This document shows positions 1-64,000 of a DNA stretch of 64,000 nt, piece after piece. The number at the start of each line of letters is the position of its first letter. The first letter of the stretch is position 1. A model generated the notes under the pieces. That model was not told where the DNA came from and ran no database searches. It saw nothing but the letters and a program-made list of their open reading frames with translations. Origin of the DNA: Gemmatimonadota bacterium (GTDB lineage: Bacteria; Gemmatimonadota; Gemmatimonadetes; Longimicrobiales; Gaopeijiaceae); NCBI GenBank assembly GCA_026706635.1, contig JAPOYJ010000038.1, positions 1 through 64,000 of the forward strand, read 5' to 3'. The position numbers were made by a program, and so were the translations under genes.

Positions 1-2
1 CC

Positions 3-3000
3 CCCGTTTCTCAACTTGATTGTCGCAACGCTCTCATCTTGATTGTCGCTGCGCAGGTCGAGACCGACGACAGCGGCCGGGTCGTGAAGCTGAGCCTGCG
101 CGACAACAACGTGCGAGGGCCGCTCCACTCGTCGATCGGGCTCCTGGAGAGGCTGGTCACTCTCGACCTGAGCCGAAACTGGATTTCCGGCCCGATTCTG
201 GCCGAGGTGGGCGACCTTGCCCTGCTGCGCGACCTCACGCTGAGCGTCAACGGGTTTGTGGGCGGGCTTCCCTCCTCACTGGGCACACTGGACAGCCTCC
301 GGACCGTGAACGTAGCGGCGACGAGTCTCTCCGGCCTGGTTCCGACGTCCTTTGAGGACCTCGAACTCGAGAGCTTCCTGGTCGGAGGAACCGATCTGTG
401 CGTGCCCCCCTCGCTCGCCGAGTGGCTGGACTCGATCGCGCAGACGGACGATCCGCCTGAGTGCGCGAGCCGGGTGGTGGTCGACCCTGCGTCGCTCACC
501 TTCGAGGCGAGCGGCGACACGGCCACGCTCTCGGCGACCGTGTTCGACGCGGAGGGGGAAGTCGTGGAGGATGCGGAGGTGACGTGGAAGAGCGGCGATA
601 CCAGGGTTGCGAGAGTCGGCACGACGGGGCTGGTGTCGGCGCGAGCGAGCGGGCTGACCGATGTCACTGCCACCTACGACTCGGTGACTCACGCCGCGGC
701 CGAGGTGGCGGTCAGGCTGTCCGGCGGCGACCGGGTGGCGCTCGAGGCCCTCTACCGCGCGATGGGCGGGGACGACTGGAAGGACAACACCAACTGGATG
801 AGCGACGAACCGCTCGGGGAGTGGTACGGGGTCGACACATGGAGGAGCGGCCGGGTGAGGTACCTGGAGCTGCAGGACAACAACGTGGCTGGCGAGATCC
901 CCGCCGAGATCGGGCTGCTGGACAGCCTCTTCAGCTTCAAACTGCGCGACGCTACCGTTACCGGCCCCATCCCGCCGGCGATCGGACGGCTGCAACGCCT
1001 TCGCGACCTGAACCTCCGCGAAACCGGAGTGGAGGGCCCGCTTCCCCCCGAAATGGGCGAGATGACGGGACTCGACTACCTGAGCCTGAGCTACACCAAG
1101 CTCTCCGGCCCCCTCCCCGCGACATTCGCCGATCTCGATGTGAGTCGGATCTACCTCGGCAGGACCTACGTGTGCCTTCCCCGGTCCCTCACCGAGTGGT
1201 ACGAGTCGCGCGACGACGCCGACGAACTCGTTCCCTGCATCCCGGAGACCTCGGACCGGGAGGCGCTCGACAGCCTCTACGGCAAGACCGGGGGCGAGGA
1301 TTGGGGACGGAAGGACAATTGGCGGACCGAGAGGAGCCTGAACACCTGGAGCGGGATCACCACCGACGCCGAAGGCTACGTCACCGAGATCTTCCTCCCG
1401 TGGAACAACCTCACCGACAGCATCCCGCCGGAGCTGGGCGACCTTGCGCGGCTCGAGGTGCTGGCGCTCTACGGCAACAACCTGACGGGGCGTATCCCTC
1501 CCGAACTCGGCAAGCTGACTACGGTCACGGAGCTGTCGCTCTCCGGCAACGAGCTGGAAGGACCGATTCCCCCCGAGATCGGCGGCATGGTCAGCGTCGC
1601 CACGATGTGGCTCTCCAAGAACGAACTGTCGGGACCGATTCCGCCCGAGTTCGGCAACCTCGAAAACCTCGAGTTCCTAGCGCTCTTCGAGAACGAGCTG
1701 AGCGGGCCGCTGCCGGCGGAGTTCGGCAATCTGAAGAAGCTGAAGACCGCCTGGATGGTGGATAACAAGTTCGAGGGACCGTTGCCGCCCGAGCTGGGCG
1801 AGATGGCCGCGCTCGAGGACCTCAGCCTGGGATACAACGAGATCACGGGCTCGCTCCCGCCCGAGCTGGGCAAGCTTCGGAAGCTCAAGGAGCTGAGGCT
1901 CAGCGACAACGAGCTGACCGGGCCGATACCGCCCGAACTCGGCGACATGGCTGCGCTCGAACAGCTGTTTCTGATGCGGAACTCGCTGTCCGGCAGCATT
2001 CCACCGGAGCTGGGCAAGCTGTCGAGCCTCGAAATTCTGTGGATCTTCCGAAACGACCTGACCGGGACGATACCGGCGGAACTGGGCAACCTCTCGAAGC
2101 TGAAGGAGTTGTCGATCGGCACTAACGGGTTCACCGGCTCCATCCCGCCGGAACTCGGGCAGCTGTCCGCGCTGGAGAAACTGCTCATTCCCCGAGCCGA
2201 GCTGACGGGGTCCATCCCTCTGGAACTGGGCAACCTGTCGAGGTTGAACACGCTTTGGCTCTTCCAGAACGAGCTCTCGGGATCCATCCCCGCCGAACTC
2301 GGCGGCCTTTCGGCCTTGAAGAGGCTGGAGCTGGGAGACAACCAGCTCACGGGGTCCATACCACCAGAACTCGGGCAGCTGTCGGAGCTCGAGGAGATGG
2401 GTGCCAGGAACAACGGCCTCACCGGCCCCCTGCCGCCGGAACTCGGCCAACTGATCTCACTCGGATGGCTGTCGTTGCGAAACAACGAGGATCTCGAGGG
2501 CCTGATGCCCAGGAGCATGATGAATCTCCCCCTCGGCTACCTCGACATCTCCAGCACCTGGATATGTCCGTACCTCGACGACGAGTTCCAGGAGTGGCTG
2601 GACGGTATCCCGAAAGCGTACGGCCTCCTGTGTCCCTCCGCCGTGACCGAGCGGTACGCGCTGATGGAGCTCTACGACAGCACGGGCGGGGACAACTGGA
2701 CCGACAACGACGGCTGGGACAGCGACTCCGAGCTGGACGACTGGTACGGCGTGACCGTGGAGGACTCGCTCGTGCGAGAGCTCAGGCTGCCCGCCAACGG
2801 TCTGGAGGGGCCGCTGCCGCCCGCGCTCGGCAGCCTGCTGGGACTGGAGACCCTCGACCTCGCCGACAACGACCTCACCGGAGGGGTGGCTGTCGCGATC
2901 ACCTCCGTCGAGCCGCTTGACACGATCAGGATCAGCGAGAACGAGGAGATGGAGGGGCCGCTTCCCTTCCGCATGGTCGACCTGGAGAACCTCAGGGCGC

Positions 3001-4586
3001 TCGAGTACGAGGACACGGACATGTGCGCATCTCCGGCCCCGACATTCCAGGAATGGATCGATGCGCTCGACGTGGCGAAGGGCGCGACCTGCGACAACCC
3101 GGACTCGGTCAGGCTGTCGCTGCCGATCGTCTACCTCACGCAGTCCATCCAGAGCCCCGAGGGCGACGTGCAGCTCATCTCCGACCGGAAGGCGCTGCTC
3201 AGGGTCTTCCTGGTCGGCGACCAGGAGAACGCCTTCTTCGAGCCGGAGGTCTTCGCGACCTTCACGCGCGACGGCAGGGAGGTCCACCGGGTGGTGATGC
3301 CGAGCGAGCAGGACCGGGTGGCCACCTTCGCCGACGAGGGCGACCTCGTCAGGTCGTACAACGCGGAGATCCCCGCCAGGTACATCCGGGACGACACCGA
3401 GTTCGTGATCGTGGCCGACTCCGCCGAGGTGATCCCGCGCGCAGAGGGGAGCCAGACCCGATTCCCGGATACGGGGTCGGTGGCTCTCGACGTTGTCGAG
3501 GTCCCGGACTTCGAGCTGACGATAGTGCCGGTGCTCTACGCCGACGAACCCGATTCGTCGGTTTTCGACAGTATTGCGGACATGGAGGCGGTGAATCGGC
3601 AGGTGAGCCTGTTCGAGTACTCGTTCCCGATCGGCGAGTTCACCGCGAGCGCGTGGGACACCGCCTACGTCACATCCCTCGACATGACCGAGGAGGACAA
3701 CACGTGGCCCGTGCTCCTCGAGGTGGAACAGGTGTACAAGTCCGCGAAGGCCTCGGGCTACTGGTACGCCATTGCGGACAGCGACGAGGGCTACGTGCGG
3801 GGTATCGCACGCCTGAACGGACTGGTGAGCTTCGGCAAGCCGTGGGCCACCGAGCTCGCACACGAAGTTGGCCACACGCTGGATCTCCTGCACGCCCCGT
3901 GCGGGGGCGCGCTCGGCACCGACCCGGAATTCCCCTACGACAACGGGGGCATCGGCGTCTGGGGGTACGACTTCCGTGACAGCACGGTGGTGTCTCCGCG
4001 CTACCGTCGCGACATCATGGGGTACTGCTACGACCTGGGCTGGCTCAGCGACTACTACTTCGAGAAGGTCATCCGGGTACGGGAGAACAAGGTCGAGGAC
4101 TGGAGGAACGAGGAGCTACCCGGTGCCAGGCAGGAGGGCGAGATGCTGGTGCTGTGGGGCGGGGTGCTGAACGGTGAGCTGCGGATCGAGCCGGTGCATT
4201 CGATGTACACGACCCGGGCGTTGCCCAGGGAGGGCGGCCCCTACACCTTGGAGGGGATCGCGAGCGGCGGCGGTGTCGAGTTCTCCCTGTCCTTCACGCC
4301 GGGCGAGGATGTGGACGGCAACAAGTACTTCCTCTTCACCATCCCCATCGAGGAGGACTGGGAGGACACGCTGGAAAGGGTCACGCTGACAGGGCCCGAG
4401 GGGGAGGTGACGGTGGACTCGAGCGACCCGCGCTCGCTCACGGTCGTGACCGATCCCACCACGGGCCTGATCCGGGCGATCCTGCGGGACTGGGACCGGG
4501 CGCTGCCGGGCGCGCTAGGTGACACGAGCGGACTCGAGGTCGTGACCACGCGCGGACTCCAGGAGGCGGTCACGCTGCGGAGATGA
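3..4586 (+). CDS. LRR / Ig-like / metzincin-type surface metalloprotease, 5' partial
   Basis: The frame is open to the window edge. The first usable start (TTG at 39) gives 1,515 residues but no signal peptide, so the true start is probably upstream. From the TTG: LRRs, a Big_2-like Ig domain (about 147-226), then long runs of plant-type LRRs of the form LTGxIPxELGxLxxL. These are punctuated by caps such as LYRAMGGDDWKDNTNW (about 237) and LYDSTGGDNWTDNDGW (about 877). The last 500 residues hold a zinc-protease core, HEVGHTLDLLHAPCG (about 1275), followed some 50 residues on by DIMGYC, a plausible Met-turn. HExxHxxxxxH plus Met-turn is the metzincin signature. Probably a cell-surface or secreted protease with an LRR binding region; the substrate is unknown. 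The first 50 bases do not fit the LRR pattern and hold a 12-bp direct repeat (15-26 and 38-49). Confidence 0.85.
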   Translation, partial: PVSQLDCRNALILIVAAQVETDDSGRVVKLSLRDNNVRGPLHSSIGLLERLVTLDLSRNWISGPILAEVGDLALLRDLTLSVNGFVGGLPSSLGTLDSLRTVNVAATSLSGLVPTSFEDLELESFLVGGTDLCVPPSLAEWLDSIAQTDDPPECASRVVVDPASLTFEASGDTATLSATVFDAEGEVVEDAEVTWKSGDTRVARVGTTGLVSARASGLTDVTATYDSVTHAAAEVAVRLSGGDRVALEALYRAMGGDDWKDNTNWMSDEPLGEWYGVDTWRSGRVRYLELQDNNVAGEIPAEIGLLDSLFSFKLRDATVTGPIPPAIGRLQRLRDLNLRETGVEGPLPPEMGEMTGLDYLSLSYTKLSGPLPATFADLDVSRIYLGRTYVCLPRSLTEWYESRDDADELVPCIPETSDREALDSLYGKTGGEDWGRKDNWRTERSLNTWSGITTDAEGYVTEIFLPWNNLTDSIPPELGDLARLEVLALYGNNLTGRIPPELGKLTTVTELSLSGNELEGPIPPEIGGMVSVATMWLSKNELSGPIPPEFGNLENLEFLALFENELSGPLPAEFGNLKKLKTAWMVDNKFEGPLPPELGEMAALEDLSLGYNEITGSLPPELGKLRKLKELRLSDNELTGPIPPELGDMAALEQLFLMRNSLSGSIPPELGKLSSLEILWIFRNDLTGTIPAELGNLSKLKELSIGTNGFTGSIPPELGQLSALEKLLIPRAELTGSIPLELGNLSRLNTLWLFQNELSGSIPAELGGLSALKRLELGDNQLTGSIPPELGQLSELEEMGARNNGLTGPLPPELGQLISLGWLSLRNNEDLEGLMPRSMMNLPLGYLDISSTWICPYLDDEFQEWLDGIPKAYGLLCPSAVTERYALMELYDSTGGDNWTDNDGWDSDSELDDWYGVTVEDSLVRELRLPANGLEGPLPPALGSLLGLETLDLADNDLTGGVAVAITSVEPLDTIRISENEEMEGPLPFRMVDLENLRALEYEDTDMCASPAPTFQEWIDALDVAKGATCDNPDSVRLSLPIVYLTQSIQSPEGDVQLISDRKALLRVFLVGDQENAFFEPEVFATFTRDGREVHRVVMPSEQDRVATFADEGDLVRSYNAEIPARYIRDDTEFVIVADSAEVIPRAEGSQTRFPDTGSVALDVVEVPDFELTIVPVLYADEPDSSVFDSIADMEAVNRQVSLFEYSFPIGEFTASAWDTAYVTSLDMTEEDNTWPVLLEVEQVYKSAKASGYWYAIADSDEGYVRGIARLNGLVSFGKPWATELAHEVGHTLDLLHAPCGGALGTDPEFPYDNGGIGVWGYDFRDSTVVSPRYRRDIMGYCYDLGWLSDYYFEKVIRVRENKVEDWRNEELPGARQEGEMLVLWGGVLNGELRIEPVHSMYTTRALPREGGPYTLEGIASGGGVEFSLSFTPGEDVDGNKYFLFTIPIEEDWEDTLERVTLTGPEGEVTVDSSDPRSLTVVTDPTTGLIRAILRDWDRALPGALGDTSGLEVVTTRGLQEAVTLRR

Positions 4587-4870
4587 GGCGGAGGTGTCGG
4601 AGAGGCCCGACGTCCGTCCACCAGGCTATCCTCCGACAGTTCCAGAGGTTGCGGCCGCTTGCTCAAGCTCCCGGGCAGTCCGGCGGGTGCCCACAGTGAG
4701 CCCTTGCCGGGCTCATTGCACACTTCAGAGACACTTCAAGTAAATTTTTCACTTCAGGTAAGTGCTTGAGGGCACGGCCAGTCCAGCAGTCACCCGCGTC
4801 CTGATTCCCTAGCAGGCTCGAGCGACGAGCCTAGCGTCCCGCTTACGTCCACACCCAAGCGAGAACCAGC
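4587..4870 (+). terminator. Intergenic region with hairpin at 4697-4715
   Basis: TGAGCCC-ttgcc-GGGCTCA forms a perfect 7-bp stem with a 5-nt loop about 110 bases after the protease stop. There is no long T-run, so intrinsic termination is plausible but unproven. An AT-richer stretch (about 4738-4762) before the next gene may carry its promoter. No gene was found here. Confidence 0.45.
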
Positions 4871-6121
4871 ATGAAGCGACTCACTTTCCTCTGCCTCATC
4901 CTCGTCGCATGCGGGGAGACGGAGCCCGAGAACCAGTCACCAATGGTCGTGGGCTCCGTCCCCGACATCGAGCTGACAACCTTGGCCGATACGGCATTCG
5001 ACGTGTCCGGGTACTTCACCGACGACGATGGCGATAGACTCGTGTACCGGGCCCGATCCATGGACTCCACGGTGGCCCGCGCCGTCGTCAGTGGCACAAC
5101 TCTCCAGCTGGACACCTACGACCGGGTCGGCTCTACGGACATCGAGGTGGTCGCCACGGATCCCGACACGGCCGAGGCCTCGCACAGGTTCAGGGTCACA
5201 GCCATCAACCAGCCGCCGGTGGTGGCCCAGAGCATCGCGGATCGCGATCTCCCTGCCGACGGCACCGTCGCCATCGACCTCGAGCCCTACTTCACGGACC
5301 CTGAGAGCCAGCCGCTCGCATACAGCGCCGAGAGCGACGCCCCGGCCACCGCGAGTGTCTCGGTGTCCGGCAGCACGCTGACCATCTCGGCTGGCTCCGA
5401 TTCAGGCGGCGCCCAGATCGAGGTCACCGCGACCGACTCGGAAGGTGCCACCGTTGCGCAGGCGTTCCAGGTCGAGGTCGTGAGCCGGCCATCGTCCGAA
5501 TGGCGGGAGAACTTCGACAGCGCGGGCGCGCTCGAGAGCTGGGACATCATCGCCCCGGCCGGCGCATCGGTGGAGGTGGACGAGGAGGCCGGAGCCATGC
5601 TGATCCACCTGCCAACGGACGACTACGACGTAGTTCGGGCCCACGCGCGAGACGTCGTGGACATTGGCAGCGACTGGGTAGCGTCGACGTACATGGGTCT
5701 GAAGGACGGCGACATCGAGCAGTGCTCCGAGTTCACGGTGCATACGGGAGACGAGACCTATCCGAGCTGGCAATTCGAGATCGACCACTGGGACGAGTCG
5801 TTCCTCATCTACGTCCGATACTCGGGAGACAACAGGTGGCACGGCCTTAGGGAGGGATACTTCGAGGACTACACCGACGATATCCCGGGGGTCGGCGACT
5901 ATTTCGATCTGGCGCTGAGCGTGGCGAACGACACCCTTGCGGTGATGTACACCGATACGGTCCAGCTCGCGCGGTTTCACCCGAAGGACGATGGAGACGA
6001 CTGGCCGGGGGACGGGGACGTGCCCGCCACGGCCACCGGAGTCGCGCTGGGCGGGAGCAACTGCTTCGGCACCGGTACCATCCTGGTGGACTTCGCCGAT
6101 ATCGATAAGATCGAAGGTTAG
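4871..6121 (+). CDS. Lipoprotein with two cadherin/Ig-like repeats and a C-terminal lectin-like domain
   Basis: The 416-residue product starts MKRLTFLCLILVACGE, a short signal peptide with lipobox LVAC, so it is probably lipid-anchored at the cell surface. Residues about 25-110 and 115-200 are two tandem cadherin-like repeats (YFTDDDGDRLVY and YFTDPESQPLAY with ATDPD/ATDSEG strands). Residues about 210-416 are rich in Asp, Trp and Tyr and start WRENFDSAGALESW, resembling concanavalin-like jelly-roll modules of carbohydrate-binding proteins. That assignment rests on pattern only. It has its own intergenic region and is convergent with uvrA. It shares the repeat type with the lipoprotein cluster at 23-27.5 kb but not its leader or LRRs. 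Confidence 0.8.
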   Translation: MKRLTFLCLILVACGETEPENQSPMVVGSVPDIELTTLADTAFDVSGYFTDDDGDRLVYRARSMDSTVARAVVSGTTLQLDTYDRVGSTDIEVVATDPDTAEASHRFRVTAINQPPVVAQSIADRDLPADGTVAIDLEPYFTDPESQPLAYSAESDAPATASVSVSGSTLTISAGSDSGGAQIEVTATDSEGATVAQAFQVEVVSRPSSEWRENFDSAGALESWDIIAPAGASVEVDEEAGAMLIHLPTDDYDVVRAHARDVVDIGSDWVASTYMGLKDGDIEQCSEFTVHTGDETYPSWQFEIDHWDESFLIYVRYSGDNRWHGLREGYFEDYTDDIPGVGDYFDLALSVANDTLAVMYTDTVQLARFHPKDDGDDWPGDGDVPATATGVALGGSNCFGTGTILVDFADIDKIEG

Positions 6122-6141
6122 CCCGGGTGCCCCGCACGGGC
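6121..6141 (+). terminator. Hairpin between convergent genes
   Basis: GCCCGGGTGC-ccc-GCACGGGC is a GC-rich stem with one bulged G. It begins one base inside the upstream stop codon, in the 64-bp gap before the uvrA stop. It probably serves as terminator for the lipoprotein gene and perhaps for uvrA; there is no T-run. Confidence 0.45.
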
Positions 6142-6185
6142 CCACCGGCTATCGGCACGCGGTGGTTCCCACGCAATTGCTTCGC

Positions 6186-9077
6186 TCAATCCGACTGGTC
6201 ATGATGACCGGTCAAGAGGGGCTCCAGGAACCTCCCGGTGTGCGACGCCGACTCGAGCACGACCTCCTCGGGGGGGCCCGCGGCCACAATTCGGCCGCCG
6301 CGGTCGCCCCCCTCGGGCCCCAGGTCGATCACCCAGTCAGCCGTCTTGACGACGTGCAGGTTGTGCTCGATGACCACGACGGTGTTCCCGATGTCGACAA
6401 GGCTGTGCAGGACTCGCAGGAGTATGCGCACATCCTCGAAGTGAAGGCCTGTGGTGGGCTCGTCGAGAATGTAGAGAGTGCGACCGGTTGCCTTTTTCGA
6501 GAGTTCGGCCGACAGCTTGACGCGCTGCGCCTCGCCGCCGGAGAGCGTTGTCGCGCTCTGGCCCAGGCGGATGTAGCCTAGCCCCACGTCGTCGAGGGTC
6601 TGGAGCCGACGGCGGACCATCGGCACCGCGTCGAAGAACCCAAGCGCGTCGCGCACGGGCATCTCGAGCACATCGGCAATGCTCCTTCCCTTGTACAGGA
6701 TGTCCAGCGTCTCGCGATTGTAGCGGCGCCCTCGACAGGTGTCGCACGCCACGTACACATCCGGGAGAAAGTGCATCTCGATCTTGACAAGGCCGTCGCC
6801 GGCGCACGCCTCGCAGCGCCCTCCCTTGACGTTGAAGGAGAAGCGGCCCGCCTTGTAGCCGCGCACCTGGGCCTCGGGCACTCCTGCGAAGAGCTGCCGA
6901 ATCGCGGTGAAGAGCCCCGTGTAGGTCGCGGGATTGGAGCGGGGGGTGCGACCGATCGGCGACTGGTTGACCTCGATCACCTTGTCCACGGCCGAGAGCC
7001 CCGAGATGCGGTCGTGGGCACCCGCCACCACCCGGCTGCGGTAGATGCGACGGGCCAATGCGCGGTAGAGGGTGCCGTTGACGAGCGTCGACTTTCCCGA
7101 CCCGCTGACGCCGGTGACGCACACAAGGCAGCCAAGCGGAAAGGCCGCGTCGATATGGCGCAGGTTGTGCTCGGAGGCACTGTGCACCGTGAGCCAGCGG
7201 TCGTCCTTGGGGGGACGCCGCCGCCTCGGCAGACGGATCTCCCGGTCGCCGCGCAGGTAGGCACCCGTGATTGAGGCGGGCTCGGCCATCACCTCCTCCG
7301 GAGAGCCGACCGCCACCACCTCCCCCCCGCGGCTCCCGGCACCCGGGCCCAGGTCGACGACGAAGTCGGCTTGGCGGATGGTGTCCTCGTCGTGCTCGAC
7401 CACCAGCACCGAGTTGCCGAGGTCGCGGAGCGCGCAGAGCGTCTCGAGGAGGCGGTGGTTGTCGCGCTGGTGCAGCCCGATCGAGGGCTCGTCGAGTATG
7501 TAGAGGACGCCCACCAGGCGGCTGCCGATCTGGGTCGCCAGACGGATTCGCTGCGACTCGCCGCCCGACAGCGTCGCGGCCGAACGGCTGAGCGTCAGGT
7601 AGTCGAGCCCCACGTTGCCCAGGAACCGCAGCCGCTCGCGCACCTCGGCGAGGATGGGACGGGCGACCTCGGCGACGAGCGCCCGGCCGCTGGAGCCGTT
7701 CGCTCCCCGGTCCCCATCCTCTCCCGCCAGCGGCAGACTCTCGACAAAGGCGAGCGCCTCGTCGATCGGGAGCTCGACCAGCTCGCTGATCGGCATCCCC
7801 CCGACCCGCACCGAACGCGCGAAGGGTCCCAGGCGCGATCCCGTGCACTGGGCGCAGCTTCGGCTCGACATGTACTGCGCGAGCTGGCTACGCACATGCT
7901 CGGAGGTCGTCTCGCGGTACCGGCGCTCGATGTTGGCGACCACTCCCTCCCAGTAGTCCTCGTAGTGGCCGCGCATCTTCCCGGCGTTGTAGGGAAAGCG
8001 GATCTTCATCTCGCCCGATCCGTGGAGCACCGCCTCCCGGGCCGCGCTCGGGAGCTCTCCCCACGGTGTCTTCGGGTCGAACTCGTAGGCGTCGGCGAGA
8101 CCCGGAATCACCGAGCTCCTCAGATGGCCGCCGGGCTCTCCCCACGGCAGGATCGCACCCTCCAGCATCGAGAACCCGGCGGAGCCCACCACTAGCGAGC
8201 CGTCCACCTCCTTCGAGGTCCCGAGTCCGCCGCACCCGGTGCAGGCCCCGTGCGGAGAGTTGAAGGAGAAGACGCGGGGCTCGAGCTCCGGGAAGCTCAC
8301 GCCGCAGTCGGCGCAGGCGTAGTCCTCGCTGAAGAGGTGGGAGTGGTCGCGCCCGTCGCGCCTCTCCAGGACCTGCACCACCCCGTCGGCGGTTCGAAGC
8401 GCCGTCTCGACCGAGTCGGAGAGGCGGGCGCGGTCCTCCTCGCGCACGACCAGCCTGTCCACGATGAGGCCGATGTCGTGGTTCTCGTAACGGCTGAGAG
8501 TGGGGGGCTCGTGCAGCTCGTAGACGCTTCCGTCGACCAGCGCGCGGACGAATCCGGAGCGGCGGGCCCGCTCGAAGACGTCGCGGAACTCGCCCTTGCG
8601 TCCGCGCACGAGCGGGGCCAGCACCTGGATGCGCGTCCCCTCCTCCAGCGCCAGGAGCTGCTCCACGATCCTGGAGGCGGGCTGACGCTCGATCGGCAGG
8701 CCGCACTCGGGGCAGTAGGGCGTGCCCGCCCGCGCGTACAGGAGACGCAGATAGTCGTAGATCTCGGTGACGGTCCCGACAGTCGAGCGAGGGTTGCGCG
8801 ACACCGTCTTCTGCTCGATCGAGATCGCCGGGGAGAGCCCCCCGATCGAATCCACGTCGGGCTTCTCCATAACGCCCAGGAACTGGCGCGCGTATGCGGA
8901 GAGGGACTCGATGTAGCGGCGCCGGCCCTCGGCGTAGATGGTGTCGAAGGCGAGCGACGACTTCCCCGAGCCGCTCAGCCCGGTCACGACGACCAGCCGG
9001 TCGCGCGGTATCCTGAGCGAGACTGCCCGGAGGTTGTGCTCGCGAGCTCCGCGAATCACGAGATCGGTGGGGCGCAT
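6186..9077 (-). CDS. uvrA: UvrABC excinuclease subunit A
   Basis: Damage-recognition ATPase of nucleotide excision repair. From the ATG at 9077 ([16 protein letters not shown]) the product is 963 residues, normal for UvrA. Two ABC modules are visible: Walker [11 protein letters not shown] near the N-terminus and [11 protein letters not shown] mid-protein, with signatures [12 protein letters not shown] and [12 protein letters not shown]. Zinc-finger cysteines appear in CPECG, CADCG, CTGCGG, CAQC and CEACAGDG...[10 protein letters not shown]. The frame stays open 12 codons further up, but that extension is made of the intergenic repeat arm, so 9077 is preferred. It is the last gene of the long minus-strand run. 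Confidence 0.97.
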
Positions 9078-9262
9078 TTCCCTAGCGGTCCGTGGATAAT
9101 CTCGCCCGAGCACCGAGAGGGGTGCTGCGCCGAGCTGGCAAGGCGCGACGAAGGGCCAATAGCCACAGTGCTATTGGCCCGAGGAGCAACACCGAGCGAA
9201 GCGGTCCAGCGCGGATGCAGCGCGCCTCGAATGCCGGGGGAGGTTTGTCCACGGGCTGCTAA
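9078..9262. repeat. MITE-like intergenic element with inverted arms and hairpin core
   Basis: One end reads CTAGCGGTCCGTGGATAATC (9082-9101) and the other GTTTGTCCACGGGCTGCTA (9243-9261). They are imperfect inverted copies of each other (TAGCRGYCCGTGGAYAA). The centre holds a perfect 11-bp stem with 6-nt loop, GGGCCAATAGC-cacagt-GCTATTGGCCC (9153-9180). The element fills the gap between tamB and uvrA: the tamB stop TAG is the first triplet of one arm, and the uvrA start lies 5 bases from the other. Related arms recur near 16.2, 23.0, 27.6, 29.4, 47.2, 47.6 and 53.6 kb. Confidence 0.75.
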
Positions 9263-12200
9263 TACCCCCACTCGCGGAAGAACTCGACGCCCCAGATGCG
9301 CGCCAGCTCGAGCGAGAGGTCGCCGAAGCCCCGGTAGCGCTGGCGGGTGCAGCGACCCTCCAGGAAGCCTTCGAGCCTCACCTCCGCCGGCATCTCCACC
9401 TCCACGCGCACGCCTCCGCTCGCCACGGGGAGCGTGGGGTCGGCGCAGAACCCACGCTGATAGACTCCGGTGAGAAAGATGTTCTCCAGCACGTACCAGC
9501 CCAGCTCGACCTGCACCGACGACGCGCCGAAGGCGCCGCCGCTCTCTTCGCTCTGCGAGACCGAGAGGTGATCCACATCGAGCTCCTGCGTGAGGAGGTA
9601 GCCGAGCTGGTTCACGACCCGGCCGACGAGCAGATCCCTCCCGACCCCGACCGAGGCGGTGGTGACCTCGCCGGCAAGCGCCGAGGTGGGGCGACCGAAG
9701 AGGACGTAGCCGTAGAGGTCGGCCTCCGAGATCGGGTACTCCGAATCGCTCGAGAGCGAGAGCTGGGGATTGAGAAGGGTGCCCGAGATGTTCGCCGTAA
9801 CGACGAGCGGTTCGCCGTCGCGCGTGCGGAGCCGGTTTTCGGCCGCCAGGGTGATCCCGGGATTGAAGCCGGGAGTCCCCACGAAGAGGAGGGAGCCCCC
9901 GGCCATCGTGAAGGTGCGCGGCCCGAAGGAGTAGGTGCCTCGCGCGACCTCGATCTCGCCCTCCAGGACCGGCTGCCCTCGGCGTCGGTCGAACGCCACC
10001 GTGAGCTGGCCGACCGGCTCCACATTCAGGTCGCGCGACCTCAGCCAGTTGCCTCGGCCCACGTCGACTGCGAGCTGGACAACCAGATTGCGCCTGAACA
10101 GGTCGCCGGCGGTCGGCTTCGCCTCGCTTCCCAGCTCTTCGGAGCCCAGCCCCGCCGTGGCCGCCTGGAAGATGACCGGGTCGTAGAAGTCGACCATCGC
10201 CGTGGTGCGCTCGAACTCCTCGAGGAACACCGTCCCGTTCCTCGCCTCCACCTCGCCCTGAAGGACCGGAAAGCGCTGCGAGCCGGTCAGGGTGATCGAG
10301 TCTCCGGTCGCCGCGATCGTCATGTAGGGCGTGTTGGCGACCTGGAAGTCGCTCGGCCAGAAGGCCAGCTCGATCGGCACATCCTCTTCGGCGTTGCTGA
10401 CGTCGATCTCACCTGCGATTCTGATCTCGCCCTCCCCCGAGAGACCTCGACCGCTCAGGCCGACGGCGCCCCCACGGCCAAGCCGAGCTTCGAGCTCCAC
10501 TTCGGAGAGCCTCACCCCCAGCGTCGGCATGAAGGCAGTGGCGCTCTTCAGCCGCAGCGTCCCCAGAGCCTCGGCGTCGCCCCTTGGGCCAGAAACCTCC
10601 ACCGTGCCGGAAATCTGTCCGGCCACATCGTCCATGCGGGTCAGCGCCATCACGATCGGCGCCGCGGGAAAGCCGTCCACCGCGACCTTCAGGCGAATCG
10701 AATCGGTTTCACCTTCGGCTGCCTCATTGTCGTCGCCCCAGCTGAACGGCACGGTCCCCTCGACGCCAAGCGCCCTCCCACCTCCGGTCCACAGATCCAG
10801 CTTCCCGGCCAGGACCCCCGAGCGGTAGCTGCCGAAGGCGACCACACTGTCGGTCGAGAGGCCGCCGTGGCTGGCGTCTCCGATGCTGAGCGATCCCATC
10901 CACCGCTGCGGCGCCGTGCGTCCGGCGGCCGCGACACGAGCGTGCAGGAGGCCGGAAGGGGGCCGTTCGAGCTGAAGCAGTCTGCCCACCATTGCCAGAT
11001 CCAGGTCGGATACGTCGATCTCGAAGCCGGAGCGGGCATCCGAGGAGGCGCCCCTCGCAATCTCGCCACCCGCGAAGAGACGCAGGCCGGGGGCCCCGGG
11101 CCGGATCAGGCCGAAGTGATTGACTCTCGCCACCTCGTCGGTCCACTCCACGCTCGCGGGGCCCTGCAGGCTCCAGCGCCGATCCGGGAAGGCGAAGGTC
11201 AGCCGGTCGAGATTCAGTCGCCCACCCTTCTCGCGAAAGACGACCTCGGCAAGCGCCTCGTACGACTCGTCCTCGGCACGCGCGACCACCGCGTGCAGGC
11301 TGCCCCCGGCTCCGGAGCGATAGCGGCCACCGAGGGTGACGGCCTGGAACTCGCGCCCTCGCACCACGACCGAGTCGCCGCGGATCTCTCCGCTGAAGTG
11401 CGGCCTGGGGTTCGGCGCTGCAGCGCTGTCGCCTCGCGCAACGGCAATTCCGTCTATCGACACCGCCACCTGAACCGATCTCGCGCTCTCCTGCCGGTGC
11501 ACGAGGTCGGAGAGCGCGAGCGAGACTTCGGCGCTGGCGGAGTGAAGACTGCCGGAGATGGTCGCCGCACCATCCACCTTGCCGTCGAAACGAAGCTCGC
11601 GGGCGCTGGGGAAGGTGTCTTCGTCGGCACCCGCGAGCCTGAGGCTCTCCCGCTGGAGAGGCGAGAGCTCGTCCCAGGCGACGAGATTGCCCTCCATGAG
11701 GAGCGGCCTGAGTCCGCGAATGGAGGGTGACGCAATGCGGAGGCGCACTCCGTCGCCAACAGCCCCCGGCGCCACACCGAGGCTTCCACCCTCCCCCGTC
11801 ACCGCCACGCCGCCCGCGCGTGCGGTCAGCTCGTCCAGGCGCAGGACTCCGTCCTCGCCGACCCGTACGCTCGCCCCGACGGTATCGACCTCGAGGGCGC
11901 CGATCGCCGACGGCCCCATCGCCACCGTCGCCCTGCCCCGCAGCGAACCGAGATCGAGGCCGCTGCCCGCGAGGGCGAGCCGCCCCGAGACGACCACCGT
12001 GTCCCAGCCATTGGCCACCACCTGGGCGATATCCAGCCGCTCGCTCGCCACCTCCAGCTCGTAGCCTGCCGCCGGATCGTCTCCGTTGAGCCGCCCGGTG
12101 GCCGTCAGGTCGCCCCCGGGCGTGGTCAGCGAGGCATCGAAGCGCAGATCCTCGACCGTGCCCACGAGCGAGACCGAGCCAGTGATCCGTCCGGTCGCCG

Positions 12201-13770
12201 CCACCCTCGGCCAGCGCTGCCGGATGGCCTCGAGTGAGAGGGGTGCGAGCTCGGCGTGGATATCCACGGAGGCAATCGCGGTATCGCCGAAGACGGTGCC
12301 AGTGACCTCGAAGACGCTCTCGGGCCCCTCGTCCAGACGCTGGCTTCCGGCGATCCTGAGGGCCAGCCCGTCGTGCAGGTAGCCGTCGGCGACGATCTGG
12401 AGCTCTCCCTGACCCCCCCACCTCACGTCGGGCGCGAAGTGCCCCAGGAGGGTGTAGTCGAGCGAAGAGACATGGACCTCCATTCGCTCGAAGGAACGCG
12501 CGCCCAGGACCTTGCCGCCGCCTCGCGCACGGCCCCGCACGGAGCCGGTGGCACCGTCGACAACCGCGATCTCGCCCTCGATCAGGAGACTGCGCGGGAG
12601 TCCGTCAATGCGAAGGTCACCCTCCAGAAACCCCCCGAACGCGGGCACCTCCGGGAGCCAGCGCCTGGCTTCGCTGGTCGCGACGCGCAGCTCGGCAACG
12701 CGCAGGTCGCGCAGGCGCACCCGTTCGCCAATCGAAACCCCGCCGTCGAGCACGAAACGAGCCTCGTCGGCGTCAACCTGAAGGTCGGCAAGCTCGATCT
12801 CCGCCGTGCCGCCATCCACCGCCAACGCCACGCCTCCGCTGATCGTCCCCGCTGGCACCCTCTCGTCCAGCCACCGGAGCTCGGCGATCTCGAGTCCGGC
12901 GATGTCGAGTTCGGCACGGCCCGAGGGCGCGCCGTCTCCGAGAGTCACCGCTACCTCGCCGGACATCTCGGACCCCAGCGCACGCAGGCGCTCCACCTCG
13001 ATCCGAGCGCCTCCGCCTGCGATCTCCAGATCGGCCTCCACCTCCGAGACCGAAATCTCGTGGTCCGGTAGGGTCCGCAGCCGCACTTCCAGGTCGCGCA
13101 CCCGCGCCGAGAGCCACGCCTCGGCGTCGAGCAGAACCTCGACATCTCGAAGGTCGGCCGCGATCGCGGTGGCCACATCCCCTCCGTCCCGGCGAACGGT
13201 CCCGCCCATCACCCTCAGTCGGCCGATGCTGAGCGACTGACCGGGGCTGGCATCGCCAGCGGCGAAGCGCGAGTCCGGCAGAGCGGATGCGCTCGCCGTC
13301 GACACGGCTCGCGCCGACCGCGGAGTCGTGTCGCCCCCTATTCCCGAGAGATCGACGACCGGCGACCAGAGGCGAAGGTCGCCGATCTGGCGCGCGCCGC
13401 CCAGCCCCAGCGCCGAGACGAGCGAGTAGCGCGCCGCCGCCGAGTCAATGAGCAGCGTGGGCTGGCCCTCCGGCCCGACCACCTCGACATCGCGCAGCGT
13501 GACTCCGGCGAAGATCCCCCCGGGGCCGACCGATCCGATCGAGAGCGTCCCCTCGACCAGCGGGGAAAGGCGGTCCAAGGTCCAACGAAGTGCCGCCGCC
13601 CGGCCGGTGGCGGTGTGGCTGACGAATGCCGCAAAGGCCACGCTCGCCGCCACCGCCACGCTGATGGCAAGGACGCTCCACCTGGCCCAGGCGATGATCG
13701 TGCGGCGTACCCTGGCGGGTGTCGGCGCTCGCGCGGAGCCCCCACTAGAGTCCGACATGACCCTCGGCAC
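9259..13770 (-). CDS. tamB: Translocation and assembly module protein TamB (AsmA/DUF490 family)
   Basis: Giant inner-membrane-anchored periplasmic protein of 1,503 residues, thought to bridge the envelope for outer-membrane protein or phospholipid transport. An N-terminal membrane segment (about residues 27-50) is followed by more than 1,200 residues of repetitive amphipathic beta-strand sequence. The C-terminus has TamB-like hallmarks: a GQLTVAFDRRRGQPVLEGEI strand pair, FNPGITLAAENRL, and SEADLYGYVLFGRPTSAL. The start is GTG at 13770 or ATG at 13758. It follows the Omp85 gene as in tamA-tamB pairs, but with a 180-bp repeat region between them. The stop codon overlaps the downstream repeat arm. 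Confidence 0.93.
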   Translation of the reverse strand: MPRVMSDSSGGSARAPTPARVRRTIIAWARWSVLAISVAVAASVAFAAFVSHTATGRAAALRWTLDRLSPLVEGTLSIGSVGPGGIFAGVTLRDVEVVGPEGQPTLLIDSAAARYSLVSALGLGGARQIGDLRLWSPVVDLSGIGGDTTPRSARAVSTASASALPDSRFAAGDASPGQSLSIGRLRVMGGTVRRDGGDVATAIAADLRDVEVLLDAEAWLSARVRDLEVRLRTLPDHEISVSEVEADLEIAGGGARIEVERLRALGSEMSGEVAVTLGDGAPSGRAELDIAGLEIAELRWLDERVPAGTISGGVALAVDGGTAEIELADLQVDADEARFVLDGGVSIGERVRLRDLRVAELRVATSEARRWLPEVPAFGGFLEGDLRIDGLPRSLLIEGEIAVVDGATGSVRGRARGGGKVLGARSFERMEVHVSSLDYTLLGHFAPDVRWGGQGELQIVADGYLHDGLALRIAGSQRLDEGPESVFEVTGTVFGDTAIASVDIHAELAPLSLEAIRQRWPRVAATGRITGSVSLVGTVEDLRFDASLTTPGGDLTATGRLNGDDPAAGYELEVASERLDIAQVVANGWDTVVVSGRLALAGSGLDLGSLRGRATVAMGPSAIGALEVDTVGASVRVGEDGVLRLDELTARAGGVAVTGEGGSLGVAPGAVGDGVRLRIASPSIRGLRPLLMEGNLVAWDELSPLQRESLRLAGADEDTFPSARELRFDGKVDGAATISGSLHSASAEVSLALSDLVHRQESARSVQVAVSIDGIAVARGDSAAAPNPRPHFSGEIRGDSVVVRGREFQAVTLGGRYRSGAGGSLHAVVARAEDESYEALAEVVFREKGGRLNLDRLTFAFPDRRWSLQGPASVEWTDEVARVNHFGLIRPGAPGLRLFAGGEIARGASSDARSGFEIDVSDLDLAMVGRLLQLERPPSGLLHARVAAAGRTAPQRWMGSLSIGDASHGGLSTDSVVAFGSYRSGVLAGKLDLWTGGGRALGVEGTVPFSWGDDNEAAEGETDSIRLKVAVDGFPAAPIVMALTRMDDVAGQISGTVEVSGPRGDAEALGTLRLKSATAFMPTLGVRLSEVELEARLGRGGAVGLSGRGLSGEGEIRIAGEIDVSNAEEDVPIELAFWPSDFQVANTPYMTIAATGDSITLTGSQRFPVLQGEVEARNGTVFLEEFERTTAMVDFYDPVIFQAATAGLGSEELGSEAKPTAGDLFRRNLVVQLAVDVGRGNWLRSRDLNVEPVGQLTVAFDRRRGQPVLEGEIEVARGTYSFGPRTFTMAGGSLLFVGTPGFNPGITLAAENRLRTRDGEPLVVTANISGTLLNPQLSLSSDSEYPISEADLYGYVLFGRPTSALAGEVTTASVGVGRDLLVGRVVNQLGYLLTQELDVDHLSVSQSEESGGAFGASSVQVELGWYVLENIFLTGVYQRGFCADPTLPVASGGVRVEVEMPAEVRLEGFLEGRCTRQRYRGFGDLSLELARIWGVEFFREWGY

Positions 13771-13950
13771 TCCGCATGTGGAAGCCCCCGGATCTGCAAG
13801 CCTGAATCGGGGAACGAAGCCTCGGATATGGAAAATGTAAACTGTGGATTACATATTGTAAATCATACATTACAGAATGGGCGGGCTGGCGAAGCCACCA
13901 GTACGGGCATTGTAAACCGTGAATTACATATTGTAAAGCACACATTACAC
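13771..13950. repeat. Intergenic repeat region with two 39-bp double operators
   Basis: Two copies of TGTAA-N8-TTACA-TAT-TGTAA-N8-TTACA lie at 13836-13874 and 13911-13949. Each half is a palindrome with a TGT-N12-ACA frame, and the two centres are 21 bp apart, two helical turns. The spacers share the scaffold motif CGAAGCC...GTACGG. The second copy ends one base before the tamA-like stop codon. Probably a regulator-binding region for tamB, or a mobile palindromic repeat, or both. Confidence 0.7.
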
Positions 13951-16212
13951 TCAGAATGCCTGGCCGACCGAGAAGTGGATCTGGAAGCGGCGGATCGAGA
14001 AGCCCGCCTCGTCGCCGAAGGGAACCTGAGGCCCCAGGAGGGCGAGGTCGTCGGCCACAACCCAGTCGATCGGCTCGCTGGGGCCACCGTCCCCCCCGAT
14101 GTCGATTCGGTCGGCGGGGGCATCAGACGCTGTGTCGAAGGGCCGGAGCTGCGAGGTGACCACCTGCAGCGACTGGCGCTCGCGGAAGCTGTACGCAACG
14201 TCGAGGCGCAGCGGCCCTATGGCAGTGTTGTAGCGCACGCCAACACCCGGCGCGGCCTCGAGGTTGGTGAACTCCAGCTTGCTCGGCCAGACCTGGCCCA
14301 CATCTAGGAAGGCGGCCCCGCCCCACATCTCGCCGGCAAGGGGGAAGCGCAGCTCGGCGCTCGCCTCGAAGCTCGCGAGGCCGCCGATGGGACGCACCCG
14401 GAAGAGGCCCGACCCCGAGAGGGGGGTGCCGTCGCAGGTGAGGTCTTTGATCGCGGCTGGGATGCAGGCTGGTTCGCGCTGGGCACCGCGCCGCACGAGC
14501 AGATCCTCGACGGGAATCGACAGGGTGCGGGGTCCCAGCGTCCCCTGGGCGAGGCCGCGTACGCCATTGGCGCCGCCTCCGTAGAATCGCTTCTCCGCCG
14601 GCGCCGCAGCTGCCTCGTCCAGTTTGTCCTCCGAGGCGCCCGTGGCCAGAGTGCCCGCCCGGACCCGTAGAGCGAGCACCACCCTGTCCAGCTCGCGAAA
14701 GAGGCTCACGTCGGAGAGGAGGCGGGTGTACGAGTACTCCGACCCCGTGATCCCGTCCGCAAACTCGAGATCGACCAGGGCACGGTGCCCCCGGGTGGGG
14801 CTCAGGACATCGTCGGTCATGTCTCGGCTGTACGAGAGGCCCGTCGGCGCGAGCCAGCGGGCTCCCGCGAGCACCTCGATCTCGTCGGGCGTGCAGGCGA
14901 GAAAGGTCGCGCAGAGTGTAACCTCGGCGGCGTCGAGCCTGCTCAGCTGCGCCCCGAACCTCAGCCCTGCGAAGGCGCCTCCGAAGCGGCGGCCGAGGCG
15001 AAGCTCCAGTCCCCTGGAATCGCGCACGAAGACGTTTCTCTGCGACTGGCGTTCGGCGAAGAGTCCCAGCGAGAGGGAAACGTCCGGCAGTAGGAGCGAG
15101 GGCTGGCTGAAGTCCAGGCGGGCCAGCCAGTTGGCGCGTCCGTACTCGCCGCTGCCCGCCTGCCCGCAGAGCAGCGCGGCCTGGAGCGACGAGGCCAGCA
15201 GGTTGGAGACCCCCACCTGCGCTCCCAGGATGCGGCCGCCGCCCAGAAAGTAGCGGTGGGTCCACCGCCCCTCGGCGTTGAGGCACTCGGCGCTGTTGAA
15301 GCCCCCTCCGACCCTGAGACGCCGCAGGTCGCCCTCCCCTACCACCACCGCGATCGGCACGACCGAGTCGGTCTCGATCCTGGCCGAGTCTTGCATCACG
15401 ACTGCGCGCGAGACTATCGCCAGCTCGTAGAGGTTGCGCTGAGCCGTCCGCAGCAGCTCTTCGCTGTACGGCTGCCCCTCCTCGAAGGGGAGGCGGTCGA
15501 CTATCGCGCTGCGGTCGAGCAGCCGGTTGCCGACGACCCGGATCGGTCCGAAGGTGGCTGGAGGGCCAAGCTCCACGCGGTAGGTGACGAGGGCGGTGTC
15601 GGCGCCTCTGGGACGCCGGAAGCCCTCGAGCACCTCGGCCCAGGCGTACCCGGCGTCGCGGAGCACTCTGGAGAGGGTGTCGGCAGCCTCCATGAGGAGG
15701 AGCGGGCTGAGCACATCGCCAGCTCCGAAGGGGATCATATCCTCCAGCGCCAGCTCGGTGGGTACCGAATCCCCGGTTAGAGCCACCTCGCCCACCCGGA
15801 AGGGCGTGCCTTCGGTGAGGTGGAAGACGACGTCGACGCTCCCCGAGTCCGCGGGCAGGACCTCGGGCACCACGGCGGCCCCACGGTAGCCGTGCGCCTG
15901 GTAGAGGATGCGCAGATGCCGGGCGTCGAGCTCCAGGATGCGTGGGCTGAGGTAGGAGCGCTGGCGGCCCCAGCCAATCCCGAGCGCGCACGAAACGGCG
16001 CCAAGGAGCGAGGGACAGCTCGAGGCGCGAGTGATGACCGCGAGCTCCAGATCCGAGTCCGAAAACGCCTCGTTGCCCACGAAGCTCACCGACGCCACCT
16101 CGTCGCGCGGCGGCTGGGCGAGGAGGATGCTGGGGGACGGCGCCAGGAGTGCCGCCAGCGCTAGCAGTCCGTGGATAATCTCGCGCGAGCGGCGGAACGG
16201 AAGGACTGTCAA
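13951..16212 (-). CDS. Outer-membrane Omp85-family assembly protein (TamA/BamA-like)
   Basis: A 753-residue protein with a signal peptide (LLALAALLAPSPSILLAQ), POTRA-type repeats (first VASVSFVGNEAFSDSDLELA, later FGPIRVVGNRLLDRSAIV) and a C-terminal surface-antigen/Omp85 barrel ending VAYSFRERQ...FSVGQAF. It probably inserts outer-membrane proteins together with TamB, encoded next. The TTG at 16212 is chosen because it overlaps the phosphoesterase stop (TTGA) and sits just before the hydrophobic leader. The frame is open another 80 codons upstream, but those are shadow sequence of the phosphoesterase. Odd: the leader residues REIIHGLL are encoded by a copy of the intergenic repeat arm. Confidence 0.9.
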   Translation of the reverse strand: MTVLPFRRSREIIHGLLALAALLAPSPSILLAQPPRDEVASVSFVGNEAFSDSDLELAVITRASSCPSLLGAVSCALGIGWGRQRSYLSPRILELDARHLRILYQAHGYRGAAVVPEVLPADSGSVDVVFHLTEGTPFRVGEVALTGDSVPTELALEDMIPFGAGDVLSPLLLMEAADTLSRVLRDAGYAWAEVLEGFRRPRGADTALVTYRVELGPPATFGPIRVVGNRLLDRSAIVDRLPFEEGQPYSEELLRTAQRNLYELAIVSRAVVMQDSARIETDSVVPIAVVVGEGDLRRLRVGGGFNSAECLNAEGRWTHRYFLGGGRILGAQVGVSNLLASSLQAALLCGQAGSGEYGRANWLARLDFSQPSLLLPDVSLSLGLFAERQSQRNVFVRDSRGLELRLGRRFGGAFAGLRFGAQLSRLDAAEVTLCATFLACTPDEIEVLAGARWLAPTGLSYSRDMTDDVLSPTRGHRALVDLEFADGITGSEYSYTRLLSDVSLFRELDRVVLALRVRAGTLATGASEDKLDEAAAAPAEKRFYGGGANGVRGLAQGTLGPRTLSIPVEDLLVRRGAQREPACIPAAIKDLTCDGTPLSGSGLFRVRPIGGLASFEASAELRFPLAGEMWGGAAFLDVGQVWPSKLEFTNLEAAPGVGVRYNTAIGPLRLDVAYSFRERQSLQVVTSQLRPFDTASDAPADRIDIGGDGGPSEPIDWVVADDLALLGPQVPFGDEAGFSIRRFQIHFSVGQAF

Positions 16213-17009
16213 GGCGCTCCGAAGCTCCGGCCCCACTCGGAGCGAAACCCGGCTTCGCCCGAGAAGAAGTGCACCTTGACCTCGATGCCGTCGCTCCGCA
16301 CCCGGATCCAGTTGAAAGAGCTGCGCCCCTTCTCCGGTCCCCGGCCGCGGGTCGAGGTGGCGGTACCGGCGAGGAGCACCGGCACGCCCGCACTGCTCTC
16401 GGCGAGGGTGGCACGGTGGACATGGCCGCCGAGGACCATATCCACACCCCACCCCGGCAGGGCGTCGAGGACGCGGCCGGCTCGCCGAAGAGGCGTTCCG
16501 TAGGAGCCGTCCTCGGGGGCGATCAGATTGTGATGGACGACGAGGACGCGCAGGAAGCCCGGGGGCGCGTCGCCGAACGATCGCTCCGCGAGCTCGAGCT
16601 GTCTCCGGCGAAGGCGACCGTTCACGAATCCCGTGCGCGGCGAGGTGGAGTTCAGCGCCACGAAGCGGGCGCCCCGGTCGTCCCCTGGCCCCGGAGCTAC
16701 GTCGGTGACGGTGTCCAGAGCCGCCTGGATATGGCGGCGGTAGTTGCGAAAGGGTGCCAGAATGCGCTCGCCGAAACGGTAGAGCGGCACGTCGTGGTTC
16801 CCCGCCGTGACGACGACCGGGTACGCGGCCAGTCCGTCGAGGAAGGCGCGGGCGGCCCTGTACTCGCGTACCTTGGCCCGCTGGGTGAGGTCGCCCGAGA
16901 CGACCACCGCAGAGGGACGCTTCCAGTGCGCGAAACGCACCAAAGCGGAGGCAGCCGCCGGGGAGTGGGCGCTGCCGAAGTGCACATCCGAGAGGTGGAG
17001 GATAGTCAC
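16209..17009 (-). CDS. Calcineurin-like metallophosphoesterase
   Basis: A 266-residue soluble hydrolase. The GTG at 17009 gives VTILHLSDVHFG, the classic first metal-binding block (DxH). Then come VVSGDLTQRA (GD), TAGNHDVPLY (GNHD), LVVHHN and GGHVH, the complete five-motif set of the family with both metal sites intact. The length and the GNHD...GGHVHR spacing resemble CpdA or UDP-2,3-diacylglucosamine-type enzymes, but the substrate cannot be assigned. The gene begins 8 bases after the lgt stop and its own stop overlaps the next start, so it is translationally coupled within the envelope operon. Confidence 0.88.
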   Translation of the reverse strand: MTILHLSDVHFGSAHSPAAASALVRFAHWKRPSAVVVSGDLTQRAKVREYRAARAFLDGLAAYPVVVTAGNHDVPLYRFGERILAPFRNYRRHIQAALDTVTDVAPGPGDDRGARFVALNSTSPRTGFVNGRLRRRQLELAERSFGDAPPGFLRVLVVHHNLIAPEDGSYGTPLRRAGRVLDALPGWGVDMVLGGHVHRATLAESSAGVPVLLAGTATSTRGRGPEKGRSSFNWIRVRSDGIEVKVHFFSGEAGFRSEWGRSFGAP

Positions 17010-17017
17010 TTCGATGC

Positions 17018-17860
17018 TTATCGGCGACCCCCAGAGATTCGCAGCTTCGCTATCCACGCGACACCGACTGCGGCCAGCGCAACGGAAACCGCCTGCGCCA
17101 GGGTAAGTGGGCCGAGGAAGCGGTCGTCCTTTGCCCGGTAGAACTCGACCAGGAAGCGCTCGGCGCTCGCAAGCGTCAGCCAGAGGGCGAGGAGCCAGCC
17201 GGGGCGGTGACGGTGGCGGCGGAGCGACCAGAGCAGGAGGAAGATGAGCGTCGATATCCCCGTCTCGTAGAGCTGGGTCGGGTGAACCGGCACCACCTCG
17301 CCGTACTTCTCTACGAGAGCGGGATCGACGGCAATCCCGAAGTGGCTCTCGATCGTCGTCACCGTGGTCGGGGGCTGCCCGTTCGGGAAGGCGATGCCCA
17401 CCCAGGAGTCGGTGGGGCGGCCGTAGTCGTCGCCGACCAGGAAGCAGCCCAGCCGCCCCACGCCGTAGGCGAGCGCCAGGGCGGGCGCAGAGGCGTCCAC
17501 GATGGTGCCCATGGGGAGGTCGAGCGTGCGTATGCGGCGCAGCACGAGCGCACCGGCAAGAAGGAACCCACCGTACCACACCATCCCAGCGCGGGAGAGG
17601 AGCATCCCGATCGGGTCGTCGAGGAAGCGCGGGTAGTTGAGGAGCACATAGTAGATCCTCGCCCCCACGATGCCGCCGAGGACCGCCCAGAAGAGGAGAT
17701 CCCAGGCGATGTCCGGCCGCTGGCCCTGGCGCACCAGCTCGACCTTGAGGAGATAGCCGGCGGTCAGGAAGGCGGCGAGCATCATGACGCCGAAGGAGGT
17801 GATCGGCGCCCCTCCAACCAGCGGGAGCCACTCGGGCAGGGTGAAGAGGTTCGGGTACAT
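17018..17860 (-). CDS. lgt: Prolipoprotein diacylglyceryl transferase
   Basis: Transfers diacylglycerol from phosphatidylglycerol to the lipobox cysteine of prolipoproteins at the inner membrane. The 280-residue product begins MYPNLFTLPEWLPLVGGAPI and has about seven membrane segments. The signature region YGVGRLGCFLVGDDYGRPT corresponds to the Lgt signature, and HPTQLYE is the conserved later block. The ATG at 17860 is preceded by a strong Shine-Dalgarno sequence (AAGGAGGA). The frame is open further upstream but that part reads as tsaD shadow. The window encodes at least six putative lipoproteins that would be its substrates. Confidence 0.96.
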   Translation of the reverse strand: MYPNLFTLPEWLPLVGGAPITSFGVMMLAAFLTAGYLLKVELVRQGQRPDIAWDLLFWAVLGGIVGARIYYVLLNYPRFLDDPIGMLLSRAGMVWYGGFLLAGALVLRRIRTLDLPMGTIVDASAPALALAYGVGRLGCFLVGDDYGRPTDSWVGIAFPNGQPPTTVTTIESHFGIAVDPALVEKYGEVVPVHPTQLYETGISTLIFLLLWSLRRHRHRPGWLLALWLTLASAERFLVEFYRAKDDRFLGPLTLAQAVSVALAAVGVAWIAKLRISGGRR

Positions 17861-17874
17861 TGCTCGCGTCCTCC

Positions 17875-19023
17875 TTATGCGCGGGTGAGGGCCGAGGCAC
17901 CCTCTGACGCGGGGCCCGACGCCGGGTCGTCCGACGGCTTCGGGTACCACGATAGCACCGCCGGTAGCGGTGCGCTCGCCGCGGCTTCCGATATGCCGCC
18001 AAAGTCGCCCGAATCGAGGCGGTAGAGCGCCGCGCGGGCGATCATCGCGCCGTTGTCCATGGAGAGCCTGGGCGAGGCCGCAAAGAGGCGGCCACCCGGC
18101 GGAAGCTCGGTCCGGATGCTCTCCCTGAGAGCTCCGTTGGCGGCAACCCCCCCACCCAGGAGCACGCGGGCGCAACCGGTGACCGCGACCGCAGCGAGCG
18201 TCTTCGACGCCAGAACCTCGACGGCGGCCTCCTGAAACGCGGCGGCGATGTCGTCCCGGTTGGAGGGACTCGGCGAGCCGCCCTCCACTTCGGCGACTCT
18301 GCGCGCAACCGCCGTCTTGAGTCCGGAGAAGGAGAAGTCGAAGATGTCGCGGTCGGCCCTCCGATCCTGCGGGTTGAGGCTGTGGGCACCCCTTCGGAGA
18401 GACTCGACGCCGCTCATGAGGGGTCGTGGCAGCGCGAATCGGGCCGGGTCGCCCCTCGCCGCGGCCGCCTCGATCCCCGGGCCTCCCGGGTACGGCAGCC
18501 CCAGGATGCGGGCCACCTTGTCGAACGCCTCGCCGACGGCGTCGTCGCGCGTCTCGCCCATGAGGTGGTAGTCACCCCACTCCGGCACCCAAAGCAGCAT
18601 TGTGTGCCCCCCCGAGACCAGGAGGGCGACGAAGGGGGGCTTCGCCTCCGGGTCCTCCAGGATCGGAGCGAAGAGGTGCCCCTCCATGTGATGGACCGGG
18701 ACGTAGGGCACGCCGAGCGCCATGGCGACGGCCCGCGCCCACGACACGCCGACCAGGAGGGCGCCGATGAGCCCCGGGCAGGCGGCCACGGCGACGGCGC
18801 CAAGCTCCCTCCGGTCAAGATCCGCGTCGCCCAGCGCCGCCGAGACAACCGGCTCGATGCGCCTCAGGTGATCGCGCGCGGCCAGCTCGGGAATGACGCC
18901 GCCGTATACCTGGTGCATGTCCTGCGAGTGGATCGCCAGCCCCAGGATCGACCCCTCGCGGTCGAGCACAGCCGCCGAAGTCTCGTCGCAGGTCGTCTCG
19001 ATGCCGAGAATTGCCCCCCTCAC
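17875..19023 (-). CDS. tsaD: tRNA N6-adenosine threonylcarbamoyltransferase
   Basis: Transfers the threonylcarbamoyl group to A37 of ANN-decoding tRNAs (t6A). The 382-residue product has the expected ASKHA features: ILGIETTCDETSAA at the N-terminus, PGLIGALLVG, the metal-binding VHHMEGHLFAP, FSFSGLKTAV, LLGGGVAANGALR and MDNGAMIA. Length is slightly above the usual 335-345 because of a C-terminal extension. The start is GTG at 19023, overlapping the ybbR-like stop by four bases (GTGA), so the two are coupled. Confidence 0.97.
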   Translation of the reverse strand: MRGAILGIETTCDETSAAVLDREGSILGLAIHSQDMHQVYGGVIPELAARDHLRRIEPVVSAALGDADLDRRELGAVAVAACPGLIGALLVGVSWARAVAMALGVPYVPVHHMEGHLFAPILEDPEAKPPFVALLVSGGHTMLLWVPEWGDYHLMGETRDDAVGEAFDKVARILGLPYPGGPGIEAAAARGDPARFALPRPLMSGVESLRRGAHSLNPQDRRADRDIFDFSFSGLKTAVARRVAEVEGGSPSPSNRDDIAAAFQEAAVEVLASKTLAAVAVTGCARVLLGGGVAANGALRESIRTELPPGGRLFAASPRLSMDNGAMIARAALYRLDSGDFGGISEAAASAPLPAVLSWYPKPSDDPASGPASEGASALTRA

Positions 19024-19979
19024 CGCTCGGCGACCTCGGAGACCGTCACGGAGTCCGGCGAGATCTCGGCGGAGACGAAGGCGGGCAGCCCCTCCACCCA
19101 GAGCGCGACTCTCGCCTCGCCGCTCTCGCCGATCGCTGCCTGCACCGCCTCCAGCTCGGCCGCAACGCGCACCGAGAGGCTCGACGCTTCGACCTGCTCC
19201 AGCAGCTGGTCGGCACCGAGGAGGGTGACGGTGGCGGTCGCCGAATCGAGGTCGAGCGAGGCACCCCCGTCGGGCAGCTCGATCTGCAGTGGCACCAGCG
19301 CCCGCCTGCTCTTGGGGGCAGCGTCGACGGTGAGGGTCGCGGACATCGGGCTGACCGCAAGCTCCGCCATGCCGGTCGTGTCGACCACCACCTCGAACTT
19401 CCCGCCTCCGTCAATCCGGCCGAGGTCGAAGGGCGCGAGGAACACGGTCTGGAGCTCGTCCACGATCTGCGCCGGGCCGCGCACGTTGATAAAGAGGAGG
19501 TTGGCGCGGGGAGGGCGGACGAGCGCCAGAGTCTCCGGAAGCTCGCCCGTAAGCCGCACAGAGACGGGAATCTCCTCCTCCTTGATGCGCCCAAAGGAAA
19601 GACGCACGGTGCTCGGGTGGAGATCCTCGATCGTGACCTCGTTGCGGTCGACGCCCGTGACCCAGTCGCGCATCAGAGTCAGCACCGAATCGGCGCTCGT
19701 GACCGAGTCCACGCGAATGGCCACCTTGGGGCGCGACATCGCAACGCGCAGGATGTCGCCCAGCGGACCGCTCACGCTCATCTGAACCTCGCCGGGCGAT
19801 GGATCCCCGATCAGATACCAGTCCCGGTGCACATGCTCGACCCGCACCTCGACGGCTGGAATCGCGAGGCGCTCCGGGCGGTCGTCTGACAGGCGCATCG
19901 TCACCCAGAGGATCGCGGCCAGGACCAGGGCGCTGATCTTGAGGCGCCAGTTGCGCGCCAGGATGCCGGGGAGCGCCAA
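19020..19979 (-). CDS. YbbR/CdaR-like membrane-anchored protein
   Basis: A 319-residue protein with one N-terminal membrane segment (RNWRLKISALVLAAILWVTM) followed by four YbbR-type beta repeats, the fold of CdaR, the extracytoplasmic regulator of the diadenylate cyclase CdaA. No cdaA is visible nearby, so the role here is inferred from the family only. The TTG start at 19979 lies one base after the thioredoxin-gene stop (TAGATTG). A longer frame reaches 20033 but overlaps that gene's coding end. It ends inside the tsaD start. Confidence 0.82.
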   Translation of the reverse strand: MALPGILARNWRLKISALVLAAILWVTMRLSDDRPERLAIPAVEVRVEHVHRDWYLIGDPSPGEVQMSVSGPLGDILRVAMSRPKVAIRVDSVTSADSVLTLMRDWVTGVDRNEVTIEDLHPSTVRLSFGRIKEEEIPVSVRLTGELPETLALVRPPRANLLFINVRGPAQIVDELQTVFLAPFDLGRIDGGGKFEVVVDTTGMAELAVSPMSATLTVDAAPKSRRALVPLQIELPDGGASLDLDSATATVTLLGADQLLEQVEASSLSVRVAAELEAVQAAIGESGEARVALWVEGLPAFVSAEISPDSVTVSEVAER

Positions 19980-19980
19980 T

Positions 19981-20613
19981 CTACTCTGTCGCCGCAGGGG
20001 CCGAGCCGTCGCGGTCGGAAGGGGCGGGGGCACCCGTCCCGGCGCCGTCCACCAGCCGCCGCACCAGCTCGATGTTCGTCGGCGAATCCCAGGTGGTCGC
20101 GCCTGCCACCTTCTTGTAGATGTAGCCGTCCCGTCCGATCAGGAACGACTCCGGGACGCTGTACGTCCGGTAGATTCTCTGAATCTCGCCCTCTGGGTCG
20201 AGCAGTATCGGGAAGGTCAGCCCCAGATCCTCGGCAAAGGCGACCGGGTCTCCGCCGCCGCCCAGGGCGGAGCGGATGCCCGCCTGCGGCGCGTCAATGC
20301 TGACTGCGGCAATCTCGAAGTCGCCGCGCCCGAAGAGGTCGTAGAGGCGCTGCATCGACGGCATCTCCTCCCTGCACGGGGCGCACCACGTCGCCCAGAC
20401 GTTGAGGAGGAGCACCTTGCCCCCGAATGTCGCCAGGGTAACCTCGCCGCCGTGGACGTCCGCAACCGAGAAGTCCGGCGCGGGGGACCCGGCCGAGACC
20501 GGGCGCGCTCCCACGCCGCTCCGCAAGACGCCTGCGGCAGCTGCTACGGCGACGATCACCGCGGCCACCCCGATCAACCGTCCGAGGACCCCCTGGCGCG
20601 TCTGGTCGGCCAC
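19981..20613 (-). CDS. TlpA/ResA-like membrane-anchored thiol-disulfide oxidoreductase
   Basis: A 210-residue protein. The N-terminal membrane anchor (about 10-30) is followed by an AhpC/TSA-Redoxin domain: APDFSVADVHGGEVTL, then the redox motif LLNVWATWCAPCREEMP, and SVPESFLIGRDGYI with the conserved cis-Pro region. Probably a periplasm-facing reductant for cytochrome c maturation or other thiols; no ccm genes are nearby. A Gly/Ala/Pro-rich acidic tail follows the domain. It sits 6 bases after the PASTA gene and 1 base before the YbbR gene. Confidence 0.9.
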   Translation of the reverse strand: MADQTRQGVLGRLIGVAAVIVAVAAAAGVLRSGVGARPVSAGSPAPDFSVADVHGGEVTLATFGGKVLLLNVWATWCAPCREEMPSMQRLYDLFGRGDFEIAAVSIDAPQAGIRSALGGGGDPVAFAEDLGLTFPILLDPEGEIQRIYRTYSVPESFLIGRDGYIYKKVAGATTWDSPTNIELVRRLVDGAGTGAPAPSDRDGSAPAATE

Positions 20614-20619
20614 CTGCCG

Positions 20620-21510
20620 TCAGCTCCCGTCGCGCGCCGGGCGTCTGCCAGGCCTGTCGAGTGGATTGGGAATAAAGGGCTTGCGAGGCTGCCTAGCCGG
20701 TCTCCCCAGCATCTCCTGGCCGACGACCAGGCGCACCGAGGTGCCAGCCTGGACCTGTGCGCCCGCGGCAGGCCGCTGCGCGAAGACCCGGCCAACGTAG
20801 AGGATGCTGTAGCGCCGCTCGACCGCTCCCACCAGCAGGCCCATTCCGCTGAGCAGCGCCTCGGCCTCGGCCTGGGCGAGGCCCGCCAGCGACGGCATCC
20901 GAGAGGATGGTGGCCCCCTGCTGACGCTGAGGCGCACGGTCGCGGGGATGCCGACCCTAGTCCCCGGGATCGGGTCGATTGCGACTACCCAGCCGCGCTG
21001 CACCTCCGACTCGACGGTGTCGACTTCGACCTCGAAGCCTCCGGCCTCGAGAGCGGCCGTCGCGCGTGCGCCCCTCAGGCGGGTGAGATCCGGCACCGAG
21101 CGGACCTCGGGGCCCAGCGACCGGGTCAGGCGCACCCCTGCGCCCGGGAGCGCAGTGCGGCCCGGGAGCGGACTCTGCCCTATGACCGACCCGGCCGGAG
21201 CGACGGGGTGCCGAACCGAGTCGCTCGAAGTCACGGAGAGGCCCGAGTCACCGAGGAGCGCCACCGCGGCCCCCACCGGCATGCCGCGGACATCTGGCAC
21301 TCCCTGTAGCCCAGGTGGCGGCTCGGGCGCGGGGAAGTAGTGGGTGGTGGCGACCAGATAGCCCGCCAGCATCCCCACGCCGCCGAGACCCAGCGGCACA
21401 GTCAGCCGCCGGACGGGGACTCGCCGCGACCGGAGGCCGCGCCGTCTACGAGCCCTCGCGCGAGGAGGGCTCGCCCTACCAGTGCCCGCAAAGAGGCGTC
21501 GTCGCTTCAC
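20620..21510 (-). CDS. PASTA-domain membrane protein
   Basis: A 296-residue protein: a basic Arg-rich cytoplasmic N-terminus, one membrane segment (LTVPLGLGGVGMLAGYLVATT), then three PASTA repeats (VPDVRGMPVGAAVALL, VPDLTRLRGARATAAL, MPSLAGLAQAEAEALL). PASTA repeats bind peptidoglycan stems or muropeptides in Ser/Thr kinases and PBPs. No kinase or transpeptidase domain is present, so this is a stand-alone PASTA protein, probably envelope-associated. The tail is Arg/Pro-rich. The GTG start overlaps the rsmB stop (GTGA). Confidence 0.85.
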   Translation of the reverse strand: MKRRRLFAGTGRASPPRARARRRRGLRSRRVPVRRLTVPLGLGGVGMLAGYLVATTHYFPAPEPPPGLQGVPDVRGMPVGAAVALLGDSGLSVTSSDSVRHPVAPAGSVIGQSPLPGRTALPGAGVRLTRSLGPEVRSVPDLTRLRGARATAALEAGGFEVEVDTVESEVQRGWVVAIDPIPGTRVGIPATVRLSVSRGPPSSRMPSLAGLAQAEAEALLSGMGLLVGAVERRYSILYVGRVFAQRPAAGAQVQAGTSVRLVVGQEMLGRPARQPRKPFIPNPLDRPGRRPARDGS

Positions 21511-22823
21511 CCGGCCCTCCTCATCCTAGCGGCGAATGCACCGTCGAACCCGTTCTCGTGCGGTAGCAGGCGAAGGCACCCCCGGCCATCGAGATGCCGT
21601 GACGCCCCGCTCCCGGCGTCGATGCGAAAATCCCGGCGACGGGCAAGGAAGTCCCTGATCTGGCACCAGTTCTCCTCCGGCTCGAGGCTGCATGTAGCGT
21701 ACACAAGGAGTCCTCCGGGCGGTACTGCGGAGGCTGCGCCGTCCAGGAGCTCGCGCTGCAGTAGCTGAAGCGACCTAAGCCTCTCCGCGGTGATGCGCCA
21801 CCGCCCGTCCGGACGGCGCCTAAAGGTGCCGGTCCCGGAACAGGGAGCGTCGAGAATCACCGCGTCCGCCTGGGTCACGGGGGGAAAGCGGGCGTCGGCC
21901 ACTACCGTCCAGGGACGCGGCTGCGCGGCACCGGATCGCGCCAGACGATGCCATGCGTCAGTTACCAGCGACAGCCTGGAGGGCGAGATGTCGGCTGCGA
22001 GCACCCGTGCGGCCCTCTCGCCGAGCGCCAGCGCCTTGCACCCGGGCGCCGCGCAGAGGTCGGCGACGACAGAGCCGGCGTCCGGCGCGGCGTATTCCAC
22101 AACCAGCGAAGCTGCCGGATCCTGGATGATGCCCGGTGTCGCCGCCAGCGCATCGGCGGGCTTAGCCCCCGACGGCAGGCGGATCCACACCTCCGCCCCT
22201 GCCCCGACCTCCGCCTCCTCGATCGTGATTCCGGCTCCGGCGAGAGCGGCGACCGCCCCTTCGCGACTCGTCCCAATCGGCCTCATGTAGGTGTCCGCCT
22301 CCCGGTTGTTCATTTCGACCAGCGCCCTGGCACCGACAGCGCCGAAGGCCTCGATCCACCTCTCCACCAACCAGCTCGGATGCGACCCCCACGCCGTCAG
22401 GTAGCCCGCCACGTCGACGACAGGATCCGGGTAGCTCGACCGCACCCAGCCGTGCCTCGCGACCTTCCTCAGCACGGCATTGACCAGTCCGGCGGCGGCG
22501 CGGCCGGGCGAGCGCCGCACATGCTCCACCGATTGCGAGACCGAGGCGTAGTCCGGTACGCTCGTCATCTCCAGGATCTGGAAGGCGCCCATCCTGAGCG
22601 CCCTCCGCACCGGCGGGTCCAGCTTGGCCAAGGCGCGGTCGCAGTAGCGCGCCAGCAGGTGGTCGAGGCGGCCCTGGAGCCGCACTGTGCCGTAGGCGAG
22701 CGCGCGGATCCAGCCACGTTCGGGCGAGTCCTCCGCACCCGACTCCCGCCACGCGACGTCGAGGCGGCGGCCTGCCTCGACCTGCTTCAGGATCGAGGCG
22801 GCCAGCGTCCTCCCGCGAGTCAA
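21507..22823 (-). CDS. rsmB: 16S rRNA m5C967 methyltransferase
   Basis: A 438-residue protein with an N-terminal NusB-like RNA-binding domain (about 1-135, with VNAVLRKVARHGW) and a C-terminal SAM-dependent m5C methyltransferase. It has the SAM loop DLCAAPGCKALAL, the DAPCSGTGTFRRRPDGRW motif with the releasing cysteine, and YATCSLEPEENW with the nucleophilic cysteine. It methylates C967 of 16S rRNA in the known family. The TTG start at 22823 gives the natural domain start. It is the first gene of the minus-strand run, directly downstream of a repeat/operator block. Confidence 0.93.
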   Translation of the reverse strand: MTRGRTLAASILKQVEAGRRLDVAWRESGAEDSPERGWIRALAYGTVRLQGRLDHLLARYCDRALAKLDPPVRRALRMGAFQILEMTSVPDYASVSQSVEHVRRSPGRAAAGLVNAVLRKVARHGWVRSSYPDPVVDVAGYLTAWGSHPSWLVERWIEAFGAVGARALVEMNNREADTYMRPIGTSREGAVAALAGAGITIEEAEVGAGAEVWIRLPSGAKPADALAATPGIIQDPAASLVVEYAAPDAGSVVADLCAAPGCKALALGERAARVLAADISPSRLSLVTDAWHRLARSGAAQPRPWTVVADARFPPVTQADAVILDAPCSGTGTFRRRPDGRWRITAERLRSLQLLQRELLDGAASAVPPGGLLVYATCSLEPEENWCQIRDFLARRRDFRIDAGSGASRHLDGRGCLRLLPHENGFDGAFAARMRRAG

Positions 22824-23150
22824 CGCTTCCGGTCCGGAAAAAATCGCGCGCGGGCAGCGAGGCGCCGGTTTGGAAAGGCTGGCAGCACCGCTACAGGCCC
22901 ACGGGGCAACGCAGAGGACGCCCCGGCGAAAATTGTAAACCTGGAATTACATATTGTAAAGCAAACATTACAGTATAGGCGAGCAAGCGCAGGGGTCCAG
23001 CGGGGTTGCAGCGCCGCTCCTGCCGTGGAAGGTTTGTCCACGGGCTGCCATAGGTCCGTCGGCCGTTGCGTACCTGCCTGGATTCTTGCGCATGGGCCAA
23101 TCCCAAGGCAAATTGATAACGCCTATCGACCCGCCAACGGGAGGCGTGCC
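22824..23150. promoter_or_regulatory. Repeat/operator block and leader shared with the 27.5 kb gene
   Basis: No gene. A 39-bp double operator lies at 22934-22972 (TGTAAACCTGGAATTACA, then TAT, then TGTAAAGCAAACATTACA). A scaffold arm follows, ending GGTTTGTCCACGGGCTGC (23031-23048). The leader CTTGCGCATGGGCCAATCCC and ribosome-binding region ACGGGAGGCGTGCC precede the ATG at 23151. The same order of blocks, inverted, lies upstream of the gene starting at 27535, so the two ends of this locus are inward-facing copies. It may also serve rsmB on the other strand. Confidence 0.7.
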
Positions 23151-24091
23151 ATGTCTGCAAGTTCTCGCCACCGGGATACTCGTTGCCACCGAGTGCGCGC
23201 CGCGCTCCGTCTCGCCCTGGGCGTCTCCGTCCTGGCCGCGGTCGCCGCCTCGGTGGTCGGGTGCGGAGATCCGCAGCAGCCAGTTGCCGAGAATATAGAA
23301 GACCTGACGGTCGAGGTGGGCAGCACCGAGCCGGTCGATCTCGCTGCGCACTTCAGCGACCCGGACGGAGACGAGCTCATGTACGGGGCGAGCTCATCGA
23401 ACACGAGCATAGCCACGGTCAGCGTATCGGGTGCCACGGCGCAGGTGACGGCGGTTGCGGCGGGGAACGCCACGGTGACCGTCACCGTCACGTCGGTCGT
23501 ACCCCGCGTCACGCCGCCCACCGTGACCGTGCTCCCCGACACGGACGCCGTCGCCACCCCGGCGTCCGACGTGGTGGCGGTGTAGCTGAGCGCATCACCG
23601 TCTGGATCGCTGAGGTTGCCCGAGACATCTACCTGCGCCTCCTGTCCGAGAAATACCTCGATGTCCTCGATCGGTTCGCCAGCCTCCGGCGCCCGGTTCG
23701 GCACCGTCACCGTGAAGGTCTGAACGACAGAGAGCTCGCCGGGGTCCGTAGCGGTTACGGTCACCGTGTCGATACCCTGAGACACGCCGCTCACCATGAC
23801 CGCGCTCCCCGACACGGACGCCGTCGCCACCCCGGCGTCCGATGTGGTGGCCGAGTACGCAAGGACATCTCCGTCCTCGTCGCTGAAGTATCCCGCGAGA
23901 TCAACCGACTCGGTGCTGCCGACGTGCACCGTCAGCTCCGGCATACTCCCGACTGCGACTGGCGGCTGGGGATCGCCGCATCCGGCCACCCAGGAGGCGA
24001 CCGCGACCGCGACGGAGACGCTCGAGGCGAGCCGGAGAGCGCCGAGCGTCCGGCGGCGATGAGCATCCCGGCGGCGAGAATCTACAGACAT
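23123..24091 (-). CDS. Cadherin-repeat lipoprotein, opposing partner of the inversion
   Basis: A 322-residue reading frame. The N-terminus MSVDSRRRDAHRRRTLGALR has lipobox WVAGC. Two cadherin-like repeats follow (YFSDEDGDVLAYSATTSDAG and GNLSDPDGDALSYTATTSDA). After about residue 203 the frame runs antisense through the opposing + strand gene and ends in unrelated, basic sequence. Genuine family sequence is therefore 24091 to about 23480; the rest is read-through. The LRR region present in the two paralogs upstream is missing. The ribosome-binding region AACAGGAGGCGTGCC is nearly identical to that of the other members. Probably truncated by the same inversion as its partner. Confidence 0.6.
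   Translation of the reverse strand: MSVDSRRRDAHRRRTLGALRLASSVSVAVAVASWVAGCGDPQPPVAVGSMPELTVHVGSTESVDLAGYFSDEDGDVLAYSATTSDAGVATASVSGSAVMVSGVSQGIDTVTVTATDPGELSVVQTFTVTVPNRAPEAGEPIEDIEVFLGQEAQVDVSGNLSDPDGDALSYTATTSDAGVATASVSGSTVTVGGVTRGTTDVTVTVTVAFPAATAVTCAVAPDTLTVAMLVFDELAPYMSSSPSGSLKCAARSTGSVLPTSTVRSSIFSATGCCGSPHPTTEAATAARTETPRARRSAARTRWQRVSRWRELADMARLPLAGR
23151..23585 (+). CDS. Chimeric, truncated cadherin-repeat lipoprotein (inversion junction)
   Basis: A 144-residue product beginning MSASSRHRDTRCHRVRAALR with lipobox VVGC. It has one cadherin-like repeat (VEVGSTEPVDLAAHFSDPDG...NTSIATVSVSG), then loses similarity. From about 23480 on, its codons are the antisense of the opposing gene (SVVPRVTPPTVTVLPDTDAV is the reverse reading of SGSTVTVGGVTRG...). 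The switch falls in GGTGACCGTCACC (23474-23486), a near-palindrome encoding VTVT-like residues on either strand. So the original 3' part of this paralog was replaced by inverted DNA. The first 110 residues match the three neighbouring paralogs. Confidence 0.6.
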   Translation: MSASSRHRDTRCHRVRAALRLALGVSVLAAVAASVVGCGDPQQPVAENIEDLTVEVGSTEPVDLAAHFSDPDGDELMYGASSSNTSIATVSVSGATAQVTAVAAGNATVTVTVTSVVPRVTPPTVTVLPDTDAVATPASDVVAV

Positions 24092-24125
24092 GGCACGCCT
24101 CCTGTTGGCCGGTCAACATGGGGCA

Positions 24126-25739
24126 TCAATCGCACCTCGGGCCACGCGACATATCGATTCCGTCCAGCCAATCGTCGAACTCGCTCGTGTCGGGCGCGCA
24201 GAGGCCGTCGTTGTCGTCCCAATAGAACCGCCATAGCAACGATAGGTCGAGGAAATCGGGCGGAATCTCGCCGGTGAGCGAATTGTTGTAAGGATACAGC
24301 TCTTCGAGATTCGACAGCCTCCCCAGCTCTGGCGGAATCTCGCCGGTCAGCGAAGTGTCCCAGAGGCCCAGGTGTTCGAGATTCGGCAGGTCGCCCAGCT
24401 CGGGTGGAATCTCGCCGGTGAGTGGATTGCTGCCGAGTGCCAGCGACTCGAGGTTCGACAGACTCGCCAGCTCGGGTGGAATCTCGCCGGTTAGCTCATT
24501 GGCGTATAGTCCCAGGTCCTCGAGATTCGACAGCTCGGCAAGCTCTGGCGGAATCTCGCCGGTGAGTGGATTGCTGCCGAGTGCCAGCGACTCTAGATTC
24601 AACAGACTCCCCAGCTCCAGCGGGATAGCGCCGGTGAGAAAATTGGACCGTAGACGCAGCGTATGGACCCGGCCGTCCGCATCCGTGCTCACCCCGTACC
24701 ACTCGTCGAGCGGTGCATCCGTCAGCCAGTCCGAGTTGATTCTCCAGTTGTCGCCGTCCAGTTCGTCGTAGAGGATCTCCAGCACTTCCCGGTCGGAGAG
24801 GCGGACAGTCATCGCAAGGGCCTGCGTCGCTGAAAGCCCGCCCGGGTCAGTCTCCGCCACCGTCACGTCGGCCGTACCGTGCGACACGCCGCTCACCGTG
24901 ACCGCGCTCCCCGACGCGGACGCCGTCGCCACACCAGCGTCCGATGTGGTGGCCGCGTAGCCGGGCGCGTCACCGTCTGGATCGCTGAAGTTGCCCGAGA
25001 CATCCACCTGGGCCGCCTCTCCGACGAACACCTCGATGTCCTAGATCGGTTCGCCGGCCACAGGCGCCCGGTTCGGCACCGTCACCGTGAAGGTCTGAAC
25101 GGCAGAGAGCTCGCCGGGGTCCGTAGCGGTTACGGTGACCGTGTCGACGCCCTCCGACACGCCGATCACCACAACCGCGCTCCCCGACACAAACACCGTC
25201 GCCACTCGGGGGTCCGATGTGTTGGCGGTGTAGCTGAGCGTATCACCGTCTGGATCGCTGAAGTTGCCCGAGGCATCCACTAGCGCCTCCTGCCCGACGA
25301 ATAACTCTATGTCTTCGATCGGTTCGCCTGCCACCGGGCCCCGGTTCGGCACCGTCACCGTGAATGCCTGATCCGCAGAGAGCCCGTCGGGGTCCGTAGC
25401 GGTGACGGTCACCGTGGCGTTTCCCGCGGCAATCCCCCTCACCAGCGCCGTGGCGTCCGATATCCTGACCGTGGCTATGCTCGTGTTCGACGAGTTCGCC
25501 GCGTAGGTGAGGATGTCGCCGTCGGAATGGCTGAAGTACTCCGCGAGGTCAACCACCTCGGTTATGCCGACCTCGACCGTCAGATTCGGGATGCCCCCGA
25601 CTGCAACTGGCGGCTGGGGATCGCCGCACCCGGCCACCCAGGCGCCGACCGCAGCCAGGACGGAGACGCTCGAGGCGAGGCGGAGAGCGCCGCGGACTCG
25701 GTGGCGACGAGTATCTCGGTGGCGATAACCTACAGACAT
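24126..25739 (-). pseudogene. Cadherin/LRR surface lipoprotein interrupted by one amber codon
   Basis: The N-terminus MSVGYRHRDTRRHRVRGALR has lipobox WVAGC. Two cadherin-like repeats come first, then at 25041-25043 a TAG stands where all paralogs have GAG in GEPIEDIEVFVG. The same frame continues (MFVGEAAQVDVSGNFSDPDG) through a third repeat. It then has an LRR cap (YDELDGDNWRINSDW), six or seven LRRs of the LTGEIPPELG type, and the cysteine-containing C-cap DGLCAPDTSEFDDWLDGIDM. Without the stop it would encode about 537 residues. A single substitution explains the break, so this may be a recent mutation, a sequencing error, or a suppressible stop. Confidence 0.75.
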
Positions 25740-25773
25740 GGCACGCTCCTGTCGGCGGGTCGATATTGGGGTA

Positions 25774-27535
25774 TCAATCGCACCTCGGACCGATCCAACC
25801 GACGAGTCCGTCCAGCCATTCGTCGAACTCGCTCGTGTTCGGCGCGCAGAGGCCGTCGTTGTTGGACCAATAGAATAACCGTAGCGACGATAGGTTGAGG
25901 AAACTGCGCGGAAACTCGCCAGTTAGCTGATTGTGATTTAGAAACATATCTCTGAGATTCGACAGGCTGCCAAGCTCGGACGGAAGATCGCCGGTTAGCC
26001 GATTGATCCTGAGCTCCAGTACCCTTAGATTCGACAGCTGGCCAAGCTCCGGTGGAATCTCACCGGTTAGCTGATTGCCAATGAGCACTAGATGCGTGAG
26101 ATTAGACAGACTTCCAAGCTCTGGCGGAATCTCACCCGTAAGGTCGGTGTTCCTTAAGGTCGAGTACCTTGAGATTCGACAGGCCGCCCAGCTCGGGCGG
26201 AATCTCGCCCGTTAGCTGATTGACGCCGAGACCCAGGGTTTCGAGATTCGACAGGTTGGCCAACTCCAGGGGAATCTCGCCAGTCAGCTGATTGCGCCCG
26301 AGAGCCAGGCGTTCGAGATTCGACAGATTGGCCAACTCTAGGGGAATCTCGCCAGTCAGCTGATTGTAATAAAGTCCGAGGGCTTCGAGATTCGACAAGT
26401 CACCCAGCTCTGGCGGGATCTCGCCGGTTAGCTCATTGACACTGAGATTCAGCCAAGTAAGACTGGACAGGTTGCCAAGCTCGGAGGGAATCTCGCCCGT
26501 AAAGCGGTTGCCCCGCAGTTCCAACTCCTTGAGATTAGGCAGGTCGCCCAGCTCTGGCGGAATCTCACCCGTAAGGTCGGTGTACCTAAGGTTGAGTACC
26601 TTGAGGCTCGACAGGTCGCCCAGCTCAGAGGGAATCTCGCCGGTTAGCGAATTATGGTAGAGATAAAGGTATTCGAGATTCGACAGGTCGCCCAGCTCAG
26701 AGGGAACCTCGCCGGTTAGCGAATTTAATTCCAGACGCAAGGAGGCGAGATTCGACAAGTTGCCCAGCTCGGAGGGAATCTCGCCACTAAGTTCGTTGTA
26801 CCTAAGGTTCAGTTCCTTGAGATTCGACAGGTCGCCCAGCTCGGGCGGAATCGCGCCGGTCAGCGAATTGGAGTAGAAAGACAGGTTCCTCAGGCTCGAC
26901 AGACTCCCTAGCTCTGGCGGAATCTCGCCCCTCAGCGAATTGCTGTCGAGAGACAGGACTTCGAGGTCCGACAGACTCCCTAGCTCTGGCGGAATCTCGC
27001 CCGTCAACCCATTGTTGATGAGGTCCAAAGTACTGAGCGCATCGCCGTCTGGATCGCTGAAGTTGCCCGAGACATCTACCTGCGCCGCCTCCCCTACGAA
27101 TACCTCGATGTCCTCGATCGGTTCGCCAGCTACCGGCGCCCGGTTCGGCACCGTCACCGTGAAGGCCTGATCGGAAAAGAGCCCGTCGGGGTCCGTAGCG
27201 GTGACGGTCACTGTGGCGTTTCCCGCGGCAATCCCCTTCACATGCGCCGTGGCACCCGACACGCTGACCGTGGCTATGCTCGTGTTCGAGGAGCTCGCCG
27301 TGTACGTAAGGGCATCTCCCTCCGGGTCGCTGAAGTACCCCGCGAGGTCAACAGTCTCGGTGCTGCCGACCTCGACCGTCAGCTTCGGCATGCCCCCGAT
27401 TGCGACTGGCGGCTGGGGCTCGCCGCACCCGACGACCCAGGGGGCGACCGCCAGAACGGAGACGCGCAAGGCGAGCCGGAGAGCGCCCCGCGCTCGGTGG
27501 CGGTGAGTAGCTCGGTGGCGACAACCTGCAGACAT
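25774..27535 (-). pseudogene. Cadherin/LRR surface lipoprotein with a single-base frameshift
   Basis: MSAGCRHRATHRHRARGALR with lipobox WVVGC is followed by one full cadherin-like repeat and part of a second. The second runs from SDPDGDALS directly into LRR TLDLINNGLTGEIPP, so the end of that repeat and the LRR cap are missing. About 17 LRRs follow. Near 26155 an extra base (CCTTAAGG here, CCTAAGG in the sister repeat at about 26590) shifts the frame to a quick stop at 26132. The other frame carries on with LTGEIPPELGSLSNLTHLVL and the proper C-cap DGLCAPNTSEFDEWLDGLVG to 25774. The joined product would be about 587 residues. Upstream block and leader are shared with the gene at 23151. Confidence 0.75.
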
Positions 27536-27955
27536 GGCACGCTCCTGTCGTTGGCACCATAGCCCTGAGGTTGGCCCACGCGCAAGAAGCTGGGCAGGCC
27601 GCGGACAATCCTCCCCGGCAGGAGTGGGGCGGCATCCCTGCTCGACCGCTTCACTCGCCTGTCCATACTGTAATCTATGCTTTACATTTTGTAATCCCTG
27701 ATTTACAGTTTCCGTACCCGTGGCTTCGCTCTGCGCTGCTCCTCGGCCCGGTAGCGCTGCCACCAGCCCTTGCAGCCCGCGGGTGCACCCTGGCGGCATT
27801 CGAGGGGCGCTGCATCCGCGCTCGGTCGAGCGTGGTCGCGTGGCTGCCGGGTTATTATATCGATGAACGCGCGAACGATGCCTGCCCCACGATTCCCTCG
27901 TCAGGGTCGGCTGCGTGAATTGCGCCCCGCGAATCTCCAGAGTACGATTTGCCAG
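27536..27955. promoter_or_regulatory. Repeat/operator intergenic region
   Basis: No gene. It holds the leader for the minus-strand lipoprotein gene (27536-27590) and a scaffold arm (GCAGGCCGCGGACAATCCTC, 27595-27614). A 39-bp double operator lies at 27669-27707 (TGTAATCTATGCTTTACA, TTT, TGTAATCCCTGATTTACA). A second, same-orientation arm copy follows at about 27770-27830 (GCAGCCCGCGGGTGCACC, GGCATTCGAGGGGCGCTGC). The block from 27536 to 27707 is the inverted counterpart of 22934-23150. On the + strand it also precedes the PPTase. Confidence 0.65.
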
Positions 27956-28678
27956 ATGAGCTCTCAAGACGAGTGGTGGAGTCCGTGGCGCCCGAACGGG
28001 AGCTCGTTCGTCCTTCACGTCGATCTCCGGCCCCACCCCGACTGCGAGGAGCGGGCGCTGGAGCTGCTCGACGAAGACGAGCGGGCGCGCTGGAGGAGGT
28101 TCGTGGTCAGGGGGGCGCGACGGCGGTACGCGCTGTGCCGCGCGGCGCTGAGGATCAACCTCTGTCGGCGGCTCGGGTGCTCCAATAGCGAGCTGACCTT
28201 CGGCTACCTGGAACACGGCAAACCCTTCGCCATGGTCAACGGCAGGCCCGCCGCCGCCAGCTTCAACGTGAGCCACAGCGGCCAGCACGGCCTGATCGGG
28301 TTCGCCGAAGGCCCCGGTTTCGGCGTGGACCTGGAGATGCGCAGGCCCGACCGGGACTTCGACGGCATCGGGAGCCGCGTCTACGGACCGCGCGAGCAGC
28401 GCGCGCTGGCCGACTCCGGACCAAGGAAGCCGGAGCTCTTCTACCGGCTGTGGAGCCTGAAGGAGGCGCTGATCAAGGCCCTGGGCACCGGCTTCGCCCT
28501 GAGCCCCGCGCGCTTCGAGGTGCCGCCCGTGATGCTGGAGGGCCAGCGGTCCGCCACCTTTCGCTTCCCACACCTGCCTCACGACCAGTACCGGCTGGAG
28601 GATCTCGGGGAACGCCGGTTCGCCGCCGCCCGCGCCTATCTTATGACAGCCCGTGACCAACGGGGAACGCAGAGCTGA
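27956..28678 (+). CDS. 4'-phosphopantetheinyl transferase, Sfp type
   Basis: Converts apo carrier proteins to holo form by moving phosphopantetheine from CoA to the carrier serine. The 240-residue product has the family blocks in order: FNVSHSGQHGLIGFA, the Mg-binding GVDLEM, and FYRLWSLKEALIKALGTGF (WxxKEA). ATG 27956 is preferred because the upstream open codons (to 27770, including ATG 27863) are repeat-derived and basic. Its stop is four bases before a GTG that begins a duplicated copy of the PKS 5' end, so it was once directly coupled to a PKS reading frame. Likely clients are the PKS ACP (Ser2539) and the free carrier protein at 46.3-46.5 kb. Confidence 0.93.
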   Translation: MSSQDEWWSPWRPNGSSFVLHVDLRPHPDCEERALELLDEDERARWRRFVVRGARRRYALCRAALRINLCRRLGCSNSELTFGYLEHGKPFAMVNGRPAAASFNVSHSGQHGLIGFAEGPGFGVDLEMRRPDRDFDGIGSRVYGPREQRALADSGPRKPELFYRLWSLKEALIKALGTGFALSPARFEVPPVMLEGQRSATFRFPHLPHDQYRLEDLGERRFAAARAYLMTARDQRGTQS

Positions 28679-28682
28679 GCTC

Positions 28683-28829
28683 GTGCAACCTCCCAGCTCC
28701 ATGCCCGCCCGCTTCGCCCCCGGAGAGCCGATTGCGATAGTCGGGATGGCGTGCCGGTTCCCCGGCGCAGACGACATCGAGGCCTTCGGGCGCCTTGTGT
28801 GGAAGAAAGTGATATCAATCTCGAAATGA
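28683..28829 (+). pseudogene. Duplicated 5' fragment of the PKS gene
   Basis: 28683-28795 matches 32747-32859, the first 113 bases of the PKS gene, with four mismatches (including GTG against ATG as start). It encodes the KS N-terminal block EPIAIVGMACRFPGADDIEA, then diverges into WKKVISISK and a stop after 48 codons. It is too short to function. It marks the old junction PPTase-PKS and brackets, with the intact copy, the regulator/receptor/lipoprotein cassette. Confidence 0.85.
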
Positions 28830-28842
28830 CGATGATATCACT
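28808..28842. promoter_or_regulatory. Palindromic operator-like site AGTGATATCA-N15-TGATATCACT
   Basis: Two perfect inverted 10-mers separated by 15 bases lie right after the PKS-fragment duplication and about 60 bases upstream of the Fur-family gene. The core GTGATATCAC is itself palindromic. A matching pair lies at 32455-32489 at the other end of the cassette. Probably regulator-binding sites; alternatively element ends. The regulator is unknown. Confidence 0.55.
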
Positions 28843-28904
28843 TCCTGGGAGATGAGGCTCGGGGGGTAGAAGCGACTCCTCCGTGCCTCCGAGGGGGGCA
28901 GAGC

Positions 28905-29342
28905 ATGCGGATTCCGGGGGCGTTATCGTACATGTCACTCACGCGACGCGTCCTTCTCCCCCCCCCTGCTTCGATGCGACGAGACACCCGTCAGCGCCGG
29001 GCGATCTGCCGCGTCTTCCTGGACGCCGGTCGCCCTCTAACGCGGGACGAGGTCCTCAGGTACGGCCAACGGATCGTGCCCTCACTCGGGGTGGCGACCG
29101 TCTACCGCAACGTGAAGATCCTGGCTGACGAGGGGTGGCTCTCGGAGGTGGAGCTCCCAGGCGGAGTCCTTCGGTACGAGCTGGCCGGCAGCCCGCATCA
29201 CCACCACTTCCTCTGCCGCGCCTGCGACCAGGCCTTTGACGTCCATCGGTGCCCGGACGAAATCGAGATGCTGGCACCCGACGGCTTCGAGGTCGACAGC
29301 CACGAGCTGGTTCTCTTCGGTCGCTGCGCGGAGTGTACCTGA
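28905..29342 (+). CDS. Fur-family metal-responsive transcriptional regulator
   Basis: A 145-residue protein with the Fur winged helix (TRQRRAICRVFLDAGRPLTR, then VATVYRNVKILADEGWL) and the metal-binding dimerisation domain. The latter has HHHHFLCRACDQAFDVHRCP with one CxxC, a VDSHELVLFG block, and a C-terminal second pair, CAEC. Two CxxC pairs support a structural zinc site. Sub-type (Fur, Zur, PerR) cannot be fixed, though the neighbouring His-rich lipoprotein favours zinc. ATG 28905 has the best ribosome-binding site (GAGGGGGGC); homology begins near 28974. It probably represses the receptor gene downstream through the palindrome at 29499. Confidence 0.9.
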   Translation: MRIPGALSYMSLTRRVLLPPPASMRRDTRQRRAICRVFLDAGRPLTRDEVLRYGQRIVPSLGVATVYRNVKILADEGWLSEVELPGGVLRYELAGSPHHHHFLCRACDQAFDVHRCPDEIEMLAPDGFEVDSHELVLFGRCAECT

Positions 29343-29361
29343 CCCCCTCCGACTAAGCAGC

Positions 29362-29393
29362 CCGCGCGAGATCGTCCGGGGACTGCTACCCGC
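29362..29393. repeat. Degenerate scaffold-arm copy
   Basis: AGCAGCCCGCGCGAGATCGT is followed by CCGGGGACTGCTA. It combines degenerate versions of both arms of the intergenic repeat (TAGCAGCCCG... and GCGCGAGATTATCCACGGAC). It starts just beyond the Fur-family stop codon and lies upstream of the TonB receptor gene. Confidence 0.45.
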
Positions 29394-29498
29394 GCCCAGC
29401 AGTCCGTAGAGGCGGCCTGGGAACCCCGGAGGGCCGCACCTACCTGCGCATGGTGACACCATCGCTGCCGTAGATGGGTCGTCCCCCTTGATCATTAT

Positions 29499-29514
29499 TG
29501 ATAATACATTATCA
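29499..29514. promoter_or_regulatory. Fur/Zur-box-like palindrome
   Basis: TGATAAT-AC-ATTATCA is a perfect 7-2-7 palindrome inside an unusually AT-rich stretch (29488-29527) that also holds overlapping ATTATCATTATCATT units. It resembles Fur-type operators (GATAATGATAAT units). It lies 68 bases upstream of the TonB receptor ATG and downstream of the Fur-family gene, as expected for its target. Confidence 0.7.
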
Positions 29515-29582
29515 TTATCATTCAAGCACACCACTCCCCCCTTGCCGCTGTCCGCTGACAGTACCCCCGACAGGAGACACTC

Positions 29583-31829
29583 ATGTCATCATCCGGCGTT
29601 TCCAGATGCCGCTTTGCCGTCCGCCTCGTCCTTCTCGGGACCGTCTTCGCAGGCGTTCCAGCGCTCGCCGCTGGCTCGACACCCGTCGAGCGGCACGCAG
29701 CGGACACCATCGACCACGTAGCGGGAATCGTCCGGTCGGCAGAGAGCGGAGAGCCTCTCGCGGGCGCGACGGCGACGGTCGTCAGCACGGGCGGGAGCGC
29801 AATCACCCACGGAGACGGGTCGTTTCGCATCGCCGTGCCGGATGCCGAGCGGCATCGGCTCCGCATCGATCGACTCGGGTACGCGGCGGTTGCCGTCGAT
29901 CTCTGCCCGGGAGAGATCGCCACCGTCGATCTCGAGGTGGCCGCCATCCCACTGCCTGACGTCGTCGTCGCCGCGGTCCTGAGCCCCACGCCCACCAACG
30001 AGGCGATCCGGCCCTCCGCCGTCTTCGCGCAGGAGAAGCTGCAACGGCACCTGGCGGGCACCCTCGCGCAGACGGTGGAGTCGGTCCCCGGGGTAGCCGT
30101 GACCAGCATGGGGCCGGGCACTTCCCAGCCGGCGATCCGCGGCCTCGGCGGAGACCGGATCCTCGTGCTCGAAGACGGCCAGCGGGTGGGCGACGTCGTC
30201 AACAGCGGAGCGGACCACGCCACGGCGGTCGCTCCTTCCTCCGCTCGGCGGATCGAAGTGATTCGCGGGCCGAGCGCGATTCTCTACGGGAGCAGCGCAC
30301 TCGGCGGCGTGATCAACGTGGTTCGGGACGAAATACCCCGGGCCGTCCCCTACCGCGCGACCGGCTTCGCCTTGCTCGAGACGCAGACGGCGACTCGCGC
30401 CATCGGGGGGAGCGGCCAGGTGACGGTCGGAGTCGCCGAGCACATTCCTCTTCGCGTCGAGGTCTCGAAGCGCGAGGGAGGGAATCTGCGGACGCCCATC
30501 GGGACGCTGGCGGGAACCCAGACCGACATCTGGAGCGTGGCGGCGGGGACGTCGTGGGTTGACGACTGGGGCTACGCGGGCGGTTCGGTTCGCTTCTACA
30601 GTAACGACTATGGGATCCCCGGAGGCTTCGCAGGCGGCCACACGAACCCGGTTCGCACGGAGCAGGAGAGGGCCGCGAGCAGGTTTCGCAGCGTCTATCG
30701 GCCGGATCGAGGTCTCGAGGCTATTGAGATCGATGCTGGCTACACCTGGTACCGGCACCACGAGTGGGAATCCACGACCATCCTGGGAACGGTCTTCGAG
30801 CGCCAGATCGCGAGCGGGGAGGCGCGGGCGCGGCACGCCGGGTGGGGACCCTTCACGTCCGGCGCCGTCGGAGCGAGAGTCTCGTGGGAGCACTTCGGAT
30901 TCGGAGGCGAGCTCTACTCCCCGAATACCCAGCGCACGACGCAGGCCGTGTACGCCCTCGAGGAGATCCAGCTCGAACCGGTCTCGGTCGAGGCCGGGCT
31001 CCGCTACGATCGGGTCGAGCTGAAACCCAACGAGGAAGAGGTGTCCGACATCGGACACATCCGCGCGCGTTCCTTTGGCGCGGTCTCCGGATCGCTGGGC
31101 GCACTTCTGCCGTTGACGGAGCGAATCGCCCTGGGAGCGAGCGTAGGCCGGGCCTTCCGCACCCCGGATGTGCCCGAGCTCTACTCCGAGGGGCCTCACC
31201 TCGCGGCCAATTCGTTCGACGTTGGCAACCCCGAGCTCGAGACGGAAACCGGACTTGGAATCGATGTATTCGGGCGCATCACCGGACAACGCCTCAGCGC
31301 CGAGGTGACGTGGTTTCGAAACACGATGGCGGGCTACATCTTTCCGCAGGCGACAGGGGGACGAAGCCGCACACAGCTCCCCATCTATCAGTTCGTGGGC
31401 GAGGACGCCGTTCTGACCGGCCTCGAGAGTCTCTTGGAGTGGTTGATGCCGGCCGGATTCAGGGTGGAGGCCGCCGCATCGTACGTGCACGGCACGCTCC
31501 GCGCGACAGAGGAGCCTCTCCCCTTCATCCCGCCGCTCCAGGGTCGCCTTGCCGTCGGCTATTCTCCGGTGGACTGGTTCGTGGAGGCCGAGACGCGGCT
31601 GGCCAGCAGCCAGCAGCGGACCGGGCGGTTCGAGCAGCATACCGACGGGTACGCGGCCCTCGGCCTCTCGGGCGGTCTGCGTCTCACTGTCGCCGGGCGG
31701 CTGCACGTCGTGACGCTCCACTTCGAGAACCTCGGCGACACCGAATACAGGAACCACCTGTCGCGCGTCAAGGAGATCATGCCCGAGGCGGGGAGATCCG
31801 TCAGCGTGACATATCGAGTCGTCTTCTAG
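29583..31829 (+). CDS. TonB-dependent outer-membrane receptor
   Basis: A 748-residue receptor: signal peptide (VLLGTVFAGVPALAA), a carboxypeptidase-regulatory-like beta domain (about 45-115, VAGIVRSAESGEPLAGA), plug (LAQTVESVPGVAVTSMGPGT, ILVLEDGQRVGDVVN, EVIRGPSAILYGSSALGGVI), and a 22-strand-type barrel ending in VSVTYRVVF with a terminal aromatic residue. Architecture and context resemble zinc receptors of the ZnuD kind, but heme, cobalamin or siderophore cannot be excluded. Good ribosome-binding site GACAGGAGACACTC. Likely regulated through the palindrome at 29499 and co-transcribed with the His-rich lipoprotein. Confidence 0.92.
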   Translation: MSSSGVSRCRFAVRLVLLGTVFAGVPALAAGSTPVERHAADTIDHVAGIVRSAESGEPLAGATATVVSTGGSAITHGDGSFRIAVPDAERHRLRIDRLGYAAVAVDLCPGEIATVDLEVAAIPLPDVVVAAVLSPTPTNEAIRPSAVFAQEKLQRHLAGTLAQTVESVPGVAVTSMGPGTSQPAIRGLGGDRILVLEDGQRVGDVVNSGADHATAVAPSSARRIEVIRGPSAILYGSSALGGVINVVRDEIPRAVPYRATGFALLETQTATRAIGGSGQVTVGVAEHIPLRVEVSKREGGNLRTPIGTLAGTQTDIWSVAAGTSWVDDWGYAGGSVRFYSNDYGIPGGFAGGHTNPVRTEQERAASRFRSVYRPDRGLEAIEIDAGYTWYRHHEWESTTILGTVFERQIASGEARARHAGWGPFTSGAVGARVSWEHFGFGGELYSPNTQRTTQAVYALEEIQLEPVSVEAGLRYDRVELKPNEEEVSDIGHIRARSFGAVSGSLGALLPLTERIALGASVGRAFRTPDVPELYSEGPHLAANSFDVGNPELETETGLGIDVFGRITGQRLSAEVTWFRNTMAGYIFPQATGGRSRTQLPIYQFVGEDAVLTGLESLLEWLMPAGFRVEAAASYVHGTLRATEEPLPFIPPLQGRLAVGYSPVDWFVEAETRLASSQQRTGRFEQHTDGYAALGLSGGLRLTVAGRLHVVTLHFENLGDTEYRNHLSRVKEIMPEAGRSVSVTYRVVF

Positions 31830-31900
31830 AGCGAGCACGCCTGTTGCGGAGGCGCTTCGCGGGGACGAACAGAACATCAACACAAACGAGGTGAAGAGAG

Positions 31901-32371
31901 ATGAGAGAATCGAGACTGAAGCTGCCCTTCGCCGTGCTGACGGCGGGCATTCTGGCGCTATCGGCGTGCGATAGCGAGACCGAACCCGACGAAGACCACG
32001 CCGAGGAGGTCGAGGGTGTGATCCTGGTGCTGGGCGGCGATACGCTCGCGACCTACGACGGGCACGATAGCGAGTGGACCGGGGAGCTGGAGGTGGAGCC
32101 GGGTGAGGAAACCGGCCACATTGCCGTGACCTTCGTTGACCACGACATGGAGGAGGTCCAGCTGGGCGACGACTTCTACCTGGAGGTCGAGGTCGAGGAC
32201 GAGTCCGTCGCCGAGTTCGAGCAGGACACCCCCGGGGAGTTCGGGGGGCACCTACACGGAGGTGACGAGGGCGACACCGACGTCGTCTTCCGCCTGATGC
32301 ACGGCACCGTCGGCTCTGGACACGCCGACTTCGTGACCACGGCGCTCCACATTCATGTGCACGAACACTGA
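31901..32371 (+). CDS. His/Asp/Glu-rich lipoprotein, putative metal binder
   Basis: A 156-residue protein: signal peptide and lipobox (ILALSAC), then a very acidic mature region with clustered histidines (DEDHAEE, DGHDSEW, GGHLHGGDEGD, LMHGTVGSGHADF) and a C-terminus ALHIHVHEH. No catalytic motif. The composition suggests zinc or other transition-metal binding at the outer membrane, handing metal to the TonB receptor 71 bases upstream. The ribosome-binding region GAGGTGAAGAGAG precedes the ATG. I do not recognise a named family. Confidence 0.8.
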   Translation: MRESRLKLPFAVLTAGILALSACDSETEPDEDHAEEVEGVILVLGGDTLATYDGHDSEWTGELEVEPGEETGHIAVTFVDHDMEEVQLGDDFYLEVEVEDESVAEFEQDTPGEFGGHLHGGDEGDTDVVFRLMHGTVGSGHADFVTTALHIHVHEH

Positions 32372-32746
32372 CTTGGGCGGCTCCTGCCTTCGCAAGGGGG
32401 GCAGGCCGATCGACGAGGGGGCGCCTCGGGTAGATCGCCACTGGTGTCGCCCGGAGTGATATCACTCTAAATGTGAAAGTGATATCGCTTTCGGGCGGCC
32501 TCGTCTATCGCTCACCGCCGGGTGCCGTCCCTGTATCGGGCTGATCGCATTCGCGACCCGGGGCGGGCCCCGACCCGGTATCCTGAAGGGCAGGTCTCCA
32601 GCGCCTCGCACCGCCGTCCCGCACCGTGACCCCTCCCGCCAGCCCGGTTATCGTTGTAGCGGGACCGCGCGAACACCGGGATCGCCCCGACCCTCGCACT
32701 GTGAGAAGCGCCCACCCCAGTCCGGAGGGATCCGGAGGAAGGTCGC
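32372..32746. promoter_or_regulatory. 375-bp region upstream of the PKS with paired AGTGATATCACT sites
   Basis: AGTGATATCACT (32455-32466) and AGTGATATCGCT (32478-32489) are separated by 11 bases and enclosed by CGCCCG...CGGGCG inverted repeats. They match the site at 28808-28842. They probably bind a regulator controlling the PKS, or mark the right edge of the inserted cassette. The last bases hold a strong ribosome-binding site, GGAGGAAGG, 5 bases before the PKS ATG. No gene was found here. Confidence 0.55.
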
Positions 32747-35700
32747 ATGCAACCTCCCAGCTCCACCCCCGCCCGCTTCGCCCCCGGAGAGCCGATTGCG
32801 ATAGTCGGGATGGCGTGCCGGTTCCCCGGCGCAGACGACATCGAGGCCTTCTGGCGCCTCCTGGAGATTGGCGGAAACGCGGTCACCGAAGGGGTGCCGG
32901 GCTCGGGCGAGGGACGCTGGGGCCAGATCTTCGGCGACGACCCGGTGGAGAGCGCGGCGTGCCGCTTCGGCGCCTTCGTCGACGACATCGACCTCTTCGA
33001 CGACGCCTTCTTCCGGATCTCCCCGGTGGAGGCCGAGCTGCTCGATCCGCAGCAGCGGATGATGCTGGAGGTCAGCTGGCAGGCCCTTGAGGACGCGGGG
33101 ATCGACCCCGACCGCCTGAAGAAGAGCCGCACCGGCGTCTACTCTGGGATCAGCAACGACGAGTACCGCATGCTGGTCGTGGATTCGGCCAAGCCCTCCG
33201 AGGCCGCGGCGTGCCTCTACGCCCTGAGCGGCACCAACCTGAATGGGACTGCGGGCCGCGTCTCCTTCGTACTCGGGCTGAACGGCCCGGCCAAGGCGGT
33301 GGACGCCGCCTGCGCGTCGGCGATGGTGGCGATCAACGACGCGGTCGCCGACCTGCAGCAGGGGAGGGCGGATCTCGCCATCGCGGGCGGGGTGCAGGCG
33401 ATCCTGAACGGGCGCATCTACGAGCTGCGCGCGGACGCGATGATGCTCTCGCCCGAGGGGCAGTGCAAGACCTTCGACGCCTCCGCCGACGGGTACGTGC
33501 GGGCCGAGGGGTGCGGGGTCGTGGTCCTCAAGCGCCTCTGCGATGCCGAGGCGGACGGAGACCCGATCTGGGCGGTGATCCGGGGCTCGGTGGTCAACAA
33601 CGGCGGAACCGGGGTCGGGCTGACGGTGCCGAACACCCCCGCGCTCGAGCAGGTCATGGAGGACGCGCTGGCCCAGGCGGGCGTCGATCCGCTCGATGTG
33701 GGCTACGTCGAGGCACACGGAACGGGAACCGCGGTCGGCGACCCGATCGAGCTGGACGCCGTCTCCAGCGTCTACGGCAGGGGGCGCGACGCCGGCACCC
33801 CGCTCCTGATCGGTTCCGTGAAGACGAACATGGGGCACATGGAGTCGGCGGCGGGGGTGGTCGGGCTCATCAAGGCGGCGCTGGTGGTCAGGCGGGGGGT
33901 GATCCCGAAGCACCTGCACTTCCGCGATCCCAACCCGGCGGTGGAGTGGGACAGCATGCCGCTCCGTGTGACCTCGGAGACTATGGAGTGGCCGGAGCGC
34001 GCGGGGCGTCCGCGGGTGGCCGGGGTCAACTGCTTCGGGATCTCGGGAACGAACGCGCACATCGTGGTGGAGGAGTACCGTGGGTCGGGGTCGCGGCAGC
34101 CGGTCGCGGCGTCGCTTCCCCCGGCGCTGGAGCACCTGGAGCTCCCGGAGGGGGCGATGAGGCCGCGCCGGGTGCGCCTGCTCCCTCTCTCGGCCAAGTC
34201 GGAGGCCGCGCTGAGGGAGACGGCGGGTCGGTACCTGGCGTGGCTCGACGAGCGGGATGATCGGACGGTCCCCGAGGCGGCTCCCGCCGAGCCGACGCTC
34301 TCGGAGATGGCGTGGACGGCGGGCGTGGGGCGCACCCACTTCGATCACCGCGCCGGGGTGGTCTTCCGAGACGCCGCGTCGCTTCGACGGGAGCTGGAGG
34401 CGCTGGCAGAGTCCGGCGATGTCGCGATGCCGCGGCCGGGCGGCGTCGGCAGGGTGGCGTTCGCCTACACGGGGCAGGGGAGCCAGTGGGTGGGGATGGG
34501 CCGGGATCTGTACGAGACGGAGCCGGTGGCGCGCGCCGTCCTGGACCGCTGCGAGGCAGTTGTCCGCGAGGTGCGGGGCGCCTCACTCCTGGATGTCATG
34601 TTCGGCAGCGGCGGAGCGGAGACGAGCGGCGGCGGGAACGTTGCCGAGCTGGTCGACACGGCCTGGGAGCAGCCAGCGCTCTACGCGCTGGGGTGCGCGC
34701 TCACCGCCCTCTGGTCGAGCGTGGGCGTCCGTCCCGAGGTGGTGGTGGGGCACAGCGTCGGCGAGATAGCCGCCGCTCAGGCCGCAGGCGTCTTCACCCT
34801 GGAGGACGGCATGCGATTCGCCTGCGCGCGCGGGGCGCTCATGTCGCAGATGGCGGACGGCACCATGGCAGCGGTCTTCGCGCCGCCCGGGCGGGTGGCG
34901 GGGGCGCTGGAGGCGCACAACGCCGGCTTCGGCGGAGTCGGACTCAGCATCTCGGGGGACAACGGCACCCATCAGGTGGTCAGCGGTCCGCTGGAGGAGG
35001 TCGAGGCGATCTCCGGGGAGTTCGCCTCCGCAGGGATCCGGGTCCGGCGGCTGAACACCCGCAAGGCCTTCCACAGCGCCCTGGTGGAGCCGATCCTTGA
35101 CGCCTTGGAAGGGTCGCTGGAGGGCGTGCCAGTCGCCCCGCCCTCTCTGACCGTGGTCAGCAACCTGACCGGCCAGCCGGTCGATCCCGGCCAGACGCTG
35201 GACGGCGCCTACTGGAGGCGGCACGCCCGCGAGCCGGTGGCGTTCGCCCACGGGGTGGAGTCGCTCGCGGAGCTGGGCGTGGATCTGGTGGTGGAGATCG
35301 GGCCGCGCCCGGTCCTGGGTGCGATGGCGCTCTCGGTGTGGCCGGAGTCGCCGGGGACCCCGGCGCCAGCGGTGATCCCGACGCTGAGTGCACCCGCGGG
35401 AGACACGGCTTCGCGAGGCGAGGCGGGCGCGGCGGCGGGCGGCACGGCCGCACCTCTGGGCTCTGACTTCGCGGAGGCCGTCGCCCGCTCCTACGAGGCG
35501 GGGCTGCCCATCCGGTTCGAGGGGCTCTTCGCCAGCGAGGCCCGACGGCGCATCTCCATCCCCGGCTACCCCTTCCAGCGGAGACGCCACTGGCTCGAGG
35601 CCCCCAGGCGGCGGAGGCTCGGGGCGGGCCATCCCCTCCTGGGGTCCCGGCATGAGTCGGCGCGCGGCGAAGTGACCTTCGAGACGGAGATCCACCCTTC

Positions 35701-38700
35701 GGATCCGGATTGGCTCGACGACCACCGGGTGTTCGGGCGAGTCGTGGCCCCGGGCGCGCTCTACGGGGCGATGGCGCTCGCGGCCGCGCGCGCCGAGGGA
35801 AGCGGGGCGATGGCACTCGAGGATGTGCAGCTGCAGAGCGCGCTGGTCTTCGACGCCAAGGAGTCCGGGGAGGGGACGGGCGAGGCCGGGCGTCGGGTGC
35901 AGCTGGTGCTCGACGACGGCGATCCGTCGGCCGCGCGCCGCTTCCAGCTCTTCAGCAAGGGCGGCGGCGAGGAGTGGAGTGCGCATGTGGAGGGACGCCT
36001 CTCGCCGGGCGGCTCTCCGCCCTCCCCGGAGGCCCGCGAGCAGATCGACCTGGACGGCCTCAGGGCCCGCCTCGACTCCCTCGACGTGGCCGACTACTAC
36101 CGCGCCCGGGCCGAGACCGGAGTCGACCTCGGCCCATCCTTCCAGACGCTGCGCAGGGCTTGGTCCGGTTCCGGGGAGGCGCTGGGCGAGGTCTCCCTCC
36201 CCGAAGGCATGGGCTCGCACCGACTTGACCTTCATCCGCTCGTCCTGGACGGCTGCTTCCAGGTCATGGGGGCGGCGCGCGATCTGACGGGACCGCACGG
36301 CTCGGTCACCTACCTGCCCTTCGGGTGGGAGCGGCTCTGGCTGACTGGGGACCGCCTCCCCGACCGGGTGGTGTGCCATGCGCGCCTGAACGAGGGGGCT
36401 GCCCGGGCCAATGCGAATGCGGACGAAGCGCCCGAGGTCCTGACCGGGGAGCTTCGCATCTACGACCGGAGCGGGGTGCTGCTCGGGGGCCTGAGCGGCC
36501 ACACGGTGAAGCGGGCGACGCGCGCCGCATTCCTGTCGACGATCGAGGGCGTCCAGGATCTCCTCTACGAGGTCGTGTGGCGGGAGCGCGCCCTGCCGCC
36601 GGGAATGCCCTCGGCGGACTTCTTCCCGAGCCCGGGAGCGGTGAGTTCGGAGTCGCGGCTCTTCTCGGAACACCTGATTCAGGCGGAGGTCGACCCCGAC
36701 GACCGAGCCGCGCTGCTGACCGATCTGGAGCACTGGTCGTGGTCCTACGCGCTCACCACCCTGGACAGGCTGGGCTGGCGGCGCAGCCGCGGCGAGAGGG
36801 TGGAGCCCGAGGCTCTGCGGGAACGGCTCGGCGTCGATCCGGAGCACCGGCGCCTCTTCCGGCGAATCCTCGAGATGGTCGCCCGGCCGGGGGTGCTCGC
36901 CGAGGACGAGGACGGGTCCGGCTTCGTCGTCGCGGTGGGGTCAGAGGACCCGTGGCCCGATGTCCTCCCGCCCGACCCGGAGGCGCACGCCGCCGTCATG
37001 GCCCGGCGGTATTCGCACGGCCTGACGGAGGTGGGGCTCTTCCGGCGTTCCGCCAGCGCCCTGCCCGACGTGCTTCGCGGCCGCGAGGACCCGCTCACTC
37101 TCCTCTTCAGCAGCGGGGAGCCGACCGCCGCCGACCTCTACCTCAAGGCGCCGGTGGCGCGCGCTGCGAACGGGCTCCTGGAGGAGGCGGTCCGGCAACT
37201 CCTGGGCGCGATCCCCGAAGGACGCCGCCTGCGGGTGATCGAGGTCGGGGCGGGCACCGGCTCGGCGACGGCCTCCGTGCTGCCGCTCCTCCCCGAGGGG
37301 CGCTTCGACTACATGTACACCGACATCTCGGCCGGCTTCTTCGCCGAGGCGGAGGCCCGCTTCGGGGACGGGGGCGGGTGCATCGAGTACCGTCCGCTCG
37401 ACATCGAGAAGGACCCGGTCGGGCAGGGCTTCGCCGCCCACGGCTACGACCTCCTCCTGGCGTCCAACGTGCTGCACGCGACCCGGTACCTGGAGGAGAC
37501 GCTCGGGCACTGCCGCCGTCTGCTCGCGCCCTCGGGACAGCTGGTCGCCCTCGAGAACCTGAGCGGCCTGGGGTGGATGGACCTCACATTCGGGCAGCTC
37601 GACGGCTGGTGGCGCTTCGCCGACGACTACCGGCCCGATCACGCCCTGGCGGCCCCGGCGGTCTGGCGGCGCGCGCTCGGCGACGCCGGATTCGATGCGG
37701 TCGAGGTGCTCGGACCGGACGAGACCGAGCTGGAGCGGACCCCGGACAAGGGGGTGATCGTCGCCCGCGGACCGGCCCAGGTCCGGGAGCCGCGGGGCGT
37801 GTGGATCGTGGCGGCGGACGAGGGGGGCGAGGCGAGGCGGCTGGCCGACGAGCTGGCGGCCCGCAACCAGACGGTGGTGCTGGCCGCCGCGAGCGATCAG
37901 GAGGGCGGGTGGCCGGAGGTGGACGGCCCCGGTGTCTTCGCCGCAGGGGTTGAGATGGAGCGACGCGGGTCGTGGCGGTCGCTCCTCGAGAGCCTGCCGG
38001 GTGACGCGCCCTTCAGCGGTGTCGTGCACCTCATGGCGCTGGATGGCCACGGGGAGGGAGCGACGACCGGGGAGGTGGCCTCCGACATCGAGCGCATGGG
38101 GGCGAGCGCCCTCGCCGTGGTGCAGGGCGTGGCCGACTCGGGGCTCGTGCCGGACAACGGCCTCTGGTTCGTCACCCGTGGCGCGCAGGTGCTGGAGCGC
38201 GAGCGCGGAGGGGAGCTGGCTGGCGCGGTGCTCTGGGGCTTCGGCAAGGGCGTGGCGCGGGAGGCCGCGGACCTTCAGCCCCGGATGGTCGACCTGGATC
38301 CGCGCCCGATGGCACCCGATCCCGACCTCGCCAACGAACTCCTCTATCCCGACTCCGAGAACCACGTCGTCCACCGCTTCGGACGCCGGAGGGTCGCGCG
38401 CCTTGTCCGGGCGGAGTCGGATGGGGCGCGGCTGGCGCTCCCCGAGGAGACCGACTGGGTGCTCGCTCCGGATCAGGGCGGGGTCTTCGACCGGCCCTTC
38501 GTGCAGCCGCTCCCGGTGCGTCCCCTCGAGCCCAGGGAGGTTCGCGTCGCCGTGAGCGCGGCCGGGCTCAACTTCTGGGACGTCTTCCGCTCGCTGGGGT
38601 TCATCGAGGAGGGGCTGCTCGGGAGGGAGATGTGCGGCCATGTGGTCGAAGTCGGGTCGGAGGTCTCCCGGATCTCGGCGGGCGACCATGTGGTGGGGAT

Positions 38701-41700
38701 GGGATTCGGGGCCTTCGGGCCGCGGATGATCACCCACGAGGAGCTGGTCGCCCCCGCTCCGGAGGCGATCTCGCAGACCGGACTCGCGACGATACCCAGC
38801 GCATTCGTGTCGGCGGCGCTCTCCTTCGAGTACTCCGGGCTGGAGGCCGGCGAGCGGGTCTTGGTCCACGCCGGCGCGGGCGGCGTGGGGCTGGCCGCCA
38901 TCCAGTGGGTGCAGGCGGCGGGCGCGGAGGTATTCGCCACGGCGAGCGCCCCCAAGCAGGCGTACCTGCGGTCGCTCGGGGTGAAGCACGTCTTCGACAG
39001 CCGCACCACGGCCTTCGGCGAGGGGATCCTGGAGGCGACGGGCGGTGCCGGAGTGGACGTCGTGCTGAACAGCCTCACCGGAGAGGGCTTCATCGACGCG
39101 AGCCTGGCCTGCCTGAGGCAGGGCGGCCGCTTCGTGGAGATGGCCCGGCGGGACATCCTGACCGAGGAGGAGATGGCGGCGGCGCGCCCGGACGTCTCCT
39201 ACGACATCCTGGAGCTCGACGTCCTGAAGAAGACCGAGCCGGAGTGGGTCGGGAGGGTGCTGCGCGATGTGATGGCGCGAATCGCCGAGGGCGAGCTCGA
39301 ACCGATCGTCCACAGCCGGTGGCCGCTGGCGGAGGCGGGCGCCGCGCTGAGCTTCATGCGCTCGGCCCGCCACCTAGGGAAGATCGTCGTGACCGCGCCC
39401 CCGCTCTCCGGCGGCCAGCTCCGCCCCGACGGCACCTATCTCGTGACGGGGGGGCTGGGGGGGATCGGGTGCGCCGTGGCCGAGTGGCTCGCGGACCGGG
39501 GCGCGGGTGCGATCGTGCTCAACGGGCGCCGCGCGCCCGACCCCGCCGCCGAGGAGGCGATCCGTGCGCTCAGGGAGCGGGGCGTGACCGTCGAGGTGGC
39601 ACTGGCGGATGTGGCCGACGAGGCCGCGTTGGACCGGATGCTGGCCGAGTTGGAGCGGCGTCTGCCGCCGCTCGCCGGGGTTATCCACAGCGTGGGCGTC
39701 CTCTCCGACGGCGCGCTCACCAACCAGAGCTGGGAGCGGTTCGAGCGGGTGCTCCGCCCCAAGATCCTGGGCGCGTGGCACCTGCACCGCGCGACGATGG
39801 ACCGCGGTCTCGACATCTTCGTCCTCTTCTCGAGCCGGGTAGGGGTCATGGGCAATCCCGGCCAGGCGAACCACGCCGCTGCCAACGCCTTCCTGGACCA
39901 GCTGGCTGGCCACCGGCGTGCGCTCGGGCTAGCGGGGCAGGCGATCGCCTGGGGGGCGTGGTCGGAGATCGGCGAGGCCGCGGAGCAGCGCGAACGGATC
40001 GACGAGCGGCGCTCGGCGCTCGGCGGGCGGTGGTTCACCCCGCAGCAGGGAATCAGGGCCTTCGAGCGCCTGGTGCGCCAGGATGTGACGAACTCCGTCG
40101 TTATGGCGATGGACTGGGCGGTCTTCGAGGAGGCGGTCGAGGCGCGGCCGCCCCTGCTGGAGGAGATCCTCTCCGCGGCCTCGGAAGGCGGGGCTGACTC
40201 CTCGGCCGCCCCGAAGGAGATCCTCGCGCAGATCGGCGAAGCCCCCGCCGGAGAGCGGGAGAATGTGCTGGTCTCCTTCCTCCAGGGCGAGGTGCAGGCC
40301 GTGCTGCGGCTGCCCTCGGCCCCGGCGCCGACGGTCGGGTTCGTCGATCTGGGGATGGACTCGCTGATGGCCGTCGAGCTCCGCAATCGGCTCAACCGCG
40401 CGCTGGCGGGAGCCTACACGGCACCCAACACCCTGGTCTTCGACTACCCGGACATCTCCGCGCTGGCAGGGCACCTGGCGGGCGAGCTGGCTGGGGATGG
40501 CGCCGCTCCCGTGCCCGGGGCCACCCCCCAGGCTGTGGGAGAGCCGGGAGCTCCCCGCGAATCGGCGCCCCTGCGCGAGCCGCAACTAGTGCGGAATCCG
40601 CAACAGTTGCGCGAACCCCAAGAATTGCGCGAACCGGAAGAGTTGCCCGAGGGGGCACCGCGCACGCCCATCGCAGCCCCGGACGACGCGATCGCAATCG
40701 TGGGGATGGCGTGCCGCTTCCCCGGCGCGCCCGACCTCGACGCCCTCTGGCGCCTTCTCGAGGACGGCCGGGACCTAGTGACCGAGGGGCGCCTCGACCC
40801 CGGTCCCTGGAAGGGTGTGGCGGGTGACCCGGACGACCCGCGCGACGCCGTCCGGCGCGGCGCCTTCCTGGAGGAGATCGACACCTTCGACGCCGGCTTC
40901 TTCGGGATCAGGGCGATCGAGGCGCGCGCGATGGATCCGCGCCAGCGGCTCCTGCTGGAGACGACATGGCACTCCCTGGAGGACGCCGGGATCGATCCAT
41001 CGGCGCTGCGGGGCAGCACCACGGGCGTGTATGTGGGCGTCGGCAACGGCGACTACCGGGATGTGGCCGCCGCCGCCGGCGAGGATCACGGCTACCTGGG
41101 CACGACCATCAGCGTGACCGCTGGCCGAATCGCCTTCGCGCTCGGCCTGAACGGGCCCGCCGTCCCGGTGGACCTGGCATGCGCCTCCGCGCTGGCCGCC
41201 GTGCACCAGGCCGCCGGCGCGCTGCGCCAGGGGGAGGTGGGGATGGCGCTGGCCGGCGGGGCGAACGCGATCCTCTCTCCGGAGGTCGCGATCTTCATGC
41301 GCGAGGCCGGAATGCTCTCGAAGCGGGGCCGGTGCAGCACCTTCGACTCCGCCGCCGACGGCTTCGTGCGCGGCGAGGGGTGCGGGATGGTCGTGCTGAA
41401 GCGCCTCGGCGACGCGGTGGCCGACGGCGACCGCATCTGGGGCGTGATCCGGGGATCGGCGGTGAACCAGAACGGGGCGAGCGCGGGGCTCACCGTCCCC
41501 AACGGGCCGGCTCAGGAACAGGTGATCGAGATGGCGCTCGCGGGGACCGGAATCGCCTCCGCGGAGGTGGACTACCTGGAGGCGCACGGCGCCGGCTCCG
41601 ACCTGGGCGACCCCATCGAGGTCCTAGCGGCCTCCGCGGTCTACGGACGGGGACGAGCCGCCGAGCGTCCGCTCCTGATGGGCTCCGTCAAGACCAACCT

Positions 41701-43306
41701 GGGCCACCAGGAGGCCGCGGCGGGGGTTGCCAGCCTGATCAAGGTGATCCTGGCGATGAACCAGGGCCGCATCCCGAAGCAGCTCCACTTCGACAATCCC
41801 AGTCCGCACCTCGAGTGGGACCGGCTCCCAGTGCGGGTCGTCTCGGAGCCGACCCAGTGGCCCGCCCGCCCGGACCGCCCTGCGCGCGCCGGCGTGAGCT
41901 CCTTCGGGATCTCGGGGGCGAACGCGCATGTGGTTGTGGAGGCGGGGGCTGACTGTAGGAACGGGGCGGCGACCGAGGGTCCGAACCCGGCTCCCCCATG
42001 GGCGCTGGGGAGCGCGCTGGCGGTGCCCGCCGAGCTCCCCGGCAATGTGGCCCGGCTGCCAGCCCCAGAGGGCGACTTCGCTCCGAGGGAGACGCGCCTC
42101 CTTCCCCTCTCCGGCAAGTCCCCGGCGGCGCTCAGGGCGCTGGCGCGGCGGTACCTTGGCTGGCTGGAGGAGCGCGAGGAGGCGTTCGCGACGGAGGCGG
42201 AGGACGGCGCGGCCGCGGCCTCGCTCGCCGACGCTGCACCCGGGTCAGTACTCGCCGACATGGCCTGGACGGCCGGGGTGGGACGCTCCCACTTCGCAAG
42301 CCGCGCAGCCGTCCCCTTCCACGACGCCGGGTCGCTCCGGAAGGGGCTGGCCGCCCTGATCGAGGCGGAGTTGGGGCCGGAGCCCCGAGGATTGCCCGAG
42401 CCCCCCTCGCCCCCCAGGACCGCCTTCGTGTACCCAGGCGAAGGAGGCGAGCACCTCGGTATGGGAGAGGATCTCTACGCGACCGAGCCCGTGGTGCGCG
42501 CCCTGCTGGATCGGTGCGACACGGCACTGGCGGGGGAACCAGATGGTGCCTCCCTCCTCGACGTGATCTTCGGGCGGGCGGAGGCGGCCGGCAGGATCGA
42601 CGACCCCGGGTGGGCGCAGCCAGCCGCCTACGCCCTTGCCTGCGCGCACACCGCCCTGTGGGGGAGCGTGGGCGTGCGCCCCGCGGTGGTGGCCGGCCAC
42701 GGCGTCGGGGAGCTGGCCGCCGCGTGGGCCGCGGGCGTCTTCACCCTGGAGGACGGGCTTCGCATCGCCGCGGCCCGCGGTGTCGCGCTGGCCCGACCGA
42801 GGGTGCGGATGGCGGTCGCGGTCCCCACCGGCGAGCCCTCCGCCTCAGATCCCGACCCACTGGAGGAGGTGGAGGCGGCGTGCGCCGGGGTGACCTTCTC
42901 GCGCCCCGAGATCGTGGTGGTGGGCGGGGGTGGCGCAGCCGCTTCGGGTGCGGGCGGAGCGCTGGACGGCGCGTACTGGCGGAGTCGGGCGGGTGCGCGC
43001 CGCCGATCCGGCGACCTCGCCCCCGCTCTTGCGGAGGCGGGGGTGGAGCAGGTCGTGGAGATCGGCCCGGGGCCCGGGAGAGGCGCCATCCCCCTAGGCG
43101 AGTGGTCGGGTGCGGGCCGTGGAGACGGTCGCGCTCATGCGGCCGACCGCCCTGAGCGCCCCTTCGCGGAGTCGGTCGCTAGCGCCTACGAGGTGGGTCT
43201 GCCAGTCTCCTTCGCCGGACTCTTCGCCGGGGAGGCGCGGCGCCGCATCGCACTGCCCGGCTATCCGTTCCAACGCAGACGCCACTGGTTCGCACCGGCG
43301 CGGTGA
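32747..43306 (+). CDS. Type I polyketide synthase: KS-AT-DH-cMT-(psiKR)-ER-KR-ACP-KS-AT(inactive)
   Basis: A 3,519-residue megasynthase. KS1 14-442 (Cys189, His324, His364). AT1 about 570-900 with GHSVGE (Ser670) and KAFH, a malonyl-type motif. DH about 955-1260 (HRVFGRVVAPG, His993). C-methyltransferase about 1490-1650 (EVGAGTGSAT). A degenerate KR-like region about 1680-1870. ER about 1925-2220 (HAGAGGVGLAA). KR about 2230-2430 (TGGLGGIG). ACP with GMDSL (Ser2539). A linker with hexapeptide repeats (LREPQE) leads to KS2 2645-3065 (Cys2812, His2947, His2987). AT2 then has GHGVGE: Gly3319 replaces the serine, and the small subdomain is cut down. The protein stops after the post-AT motif YPFQRRRHWF with no second ACP. 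One fully reducing, methylating module suggests methyl-branched acyl chains, as in sponge-symbiont or mycocerosate-like synthases (inferred). Confidence 0.93.
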   Translation: MQPPSSTPARFAPGEPIAIVGMACRFPGADDIEAFWRLLEIGGNAVTEGVPGSGEGRWGQIFGDDPVESAACRFGAFVDDIDLFDDAFFRISPVEAELLDPQQRMMLEVSWQALEDAGIDPDRLKKSRTGVYSGISNDEYRMLVVDSAKPSEAAACLYALSGTNLNGTAGRVSFVLGLNGPAKAVDAACASAMVAINDAVADLQQGRADLAIAGGVQAILNGRIYELRADAMMLSPEGQCKTFDASADGYVRAEGCGVVVLKRLCDAEADGDPIWAVIRGSVVNNGGTGVGLTVPNTPALEQVMEDALAQAGVDPLDVGYVEAHGTGTAVGDPIELDAVSSVYGRGRDAGTPLLIGSVKTNMGHMESAAGVVGLIKAALVVRRGVIPKHLHFRDPNPAVEWDSMPLRVTSETMEWPERAGRPRVAGVNCFGISGTNAHIVVEEYRGSGSRQPVAASLPPALEHLELPEGAMRPRRVRLLPLSAKSEAALRETAGRYLAWLDERDDRTVPEAAPAEPTLSEMAWTAGVGRTHFDHRAGVVFRDAASLRRELEALAESGDVAMPRPGGVGRVAFAYTGQGSQWVGMGRDLYETEPVARAVLDRCEAVVREVRGASLLDVMFGSGGAETSGGGNVAELVDTAWEQPALYALGCALTALWSSVGVRPEVVVGHSVGEIAAAQAAGVFTLEDGMRFACARGALMSQMADGTMAAVFAPPGRVAGALEAHNAGFGGVGLSISGDNGTHQVVSGPLEEVEAISGEFASAGIRVRRLNTRKAFHSALVEPILDALEGSLEGVPVAPPSLTVVSNLTGQPVDPGQTLDGAYWRRHAREPVAFAHGVESLAELGVDLVVEIGPRPVLGAMALSVWPESPGTPAPAVIPTLSAPAGDTASRGEAGAAAGGTAAPLGSDFAEAVARSYEAGLPIRFEGLFASEARRRISIPGYPFQRRRHWLEAPRRRRLGAGHPLLGSRHESARGEVTFETEIHPSDPDWLDDHRVFGRVVAPGALYGAMALAAARAEGSGAMALEDVQLQSALVFDAKESGEGTGEAGRRVQLVLDDGDPSAARRFQLFSKGGGEEWSAHVEGRLSPGGSPPSPEAREQIDLDGLRARLDSLDVADYYRARAETGVDLGPSFQTLRRAWSGSGEALGEVSLPEGMGSHRLDLHPLVLDGCFQVMGAARDLTGPHGSVTYLPFGWERLWLTGDRLPDRVVCHARLNEGAARANANADEAPEVLTGELRIYDRSGVLLGGLSGHTVKRATRAAFLSTIEGVQDLLYEVVWRERALPPGMPSADFFPSPGAVSSESRLFSEHLIQAEVDPDDRAALLTDLEHWSWSYALTTLDRLGWRRSRGERVEPEALRERLGVDPEHRRLFRRILEMVARPGVLAEDEDGSGFVVAVGSEDPWPDVLPPDPEAHAAVMARRYSHGLTEVGLFRRSASALPDVLRGREDPLTLLFSSGEPTAADLYLKAPVARAANGLLEEAVRQLLGAIPEGRRLRVIEVGAGTGSATASVLPLLPEGRFDYMYTDISAGFFAEAEARFGDGGGCIEYRPLDIEKDPVGQGFAAHGYDLLLASNVLHATRYLEETLGHCRRLLAPSGQLVALENLSGLGWMDLTFGQLDGWWRFADDYRPDHALAAPAVWRRALGDAGFDAVEVLGPDETELERTPDKGVIVARGPAQVREPRGVWIVAADEGGEARRLADELAARNQTVVLAAASDQEGGWPEVDGPGVFAAGVEMERRGSWRSLLESLPGDAPFSGVVHLMALDGHGEGATTGEVASDIERMGASALAVVQGVADSGLVPDNGLWFVTRGAQVLERERGGELAGAVLWGFGKGVAREAADLQPRMVDLDPRPMAPDPDLANELLYPDSENHVVHRFGRRRVARLVRAESDGARLALPEETDWVLAPDQGGVFDRPFVQPLPVRPLEPREVRVAVSAAGLNFWDVFRSLGFIEEGLLGREMCGHVVEVGSEVSRISAGDHVVGMGFGAFGPRMITHEELVAPAPEAISQTGLATIPSAFVSAALSFEYSGLEAGERVLVHAGAGGVGLAAIQWVQAAGAEVFATASAPKQAYLRSLGVKHVFDSRTTAFGEGILEATGGAGVDVVLNSLTGEGFIDASLACLRQGGRFVEMARRDILTEEEMAAARPDVSYDILELDVLKKTEPEWVGRVLRDVMARIAEGELEPIVHSRWPLAEAGAALSFMRSARHLGKIVVTAPPLSGGQLRPDGTYLVTGGLGGIGCAVAEWLADRGAGAIVLNGRRAPDPAAEEAIRALRERGVTVEVALADVADEAALDRMLAELERRLPPLAGVIHSVGVLSDGALTNQSWERFERVLRPKILGAWHLHRATMDRGLDIFVLFSSRVGVMGNPGQANHAAANAFLDQLAGHRRALGLAGQAIAWGAWSEIGEAAEQRERIDERRSALGGRWFTPQQGIRAFERLVRQDVTNSVVMAMDWAVFEEAVEARPPLLEEILSAASEGGADSSAAPKEILAQIGEAPAGERENVLVSFLQGEVQAVLRLPSAPAPTVGFVDLGMDSLMAVELRNRLNRALAGAYTAPNTLVFDYPDISALAGHLAGELAGDGAAPVPGATPQAVGEPGAPRESAPLREPQLVRNPQQLREPQELREPEELPEGAPRTPIAAPDDAIAIVGMACRFPGAPDLDALWRLLEDGRDLVTEGRLDPGPWKGVAGDPDDPRDAVRRGAFLEEIDTFDAGFFGIRAIEARAMDPRQRLLLETTWHSLEDAGIDPSALRGSTTGVYVGVGNGDYRDVAAAAGEDHGYLGTTISVTAGRIAFALGLNGPAVPVDLACASALAAVHQAAGALRQGEVGMALAGGANAILSPEVAIFMREAGMLSKRGRCSTFDSAADGFVRGEGCGMVVLKRLGDAVADGDRIWGVIRGSAVNQNGASAGLTVPNGPAQEQVIEMALAGTGIASAEVDYLEAHGAGSDLGDPIEVLAASAVYGRGRAAERPLLMGSVKTNLGHQEAAAGVASLIKVILAMNQGRIPKQLHFDNPSPHLEWDRLPVRVVSEPTQWPARPDRPARAGVSSFGISGANAHVVVEAGADCRNGAATEGPNPAPPWALGSALAVPAELPGNVARLPAPEGDFAPRETRLLPLSGKSPAALRALARRYLGWLEEREEAFATEAEDGAAAASLADAAPGSVLADMAWTAGVGRSHFASRAAVPFHDAGSLRKGLAALIEAELGPEPRGLPEPPSPPRTAFVYPGEGGEHLGMGEDLYATEPVVRALLDRCDTALAGEPDGASLLDVIFGRAEAAGRIDDPGWAQPAAYALACAHTALWGSVGVRPAVVAGHGVGELAAAWAAGVFTLEDGLRIAAARGVALARPRVRMAVAVPTGEPSASDPDPLEEVEAACAGVTFSRPEIVVVGGGGAAASGAGGALDGAYWRSRAGARRRSGDLAPALAEAGVEQVVEIGPGPGRGAIPLGEWSGAGRGDGRAHAADRPERPFAESVASAYEVGLPVSFAGLFAGEARRRIALPGYPFQRRRHWFAPAR

Positions 43307-43489
43307 GCGCTCTCCGGTAGCTCGTGGAGGGAATTGGCCTGCGAGCGGCTTGCAGCCGGGCGGGAATGATCGGTTCACATACTCAATATGTAATGATAAC
43401 ATTACATAATGTAATGTGCGGATTACACTTGCTTGCCCGGCAGGCGGAAGCATCTCGGCCACCGAGGCTGGCGGGAGAGGGGCTGCCCG
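43307..43489. promoter_or_regulatory. Intergenic region with 39-bp double operator at 43389-43427
   Basis: TGTAATGATAACATTACA, then TAA, then TGTAATGTGCGGATTACA: the same two-palindrome layout as the other four copies, but with different N8 sequences, so the geometry rather than the bases is kept. It ends 62 bases before the permease ATG. A degenerate scaffold trace (GTAGCTCGTGGAGGGA) precedes it. The ribosome-binding site GGGAGAGGGG follows. Confidence 0.7.
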
Positions 43490-45250
43490 ATGAGTAGGAG
43501 CAGACCTTCCCCCCTCTACCAGCCCGACGAGAAGCCCCCCTTCCGACTCTCCCTCGGCGTCGGCCTCCAGCTCGCGGCGCTCAACGTCGCCGCCGTGATG
43601 CTCATCCCCATGGTTGTGATGCGGGCTGCTGGCGTCTCCGACGCCTACCTCTCCTGGGCCGTCCTCGCATCGGTCGCCGTCTGCGGGGTGGCGACCATCC
43701 TGCAGGCTCGGCGCGCGGGACGCATCGGGATGGGCCACGTACTGGTCATGGGCACCTCCGGCGCCTTCATCCCGGCCTCCATCTCGGCGCTGCAGGAGGG
43801 CGGCCCGGCACTCCTCGCCACCCTCGTCGCGATCTCCGCGCTGGTCCCCCTCCTCCTCTCGTGGCGGCTCTCCCTCTTCCAGCGCGTCCTCACGCCCGCG
43901 GTCTCGGGCACCGTGATCATGCTCATTCCGATCACGGTCCTGCCCTTCGTCTCGAGCCTTCTGTCCGGCCCGGCAGGCACGGCTCCGCCCCCGGGCGTTC
44001 CGCTCAGCTTCTGCGCTACCGTGCTCGTCATAGGCGTCCTTGCGCTCAGGGCGACGGGAGCGCTACGGCTGTGGGCGCCCGTGATCGGCGTCGCACTGGG
44101 CTCCGCGATAGCGGCCAGCTACGGCCTCTACGACCTGGAACGCGTGGCCGCGGCCCCCTGGATCGCTCTGCCGCAGCTGCGGGTGCCCGGTCTCGATCTC
44201 GGCTTCGGCGCGGCCTTCTGGACGCTCCTTCCTTCCTTCCTCCTGGTGGCCGTGATCGCCGCCGTCCGCACGATGAGCAGCGCGGTGGCGGTCCAGCGCG
44301 TCTCGTGGCGTCGCCGGAGCCGCGCCATCGACTTCCGGGCCGTGCAGGGCGCGATGGCGGTGGACGGCGCGGGCAACCTCCTCGCCGGTCTCGCCGGGAC
44401 AGTCCCCGGGAGCGCGACCACCACGAGCGTACCGCTCACCCAGCTCACCGGCGTGGCCGCGCGCTCGGTCGGGTTCGTTGCCGGAGCCGCCTTCATCGCC
44501 TTCGCCTTCCTCCCGAAGCCCTTCGCCGCGGTGCTCGCCATCCCGGATCCGGTCTTCACCGGCTACCTGGTCGTCCTCCTTGCCATGCTCTTCGCGATCG
44601 GCGTGAAGATCGTGGTGCAGGGCGGGCTGGGGTACCGCGAGGGACTCGTCGTCGGCATCGCCTTTCTGGCCGGAGTGGGTGCGCAGTACGGCCTGATCCT
44701 CCCCGAGGAACTGTCCCGTTTCGCGGGCGGCCTGCTGGAGAACGGGATGAACGCCGGCGGCTTCAGCGCGATCCTCATGACGCTCTTCCTGCGCCTCACG
44801 GGGCCGGCACACAGCCGCCTCCGGACCGCACTCGATCCGTCGCAGCTGCCGCGGATCCAGGGTTTCCTTCGGGACTTCGCAGCCAGAAGCGGGTGGGGCG
44901 AGGCCATGTCCCTCCGGCTGGGGGCCGTCGCCGAGGAAGCGCTGCTCGCGCTCGCCCATCCCGAGGTGACGCAACCGGAGACCCCCCGCGCAAGGCGCCC
45001 CGAACGCCCTTCCCGCCTTCTCCTGACCGCCCACCGGGAAAACGACGGTGCCGTGCTCGAGTTCATCGTCGGCACCGGAGAGGAGAACCTGGAGGACCGC
45101 GTCGCCCTCCTCGGCGACCCCTCCGACGAGGCCGCGATCGAGCGGGAGGTCCTGCTGCGCCTTCTACGCCATATGGCCGCCTCGGTTCGCCACCAGCAGT
45201 ACCATGACACCGAGGTCGTGACGGTGCGGGTCGAGGCGGTCCCGGACTAG
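43490..45250 (+). CDS. NCS2-type nucleobase permease with C-terminal HATPase-like domain
   Basis: The 586-residue product has about 12-14 membrane segments over residues 20-440 in the uracil/xanthine permease pattern (GVGLQLAALNVAAVML, VPGSATTTSVPLTQLTGVAA, GLVVGIAFLAGVGAQYGLIL). The last 130 residues are soluble. LGAVAEEALLALAHPE, LEFIVGTGEENLEDRVALL and EVLLRLLRHMAASVRHQQY resemble the N, G1 and G2 regions of RsbW/SpoIIAB-type anti-sigma kinases, though the binding residues are degenerate. A transporter with a tail of this kind suggests nucleotide sensing or coupling to signalling; this is inference. ATG 43490 is preferred over the upstream in-frame start at 43433 because of the ribosome-binding site. 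Confidence 0.8.
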   Translation: MSRSRPSPLYQPDEKPPFRLSLGVGLQLAALNVAAVMLIPMVVMRAAGVSDAYLSWAVLASVAVCGVATILQARRAGRIGMGHVLVMGTSGAFIPASISALQEGGPALLATLVAISALVPLLLSWRLSLFQRVLTPAVSGTVIMLIPITVLPFVSSLLSGPAGTAPPPGVPLSFCATVLVIGVLALRATGALRLWAPVIGVALGSAIAASYGLYDLERVAAAPWIALPQLRVPGLDLGFGAAFWTLLPSFLLVAVIAAVRTMSSAVAVQRVSWRRRSRAIDFRAVQGAMAVDGAGNLLAGLAGTVPGSATTTSVPLTQLTGVAARSVGFVAGAAFIAFAFLPKPFAAVLAIPDPVFTGYLVVLLAMLFAIGVKIVVQGGLGYREGLVVGIAFLAGVGAQYGLILPEELSRFAGGLLENGMNAGGFSAILMTLFLRLTGPAHSRLRTALDPSQLPRIQGFLRDFAARSGWGEAMSLRLGAVAEEALLALAHPEVTQPETPRARRPERPSRLLLTAHRENDGAVLEFIVGTGEENLEDRVALLGDPSDEAAIEREVLLRLLRHMAASVRHQQYHDTEVVTVRVEAVPD

Positions 45251-45255
45251 CGCGG

Positions 45256-45276
45256 TAGCAGGATGACTTACTGCTA
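45256..45276. terminator. Hairpin between convergent genes
   Basis: TAGCAG-gatgactta-CTGCTA is a 6-bp perfect stem in the 23-bp gap between the convergent permease and hydrolase genes. It reaches into the hydrolase stop codon. Possible bidirectional terminator; short and without a T-run. Confidence 0.3.
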
Positions 45277-46200
45277 GCCTAGCAGCCCGTTCTCCTCCAG
45301 GAAGCCGCGCATCGCCCCCACGCACTCCGCCGGCTTCTCCACCTGCAGGAAGTGCGTCGTCTCGGGGATGAAGTCGTAGTCGACGGTCAGGATGTGGCTT
45401 AGGTCGAAGGTGGGCAGGTAGGCGTAGGGCAGCGTGGGATCGGAGCCGATCACCTTCGTCGGACAGGGGAGATTGCCGAAGTCCACCAGGAACGCGTACG
45501 TCCTGATGAAGGCGATGATCTGGGCCTCGTAGTCGCGAGGGCAGCGGAGCTCGTAGCCCCCCAGTCCCAGGAGGGAGGATTCCCGCAGAATCGTCTGGGA
45601 CATCAGCTCCGCGGCCTGGGGAACCGCTCTGCGGAGCACTGGCAGGAACTCGAAGAGCTCCACGAAGTCCTGCCTCGTCCGGAATCGGTCGGCGCGACGG
45701 CTAGCCACCCCGGCCGACTGCTCGGCGACGGCGTCGAAATCCGGATCCTTCGGGCCGGGTCTGTAGAGCGGCGGGTCGAAGAGGACCCACGCCGCGAGCG
45801 TGTCGCACCCGCCCGTCCCCAGCGTCCCCGACAGGAGTGCCGTCAGGGCGGAAAGCGAATGAAACACCCCTGTCGTGGACCGCTCGCCGTAGTGGCGCGT
45901 CGCGGCCTCGACGACGCGCTCCTGGTCGCGGACCAGGTTGGGGACGTTGTGCTCCGTGCGGTCTCCCACCGCGTTCCAGCCGTGGTTCCGCATGTCGTAG
46001 AGCAGGACATCGAAGTCATCCGTAAGGAGCGACCAGAACGGATAGTAGAAGTCCATCGCCAGCCCGTTCCCGTGGCCCAGGATAAGGCGCGGCCCGGCCG
46101 GGTTCCCATGCCTGCGCAGAAAGGTGACGCTGCCGTCGTCAAGACGGACCTCATGCACCGAGCGCGGCTCGGGAATCTCCCACCGGGCTGCACTGCTCAT
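45274..46200 (-). CDS. Alpha/beta hydrolase fold protein
   Basis: The 308-residue product opens with an oxyanion-hole block ILGHGNGLAMDFYYPF, then VLLYDMRNHGWN. The nucleophile elbow is FHSLSALTALL (the usual G-x-S-x-G becomes HSLSA). An Asp-containing strand (WVLFDPPLY) and a late ETTHFLQVEKP histidine could complete a triad. Esterase, thioesterase or lipase-like activity is possible. It lies 86 bases downstream of a carrier-protein gene on the same strand and next to the PKS locus, so release or editing of acyl chains from the carrier is a reasonable hypothesis, not shown by sequence. Confidence 0.82.
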   Translation of the reverse strand: MSSAARWEIPEPRSVHEVRLDDGSVTFLRRHGNPAGPRLILGHGNGLAMDFYYPFWSLLTDDFDVLLYDMRNHGWNAVGDRTEHNVPNLVRDQERVVEAATRHYGERSTTGVFHSLSALTALLSGTLGTGGCDTLAAWVLFDPPLYRPGPKDPDFDAVAEQSAGVASRRADRFRTRQDFVELFEFLPVLRRAVPQAAELMSQTILRESSLLGLGGYELRCPRDYEAQIIAFIRTYAFLVDFGNLPCPTKVIGSDPTLPYAYLPTFDLSHILTVDYDFIPETTHFLQVEKPAECVGAMRGFLEENGLLG

Positions 46201-46286
46201 GTCTGACCGCGGCTACCGTTCGGCGTGCCGGCCTGGGGGTGGGCGGCCACCGCTACGGCGCCGCCCGGCGTATGCTCCTGGTCGGA

Positions 46287-46514
46287 TCAGCCGGCGTCGA
46301 TGCGTGCGGCCAGACCTCGCAGGGATCCGAGCCCCATCCACTCCTCGGGGGAGATCTCGAGACCGAACTCCGATGACACCAGCTTGACGAAGGCAACGCA
46401 GTCCATCGAGGACACACCGGCCGCCTCGCCGAAGGGCAGGTCGAAGTCCGGGTCGCGTCCCAGATCCATGTTCTCGTTGATTAGCGCGAGCAGGCGCGCC
46501 TCGGTGTTAGACAT
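46287..46514 (-). CDS. Free-standing acyl carrier protein
   Basis: A 75-residue acidic helical protein. GVSSMDCVAFVKLVSSEFG aligns with the phosphopantetheine site (DSxD/E-type; here SSMD, so the second serine is the probable attachment point). The following helix has the usual ExxFGLxI pattern (SEFGLEISPEEW). Good ribosome-binding site (GGGGAG). Because the PKS ends in KS-AT without its own second ACP, this protein is a candidate acceptor or donor for the terminal KS. The PPTase at 28 kb could activate it. Both links are inferences. Confidence 0.85.
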   Translation of the reverse strand: MSNTEARLLALINENMDLGRDPDFDLPFGEAAGVSSMDCVAFVKLVSSEFGLEISPEEWMGLGSLRGLAARIDAG

Positions 46515-46623
46515 TCCGTGTAGCTCCCCTAGGTGGCGGGAATGGTGGTGGCCGTACGGCCCAGGCCCGGTTGCTCAGGAAACGTACCCCACGGCCCGCG
46601 TGGCCGCAACCGGCGTGCGCGCC

Positions 46624-47058
46624 CTACACCCGCTCGTGGTCGGGCTTCCACTCGCGCACGGCCTCCTTGATCTCGCGCTGGGTGACCAGATCGCCGGCGA
46701 AAACCCGTTCCACCACCTCGCCCACCTCGCCGTCGGAGGCGAAGCGAAGCGCGATGAGCTGCCTGGTGGGGATCTCGTCTATCCGCGACGCGGGCACCTC
46801 CGGGAGCAGCGCCTTCAGCCTGAGCCGCTCCTCGAGCCTTATCACACGGTCCTGCACGGGAAGCGCGTGACGACGCGACTGCGGAACCAGGAAGGCGACC
46901 AGGAGGGCCAGAATCGTGAGCGCCAGGTTCTCCACCGTGAAGCCGAGGATCGTCCGAGCCGCGAAGTACGCGGAGACGAGGAGCCCCAGCGCCAAGGGGC
47001 CCCACACGGTCCAGAAGGGAGGATACCTGATGTGGCGGGAGTAGTCCTGGGTCTTCAT
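46624..47058 (-). CDS. DUF6526-like small membrane protein
   Basis: A 144-residue protein. MKTQDYSRHIRYPPFWTVWG leads into two membrane segments (about 20-40 and 43-60). A cytoplasmic helical region follows with VIRLEERLRLKALLP, LIALRFASDGEVGEVVERV and the tail IKEAVREWKPDHERV. This pattern matches what I recall of the DUF6526 family; function unknown. ATG 47058 follows an AAAGGT ribosome-binding site. The frame is open to 47184, but that extension is built from a repeat arm. It stands alone between the carrier protein gene and a divergent MerC-like gene. Confidence 0.8.
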   Translation of the reverse strand: MKTQDYSRHIRYPPFWTVWGPLALGLLVSAYFAARTILGFTVENLALTILALLVAFLVPQSRRHALPVQDRVIRLEERLRLKALLPEVPASRIDEIPTRQLIALRFASDGEVGEVVERVFAGDLVTQREIKEAVREWKPDHERV

Positions 47059-47159
47059 GGCCGACCTTTCGCGGGCGTGGGACCCGGAAGGTAGCCCTCC
47101 CGCTTCCTGCGCTCCATGCTCACGAATGGGGTGGGCTGAAGAATCGGGTGCGGGGCGCT

Positions 47160-47196
47160 TCGCCGCTCGCGCGAGATTATCCACGTACCGCTAGGT
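47160..47196. repeat. Scaffold-arm copy
   Basis: GCGCGAGATTATCCACGTAC followed by CGCTAGG. It is the same arm as at 9082, 16176 and 53594, here in the sense orientation of the MerC-like gene 32 bases downstream. It lies between divergent genes and may be part of their promoter region. Confidence 0.6.
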
Positions 47197-47228
47197 TGCG
47201 CGCGGTTCCGAGACGTTAGCTTGGGAGG

Positions 47229-47645
47229 ATGCAGAAGATACTCTCAACCCACCCGTCGAGCTCCTACCTGGCCTTCGGATCAACTTTCGTGGCCTGTGCC
47301 GCAGCCTGGTGCGGGGTGCACTGCGCGCTCACGCCGTTGCTGGCCGTGGCGGCTCCCGCCCTCGGGCTCGCCGGGGAGGCCGAGGGTGTCCTGTATCTCG
47401 TGACCGTGCTCCTCGGCGGGATCATGCTCGCGCTGGGCCCGGCACGCGATCACCGGGGCGTGCTCCTCGCCTTCGGCGGAGGGGCCGTCTTCTGGGCCGC
47501 CTCCCTCGCCGGCTGGCTCGAACCCGTGCCCGAACCCGCGACATCGGCGGCTGGCAGCCTGACCCTCGCCGTCGCCCTCTTGCAAGGGGCCCGCATCTGC
47601 CGGAGCGGCGCGTGCTCGGTCTGCGACGAGCACACCGCAGACTAG
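47229..47645 (+). CDS. MerC-domain membrane protein
   Basis: A 138-residue protein with four predicted membrane segments. The first carries AAWCGVHCALTPLLAVAAP, a Cys-x3-Cys pair typical of the MerC domain (mercuric ion uptake protein family). A second cysteine cluster, CRSGACSVCDEH, ends the protein. No other mer genes are present, so general metal handling is more likely than a complete mercury operon. GGGAGG abuts the ATG directly. The stop TAG is the first triplet of a scaffold arm (TAGCAGCCCGCGGACAAACC). Confidence 0.85.
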   Translation: MQKILSTHPSSSYLAFGSTFVACAAAWCGVHCALTPLLAVAAPALGLAGEAEGVLYLVTVLLGGIMLALGPARDHRGVLLAFGGGAVFWAASLAGWLEPVPEPATSAAGSLTLAVALLQGARICRSGACSVCDEHTAD

Positions 47646-47849
47646 CAGCCCGCGGACAAACCCTCCCCCGGTCCCGAAGGGTGGCTCGGTAGCGGGGCGA
47701 TCCCCTCTGTGGCACCTTGTCCCATCTCGCCATGTAGGCGCCCATGAGATCCCCCCAATATTCGCGTGTTCGCCTCGGCGCACCGACAAGCGCCGGGCGG
47801 GCCGTGGCGGGGGGCGCAGTTGCAACCCACACTGACCGAGGCCAGAGCG
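47643..47849. repeat. Scaffold arm and leader of the propeller gene
   Basis: The arm TAGCAGCCCGCGGACAAACC (47643-47662) starts at the MerC stop codon and is followed by CTCCCCCGG, as at 9.2 kb. The remaining bases up to the propeller ATG (47850) show no recognisable gene; an in-frame extension to 47766 lacks a signal peptide pattern. Confidence 0.55.
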
Positions 47850-48995
47850 ATGAACCAGACAGTCCACGCAGATTGTAGCGACTCACGCGCATTGGGCGTT
47901 GGCTCGGTGCCGACCCGACTACTTCGACAAGCGGTCTCCGCAATCGCTTTGGCGCTAGTGCTCGCATGCGGGCGGGGCGGCGATCCAGCCGATCGGCCCC
48001 AGACCGGAAGCTCCGAGACCGAAGATGCCGCGCGAAGCGTGGCGGAACCCGAGCTCGTCGACATGGAGGCCTTCGAGAGCGGCTTCGAGATCGCCAGGCG
48101 CCTGGAGCTGGAGGAGACCGACCGCGCCATGGTCGTGAGTCCGATGGTGGAGGTAGGTGGACCCGACAGGCTGTTCGTCGCCGAGCCGAAGGAGAGCCAG
48201 GTCAACATATACGACACGGATGGGTCGCTGGTGAGGGTGATCGGGCGCAGGGGCGACGGTCCCGGCGAGTTCCGCATGCCCTTCACGGCCCGCCCGACGC
48301 TCGACGGCGGAATCGTGGTCGCGGACTTCGAGGCTTCCCGAATGACCTTCTTTCCAGAGGGCGGAGACGCCGTCACGGTCCAGTCTCCAGGGCTGATCCT
48401 GCTCGGTGTGAGCGACATTGGTGGAGGTCGGTACCTGATCGAGGGGCGCTCAGAGGAACTTTGGCCCGCGCAGTTGCACATCTGGAACCGCGGCACCGAT
48501 ACGATCGAACGCAGCTTTCTGCCGGTCGTCGTCCCGGAGGCTGCACTTGGAGAGGCAATTACGTTCATTTCGATCAGCGTGCATGTGGAGGCTGACACGA
48601 TCTGGGCGGCATGGGCCCTTTCCGACACGGTATACAGCTTCGACCTGAACGGTGAGCTGTTGAACAAGCTGCCAGTGGCGCTGCCGGCACCGATCGTGCT
48701 CCCGACCACCCCTTATGAGCGAAGGTCTGAGGCCGAGAAGAAGGAGGTCGAGGGCATTACCCAAGTGGTGGGTGTTTTCGCTACGGACAGCGGGCTGGCC
48801 GTTCAGTCGCTAAGGAAGCTGACAGCGGGCACGACTCACGACCTCGTGCTGATGGACCGGCAGGGATCGGTGGTGTGGAGCGCGGCTCGCACGCCGGAGT
48901 TGCACGCCGTAATTGGCGCGGACTTCTACTTTGCCGACCCCTTCACGATTCTACCGAATCGCTGGGTCGTAGCTCGGCGGAAGGCGGGCGAGTAG
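47850..48995 (+). CDS. Six-bladed beta-propeller lipoprotein
   Basis: A 381-residue protein: signal peptide and lipobox (ALALVLAC), then about 320 residues of NHL/TolB-like beta-propeller with the typical blade motif VIGRRGDGPGEFRMPF and strands such as RLFVAEPKESQVNIYDTDGS and DLVLMDRQGSVVWSAAR. No catalytic residues stand out; propellers of this type bind peptides, ligands or partner proteins. It is followed one base later by a thioredoxin-like lipoprotein and then by a small Cys-rich secreted peptide. That arrangement recalls propeller/NVEALA-peptide pairs known from Bacteroidales. ATG 47850 precedes the hydrophobic leader. Confidence 0.85.
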   Translation: MNQTVHADCSDSRALGVGSVPTRLLRQAVSAIALALVLACGRGGDPADRPQTGSSETEDAARSVAEPELVDMEAFESGFEIARRLELEETDRAMVVSPMVEVGGPDRLFVAEPKESQVNIYDTDGSLVRVIGRRGDGPGEFRMPFTARPTLDGGIVVADFEASRMTFFPEGGDAVTVQSPGLILLGVSDIGGGRYLIEGRSEELWPAQLHIWNRGTDTIERSFLPVVVPEAALGEAITFISISVHVEADTIWAAWALSDTVYSFDLNGELLNKLPVALPAPIVLPTTPYERRSEAEKKEVEGITQVVGVFATDSGLAVQSLRKLTAGTTHDLVLMDRQGSVVWSAARTPELHAVIGADFYFADPFTILPNRWVVARRKAGE

Positions 48996-48996
48996 G

Positions 48997-49530
48997 GTGA
49001 GGACGCTCGTGTACCTGGGTGTGGCCAGCGCCCTGGCGTCGGTCATGGGAGGTTGTCTGGCGGAGGCGCCGACTCGTTCGGCGGCTGGCCTGGGGACGGG
49101 CGACACGCTTCCGGCGGTCGCTCGACCGTCGGGCGACGGGGCGGCGGTGGTGTGGGCGCTGGCGCCTAGCCAGTGCCTAGGTTGCGAACTCAATGAATTG
49201 GCAAGGGTGCTCCGAAGGATTCGGCGCACCCTGAAGGGCGACCTGGAGGTCGTGGTGGTGGCGGTTGGAGAGGGGGAGGAGGACGACCTGGAGCGGGTCG
49301 AGACGTGGCTGAAGGCGGAGAGGATTGCGGCGAGGGTCCTGCTGCGCGACCGGAGGTGGTTCGAACGGGAGTTCAGCGTGGAACGCCTTCCCATCCTCTA
49401 TGTCGTGGATCGGCATTCGGTTGTGGCAGGAGTGGTCGCCGCCGCCGATGCGCCGGATCAATGGCGTTCCACTCCGGATCGGGTGGAGCTGGATAGCTTC
49501 GTCGCGAGACTAGCAGTGGATCGGAAGTAG
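48997..49530 (+). CDS. Thioredoxin-fold lipoprotein with CxxC
   Basis: The 177-residue product starts with GTG one base after the propeller stop, so it is coupled. Signal peptide and lipobox (SVMGGC) are followed by a thioredoxin-like domain: VVWALAPSQCLGCELNELAR with a CLGC redox pair after the first strand, VVVVAVGEGEEDD, and a late strand ERLPILYVVDRHSVVAGV with the expected cis-Pro region (LP). Probably an outer-membrane or periplasmic thiol oxidoreductase. A natural substrate would be the four-cysteine peptide encoded next (inference). Confidence 0.8.
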   Translation: MRTLVYLGVASALASVMGGCLAEAPTRSAAGLGTGDTLPAVARPSGDGAAVVWALAPSQCLGCELNELARVLRRIRRTLKGDLEVVVVAVGEGEEDDLERVETWLKAERIAARVLLRDRRWFEREFSVERLPILYVVDRHSVVAGVVAAADAPDQWRSTPDRVELDSFVARLAVDRK

Positions 49531-49546
49531 GCATCATTGCATGGTA

Positions 49547-49573
49547 TTGCATCGCCGCTCGATTCGGCGGCAA
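49547..49573 (+). terminator. Hairpin between redox gene and peptide gene
   Basis: TTGC-at-CGCCG-ctcgatt-CGGCG-GCAA folds as a 9-bp stem with a two-base bulge, in the 87-bp gap before the peptide gene. It could attenuate transcription or stabilise a separate peptide mRNA. Confidence 0.4.
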
Positions 49574-49617
49574 TTGTAGAAAACCGAAGACAACATCAAC
49601 CAAGGAAGGAAATCAAG

Positions 49618-49863
49618 ATGAACAAGACTAGCATGCAGATTCTGCGCGCACGCAGTGCGCGTACGATCAAGGCCGCAGTTGTGGCCGCGGTCGTCTCCAT
49701 CGCGGCTCCCGCGGCATATGGAACCGTAACGGCTCAGCAACCGGAGGGGGGTACAGTTAGCAAGAAAATGCTGGCTGTGTCCTTTAATGGCCTGACGCTC
49801 TGTGGATTCAAGTGTTGGTGGTTTGCGCCACGCTGCTGCATAATTGTCATCAATCGGCATTAG
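49618..49863 (+). CDS. Small secreted four-cysteine peptide, unrecognised family
   Basis: An 81-residue product with a clear ribosome-binding site (AAGGAAGGAAATCAAG). A basic N-region (MNKTSMQILRARSARTIKAA) and hydrophobic core end near AAPAAYG, leaving a mature peptide of about 45 residues. Its C-terminal part is LCGFKCWWFAPRCCIIVINR: cysteines 62, 66, 73 and 74, two tryptophans, and a hydrophobic end. Base composition is visibly less GC-rich than the neighbours. It follows the propeller and CxxC lipoproteins and is followed by a strong hairpin. Possible roles: disulfide-stabilised toxin or signal, RiPP-like precursor, or analogue of NVEALA peptides. No modifying enzyme is adjacent. Confidence 0.7.
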   Translation: MNKTSMQILRARSARTIKAAVVAAVVSIAAPAAYGTVTAQQPEGGTVSKKMLAVSFNGLTLCGFKCWWFAPRCCIIVINRH

Positions 49864-50023
49864 AAGAAACGAACCAGGACTCGTGGCAGGGTAACAAGAG
49901 CACTCCAGGAACCCGCCCGCGGTTCCTCCGTTTGACCCCCCGGTCTGGCTGACGGGCCGCTGGCCCGTCAGCCAGACCCTCCAGCCCGCGGACCCCCACC
50001 CCCCGGGGAGCGCACTCAAGCCG
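49864..50023 (+). terminator. Perfect 17-bp stem hairpin at 49942-49978
   Basis: GGTCTGGCTGACGGGCC-gct-GGCCCGTCAGCCAGACC: 17 perfect base pairs with a 3-nt loop. A smaller hairpin, GGAACC-cgcccgc-GGTTCC, precedes it at about 49907. Probably the transcription end of the peptide unit, although the stem is longer than usual terminators and no T-run follows. No gene in this stretch. Confidence 0.65.
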
Positions 50024-50325
50024 TGCCCGCGTCCGCGTTGCCTGCCAGTCCCCTCGTTGACTGCCAGGCCCCTCGTAGAGTGCCAGCTTCCGCATTACCT
50101 GCCAGCCTTCTCGTTATTGCCAGTTCTCTCGCCAATTGCCACTCCCAGCGTTGTCTACCATCATCCTCGACAACTGCCAATCCACTCACAATCTGCCAAC
50201 ACTCTCGTCTAATACCAGGTCCCTCATAGCCTGCCATTCCCCTCGTCTGCTGCCAGTCGACTCGTTGACTACCATCCTGTGCGTCGACTGCCAGCTCCCT
50301 CGCAGTTTGCCAGGCGCTCAGAAAG
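50024..50325. repeat. Degenerate tandem array of 19-bp repeats (16 units)
   Basis: Sixteen contiguous units start TGCCA or TACCA (first unit TGCCC) every 19 bases; only the fifth is 18 bases. Consensus is about TGCCAGTCCCCTCGTTGAC. Example starts: 50043, 50062, 50081, 50118, 50137, 50156, 50175, 50194, 50213, 50232, 50251, 50270, 50289, 50308. TGCCA and the CTCG at unit positions 11-14 are best kept; the rest varies. There are no spacers, so it is not a CRISPR. The last unit overlaps the end of the deacetylase gene. 19 is not a multiple of three, so a protein-coding origin is unlikely. Confidence 0.85.
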
Positions 50326-51043
50326 TGGCCACTCGCAAACCGCCGAGAGTATCCGCCAGAGTGGTCTCGGCCGTCCAGTACGGCTCTCCGTACGGCCTGC
50401 GAACGAGCGAGCCGTAGGCGGCGTGCATGCTCAGGATCTGCTCCACGACCGGTCGGTCTCCACCGGGAAACACCTCCCCGATGCGGCTTCGGGCGCGCAG
50501 CTGCGAGCCGTACGCCTCGAGAGCCGCAATCTTACGTTCGATCTGCTCGGCGATCTCCACGACGAAGGTCGGCTTGACCCCGTCCTCGGCGAATGCCAGC
50601 GCGTAGACGACCTTGTGGGGGCGGTGCGGGCGGCCCTTGGCCGGGAAGTTCCGGAGACCGGCCAGGAAGGCGGCGTCCCGGGCCAGGGCGGCGGCGGCGC
50701 GGTGGTCCGGGTGGCGGCCGCGGGTCCAGTGGGTGACGACCACCCGGGGCCGCAGCTCGCGCACGATGCCGGCGACGATCTGGCGCGCCGCGTGGCTGTT
50801 TGCCACCTGGGTGTCCGGCAGGCCCGCGCAGCGTCGCTCGGCGAGCCCCATGATCTCGGATGCGGCCGCCGTCTCGCGCGCCCTCGTCTCGGTCGTGCCG
50901 CGCGAGGCGGCCTCGCCAGCGGTGAGGTCGAGGACTCCCGTACGCTCGCCGGCGTCGGCCGATCGGAGCAGGGCGCCTCCACAGAAGATCTCGGCGTCGT
51001 CGGGATGCGCCATGACGGCCAGCACATCCAGAGGCGGCGTCAT
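50318..51043 (-). CDS. BshB1/LmbE-type N-acetylglucosamine deacetylase
   Basis: A 241-residue protein. LDVLAVMAHPDDAEIFCGGAL carries the AHPDDAE zinc/catalytic block, then LDLTAGEAASRGTTETRARE and VVTHWTRGRHPDHRAAA (HPDH, zinc ligand) as in BshB1, which makes the GlcN-malate precursor of bacillithiol. The CEAYGSQ-like region appears as LEAYGSQLRAR. Bacillithiol synthesis itself is inferred; bshA and bshC are not in the window. The ATG at 51043 overlaps the permease stop (ATGA). The 3' end runs into the 19-bp array. Confidence 0.88.
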   Translation of the reverse strand: MTPPLDVLAVMAHPDDAEIFCGGALLRSADAGERTGVLDLTAGEAASRGTTETRARETAAASEIMGLAERRCAGLPDTQVANSHAARQIVAGIVRELRPRVVVTHWTRGRHPDHRAAAALARDAAFLAGLRNFPAKGRPHRPHKVVYALAFAEDGVKPTFVVEIAEQIERKIAALEAYGSQLRARSRIGEVFPGGDRPVVEQILSMHAAYGSLVRRPYGEPYWTAETTLADTLGGLRVATF

Positions 51044-52353
51044 TCGTACCTGAGCGCGTCGACCGGTGGCAGGCGCGAGGCGCGCATCGCGGGGAGCATT
51101 CCGAAGAGAACGCCGGTGACGGCGGCCAGAGAGACCGCCGCGAAGACCGACCACAGAGGTATGCGGGCTGGGAGGGGAGTGACGGCGGCGACCCCCTCGG
51201 CAGCGCCCCATCCGCCGAGCAGACCCAAGGCGCCTCCCGCGGCCGTCAGTAGCGATGCCTCGATGAGGAACTGCCACTTGATCTCGCGGCGTGTGGCGCC
51301 GAGCGACTTGCGCACCCCGATCTCGCGAGTCCTCTCCGTTACCGAGATCAGCATGATCCCGATGACGCCGATGCCCCCGACGAGCATACCGATCGACGAC
51401 AGGCCGACCATCACCGCAAAGAACATCCCCGTAAGCTGGTTGAAGAGGTTGATCGTGTCATCGCTCCGGATGATCGCGAAGTCGTTGTCCTCGCCCGGGC
51501 GGAGCGCCCGCATCGAGCGTAGCGCGGCCACGACCTGATTCTCCGCCTCGGCTCTGCCGTGCATATCGCGGGGCTTGACCTGAACGCTCAGAAAGTTCCA
51601 GCGCGTGCGCGCCTTGAGCCGCTTGTCGGCGGTCGTGACCGGGATAAGGGCGAAGTTCTCGACTGCTTCGCCCAGGAACATCGGAAGCGGCTCGAATACC
51701 CCTACGACCGTGAAGAGCTCGTTCGCGGCCCGACGCCCCGCATTCACCCGCACGCGCCTGCCAACCGGGTCCAGCTGGCCAAAGACGCTCTCGGCCAGCG
51801 CGGAGGAGACGACCATGACGTTGCGCGCATGCCGCACGTCCGCCGAGGTGAAGTCCCGTCCGGCCACAAAGTCGCCCCCCGTGAACGACGCCCATCCGTT
51901 GGAGTAGCCGCGAAATGGGACATACACCCAATCCGACCGGAAGCGCACGAACGCCGAGAACTCGAACCCGGAGACCGCCTCGGCCACGGCCGGGAGCGAG
52001 CGCACCCTCCTGACCTCGGCGTCCGTGATCTCCGGTCGGTCCCACCAGGGCGGCTTTCCGCCGACGAAGAACGCCCTTGCATCGGAGAAGTCGAAGGGCA
52101 TGACCGCGAAGTTCTCCGGACCGGCGGACTCGATCACGCTCATCACCTCGCTCCTGATCCCCGTGATCACGGCGGCGACGGTCACCACAACGCCCGCCCC
52201 GATGGCGACCCCGAGCACGGCGAGCGCGGAGCGCATCCAGTTGGCGCGGAGAGCCGACCCGGCGACCCTGAGACCCTCGCGCAGGACCCTTCCGGTCGGC
52301 ACATCGCCCACCAGGGGCGCAGCCTTCGGCTCGTGGGCCGGCTCGGCGCTCAT
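51040..52353 (-). CDS. MacB-type ABC transporter permease
   Basis: A 437-residue protein: N-terminal membrane segment (NWMRSALAVLGVAIGAGVVVT), a periplasmic MacB_PCD-like domain of about 220 residues, then three FtsX-like membrane helices. The SVTERTREIGVRKSLGATRRE coupling region and the terminal PPVDALRYE motif are typical. No nucleotide-binding domain is fused or adjacent. It overlaps the preceding permease (52350) and the following deacetylase by four bases each, so it is one transcription unit. Likely forms a heterodimer with its neighbour. Confidence 0.88.
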   Translation of the reverse strand: MSAEPAHEPKAAPLVGDVPTGRVLREGLRVAGSALRANWMRSALAVLGVAIGAGVVVTVAAVITGIRSEVMSVIESAGPENFAVMPFDFSDARAFFVGGKPPWWDRPEITDAEVRRVRSLPAVAEAVSGFEFSAFVRFRSDWVYVPFRGYSNGWASFTGGDFVAGRDFTSADVRHARNVMVVSSALAESVFGQLDPVGRRVRVNAGRRAANELFTVVGVFEPLPMFLGEAVENFALIPVTTADKRLKARTRWNFLSVQVKPRDMHGRAEAENQVVAALRSMRALRPGEDNDFAIIRSDDTINLFNQLTGMFFAVMVGLSSIGMLVGGIGVIGIMLISVTERTREIGVRKSLGATRREIKWQFLIEASLLTAAGGALGLLGGWGAAEGVAAVTPLPARIPLWSVFAAVSLAAVTGVLFGMLPAMRASRLPPVDALRYE

Positions 52354-53591
52354 TCGTACCTCAGCGCGTCCACCGGGTCGAGCCGGGCGGCTCGGGACGC
52401 AGGATAGACGCCCGACACGACTCCCACGACGAGCCCGAGCGCCACGCCCAGGGCGATCCAGCGGGGCGCCACGGCGGCAGGGAGTGGCGAGATCGCCCCC
52501 ACCAGCAGCGTCAGCGCTACCCCGACGCCCACCCCGACGACGGCACCCACACCCGAGAGCGTCATGCTCTCGACGAGCACCTGCGTGAGGATGTCTGCGC
52601 GCCGCGCTCCGATCGCCTTCCGCACCCCGATCTCCCTAGTCCGCTCCATGACGGAGACAAGCATGATGTTCATGATCGTGATGCCGCCCACGACCAGGGA
52701 GATCCCGACGAAGCTGGGCAGGGCCACGAAGAGGACACTGCTTATCCTGTCCCAGAAGCCGAGCGAGGCTTCGGCGGTCTCGGCGGCGAAGTTGTCCAGC
52801 TGGTGCGGCCGGAGTTGGCGGCGCTGCCGCATGATCTCGACGACCTCTTCCCTGATGGGCACCGTCAGGCTCGGGTCCGGCGCCTTGAGGACGATCTGCT
52901 CGATCCTGCCGGGCCGGGTCATGTACGCCCCGAGCGGCGAGTGGGAGGGGGCCACCGCAAGGTTGTCCAGCGAGACGAAGAGGAAGGATCCCTGGTCCTC
53001 GAGCACGCCGACGACGCGGTAGGGCCGTCCCGCGATGCGCACCGTCCTGCCTACGGGATCGACGGCGCCGAAGAGCACATCGGCCGTGGACATCCCGAGC
53101 ACCACGACCGACGCGCCCTGCTCGACCTCCTGGCGGGTGAAGGCGCGGCCGCGCTCCACTACCCAGTTGCGGATCTCGAACATCTCGGCCGACGCGGCCA
53201 CCAGGTTGATGTTCTCGGCCTTGAGTCCGCCTTCGGCCTCGATCTCGCCATTCCTGTCGGACTGTGCGCCGATCACCGCCGGCAGGGAGACCCTTTCGCG
53301 CAGCTCGTCGAGGTCTCGGTAGTTCAGGTCCGGCGCCCTGTACCACGCCCGCCACTGTTCGGTGGAGGTGTTGATCGAGTTCATGGGGTAGCGCGACAGA
53401 GTCACCGTGTTGACGCCCGTGACCCTCTCGGTGATCGTGTCGCGAACGTAGCGGTCCATCCCCTCCACGATGCTGACGACCACGACCAGGAACATCACGC
53501 CGACGATGACGCCCAGGAGCGTGAAGAGGCTCTTGAGCCTCTGCGTCGCGATCTGCTCCCACGCCAGCCGGATCCCCTCCAGGAGACGCAT
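52350..53591 (-). CDS. MacB-type ABC transporter permease
   Basis: A 413-residue protein with the same layout as the next gene: MRLLEGIRLAWEQIATQRLK, first membrane segment (SLFTLLGVIVGVMFLVVVVS), MacB_PCD-like periplasmic domain, FtsX helices with SVMERTREIGVRKAIGARRA, and a terminal DPVDALRYE. The ATG at 53591 is preferred; the frame is open 21 codons upstream, but that part (PEFIHGPLG) is repeat-arm sequence. Together with the second permease, fusion protein and TolC-like channel it should form a tripartite export system, but the ATPase must come from elsewhere. Confidence 0.88.
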   Translation of the reverse strand: MRLLEGIRLAWEQIATQRLKSLFTLLGVIVGVMFLVVVVSIVEGMDRYVRDTITERVTGVNTVTLSRYPMNSINTSTEQWRAWYRAPDLNYRDLDELRERVSLPAVIGAQSDRNGEIEAEGGLKAENINLVAASAEMFEIRNWVVERGRAFTRQEVEQGASVVVLGMSTADVLFGAVDPVGRTVRIAGRPYRVVGVLEDQGSFLFVSLDNLAVAPSHSPLGAYMTRPGRIEQIVLKAPDPSLTVPIREEVVEIMRQRRQLRPHQLDNFAAETAEASLGFWDRISSVLFVALPSFVGISLVVGGITIMNIMLVSVMERTREIGVRKAIGARRADILTQVLVESMTLSGVGAVVGVGVGVALTLLVGAISPLPAAVAPRWIALGVALGLVVGVVSGVYPASRAARLDPVDALRYE

Positions 53592-53725
53592 GCCTAGCGG
53601 TCCGTGGATAAACTCAGGCGAGGACCGAGAGCGGCGAGGCGAGGCCTCGGGCACGAGAACTGCGGATCACGGATTGGGACCGCCATACGCCGCGCCGCCG
53701 TCAACCGCACCTGTAGCTGCTGCGG
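53592..53725. repeat. Scaffold-arm copy upstream of permease
   Basis: CCTAGCGGTCCGTGGATAAA (53593-53612) is followed by a CGAGGACCGAGAGCGGCGAG stretch, like the arm at 9082-9130. It lies in sense orientation directly before the permease ATG and fills most of the gap after the membrane-fusion gene. Confidence 0.6.
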
Positions 53726-55039
53726 CTAGCCGGCCCCGGGACCGGCGTCAAATGCGTCCCTGATCGGCTCGATGGGGGTGCCGCTCCTCAGGGTGCGCAC
53801 CACCTGGTAGGGCCCGCTCACCACGGTGTCCCCAAGCGCGACCCCGGAGAGGACCTCGAAGTGCTCCTCGCCGGCGATGCCAACCTCGACCGGCACGAAG
53901 TGCGCCAGCCCCTCCCTCACCACGAACACCCCCTCGACGGGTTCCGAGGGTCCCTCCCGGCCCGCGTCGTCCTTCGCTTCCTCTTCGCTGGCGCTGTCTG
54001 CCGCCTCGCCGGCGCTGTCGGCCGCCTCCCTCTCGACATCCTCCTCCTCGCGGAGAGTCAGCGATATGATCGGAATGCTCAGCTGGTCCTCGCGCGACTC
54101 GACGACGACCTGCGCGGTGGCGGAGAGGTCCGGGCGCAGCTCGGCCGGGGGAGACCGAAGCGTCACGACGACCTCGAAGTCGATCGTTGGAGTCTGACCC
54201 GCTCCCCCCACCTGCGACGGGGGGCGAATCGCGCTGTTGCCGATCTCGGTGACCTCGCCGCCGAAATCCAGCTCCGGAAAGGCGTCCAGCTCGACCATCG
54301 CGCTGTCCCCGATCGAGATGTCGGGGACGTCCGTCTCGTCGACCTCGAGCACCACCTCCATGACCGACAGGTCGGAGACCGTGAGCACGAGGCTGCCGGG
54401 GTTGTTCATGGTGCCCACGATCACGGTCTCGCCCTCCTCGACATTCAGCCGAGTCACCCGGCCCGACATCGGCGCCCGGATGATCGTCTTGGCGAGCTGG
54501 TCCTCCGCCTCCTCGAGCGCCGCCTCGGCCTGTCCCACCCCGAACTCCGCCGACTCGAGGAGCGAGGCCTGCACCTCCAGGTCGCTCTCGGCGTTCTCGA
54601 CCTCCTGGCGGCTCACGAGCAGCGAGTCGGTCTGCCAGAGCGATCTCCGCCGATTGGCCTCCCGCTCCGCCCGCAGGTGGTTCGCGCGCACCTGCGCGAC
54701 CTGCGCCTGGGTCTGCTTCAGGGTGGCCATGCTCCGATTGACGGCTGCCCGGTACCTGGTCGGATCGAGCCGGAGGAGGACCTGGCCCTCCACGACCTCC
54801 TCGCCCTCGTCGGTGAGGAGCTCGGTTACCCGCGCCGAGATGTCGGAGCTGATGTCCACCTTGCGTCTGGCGCGCACATTGCCGCTGGCGGTGACCGTCT
54901 CGGTGAGATCGCGCGCCTCGACGACCTCGATGCGCGCCCCGACGCCGCCCTGCCGCCCGCCCTGGAGGCTGAAGTACGCGGCGGCGGTGAGGACGACGGC
55001 CGCCCCCACCCCGATGATGAGCTTGTTCCTGGTTCGCAT
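53726..55039 (-). CDS. Efflux membrane fusion protein (HlyD/RND adaptor family)
   Basis: A 437-residue protein: N-terminal anchor (KLIIGVGAAVVLTAAAYFSL), barrel-sandwich halves (VTASGNVRARRKVDISSDIS and IIRAPMSGRVTRLNVEEGET), a coiled-coil hairpin (about 85-190) and beta-barrel region (VDETDVPDISIGDSAMVELD). Unusual is a low-complexity acidic insert near residue 350 (EREAADSAGEAADSASEEEA), before the final membrane-proximal domain. It links the MacB-type permeases to the TolC-like channel. It starts 2 bases after the TolC gene and is read in the same direction. Confidence 0.92.
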   Translation of the reverse strand: MRTRNKLIIGVGAAVVLTAAAYFSLQGGRQGGVGARIEVVEARDLTETVTASGNVRARRKVDISSDISARVTELLTDEGEEVVEGQVLLRLDPTRYRAAVNRSMATLKQTQAQVAQVRANHLRAEREANRRRSLWQTDSLLVSRQEVENAESDLEVQASLLESAEFGVGQAEAALEEAEDQLAKTIIRAPMSGRVTRLNVEEGETVIVGTMNNPGSLVLTVSDLSVMEVVLEVDETDVPDISIGDSAMVELDAFPELDFGGEVTEIGNSAIRPPSQVGGAGQTPTIDFEVVVTLRSPPAELRPDLSATAQVVVESREDQLSIPIISLTLREEEDVEREAADSAGEAADSASEEEAKDDAGREGPSEPVEGVFVVREGLAHFVPVEVGIAGEEHFEVLSGVALGDTVVSGPYQVVRTLRSGTPIEPIRDAFDAGPGAG

Positions 55040-55041
55040 TC

Positions 55042-56661
55042 CTATGGGTTCCTGAGCGGTGCGCCGACCACCGACTCCAGGTCGGCGATCGCGTCATGGT
55101 AGGTGAAGATCGAGAGGACGCGCTGTCGGTCGGCCTGGGCCTTCACGGTCTCGGCCTCCACCAGCCCGACGAAGTTGAGGAGCTGGTTGCGGTACCGCTC
55201 CTGCGCCAGGCGCAGCTGCTCGCTGGCCAGCGCCTGGTTGCGCTCCTCGATCAGCGCCGACTGGTAGGCCGTGAGGACCGTGGCGAGGCGGGACTCGATG
55301 TCGGCCCTGAGCGCCAGCTCCCTCTGCTGGATCAGGAGCCGGTTGTCGTGCAGCGTTGCCCGCGCCGCCTCTACGGTGTGCTGTCGCCCGAAGCCCTGAA
55401 AGACCGGGATCGAGATCGAGAGCGAGGCAGATGGCGGGTTCCTCGTGAAGTCGAAGGGGAATGCGCGGTTCCGCTCCCGGATGCCCTCGAGAACCGCCTC
55501 GGTCACCTCGAGCCGCGAGCAGTCCTGGGTGGGCAGGGGGTCGACGAGCCGTGACACCACCTCGTTCTCGTACTCGCAGCGGAGCATCGCAGCCTCTCCC
55601 GAGGCCTTCGCGGCCGCCTCCTGCGCATCGGTGCTGCTCGCGCTCTGGGCAAAGCCGCTGAATCCGGTCGAGAGCGTCAGGCTGGGGTAGTAGTAGGAGC
55701 GCGCCATCCTGACGCCGTAGAGCGCGGACTGCTCCCGCGCCCGCAGCGCGGCGAGGTCGGGATTTTGCGCGAGCGCCCTCTCGAAGAGCTCGTCGGCCGA
55801 CCATTCGAACTCGGAGACCGCGAACTCGGTCGTCAGCACCGGTTCCGCGCCGATCGCGACGCCCATCTGCTCGAGCAGCCGGATCGTGGCGTTGCGCACG
55901 CCGGTCTCGGCCTGAAGAAGGGCGATCTCGGCTCGTCCGACGCCCACCTCGCCCTGCTGCACGTCGATCAGCGTCGCCGATCCTACGGCCTGCCTTCCCC
56001 TGGCGAGGCGCAGGTTGAGCTCCGCACGGGCCATCTCCTGTTCGGCCAGCGCCCTGCCGTCCTTCTGGCGGAGCACCTCCAGGTAGGCCCGCGTCACGGC
56101 GAGCCTCAGCGTGCTCTCGGCGGCGCGAAGCTGCGCGCGCACGGCCTCTCGGTCCCGGCTCGCCTGCCCCGGCGCCATCAGGGTGCGCCCGCTAACCGAG
56201 AGGCTCACCCCGACGCTGTACGAGCTCGAGAGGTACGAGGGCTGGTCGGTAATCCCGAGCTGGCCCGCCGTGATGCTCCCGAAGCGCTGTTCGCCGGAGC
56301 CCTGCCAGGAGAACCCGGATCCGGCCGAGACGGAGGGGAGGAGCGACCCGTACGCCGACCGCACGCTCCAGTCGGCCACCGTGCCGTCGTTGCGCGCGGC
56401 GAGGAGCCCCGGATTGCTACGCAGGGCGATCTCCAGCGCTTCCTGGAGCGAGAGGGATTCGGGCACCTCCTGGCCGATAGCCGCCACCTGGCCGATAGCC
56501 GACAGCGGTCCGGGAGCCAGTGCGAAGAGGCCGAGGAGGACGGCCACCGTGGCGCGAAGGCGGAGCGGCAGCGACCTGGGGCGACCGAGCGACCTTCGCA
56601 AGGGGTGTTCGCCCTCCGGACTGCGAGCGCTGCAGGCGGGGGTGTTGGTCCTCGTTCGCAA
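55042..56661 (-). CDS. TolC-family outer-membrane efflux channel
   Basis: A 539-residue protein: signal region (VAVLLGLFALAPGPLSAIGQ), then two OEP repeats. The first begins SLSLQEALEIALRSNPGLLA, the second with SADELFERALAQNPDLAALR. Long amphipathic helices include ELALRADIESRLATVLTAYQ and a final LSIFTYHDAIADLESVVGAP. The TTG start at 56661 is supported by AAGGAG 8 bases upstream. It is the first gene of the export operon that continues with the fusion protein, two permeases and the deacetylase. Confidence 0.92.
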   Translation of the reverse strand: MRTRTNTPACSARSPEGEHPLRRSLGRPRSLPLRLRATVAVLLGLFALAPGPLSAIGQVAAIGQEVPESLSLQEALEIALRSNPGLLAARNDGTVADWSVRSAYGSLLPSVSAGSGFSWQGSGEQRFGSITAGQLGITDQPSYLSSSYSVGVSLSVSGRTLMAPGQASRDREAVRAQLRAAESTLRLAVTRAYLEVLRQKDGRALAEQEMARAELNLRLARGRQAVGSATLIDVQQGEVGVGRAEIALLQAETGVRNATIRLLEQMGVAIGAEPVLTTEFAVSEFEWSADELFERALAQNPDLAALRAREQSALYGVRMARSYYYPSLTLSTGFSGFAQSASSTDAQEAAAKASGEAAMLRCEYENEVVSRLVDPLPTQDCSRLEVTEAVLEGIRERNRAFPFDFTRNPPSASLSISIPVFQGFGRQHTVEAARATLHDNRLLIQQRELALRADIESRLATVLTAYQSALIEERNQALASEQLRLAQERYRNQLLNFVGLVEAETVKAQADRQRVLSIFTYHDAIADLESVVGAPLRNP

Positions 56662-56738
56662 TTCGATCTCCTTAGTAGATCCCCTGTGGTCCCGCCGTCA
56701 GGACGGCAGGCAAGATAACTAGCTTCGACCGGCCGGCG

Positions 56739-57497
56739 TCATGGGCGGCGCTCGGCAACAAACCCTCCCTCGCCGACGCGCACCCTGAGGAGGCGGCCGC
56801 TCCCGTCGAACCACGCCTCGCCGACGGACCCCAGCCGCACCCGCGTCGTCTCCGTCGGAGCTCCCCCGATGCGGATCGTCTCCGCCGCTCGTTCGACCCT
56901 CGCGGCGCCGAGCTGGCGACCCTCGAGGGGCATGAGCGGGTGCACCACCGATCCGTCGGCGAGCTCCGCGAGGACGAAGTAGAGGTGCGCAACCCCCGCG
57001 TCGAGGATCACGCTGGCACCCCGGATCGGGTACGCCCGCTCCTCCTCCCCGGCCGAGTCGATCCTTCGGGAGCGAAACCGCCTCCCGGCGCGCACGATCC
57101 TGACGGACGTCGTGTCGGCGCCCGCTGCCATCACCGAATACTCGCTGGGCGCCATCTCCGGGCCAGCGAGGCTGAGCGAGGTGGTCAGAGTGGAGCCGCC
57201 GCGCACCCGGACCATGCTGGTTGCTACGACCAGCTGGGCTCCACCGGTGCCCTGCCGGTGGATCGAGAAGTCCTCGACGCCGACTTCGACGCCGTTTCGG
57301 TAGAGGACGAAGGCGCCCCGGTCCACGAGCTGGCCACGAGCGGGATGGGGGATGGCCGCCGAGACGACCGCAAACGACACCCAGCCCGTCCATCGGCGCT
57401 TCAGGGTTCGCAATACGCTTCTCCCGCGGCGCCGAGCCTCCCCCGCCAGATGACGTGGTGCCCGGCCGGGCTCTGACGACAGGCGTGGATCGGCCAT
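56739..57497 (-). CDS. Secreted DUF3108/DUF6134-like protein of unknown function
   Basis: A 252-residue product: basic N-terminus and signal-like segment (WVSFAVVSAAIPHPARGQ), then a beta-rich domain. It has repeated strand patterns such as FVLYRNGVEVGVEDFSIHRQ, RVRGGSTLTTSLSLAGPEMA and a terminal VGEAWFDGSGRLLRVRVGEG, reminiscent of DUF3108-type periplasmic proteins. No catalytic motif seen. ATG 57497 chosen; the frame is open 24 codons upstream into the region shared with the divergent kinase gene. It lies 77 bases before the TolC-like gene on the same strand and may be the first gene of that operon. Confidence 0.7.
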   Translation of the reverse strand: MADPRLSSEPGRAPRHLAGEARRRGRSVLRTLKRRWTGWVSFAVVSAAIPHPARGQLVDRGAFVLYRNGVEVGVEDFSIHRQGTGGAQLVVATSMVRVRGGSTLTTSLSLAGPEMAPSEYSVMAAGADTTSVRIVRAGRRFRSRRIDSAGEEERAYPIRGASVILDAGVAHLYFVLAELADGSVVHPLMPLEGRQLGAARVERAAETIRIGGAPTETTRVRLGSVGEAWFDGSGRLLRVRVGEGGFVAERRP

Positions 57498-57612
57498 TAG
57501 GTTGAAGATAGCGTAACGAGGGTTGCACACTCCGCTCCCGCACGCCGGGAGCCGTCTTCCCGGACGCACAGCCTATGCGCACACGAAGGCTCGGCGGCTT
57601 GCTGCAGGTCCG

Positions 57613-60600
57613 ATGACCGGACCTCGGCTTTTCCGCACTGCAGCCGACCGCGCCGCGGTCTCCCGGATCCTGGTCTGGGTAGGGTTCGGGGCGGTTGTCC
57701 TCTGGACCCGTGCGGCCGGCCCCTGGGTCGCCGCCTCGGCGCTGCCGGTGCTGGCGCTCTCGGCGCTCCTGGCTTCCCGCGACCTCCGGCGTCTGGCGTC
57801 TGCAGCGGTGCTTGCCTGTGCCGTCGGCGTGGCGCTGCACAACGATCGCGAGGTTCGCGCCATCGAGGCAGAGTGGGATTCGTACTGGGCGGAGCGGAGG
57901 GCAGAGACGGTGCGCCTCCTGGAGAGCGAGTTCGGTGCCGCTGCGGCCCATGGCGACGCCTCGCTCGAGCGCCTCCTTCGCGTCGCCGAGGCATGGGCGG
58001 AGGAGATGGGTCGGGGCGCCCTGGGCGACTCGATCGCCGCCATCGTGGGGGAGACCGATCTGGCTGCCGCCGTGTACGGCGCCGACGGGACGCTGGTGGC
58101 GTGGCGCGGGCAGCATCACGGCCAGTTCCCCAAGGAGGCTCTCCAGGGCGGCGGTCGCTACCAGTACGGCGGAAGTCCCCTCTTCTCCTACCTGTACTTC
58201 GTCGCGCCCATCTCCGGCGGCGATGGCAGCGCGGTTGTCGCCGTTCTCCTGCACTCGGAGCTTCCGGCGGCGCACTCCGCGGGGCTGGGTGACTTCGCGA
58301 CGCGCTTTGCCGGCACCTCTGGGGAGCGCATCGCGATCACCGGTCTCGGAAGGACCGTAGGCACCGACCGCGCCGATCTCCTCTGGCCCGACCCGCCCGC
58401 AGTCGCCTTCAGGGTTCAGGAGCCCGACCGGGAGGTGCGCGCCCTGGATCGTCGCGGAAGAGGGACTGCGATCGTGCTGGCCCTTCTGGCGCTTCTCTGG
58501 TTCGTGGAGACGTTCTCCAGAGGTGGCGGGGTGCGCCCATTCTCGCTCGGGGGACTTGCTCTGGCGGCGCTGCTTGTCCCACTGGAGCACCTTCCCCTGC
58601 CACCGGAGCTCACCGATCCCGTCTACTTCGAGCTGCTTGGGCCGCTCTCCCCGGGTCTCGGTCGCCTGGCCCTCGTGGCCGTCGCCGCGATGCCGCTGGC
58701 GGGGCTGGCCGCCGGGCGCTGGCAGCTGGGGAGCACAGTGGCGCCGGTGGCCGTGGCGGTCGGGTACCCCCTCGCTCTGCGATGGCTCGGCGGCGCGGTG
58801 ACGTCGGAGCTTATGGGAGGGCCCGACTCCCGCTGGATCGCAGTGCAGGGGATCCTGGCGCTCATCCTGGCGGTAGGCAGCTGGCCACTCCTCGCGAGTT
58901 CGCCGGCGACGGGGAGCGCGGCGCGGCCGAGGATGCTGGGCGCCGCGATCGTCGCGAGCGCACTGCTGAGCGCCGCCGTCGGCTTCGGCGTGCGGGTTGG
59001 CCCGGGGGTGCCGCTGGCGCTGGCGTCCCTCTGGTGCATCCCCGCATGGCTCTTCGCCAGGGGTGCCGATCCCGATCGCAGGATGTCGCACCGGCAGTGG
59101 TTCTTCGCCTGCTGGCTCGCCGGAACCGCTGTGCTGCCCTTCGCCTGGTCGATGCGAACAGAAGCTCGCCAGGTCATCGCCGAACGGCAGATGGCCGGAC
59201 TGGGCGTCACGGCCGATCCCTACCCCGCCGACCTGGTCGAGGGCTTCGCCAGCCGCGCCGATTCGCTCGACCGCGTCGGCGCCACGGATGTGGAGATCCT
59301 CTACGGCAGCTGGGTTGGGAGCGGCCTGGCGGAGAGGGGCGTTCCGATCTTCCTGACGCTCTGGTCCCCCGACGGCCAGCCCGCCGAGGAGCTGAGGCTC
59401 GGGGTGGCGGGGGACCGCCCGCCGGTCGTCGACGCCACCCTCGCCGAGCTGATGGCCAGGGGTGACTGGAGCTACCTGCGCCCGGCCGAGACGGATGTCC
59501 ACCACCTCCTCGCGGCGCCCCTGCACGACGGACGTCTGGTGACCGGTGCCGTCCCTCCGCGCCGGAGCATCGGGGCGCCCGCGACGCTCGGTCCCCTCTT
59601 CGCGTCGGTCGAGGAAGCGGGCAACGAGGAGTTCCTGACGCTGGTGCGGGTCGACCACGACCACGAGGGCGCGGCCGGCCACACCGTCGAGTGGCGGCGC
59701 AACGACGAGGGGTGGCGCGGAGAGGGCGTTGCTCGCTACCCGGACGGCCTCCACTCCGTCTACTACACGATCAGCACTCCGAATGTCCAGGTGATGCTGG
59801 CGCGGGCGACGCTGGTCCTGGCGGCGACCTTCGCACCGCTGATGCTCCTCTGGCTCTTCGCCGCGGCGACGCTGGGCCACCGGCTGGCGACCCCGATCGG
59901 CTGGCGCGAGCTGGTCCACTCCTTCCGCGCTCGCGCGACCTGGACTCTCTTCGGCTTCTTCGCCCTCTCGGCGGCGCTCTTCGGGTCGCTCGCCTATCGT
60001 GCTCTCTCCGGGGGCTCGGAGCGCACCGCGAAGGCCCTCGCCGAGCGTATCGTGCACCGCACGGCCGCCGGCTACGGAGAGGAAGACGGCTCGATGGAGC
60101 GTCTCGGGAGGCGCGTGGGCGCGGATCTGCTCGAGTACAGGGACGGCGAGCTCGCAGCCGGTTCGGCGCGGGAGCTGGTCGAGCTGGGTCTCTACGAAGG
60201 ATGGCTGGACCCCGCGGTCAGCGACGTGCTCGACAGCAACGAGCAGCTCGTCGCATCGACTGTGGAGAGTCTCGGCGAGTGGAGCTACATTGTGGCCCAC
60301 AGGCGGCTGCAGGATGGGGACATCGTAGCCGCGCCGGTGCCACTTCCCGCCGGTGCGGCCGCGCTCCGACGCCGCGATGTGGCCGATCTGCTGCTCTTCG
60401 CCGTGGTGGTGGGCCCCGTCCTCTCGCTGGGCCTTGCCCTCGTCGTGGGCCGGGCGCTCGCGAAGCCCATTCAGACGCTGCAGGCCGCTTCGGAGAAGGT
60501 GGGCCAGGGTAACCTGGATGTCACCCTGCCGGAGGACCGGGTCGACGAGTTCGGTTCCGTCTTCGCAGCCTTCAACCGGATGGTGCTAAGGCTCGGCAAG

Positions 60601-61314
60601 GCGCGCCGGGAGCTCGTCGAGAGCGAGCGGATCCTGGCGTGGGGCGAGATGGCGAAGCAGGTGGCCCACGAAGTCAAGAACCCCCTTACGCCGATCAAGC
60701 TCTCCGTGCAGCACCTGGTGCGGGCCTGGAGGGACCGACCCCGGGACTTCGCCCCGATCCTGGAGAGGAACGCAGGCGCGATCCTCCGGGAGATCGACCG
60801 TCTCGCGGCGATCGCCACCAGCTTCTCCAGGCTCTCCTCCCCCGGCGCGGAGGAGCAGGGGCCGCTGGTCGCGGTCGATGCCGGCGAGGTGGTCAGGGAC
60901 GTCCTGGATCTCTACCGCGTCGGCGGCGAGAGCGGGATTCGCGTGGTCGGCGAGCTGCCACCCGGGATGCCGACGCTCGAGTGCCGACCGGACGAGCTGA
61001 AGGAGGTGATCCTCAACCTGATCGAGAACTCCCGCGAGGCGATGCCGGGAGGCGGGGTGGTGCGGGTGCGCGGAGCCCGGCCGACGGGACCCCAGACGAT
61101 GGCGGCTCTGATAGTGGAGGACGAGGGCACCGGCATCCCGTCCGAGCTTCTGCCGAGGGTGTTCGAGCCGCAGTTCTCGACCCGGTCCAAGGGGAGCGGG
61201 CTCGGACTTGCCGTCGCCAGGAGGCTGGTGGAGTCGTGGGGCGGCGAGATCGGGGTCGAGAGCGAGGTGGAGAGGGGAACCCGCATGATCGTCCGCATCC
61301 CGATCCGCGAGTAG
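57613..61314 (+). CDS. NtrY-like membrane sensor histidine kinase
   Basis: A 1,233-residue kinase, far longer than average. It has an N-terminal pair of membrane segments, an extracytoplasmic sensor region (about 80-270), a polytopic block of roughly eight helices (about 290-500), and a second extracytoplasmic domain (about 515-730). After further membrane segments comes HAMP (VVGRALAKPIQTLQAASEKV). The HisKA box MAKQVAHEVKNPLTPIKLSV carries His1019 in the NtrY-typical HEVKNPLTPI form. HATPase follows with LNLIENSREAMPGG, EDEGTGIPSELLPRVFEPQF and GSGLGLAVARRLVE. No response regulator is adjacent, so it is an orphan kinase here. ATG 57613 is preferred over an upstream in-frame start at 57523 for lack of conserved sequence there. 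Confidence 0.9.
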   Translation: MTGPRLFRTAADRAAVSRILVWVGFGAVVLWTRAAGPWVAASALPVLALSALLASRDLRRLASAAVLACAVGVALHNDREVRAIEAEWDSYWAERRAETVRLLESEFGAAAAHGDASLERLLRVAEAWAEEMGRGALGDSIAAIVGETDLAAAVYGADGTLVAWRGQHHGQFPKEALQGGGRYQYGGSPLFSYLYFVAPISGGDGSAVVAVLLHSELPAAHSAGLGDFATRFAGTSGERIAITGLGRTVGTDRADLLWPDPPAVAFRVQEPDREVRALDRRGRGTAIVLALLALLWFVETFSRGGGVRPFSLGGLALAALLVPLEHLPLPPELTDPVYFELLGPLSPGLGRLALVAVAAMPLAGLAAGRWQLGSTVAPVAVAVGYPLALRWLGGAVTSELMGGPDSRWIAVQGILALILAVGSWPLLASSPATGSAARPRMLGAAIVASALLSAAVGFGVRVGPGVPLALASLWCIPAWLFARGADPDRRMSHRQWFFACWLAGTAVLPFAWSMRTEARQVIAERQMAGLGVTADPYPADLVEGFASRADSLDRVGATDVEILYGSWVGSGLAERGVPIFLTLWSPDGQPAEELRLGVAGDRPPVVDATLAELMARGDWSYLRPAETDVHHLLAAPLHDGRLVTGAVPPRRSIGAPATLGPLFASVEEAGNEEFLTLVRVDHDHEGAAGHTVEWRRNDEGWRGEGVARYPDGLHSVYYTISTPNVQVMLARATLVLAATFAPLMLLWLFAAATLGHRLATPIGWRELVHSFRARATWTLFGFFALSAALFGSLAYRALSGGSERTAKALAERIVHRTAAGYGEEDGSMERLGRRVGADLLEYRDGELAAGSARELVELGLYEGWLDPAVSDVLDSNEQLVASTVESLGEWSYIVAHRRLQDGDIVAAPVPLPAGAAALRRRDVADLLLFAVVVGPVLSLGLALVVGRALAKPIQTLQAASEKVGQGNLDVTLPEDRVDEFGSVFAAFNRMVLRLGKARRELVESERILAWGEMAKQVAHEVKNPLTPIKLSVQHLVRAWRDRPRDFAPILERNAGAILREIDRLAAIATSFSRLSSPGAEEQGPLVAVDAGEVVRDVLDLYRVGGESGIRVVGELPPGMPTLECRPDELKEVILNLIENSREAMPGGGVVRVRGARPTGPQTMAALIVEDEGTGIPSELLPRVFEPQFSTRSKGSGLGLAVARRLVESWGGEIGVESEVERGTRMIVRIPIRE

Positions 61315-61339
61315 CCTCGCGGTCCCCACGGCCCCCTCG

Positions 61340-61450
61340 TTCCAGGGCAGGGGTTTACGGTGTTCGTAGCTCTGGCTTCGCTCTGCGGTGCTCCACGGAC
61401 GGCATCGGTGCAATCTGGCGCCCGGTTGTCCCCTTTACGCATTCCAGGGC
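61340..61450. repeat. Degenerate scaffold trace
   Basis: GTAGCTCTGGCTTCGCTCTG followed by CGGTGCTCC matches the spacer at about 27717-27745 (CCCGTGGCTTCGCTCTGCGC), preceded by a decayed TTTACGGTGTTC where an operator would stand. It is an old copy of the intergenic repeat in the gap between the kinase and ComM genes. Confidence 0.4.
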
Positions 61451-61477
61451 CCCACGGTCGGCGCTATCCTGACCCGC

Positions 61478-63076
61478 ATGCTATCCGTCGTGACTTCCTT
61501 CTGGGTACACGGAGTGGAGGGCCAGCTCGTCAGGGTCGAGGTCAGCGTGCAGACTGGGTTGCCCATATTCACCGTTGTGGGTCTCCCAGCCGGGGCGGTA
61601 CGGGAAGGCAAGGAGAGGGTCTTCGCGGCGTTGGCCCAGAGCGGGATGGCGCTCCCACCGCGCCGAATCACCGTGAATCTGGCGCCGGCCGACCTCCCCA
61701 AGTCCGGTTCGGGGCTGGACCTGCCGGTGGCGGTTGCGCTCCTGGCCGCGCTGGGGCATCTCCCAGCGGCAGCCGTCGAGAGGTGCGGATTCGTCGGGGA
61801 GCTCGGCCTCGACGCCTCGATCCGACCTGTCCGGGGCGCGATCGCCCTGGCGATGTGCTGCAGGGCCCACGGAGGCGGCAGGCTGTACGTGCCGTGGGAC
61901 AACGCTGCCGAGGCCGCAGCCGTGCCGGGGGTCGAGGTGGTGGGGATCAGGACCGTCGGGGAGGTCGTGGGGCTGCTGCGAGGAGAGATCGACCCTGCCC
62001 CCCCGCCGCTCCCGCCGACCGCGAGGGCCGCGGGCAGCCGTCGCGATCTCGGCGACATTCGCGGTCAGGAGCTCGCCAAGAGGGCGCTGCTCATCGCGGC
62101 GGCGGGGGGTCATAGTCTGCTCATGTCCGGCCCGCCGGGGGCCGGGAAGACGATGCTGGCGGCTCGCCTCGCGGGGATTCTGCCGCCACTCGCCGAGGCG
62201 GAGTCGCTGGAGGTCACGCGCGTGCACTCCGTGGCGGGTCTCACCAGCCGAGAGGAGCCCGTCAAGTTCGAGAGGCCCTTTCGCGCTCCGCACCACACCA
62301 TCTCCGCCGGGGGACTCGTCGGAGGGGGCAATCCGCCACGTCCGGGCGAGATCAGCCTCGCCCACCTCGGAGTCCTCTTCCTCGACGAGCTGGCCGAGTT
62401 CAAGCGGAGCGTCCTCGACACCCTGCGCCAGCCCATGGAGAGCGGCCGCGTCAGCGTCTCGCGGGTGGGGCACACCGTCAACTTCCCGGCGCGCTTTCAG
62501 TTCGTGGGCGCCATGAATCCCTGCCCCTGCGGCCAGGGGGGCGACGACTGCACCTGCTCCGACCGCGACATTGCCAGGTATCGGTCCCGCATCTCCGGCC
62601 CGCTCCTGGATCGCATCGACCTGCAGCTGGCGATAGGCCAGGTGGGGTGGAGCGACCTGAACTCGCAGCGCCGCCCCGATGGGCTCGACTCGGCGACGGC
62701 CCAGAGGCGCGTTGTCCGGGCCAGACGGCGGCAACGGCAGCGCTTCGGCGCCGACGACGGGGTCAACGCCCTGATGCCCGCCCGCAAGGTGATGAGCGAC
62801 TGCACCCTGACCGAGAGGGGAGAGAAGCTGCTGGAGAGCGCGGTGGCAAGCTACGGGCTCTCGGCGCGCGCCGTGCACCGGACGCTCCGCGTTGCGCTGA
62901 CGATCGCCGACCTCGAGGATCGCAGTGGGCTGGGAGAGCAGGAGATCGCCGAGGCGCTACGCCTGAGGGTGGGGCTGCCGACGCCGGGCCGAGATGCGCG
63001 CGCGCGCCTATCGGCGGGCACTGCGGTCCCCGACCCTGCCACCGTCCCCTTGTTTCCCGCAACCCCAACGCATTAG
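61478..63076 (+). CDS. comM: YifB/ComM-family Mg-chelatase-like AAA+ ATPase
   Basis: A 532-residue protein with the family layout: N-terminal ChlI-like domain (SGSGLDLPVAVALLAALGHL, FVGELGLDASIRPVRGA) and a central AAA+ module (Walker A GPPGAGKTML, Walker B VLFLDELAEF, sensor region FQFVGAMNPCPCG). Zinc-type cysteines appear in NPCPCGQGGDDCTCSDRD, and a C-terminal Mg-chelatase domain (SARAVHRTLRVALTIADLED) completes it. In Vibrio and Haemophilus, ComM is a helicase promoting branch migration in natural transformation. ATG 61478 fits the conserved start MLSVVTSFWVHGVEG; an upstream in-frame start at 61388 lies in repeat-derived sequence. Confidence 0.94.
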   Translation: MLSVVTSFWVHGVEGQLVRVEVSVQTGLPIFTVVGLPAGAVREGKERVFAALAQSGMALPPRRITVNLAPADLPKSGSGLDLPVAVALLAALGHLPAAAVERCGFVGELGLDASIRPVRGAIALAMCCRAHGGGRLYVPWDNAAEAAAVPGVEVVGIRTVGEVVGLLRGEIDPAPPPLPPTARAAGSRRDLGDIRGQELAKRALLIAAAGGHSLLMSGPPGAGKTMLAARLAGILPPLAEAESLEVTRVHSVAGLTSREEPVKFERPFRAPHHTISAGGLVGGGNPPRPGEISLAHLGVLFLDELAEFKRSVLDTLRQPMESGRVSVSRVGHTVNFPARFQFVGAMNPCPCGQGGDDCTCSDRDIARYRSRISGPLLDRIDLQLAIGQVGWSDLNSQRRPDGLDSATAQRRVVRARRRQRQRFGADDGVNALMPARKVMSDCTLTERGEKLLESAVASYGLSARAVHRTLRVALTIADLEDRSGLGEQEIAEALRLRVGLPTPGRDARARLSAGTAVPDPATVPLFPATPTH

Positions 63077-63130
63077 GGTCAGCGATGGCACTCCGTGCCC
63101 GGAGCGAGACTTGGGGGAGGGATTCGCGTC

Positions 63131-64000
63131 ATGGGACACTACATGGACTACGCCGCGACCTCGGCGGTTCGCCCCCCGGCGGTGGCGGATGCTGTGGCCG
63201 GTTTTCTGCGCGGAGTGGGGTGCACTCCCGGACGCGGGGGGCACTCGGGGGCGCTGGCGGCCGCTCGCCTCGCGCTGCGCTGCCGACGGGCGGTCTCGCG
63301 GGTGATGGGTCTCCCGGGGGATCCTGGTCGCATCGCCTTCACCCAGAACGCCACGCACGCCCTGAACGCGGCTCTCTGGGGTCTCCTCGACGAGGGGGAC
63401 ACCCTGGTCGTCTCGCAGTACGACCACAACGCGGTGCTGAGGCCTGCGGACTTCCTCGCCCGGGAGCGCGGCGTGCGCCTCCGCGTCCTCTCGGGAGCGC
63501 CGGACGGCGCGGTGGATCTGGACGAGGCGGCCCGGCTGGTCGACGGTGCGCGCGTGCTCGCCGTGAATGCGGCCTCGAATGTGCTTGGCACCGTGACGCC
63601 GCTCGGCGCCCTCTCCGCGATCGCCCACGAGGCAGGCGCCGTCGTGCTTGTGGACGCCGCGCAGTCCGCGGGGCATCTGAGCGCCAGTCCGGTGGCGGAG
63701 GGCGCGGATGTCGTCGCCTTCACCGGGCACAAGGCTCTCCTCGGTCCTCAGGGGACGGGGGGGCTCTGGGTCCGCGAGGGGCTGCAGCTCCGCTCGCTCC
63801 TCCTCGGGGGAACGGGCGGGGACTCGCGCAACCGAAGGATGCCGGCCGCCATGCCCGATCGCCTCGAGGCCGGTACTGGGAACACCCCTGGGCTCGCCGG
63901 ACTCATGGCTGGCTGCAACTTCGTCCTCGACCAGGGCGTCGAGGCGCTGCACGCGCGCGAGATGGCTCTGAAGGCGCGTCTGCGCGAGGGGCTGCTGGCG
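63131..64000 (+). CDS. Class V aminotransferase, cysteine-desulfurase-like, 3' partial
   Basis: A reading frame of 290 codons from ATG 63131 (MGHYMDYAATSAVRPPAVAD), open to the window end. PLP-enzyme blocks in order: MDYAATSAVRPPAV, FTQNATHALNAALWGLL, VSQYDHNAV, LAVNAASNVLGTVTPL, VVLVDAAQSAGHL, and the lysine motif VAFTGHKALLGPQGTGGLWV. These match cysteine desulfurase/selenocysteine lyase-type proteins of the CsdA/SufS branch. The catalytic cysteine region lies beyond the window, so the exact type is open. GGGGGAGGG stands upstream as ribosome-binding site. It follows the comM gene by 54 bases. Confidence 0.9.
   Translation, partial: MGHYMDYAATSAVRPPAVADAVAGFLRGVGCTPGRGGHSGALAAARLALRCRRAVSRVMGLPGDPGRIAFTQNATHALNAALWGLLDEGDTLVVSQYDHNAVLRPADFLARERGVRLRVLSGAPDGAVDLDEAARLVDGARVLAVNAASNVLGTVTPLGALSAIAHEAGAVVLVDAAQSAGHLSASPVAEGADVVAFTGHKALLGPQGTGGLWVREGLQLRSLLLGGTGGDSRNRRMPAAMPDRLEAGTGNTPGLAGLMAGCNFVLDQGVEALHAREMALKARLREGLLA

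Follow-up and report, generated by a model that had tools for sequence, protein, structure and literature searches.

An apparent scar of past rearrangement in a growing lipoprotein gene family of a Gemmatimonadota bacterium

Parts of four paralogous lipoprotein genes lie between rsmB and a 4'-phosphopantetheinyl transferase (PPTase) gene on contig C51 of a 2.8-Mb draft genome (86 contigs) of a Gemmatimonadota bacterium; gene A is on the plus strand and B, C and D are on the minus strand, facing A. This arrangement raises the question of whether the locus is a recombination or inversion cassette that shuffles surface antigens, as the initial annotation had proposed, or whether the opposed genes have another origin. 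Our results suggest that the locus resembles a scar left by an earlier rearrangement in an expanding gene family. Coordinates (Table 1) refer to the window, the whole 64,000-nucleotide stretch of C51 that was analysed, unless another contig is named.

The locus and the junction between genes A and B

The outermost genes point towards each other, A rightward and D leftward, as had been annotated. Lipobox, cadherin/Big domains and LRR are all present, placing the genes in a Big/cadherin–LRR lipoprotein family whose other members start with a lipobox signal peptide, followed by one to three Big/cadherin-like repeats and, at the C terminus, an LRR that ends in ...GPRCD. The four genes are paralogs, as first described, but comparison with other family members shows that all four are broken: A is cut at the junction, past its first cadherin domain, and B within its second, C has a TAG where the paralogs have GAG, and D, besides a frameshift, runs from cadherin-2 straight into the LRR (...DGDALS followed directly by TLDLINN...).

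Table 1. Coordinates of the A–D locus, its flanking genes and related repeats
Feature	Position	Strand	Remarks
rsmB	21507..22823	-	Preceded by gene A here; directly by thiG in congeners
Left operator and arm repeat, upstream of A	22927..23049	+	77% to right block
Double dyad TGTAA-N8-TTACA x2, 21-bp period, upstream of A	22934..22972	+	Within dispersed repeat
Gene A, N-terminal half	23151..23487	+	ATG 23151; signal peptide, lipobox, first Big/cadherin domain; family homology stops at 23487
Junction A/B	23479..23487		9-bp microhomology CCGTCACCG; inside near-palindrome 23474-23486
Gene B, N-terminal part	23479..24091	-	ATG 24091; signal peptide and two cadherin-like domains; truncated at junction
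Gene C, cadherin-LRR lipoprotein	24126..25739	-	ATG 25739; in-frame TAG 25041-25043
Gene D, cadherin-LRR lipoprotein	25774..27536	-	ATG 27536; cadherin-2/LRR fusion ~27030, frameshift ~26160
Right operator and arm repeat, upstream of D	27594..27725	-	Dyads 27669-27707, inverted relative to left
PPTase	27956..28678	+	Metallophosphoesterase precedes PPTase in four relatives
Dispersed composite repeat copies	9193-9261, 13818-13949, 22927-23049, 27594-27725		Loci L002-L020, L028-L047
TGTAA-N8-TTACA dyads in window	13836, 13857, 13911, 13932, 22934, 22955, 27669, 27690, 43389, 43410
Truncated thiG-thiS copies on C70 (L110)	991-1321; 2997-3344		259 bp at 86-93%, 84 bp at 90%, compared with the C8 genes

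Intact or near-intact paralogs are found on contigs C12, C34, C70, C8 and C81, in the same-strand order within each contig, and the first four of these contigs hold same-strand family arrays. Relatives of the family occur across the genus, the closest named match in our searches to the N-terminal part of C (74%) being in the Gemmatimonadota MAG RHO1_bin_51, and a literature search with the terms tried returned no paper on this family in sponge Gemmatimonadota. Tandem arrays of Ig/cadherin-like and LRR lipoproteins in Gemmatimonadota (Big_9, Big_2, Cadherin_4, LRR_1/LRR_8) share with this locus the signal peptide and lipobox, the one to three cadherin-like repeats and the C-terminal LRR; whereas those arrays run on the same strand, at the C51 locus one member faces three and all four are broken.

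Alignment to the paralogs shows that A tracks the family up to 23487 (...GCCACGGTGACCGTCACCG) and that B does so on the other strand up to 23479, with the two overlapping in the 9 bp CCGTCACCG; the change from sense to antisense falls inside GGTGACCGTCACC. The collision of the two leftmost genes and the strand switch within the near-palindrome are therefore as originally reported. A and B are only 56% identical, and the alignments support a join of two different paralogs at 23480. Ordinary homologous recombination between inverted paralogs keeps the reading strand and thus does not make such a join.

The near-palindrome does encode V-T-V-T and does recur, GGTGACSGTCACC being found five times in the window with at most one mismatch compared with 0.23 occurrences expected by chance, but it is not a special site. 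The excess arises because the sequence encodes V-T-V-T: the palindromic core is present in 5 of 19 VTVT codon runs of the family, where codon usage predicts 4.2, and a palindrome at the rate expected from codons argues that there is no selected site. On these counts the near-palindrome is best described as a coding coincidence, which would offer microhomology in both orientations, rather than a dedicated site.

Gene order around rsmB and the thiamine genes

Comparison with related genomes places the junction at a break in an otherwise conserved run of genes. thiG abuts rsmB in all 21 congeneric loci examined, thiS and thiE lie beside thiG in 20 of them, and fmt is also part of the run in each of the five congeners for which a longer stretch was taken (G003, G010, G014, G020 and G021). 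In this genome rsmB adjoins gene A on C51, and fmt (C8:6631-7557), thiE, thiS and thiG are on contig C8. There the order is a partial LRR gene at the contig start, C8a, thiG, thiS, C8c, C8b, thiE and fmt, with the lipoprotein genes on the plus strand, opposite to the thi genes. Lipoprotein genes on the opposite strand split the run at both the thiE/thiS and the thiG/rsmB boundaries (2428-6617 within locus L113, C8:1-8500), and gene A, next to rsmB, is among the lipoprotein genes at the latter boundary. Since the junction coincides with this break, a rearrangement between paralogs with its breakpoint in the lipoprotein family appears to be the best reading of the gene order.

Gene order shows that a lipoprotein array expanded at the rsmB–thi–fmt locus. 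The family would have grown as tandem units, each with its own leader and 3' flank, inserted into the conserved run. We consider it probable, though well short of certain, that this array was cut inside A and joined to B of a second array through the 9 bp. The cut, which we infer together with the join that the alignments display, would have come later, close to where the first cadherin domain ends; the half of A on the rsmB side would then have been joined head-on to the truncated B by the V-T-coding microhomology, B-C-D representing a second array beside the PPTase gene. The distal half of the first array, with thiG, thiS, thiE and fmt, would now be on other contigs, and the four genes left on C51 would be decaying. 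One large rearrangement by short-homology joining may account for these steps. Inversion and another kind of large rearrangement both fit, and the evidence does not separate the two. A two-break event works only if B had already been truncated beside the C70 flank or else lost its 3' half, and this weighs against our preferred history.

The arrangement had been taken as direct evidence of an inversion between paralogs. The rearrangement between paralogs stands, but the inversion does not follow, as no reciprocal tail-to-tail product was found in the draft genome (degenerate pattern, 3 mismatches) and the candidate partner on C70 is joined to unrelated DNA. The metallophosphoesterase gene, which is the operon partner of the PPTase gene in four relatives and was sought as a marker of the other breakpoint, was likewise not detected in this genome.

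On contig C70, three family genes alternate with two truncated thiG-thiS copies (Table 1). Because its lipoprotein genes are interleaved with broken copies of thiG-thiS, the C70 array probably descends from the same rsmB-thi-fmt locus. In C70c, the first of the three, family homology starts at the column matching A 23475, close to where A stops, and on the upstream side the gene abuts unrelated DNA. C70c may be the missing half of A, a possibility weakened by a mismatch in their overlap (GTGACC in A, GTGGAC in C70c). The stretch C8:1-398 is also a possible C-terminal half of A, but might just as well be part of C70a. The start of C8 falls within an LRR gene, and the missing link is therefore unassembled.

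These observations bear on two other explanations. In the first, the contig would be an assembly chimera: rsmB-A would not be adjacent in the cell to the reversed B, C, D and PPTase, and the true order would be rsmB-A-...-C8a-thiG-thiS-...-fmt. The conserved order does predict rsmB and thiG in one locus, and both C70 and C8 end inside the lipoprotein family; however, the join contains no Ns, and the sequence shared there is 9 bp, or 13 bp if the whole palindrome is counted, which is below a normal assembly k, and A and B are too different for a fold-back of one sequence. A match of 9 bp is shorter than the usual assembly k-mers and short for a k-mer graph error. We therefore regard a chimera as unlikely. 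In the second, a complete convergent pair, A on the plus and B on the minus strand, would have lost both 3' halves through a local deletion between short repeats. This fits the end product and the microhomology with no need of an inversion, but it leaves unexplained both the separation of rsmB from thiG and fmt, now neighbours of same-strand paralogs on C8, and the start of C70c where A stops. The gene-order results (thiG and fmt on C8, rsmB on C51) speak against the deletion as the main model, and we judge it more doubtful still than a chimera. Most likely the junction is genuine and marks where a large rearrangement broke an expanded array of paralogs.

The expansion of a surface-protein family has thus split a run of thiamine and translation genes that is uninterrupted in all congeners examined; it has left broken thiG-thiS copies behind, and the split coincides with a join within one of the family genes. 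This case is useful for the study of genome plasticity in this Gemmatimonadota group and cautions against mistaking paralogs that switch strand for programmed inversions.

Upstream blocks and the question of programmed variation

The presence of two inverted operator/leader blocks at the ends of the locus, each with a 39-bp double dyad, is borne out. The regions upstream of A and D, leader and signal peptide included, match at about 70% over 421 bp, and the two copies of the block core at 77% over 123 bp; the inverted placement of the blocks is explained by the fact that each serves as the upstream region of one of the family genes. What does not hold is their role as ends of a locus-specific cassette, since the operator/arm block is a genome-wide repeat (40 copies scored, 128 candidates). 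For the GC-rich hairpin arm alone, 40 copies were scored among 359 candidates, with many copies 95-100% identical. Many copies of the repeat enclose the double TGTAA-N8-TTACA operator between GAGCGAAGC-like repeats, and the copy at ~9193 is without the operator part.

All ten dyads in the window are paired with a 21-bp period. Double dyads were found in 14 of 15 genus genomes searched, G009 being the exception, and gave about 190 matches in this genome with both strands counted; nine genomes of other families had none, and a reversed control pattern gave no match. BlaI/MecI was considered as the dyad regulator and rejected, a single dyad lying within 1.5 kb in only 4 of 21 congener blaI loci, which was judged background. 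The window gave no Rfam match at gathering thresholds. In being short, hairpin-forming and of high copy number, the block resembles REP/MITE-type dispersed repeats (e.g. GTAG-tagged REPs), but many copies here differ in enclosing the double operator.

A system that actively varies surface lipoproteins by DNA inversion or gene conversion, drawing on broken copies as silent donors, would be consistent with the many paralogs with shared leaders and with C70a and C70b, which are 99% identical over 298 bp of the leader/signal region and differ in the remainder. This tract suggests recent conversion or duplication, although tandem duplication explains it too, and, this pair aside, shared exact runs are at most 73 bp. 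Donor-like broken copies are present at the C51 locus, but several intact genes with their own leaders lie elsewhere in the genome. However, Pfam scans of selected neighbours (13954-32368), of the genes of the locus itself and of some more distant genes detected no recombinase, no site is enriched, no expression site was recognised and the reciprocal product was not found in the draft genome. Site-specific inversion would call for near-identical inverted end sites; the blocks are only 70-77% alike and dispersed, and the palindrome is at its codon-expected frequency. Neither the cassette nor the surface-antigen shuffling system originally proposed, whose four genes at this locus are all broken, is upheld, and we consider an active system the least probable of the explanations weighed here.

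Comparison with known systems points in the same direction. Invertase-driven phase-variable loci (shufflon-type systems and Bacteroides promoter inversions) share inverted upstream blocks and opposed paralogs with this locus, but here neither a recombinase among the genes scanned nor a dedicated site was found, the blocks are genome-wide and there is no intact invertible unit. Silent-cassette gene conversion of the vls, pilS or msp2 type similarly involves truncated paralogs, conserved leaders and some long identical tracts; in our case, in contrast, no single expression site was recognised, and the one long recent tract lies within one tandem array only. A broader view, in which the arrays would represent continuing surface diversification in a host-associated bacterium, with leaders that share a double operator passed among paralogs by conversion, broken donors, and inter-array rearrangements making head-on fusions, seems to us very improbable.

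The window also encodes a 3519-aa modular polyketide synthase (32747-43303; KS-AT-DH-MT-ER-KR-ACP-KS-AT), a few kb away from the genes for the PPTase, a Fur-type regulator and a TonB receptor.
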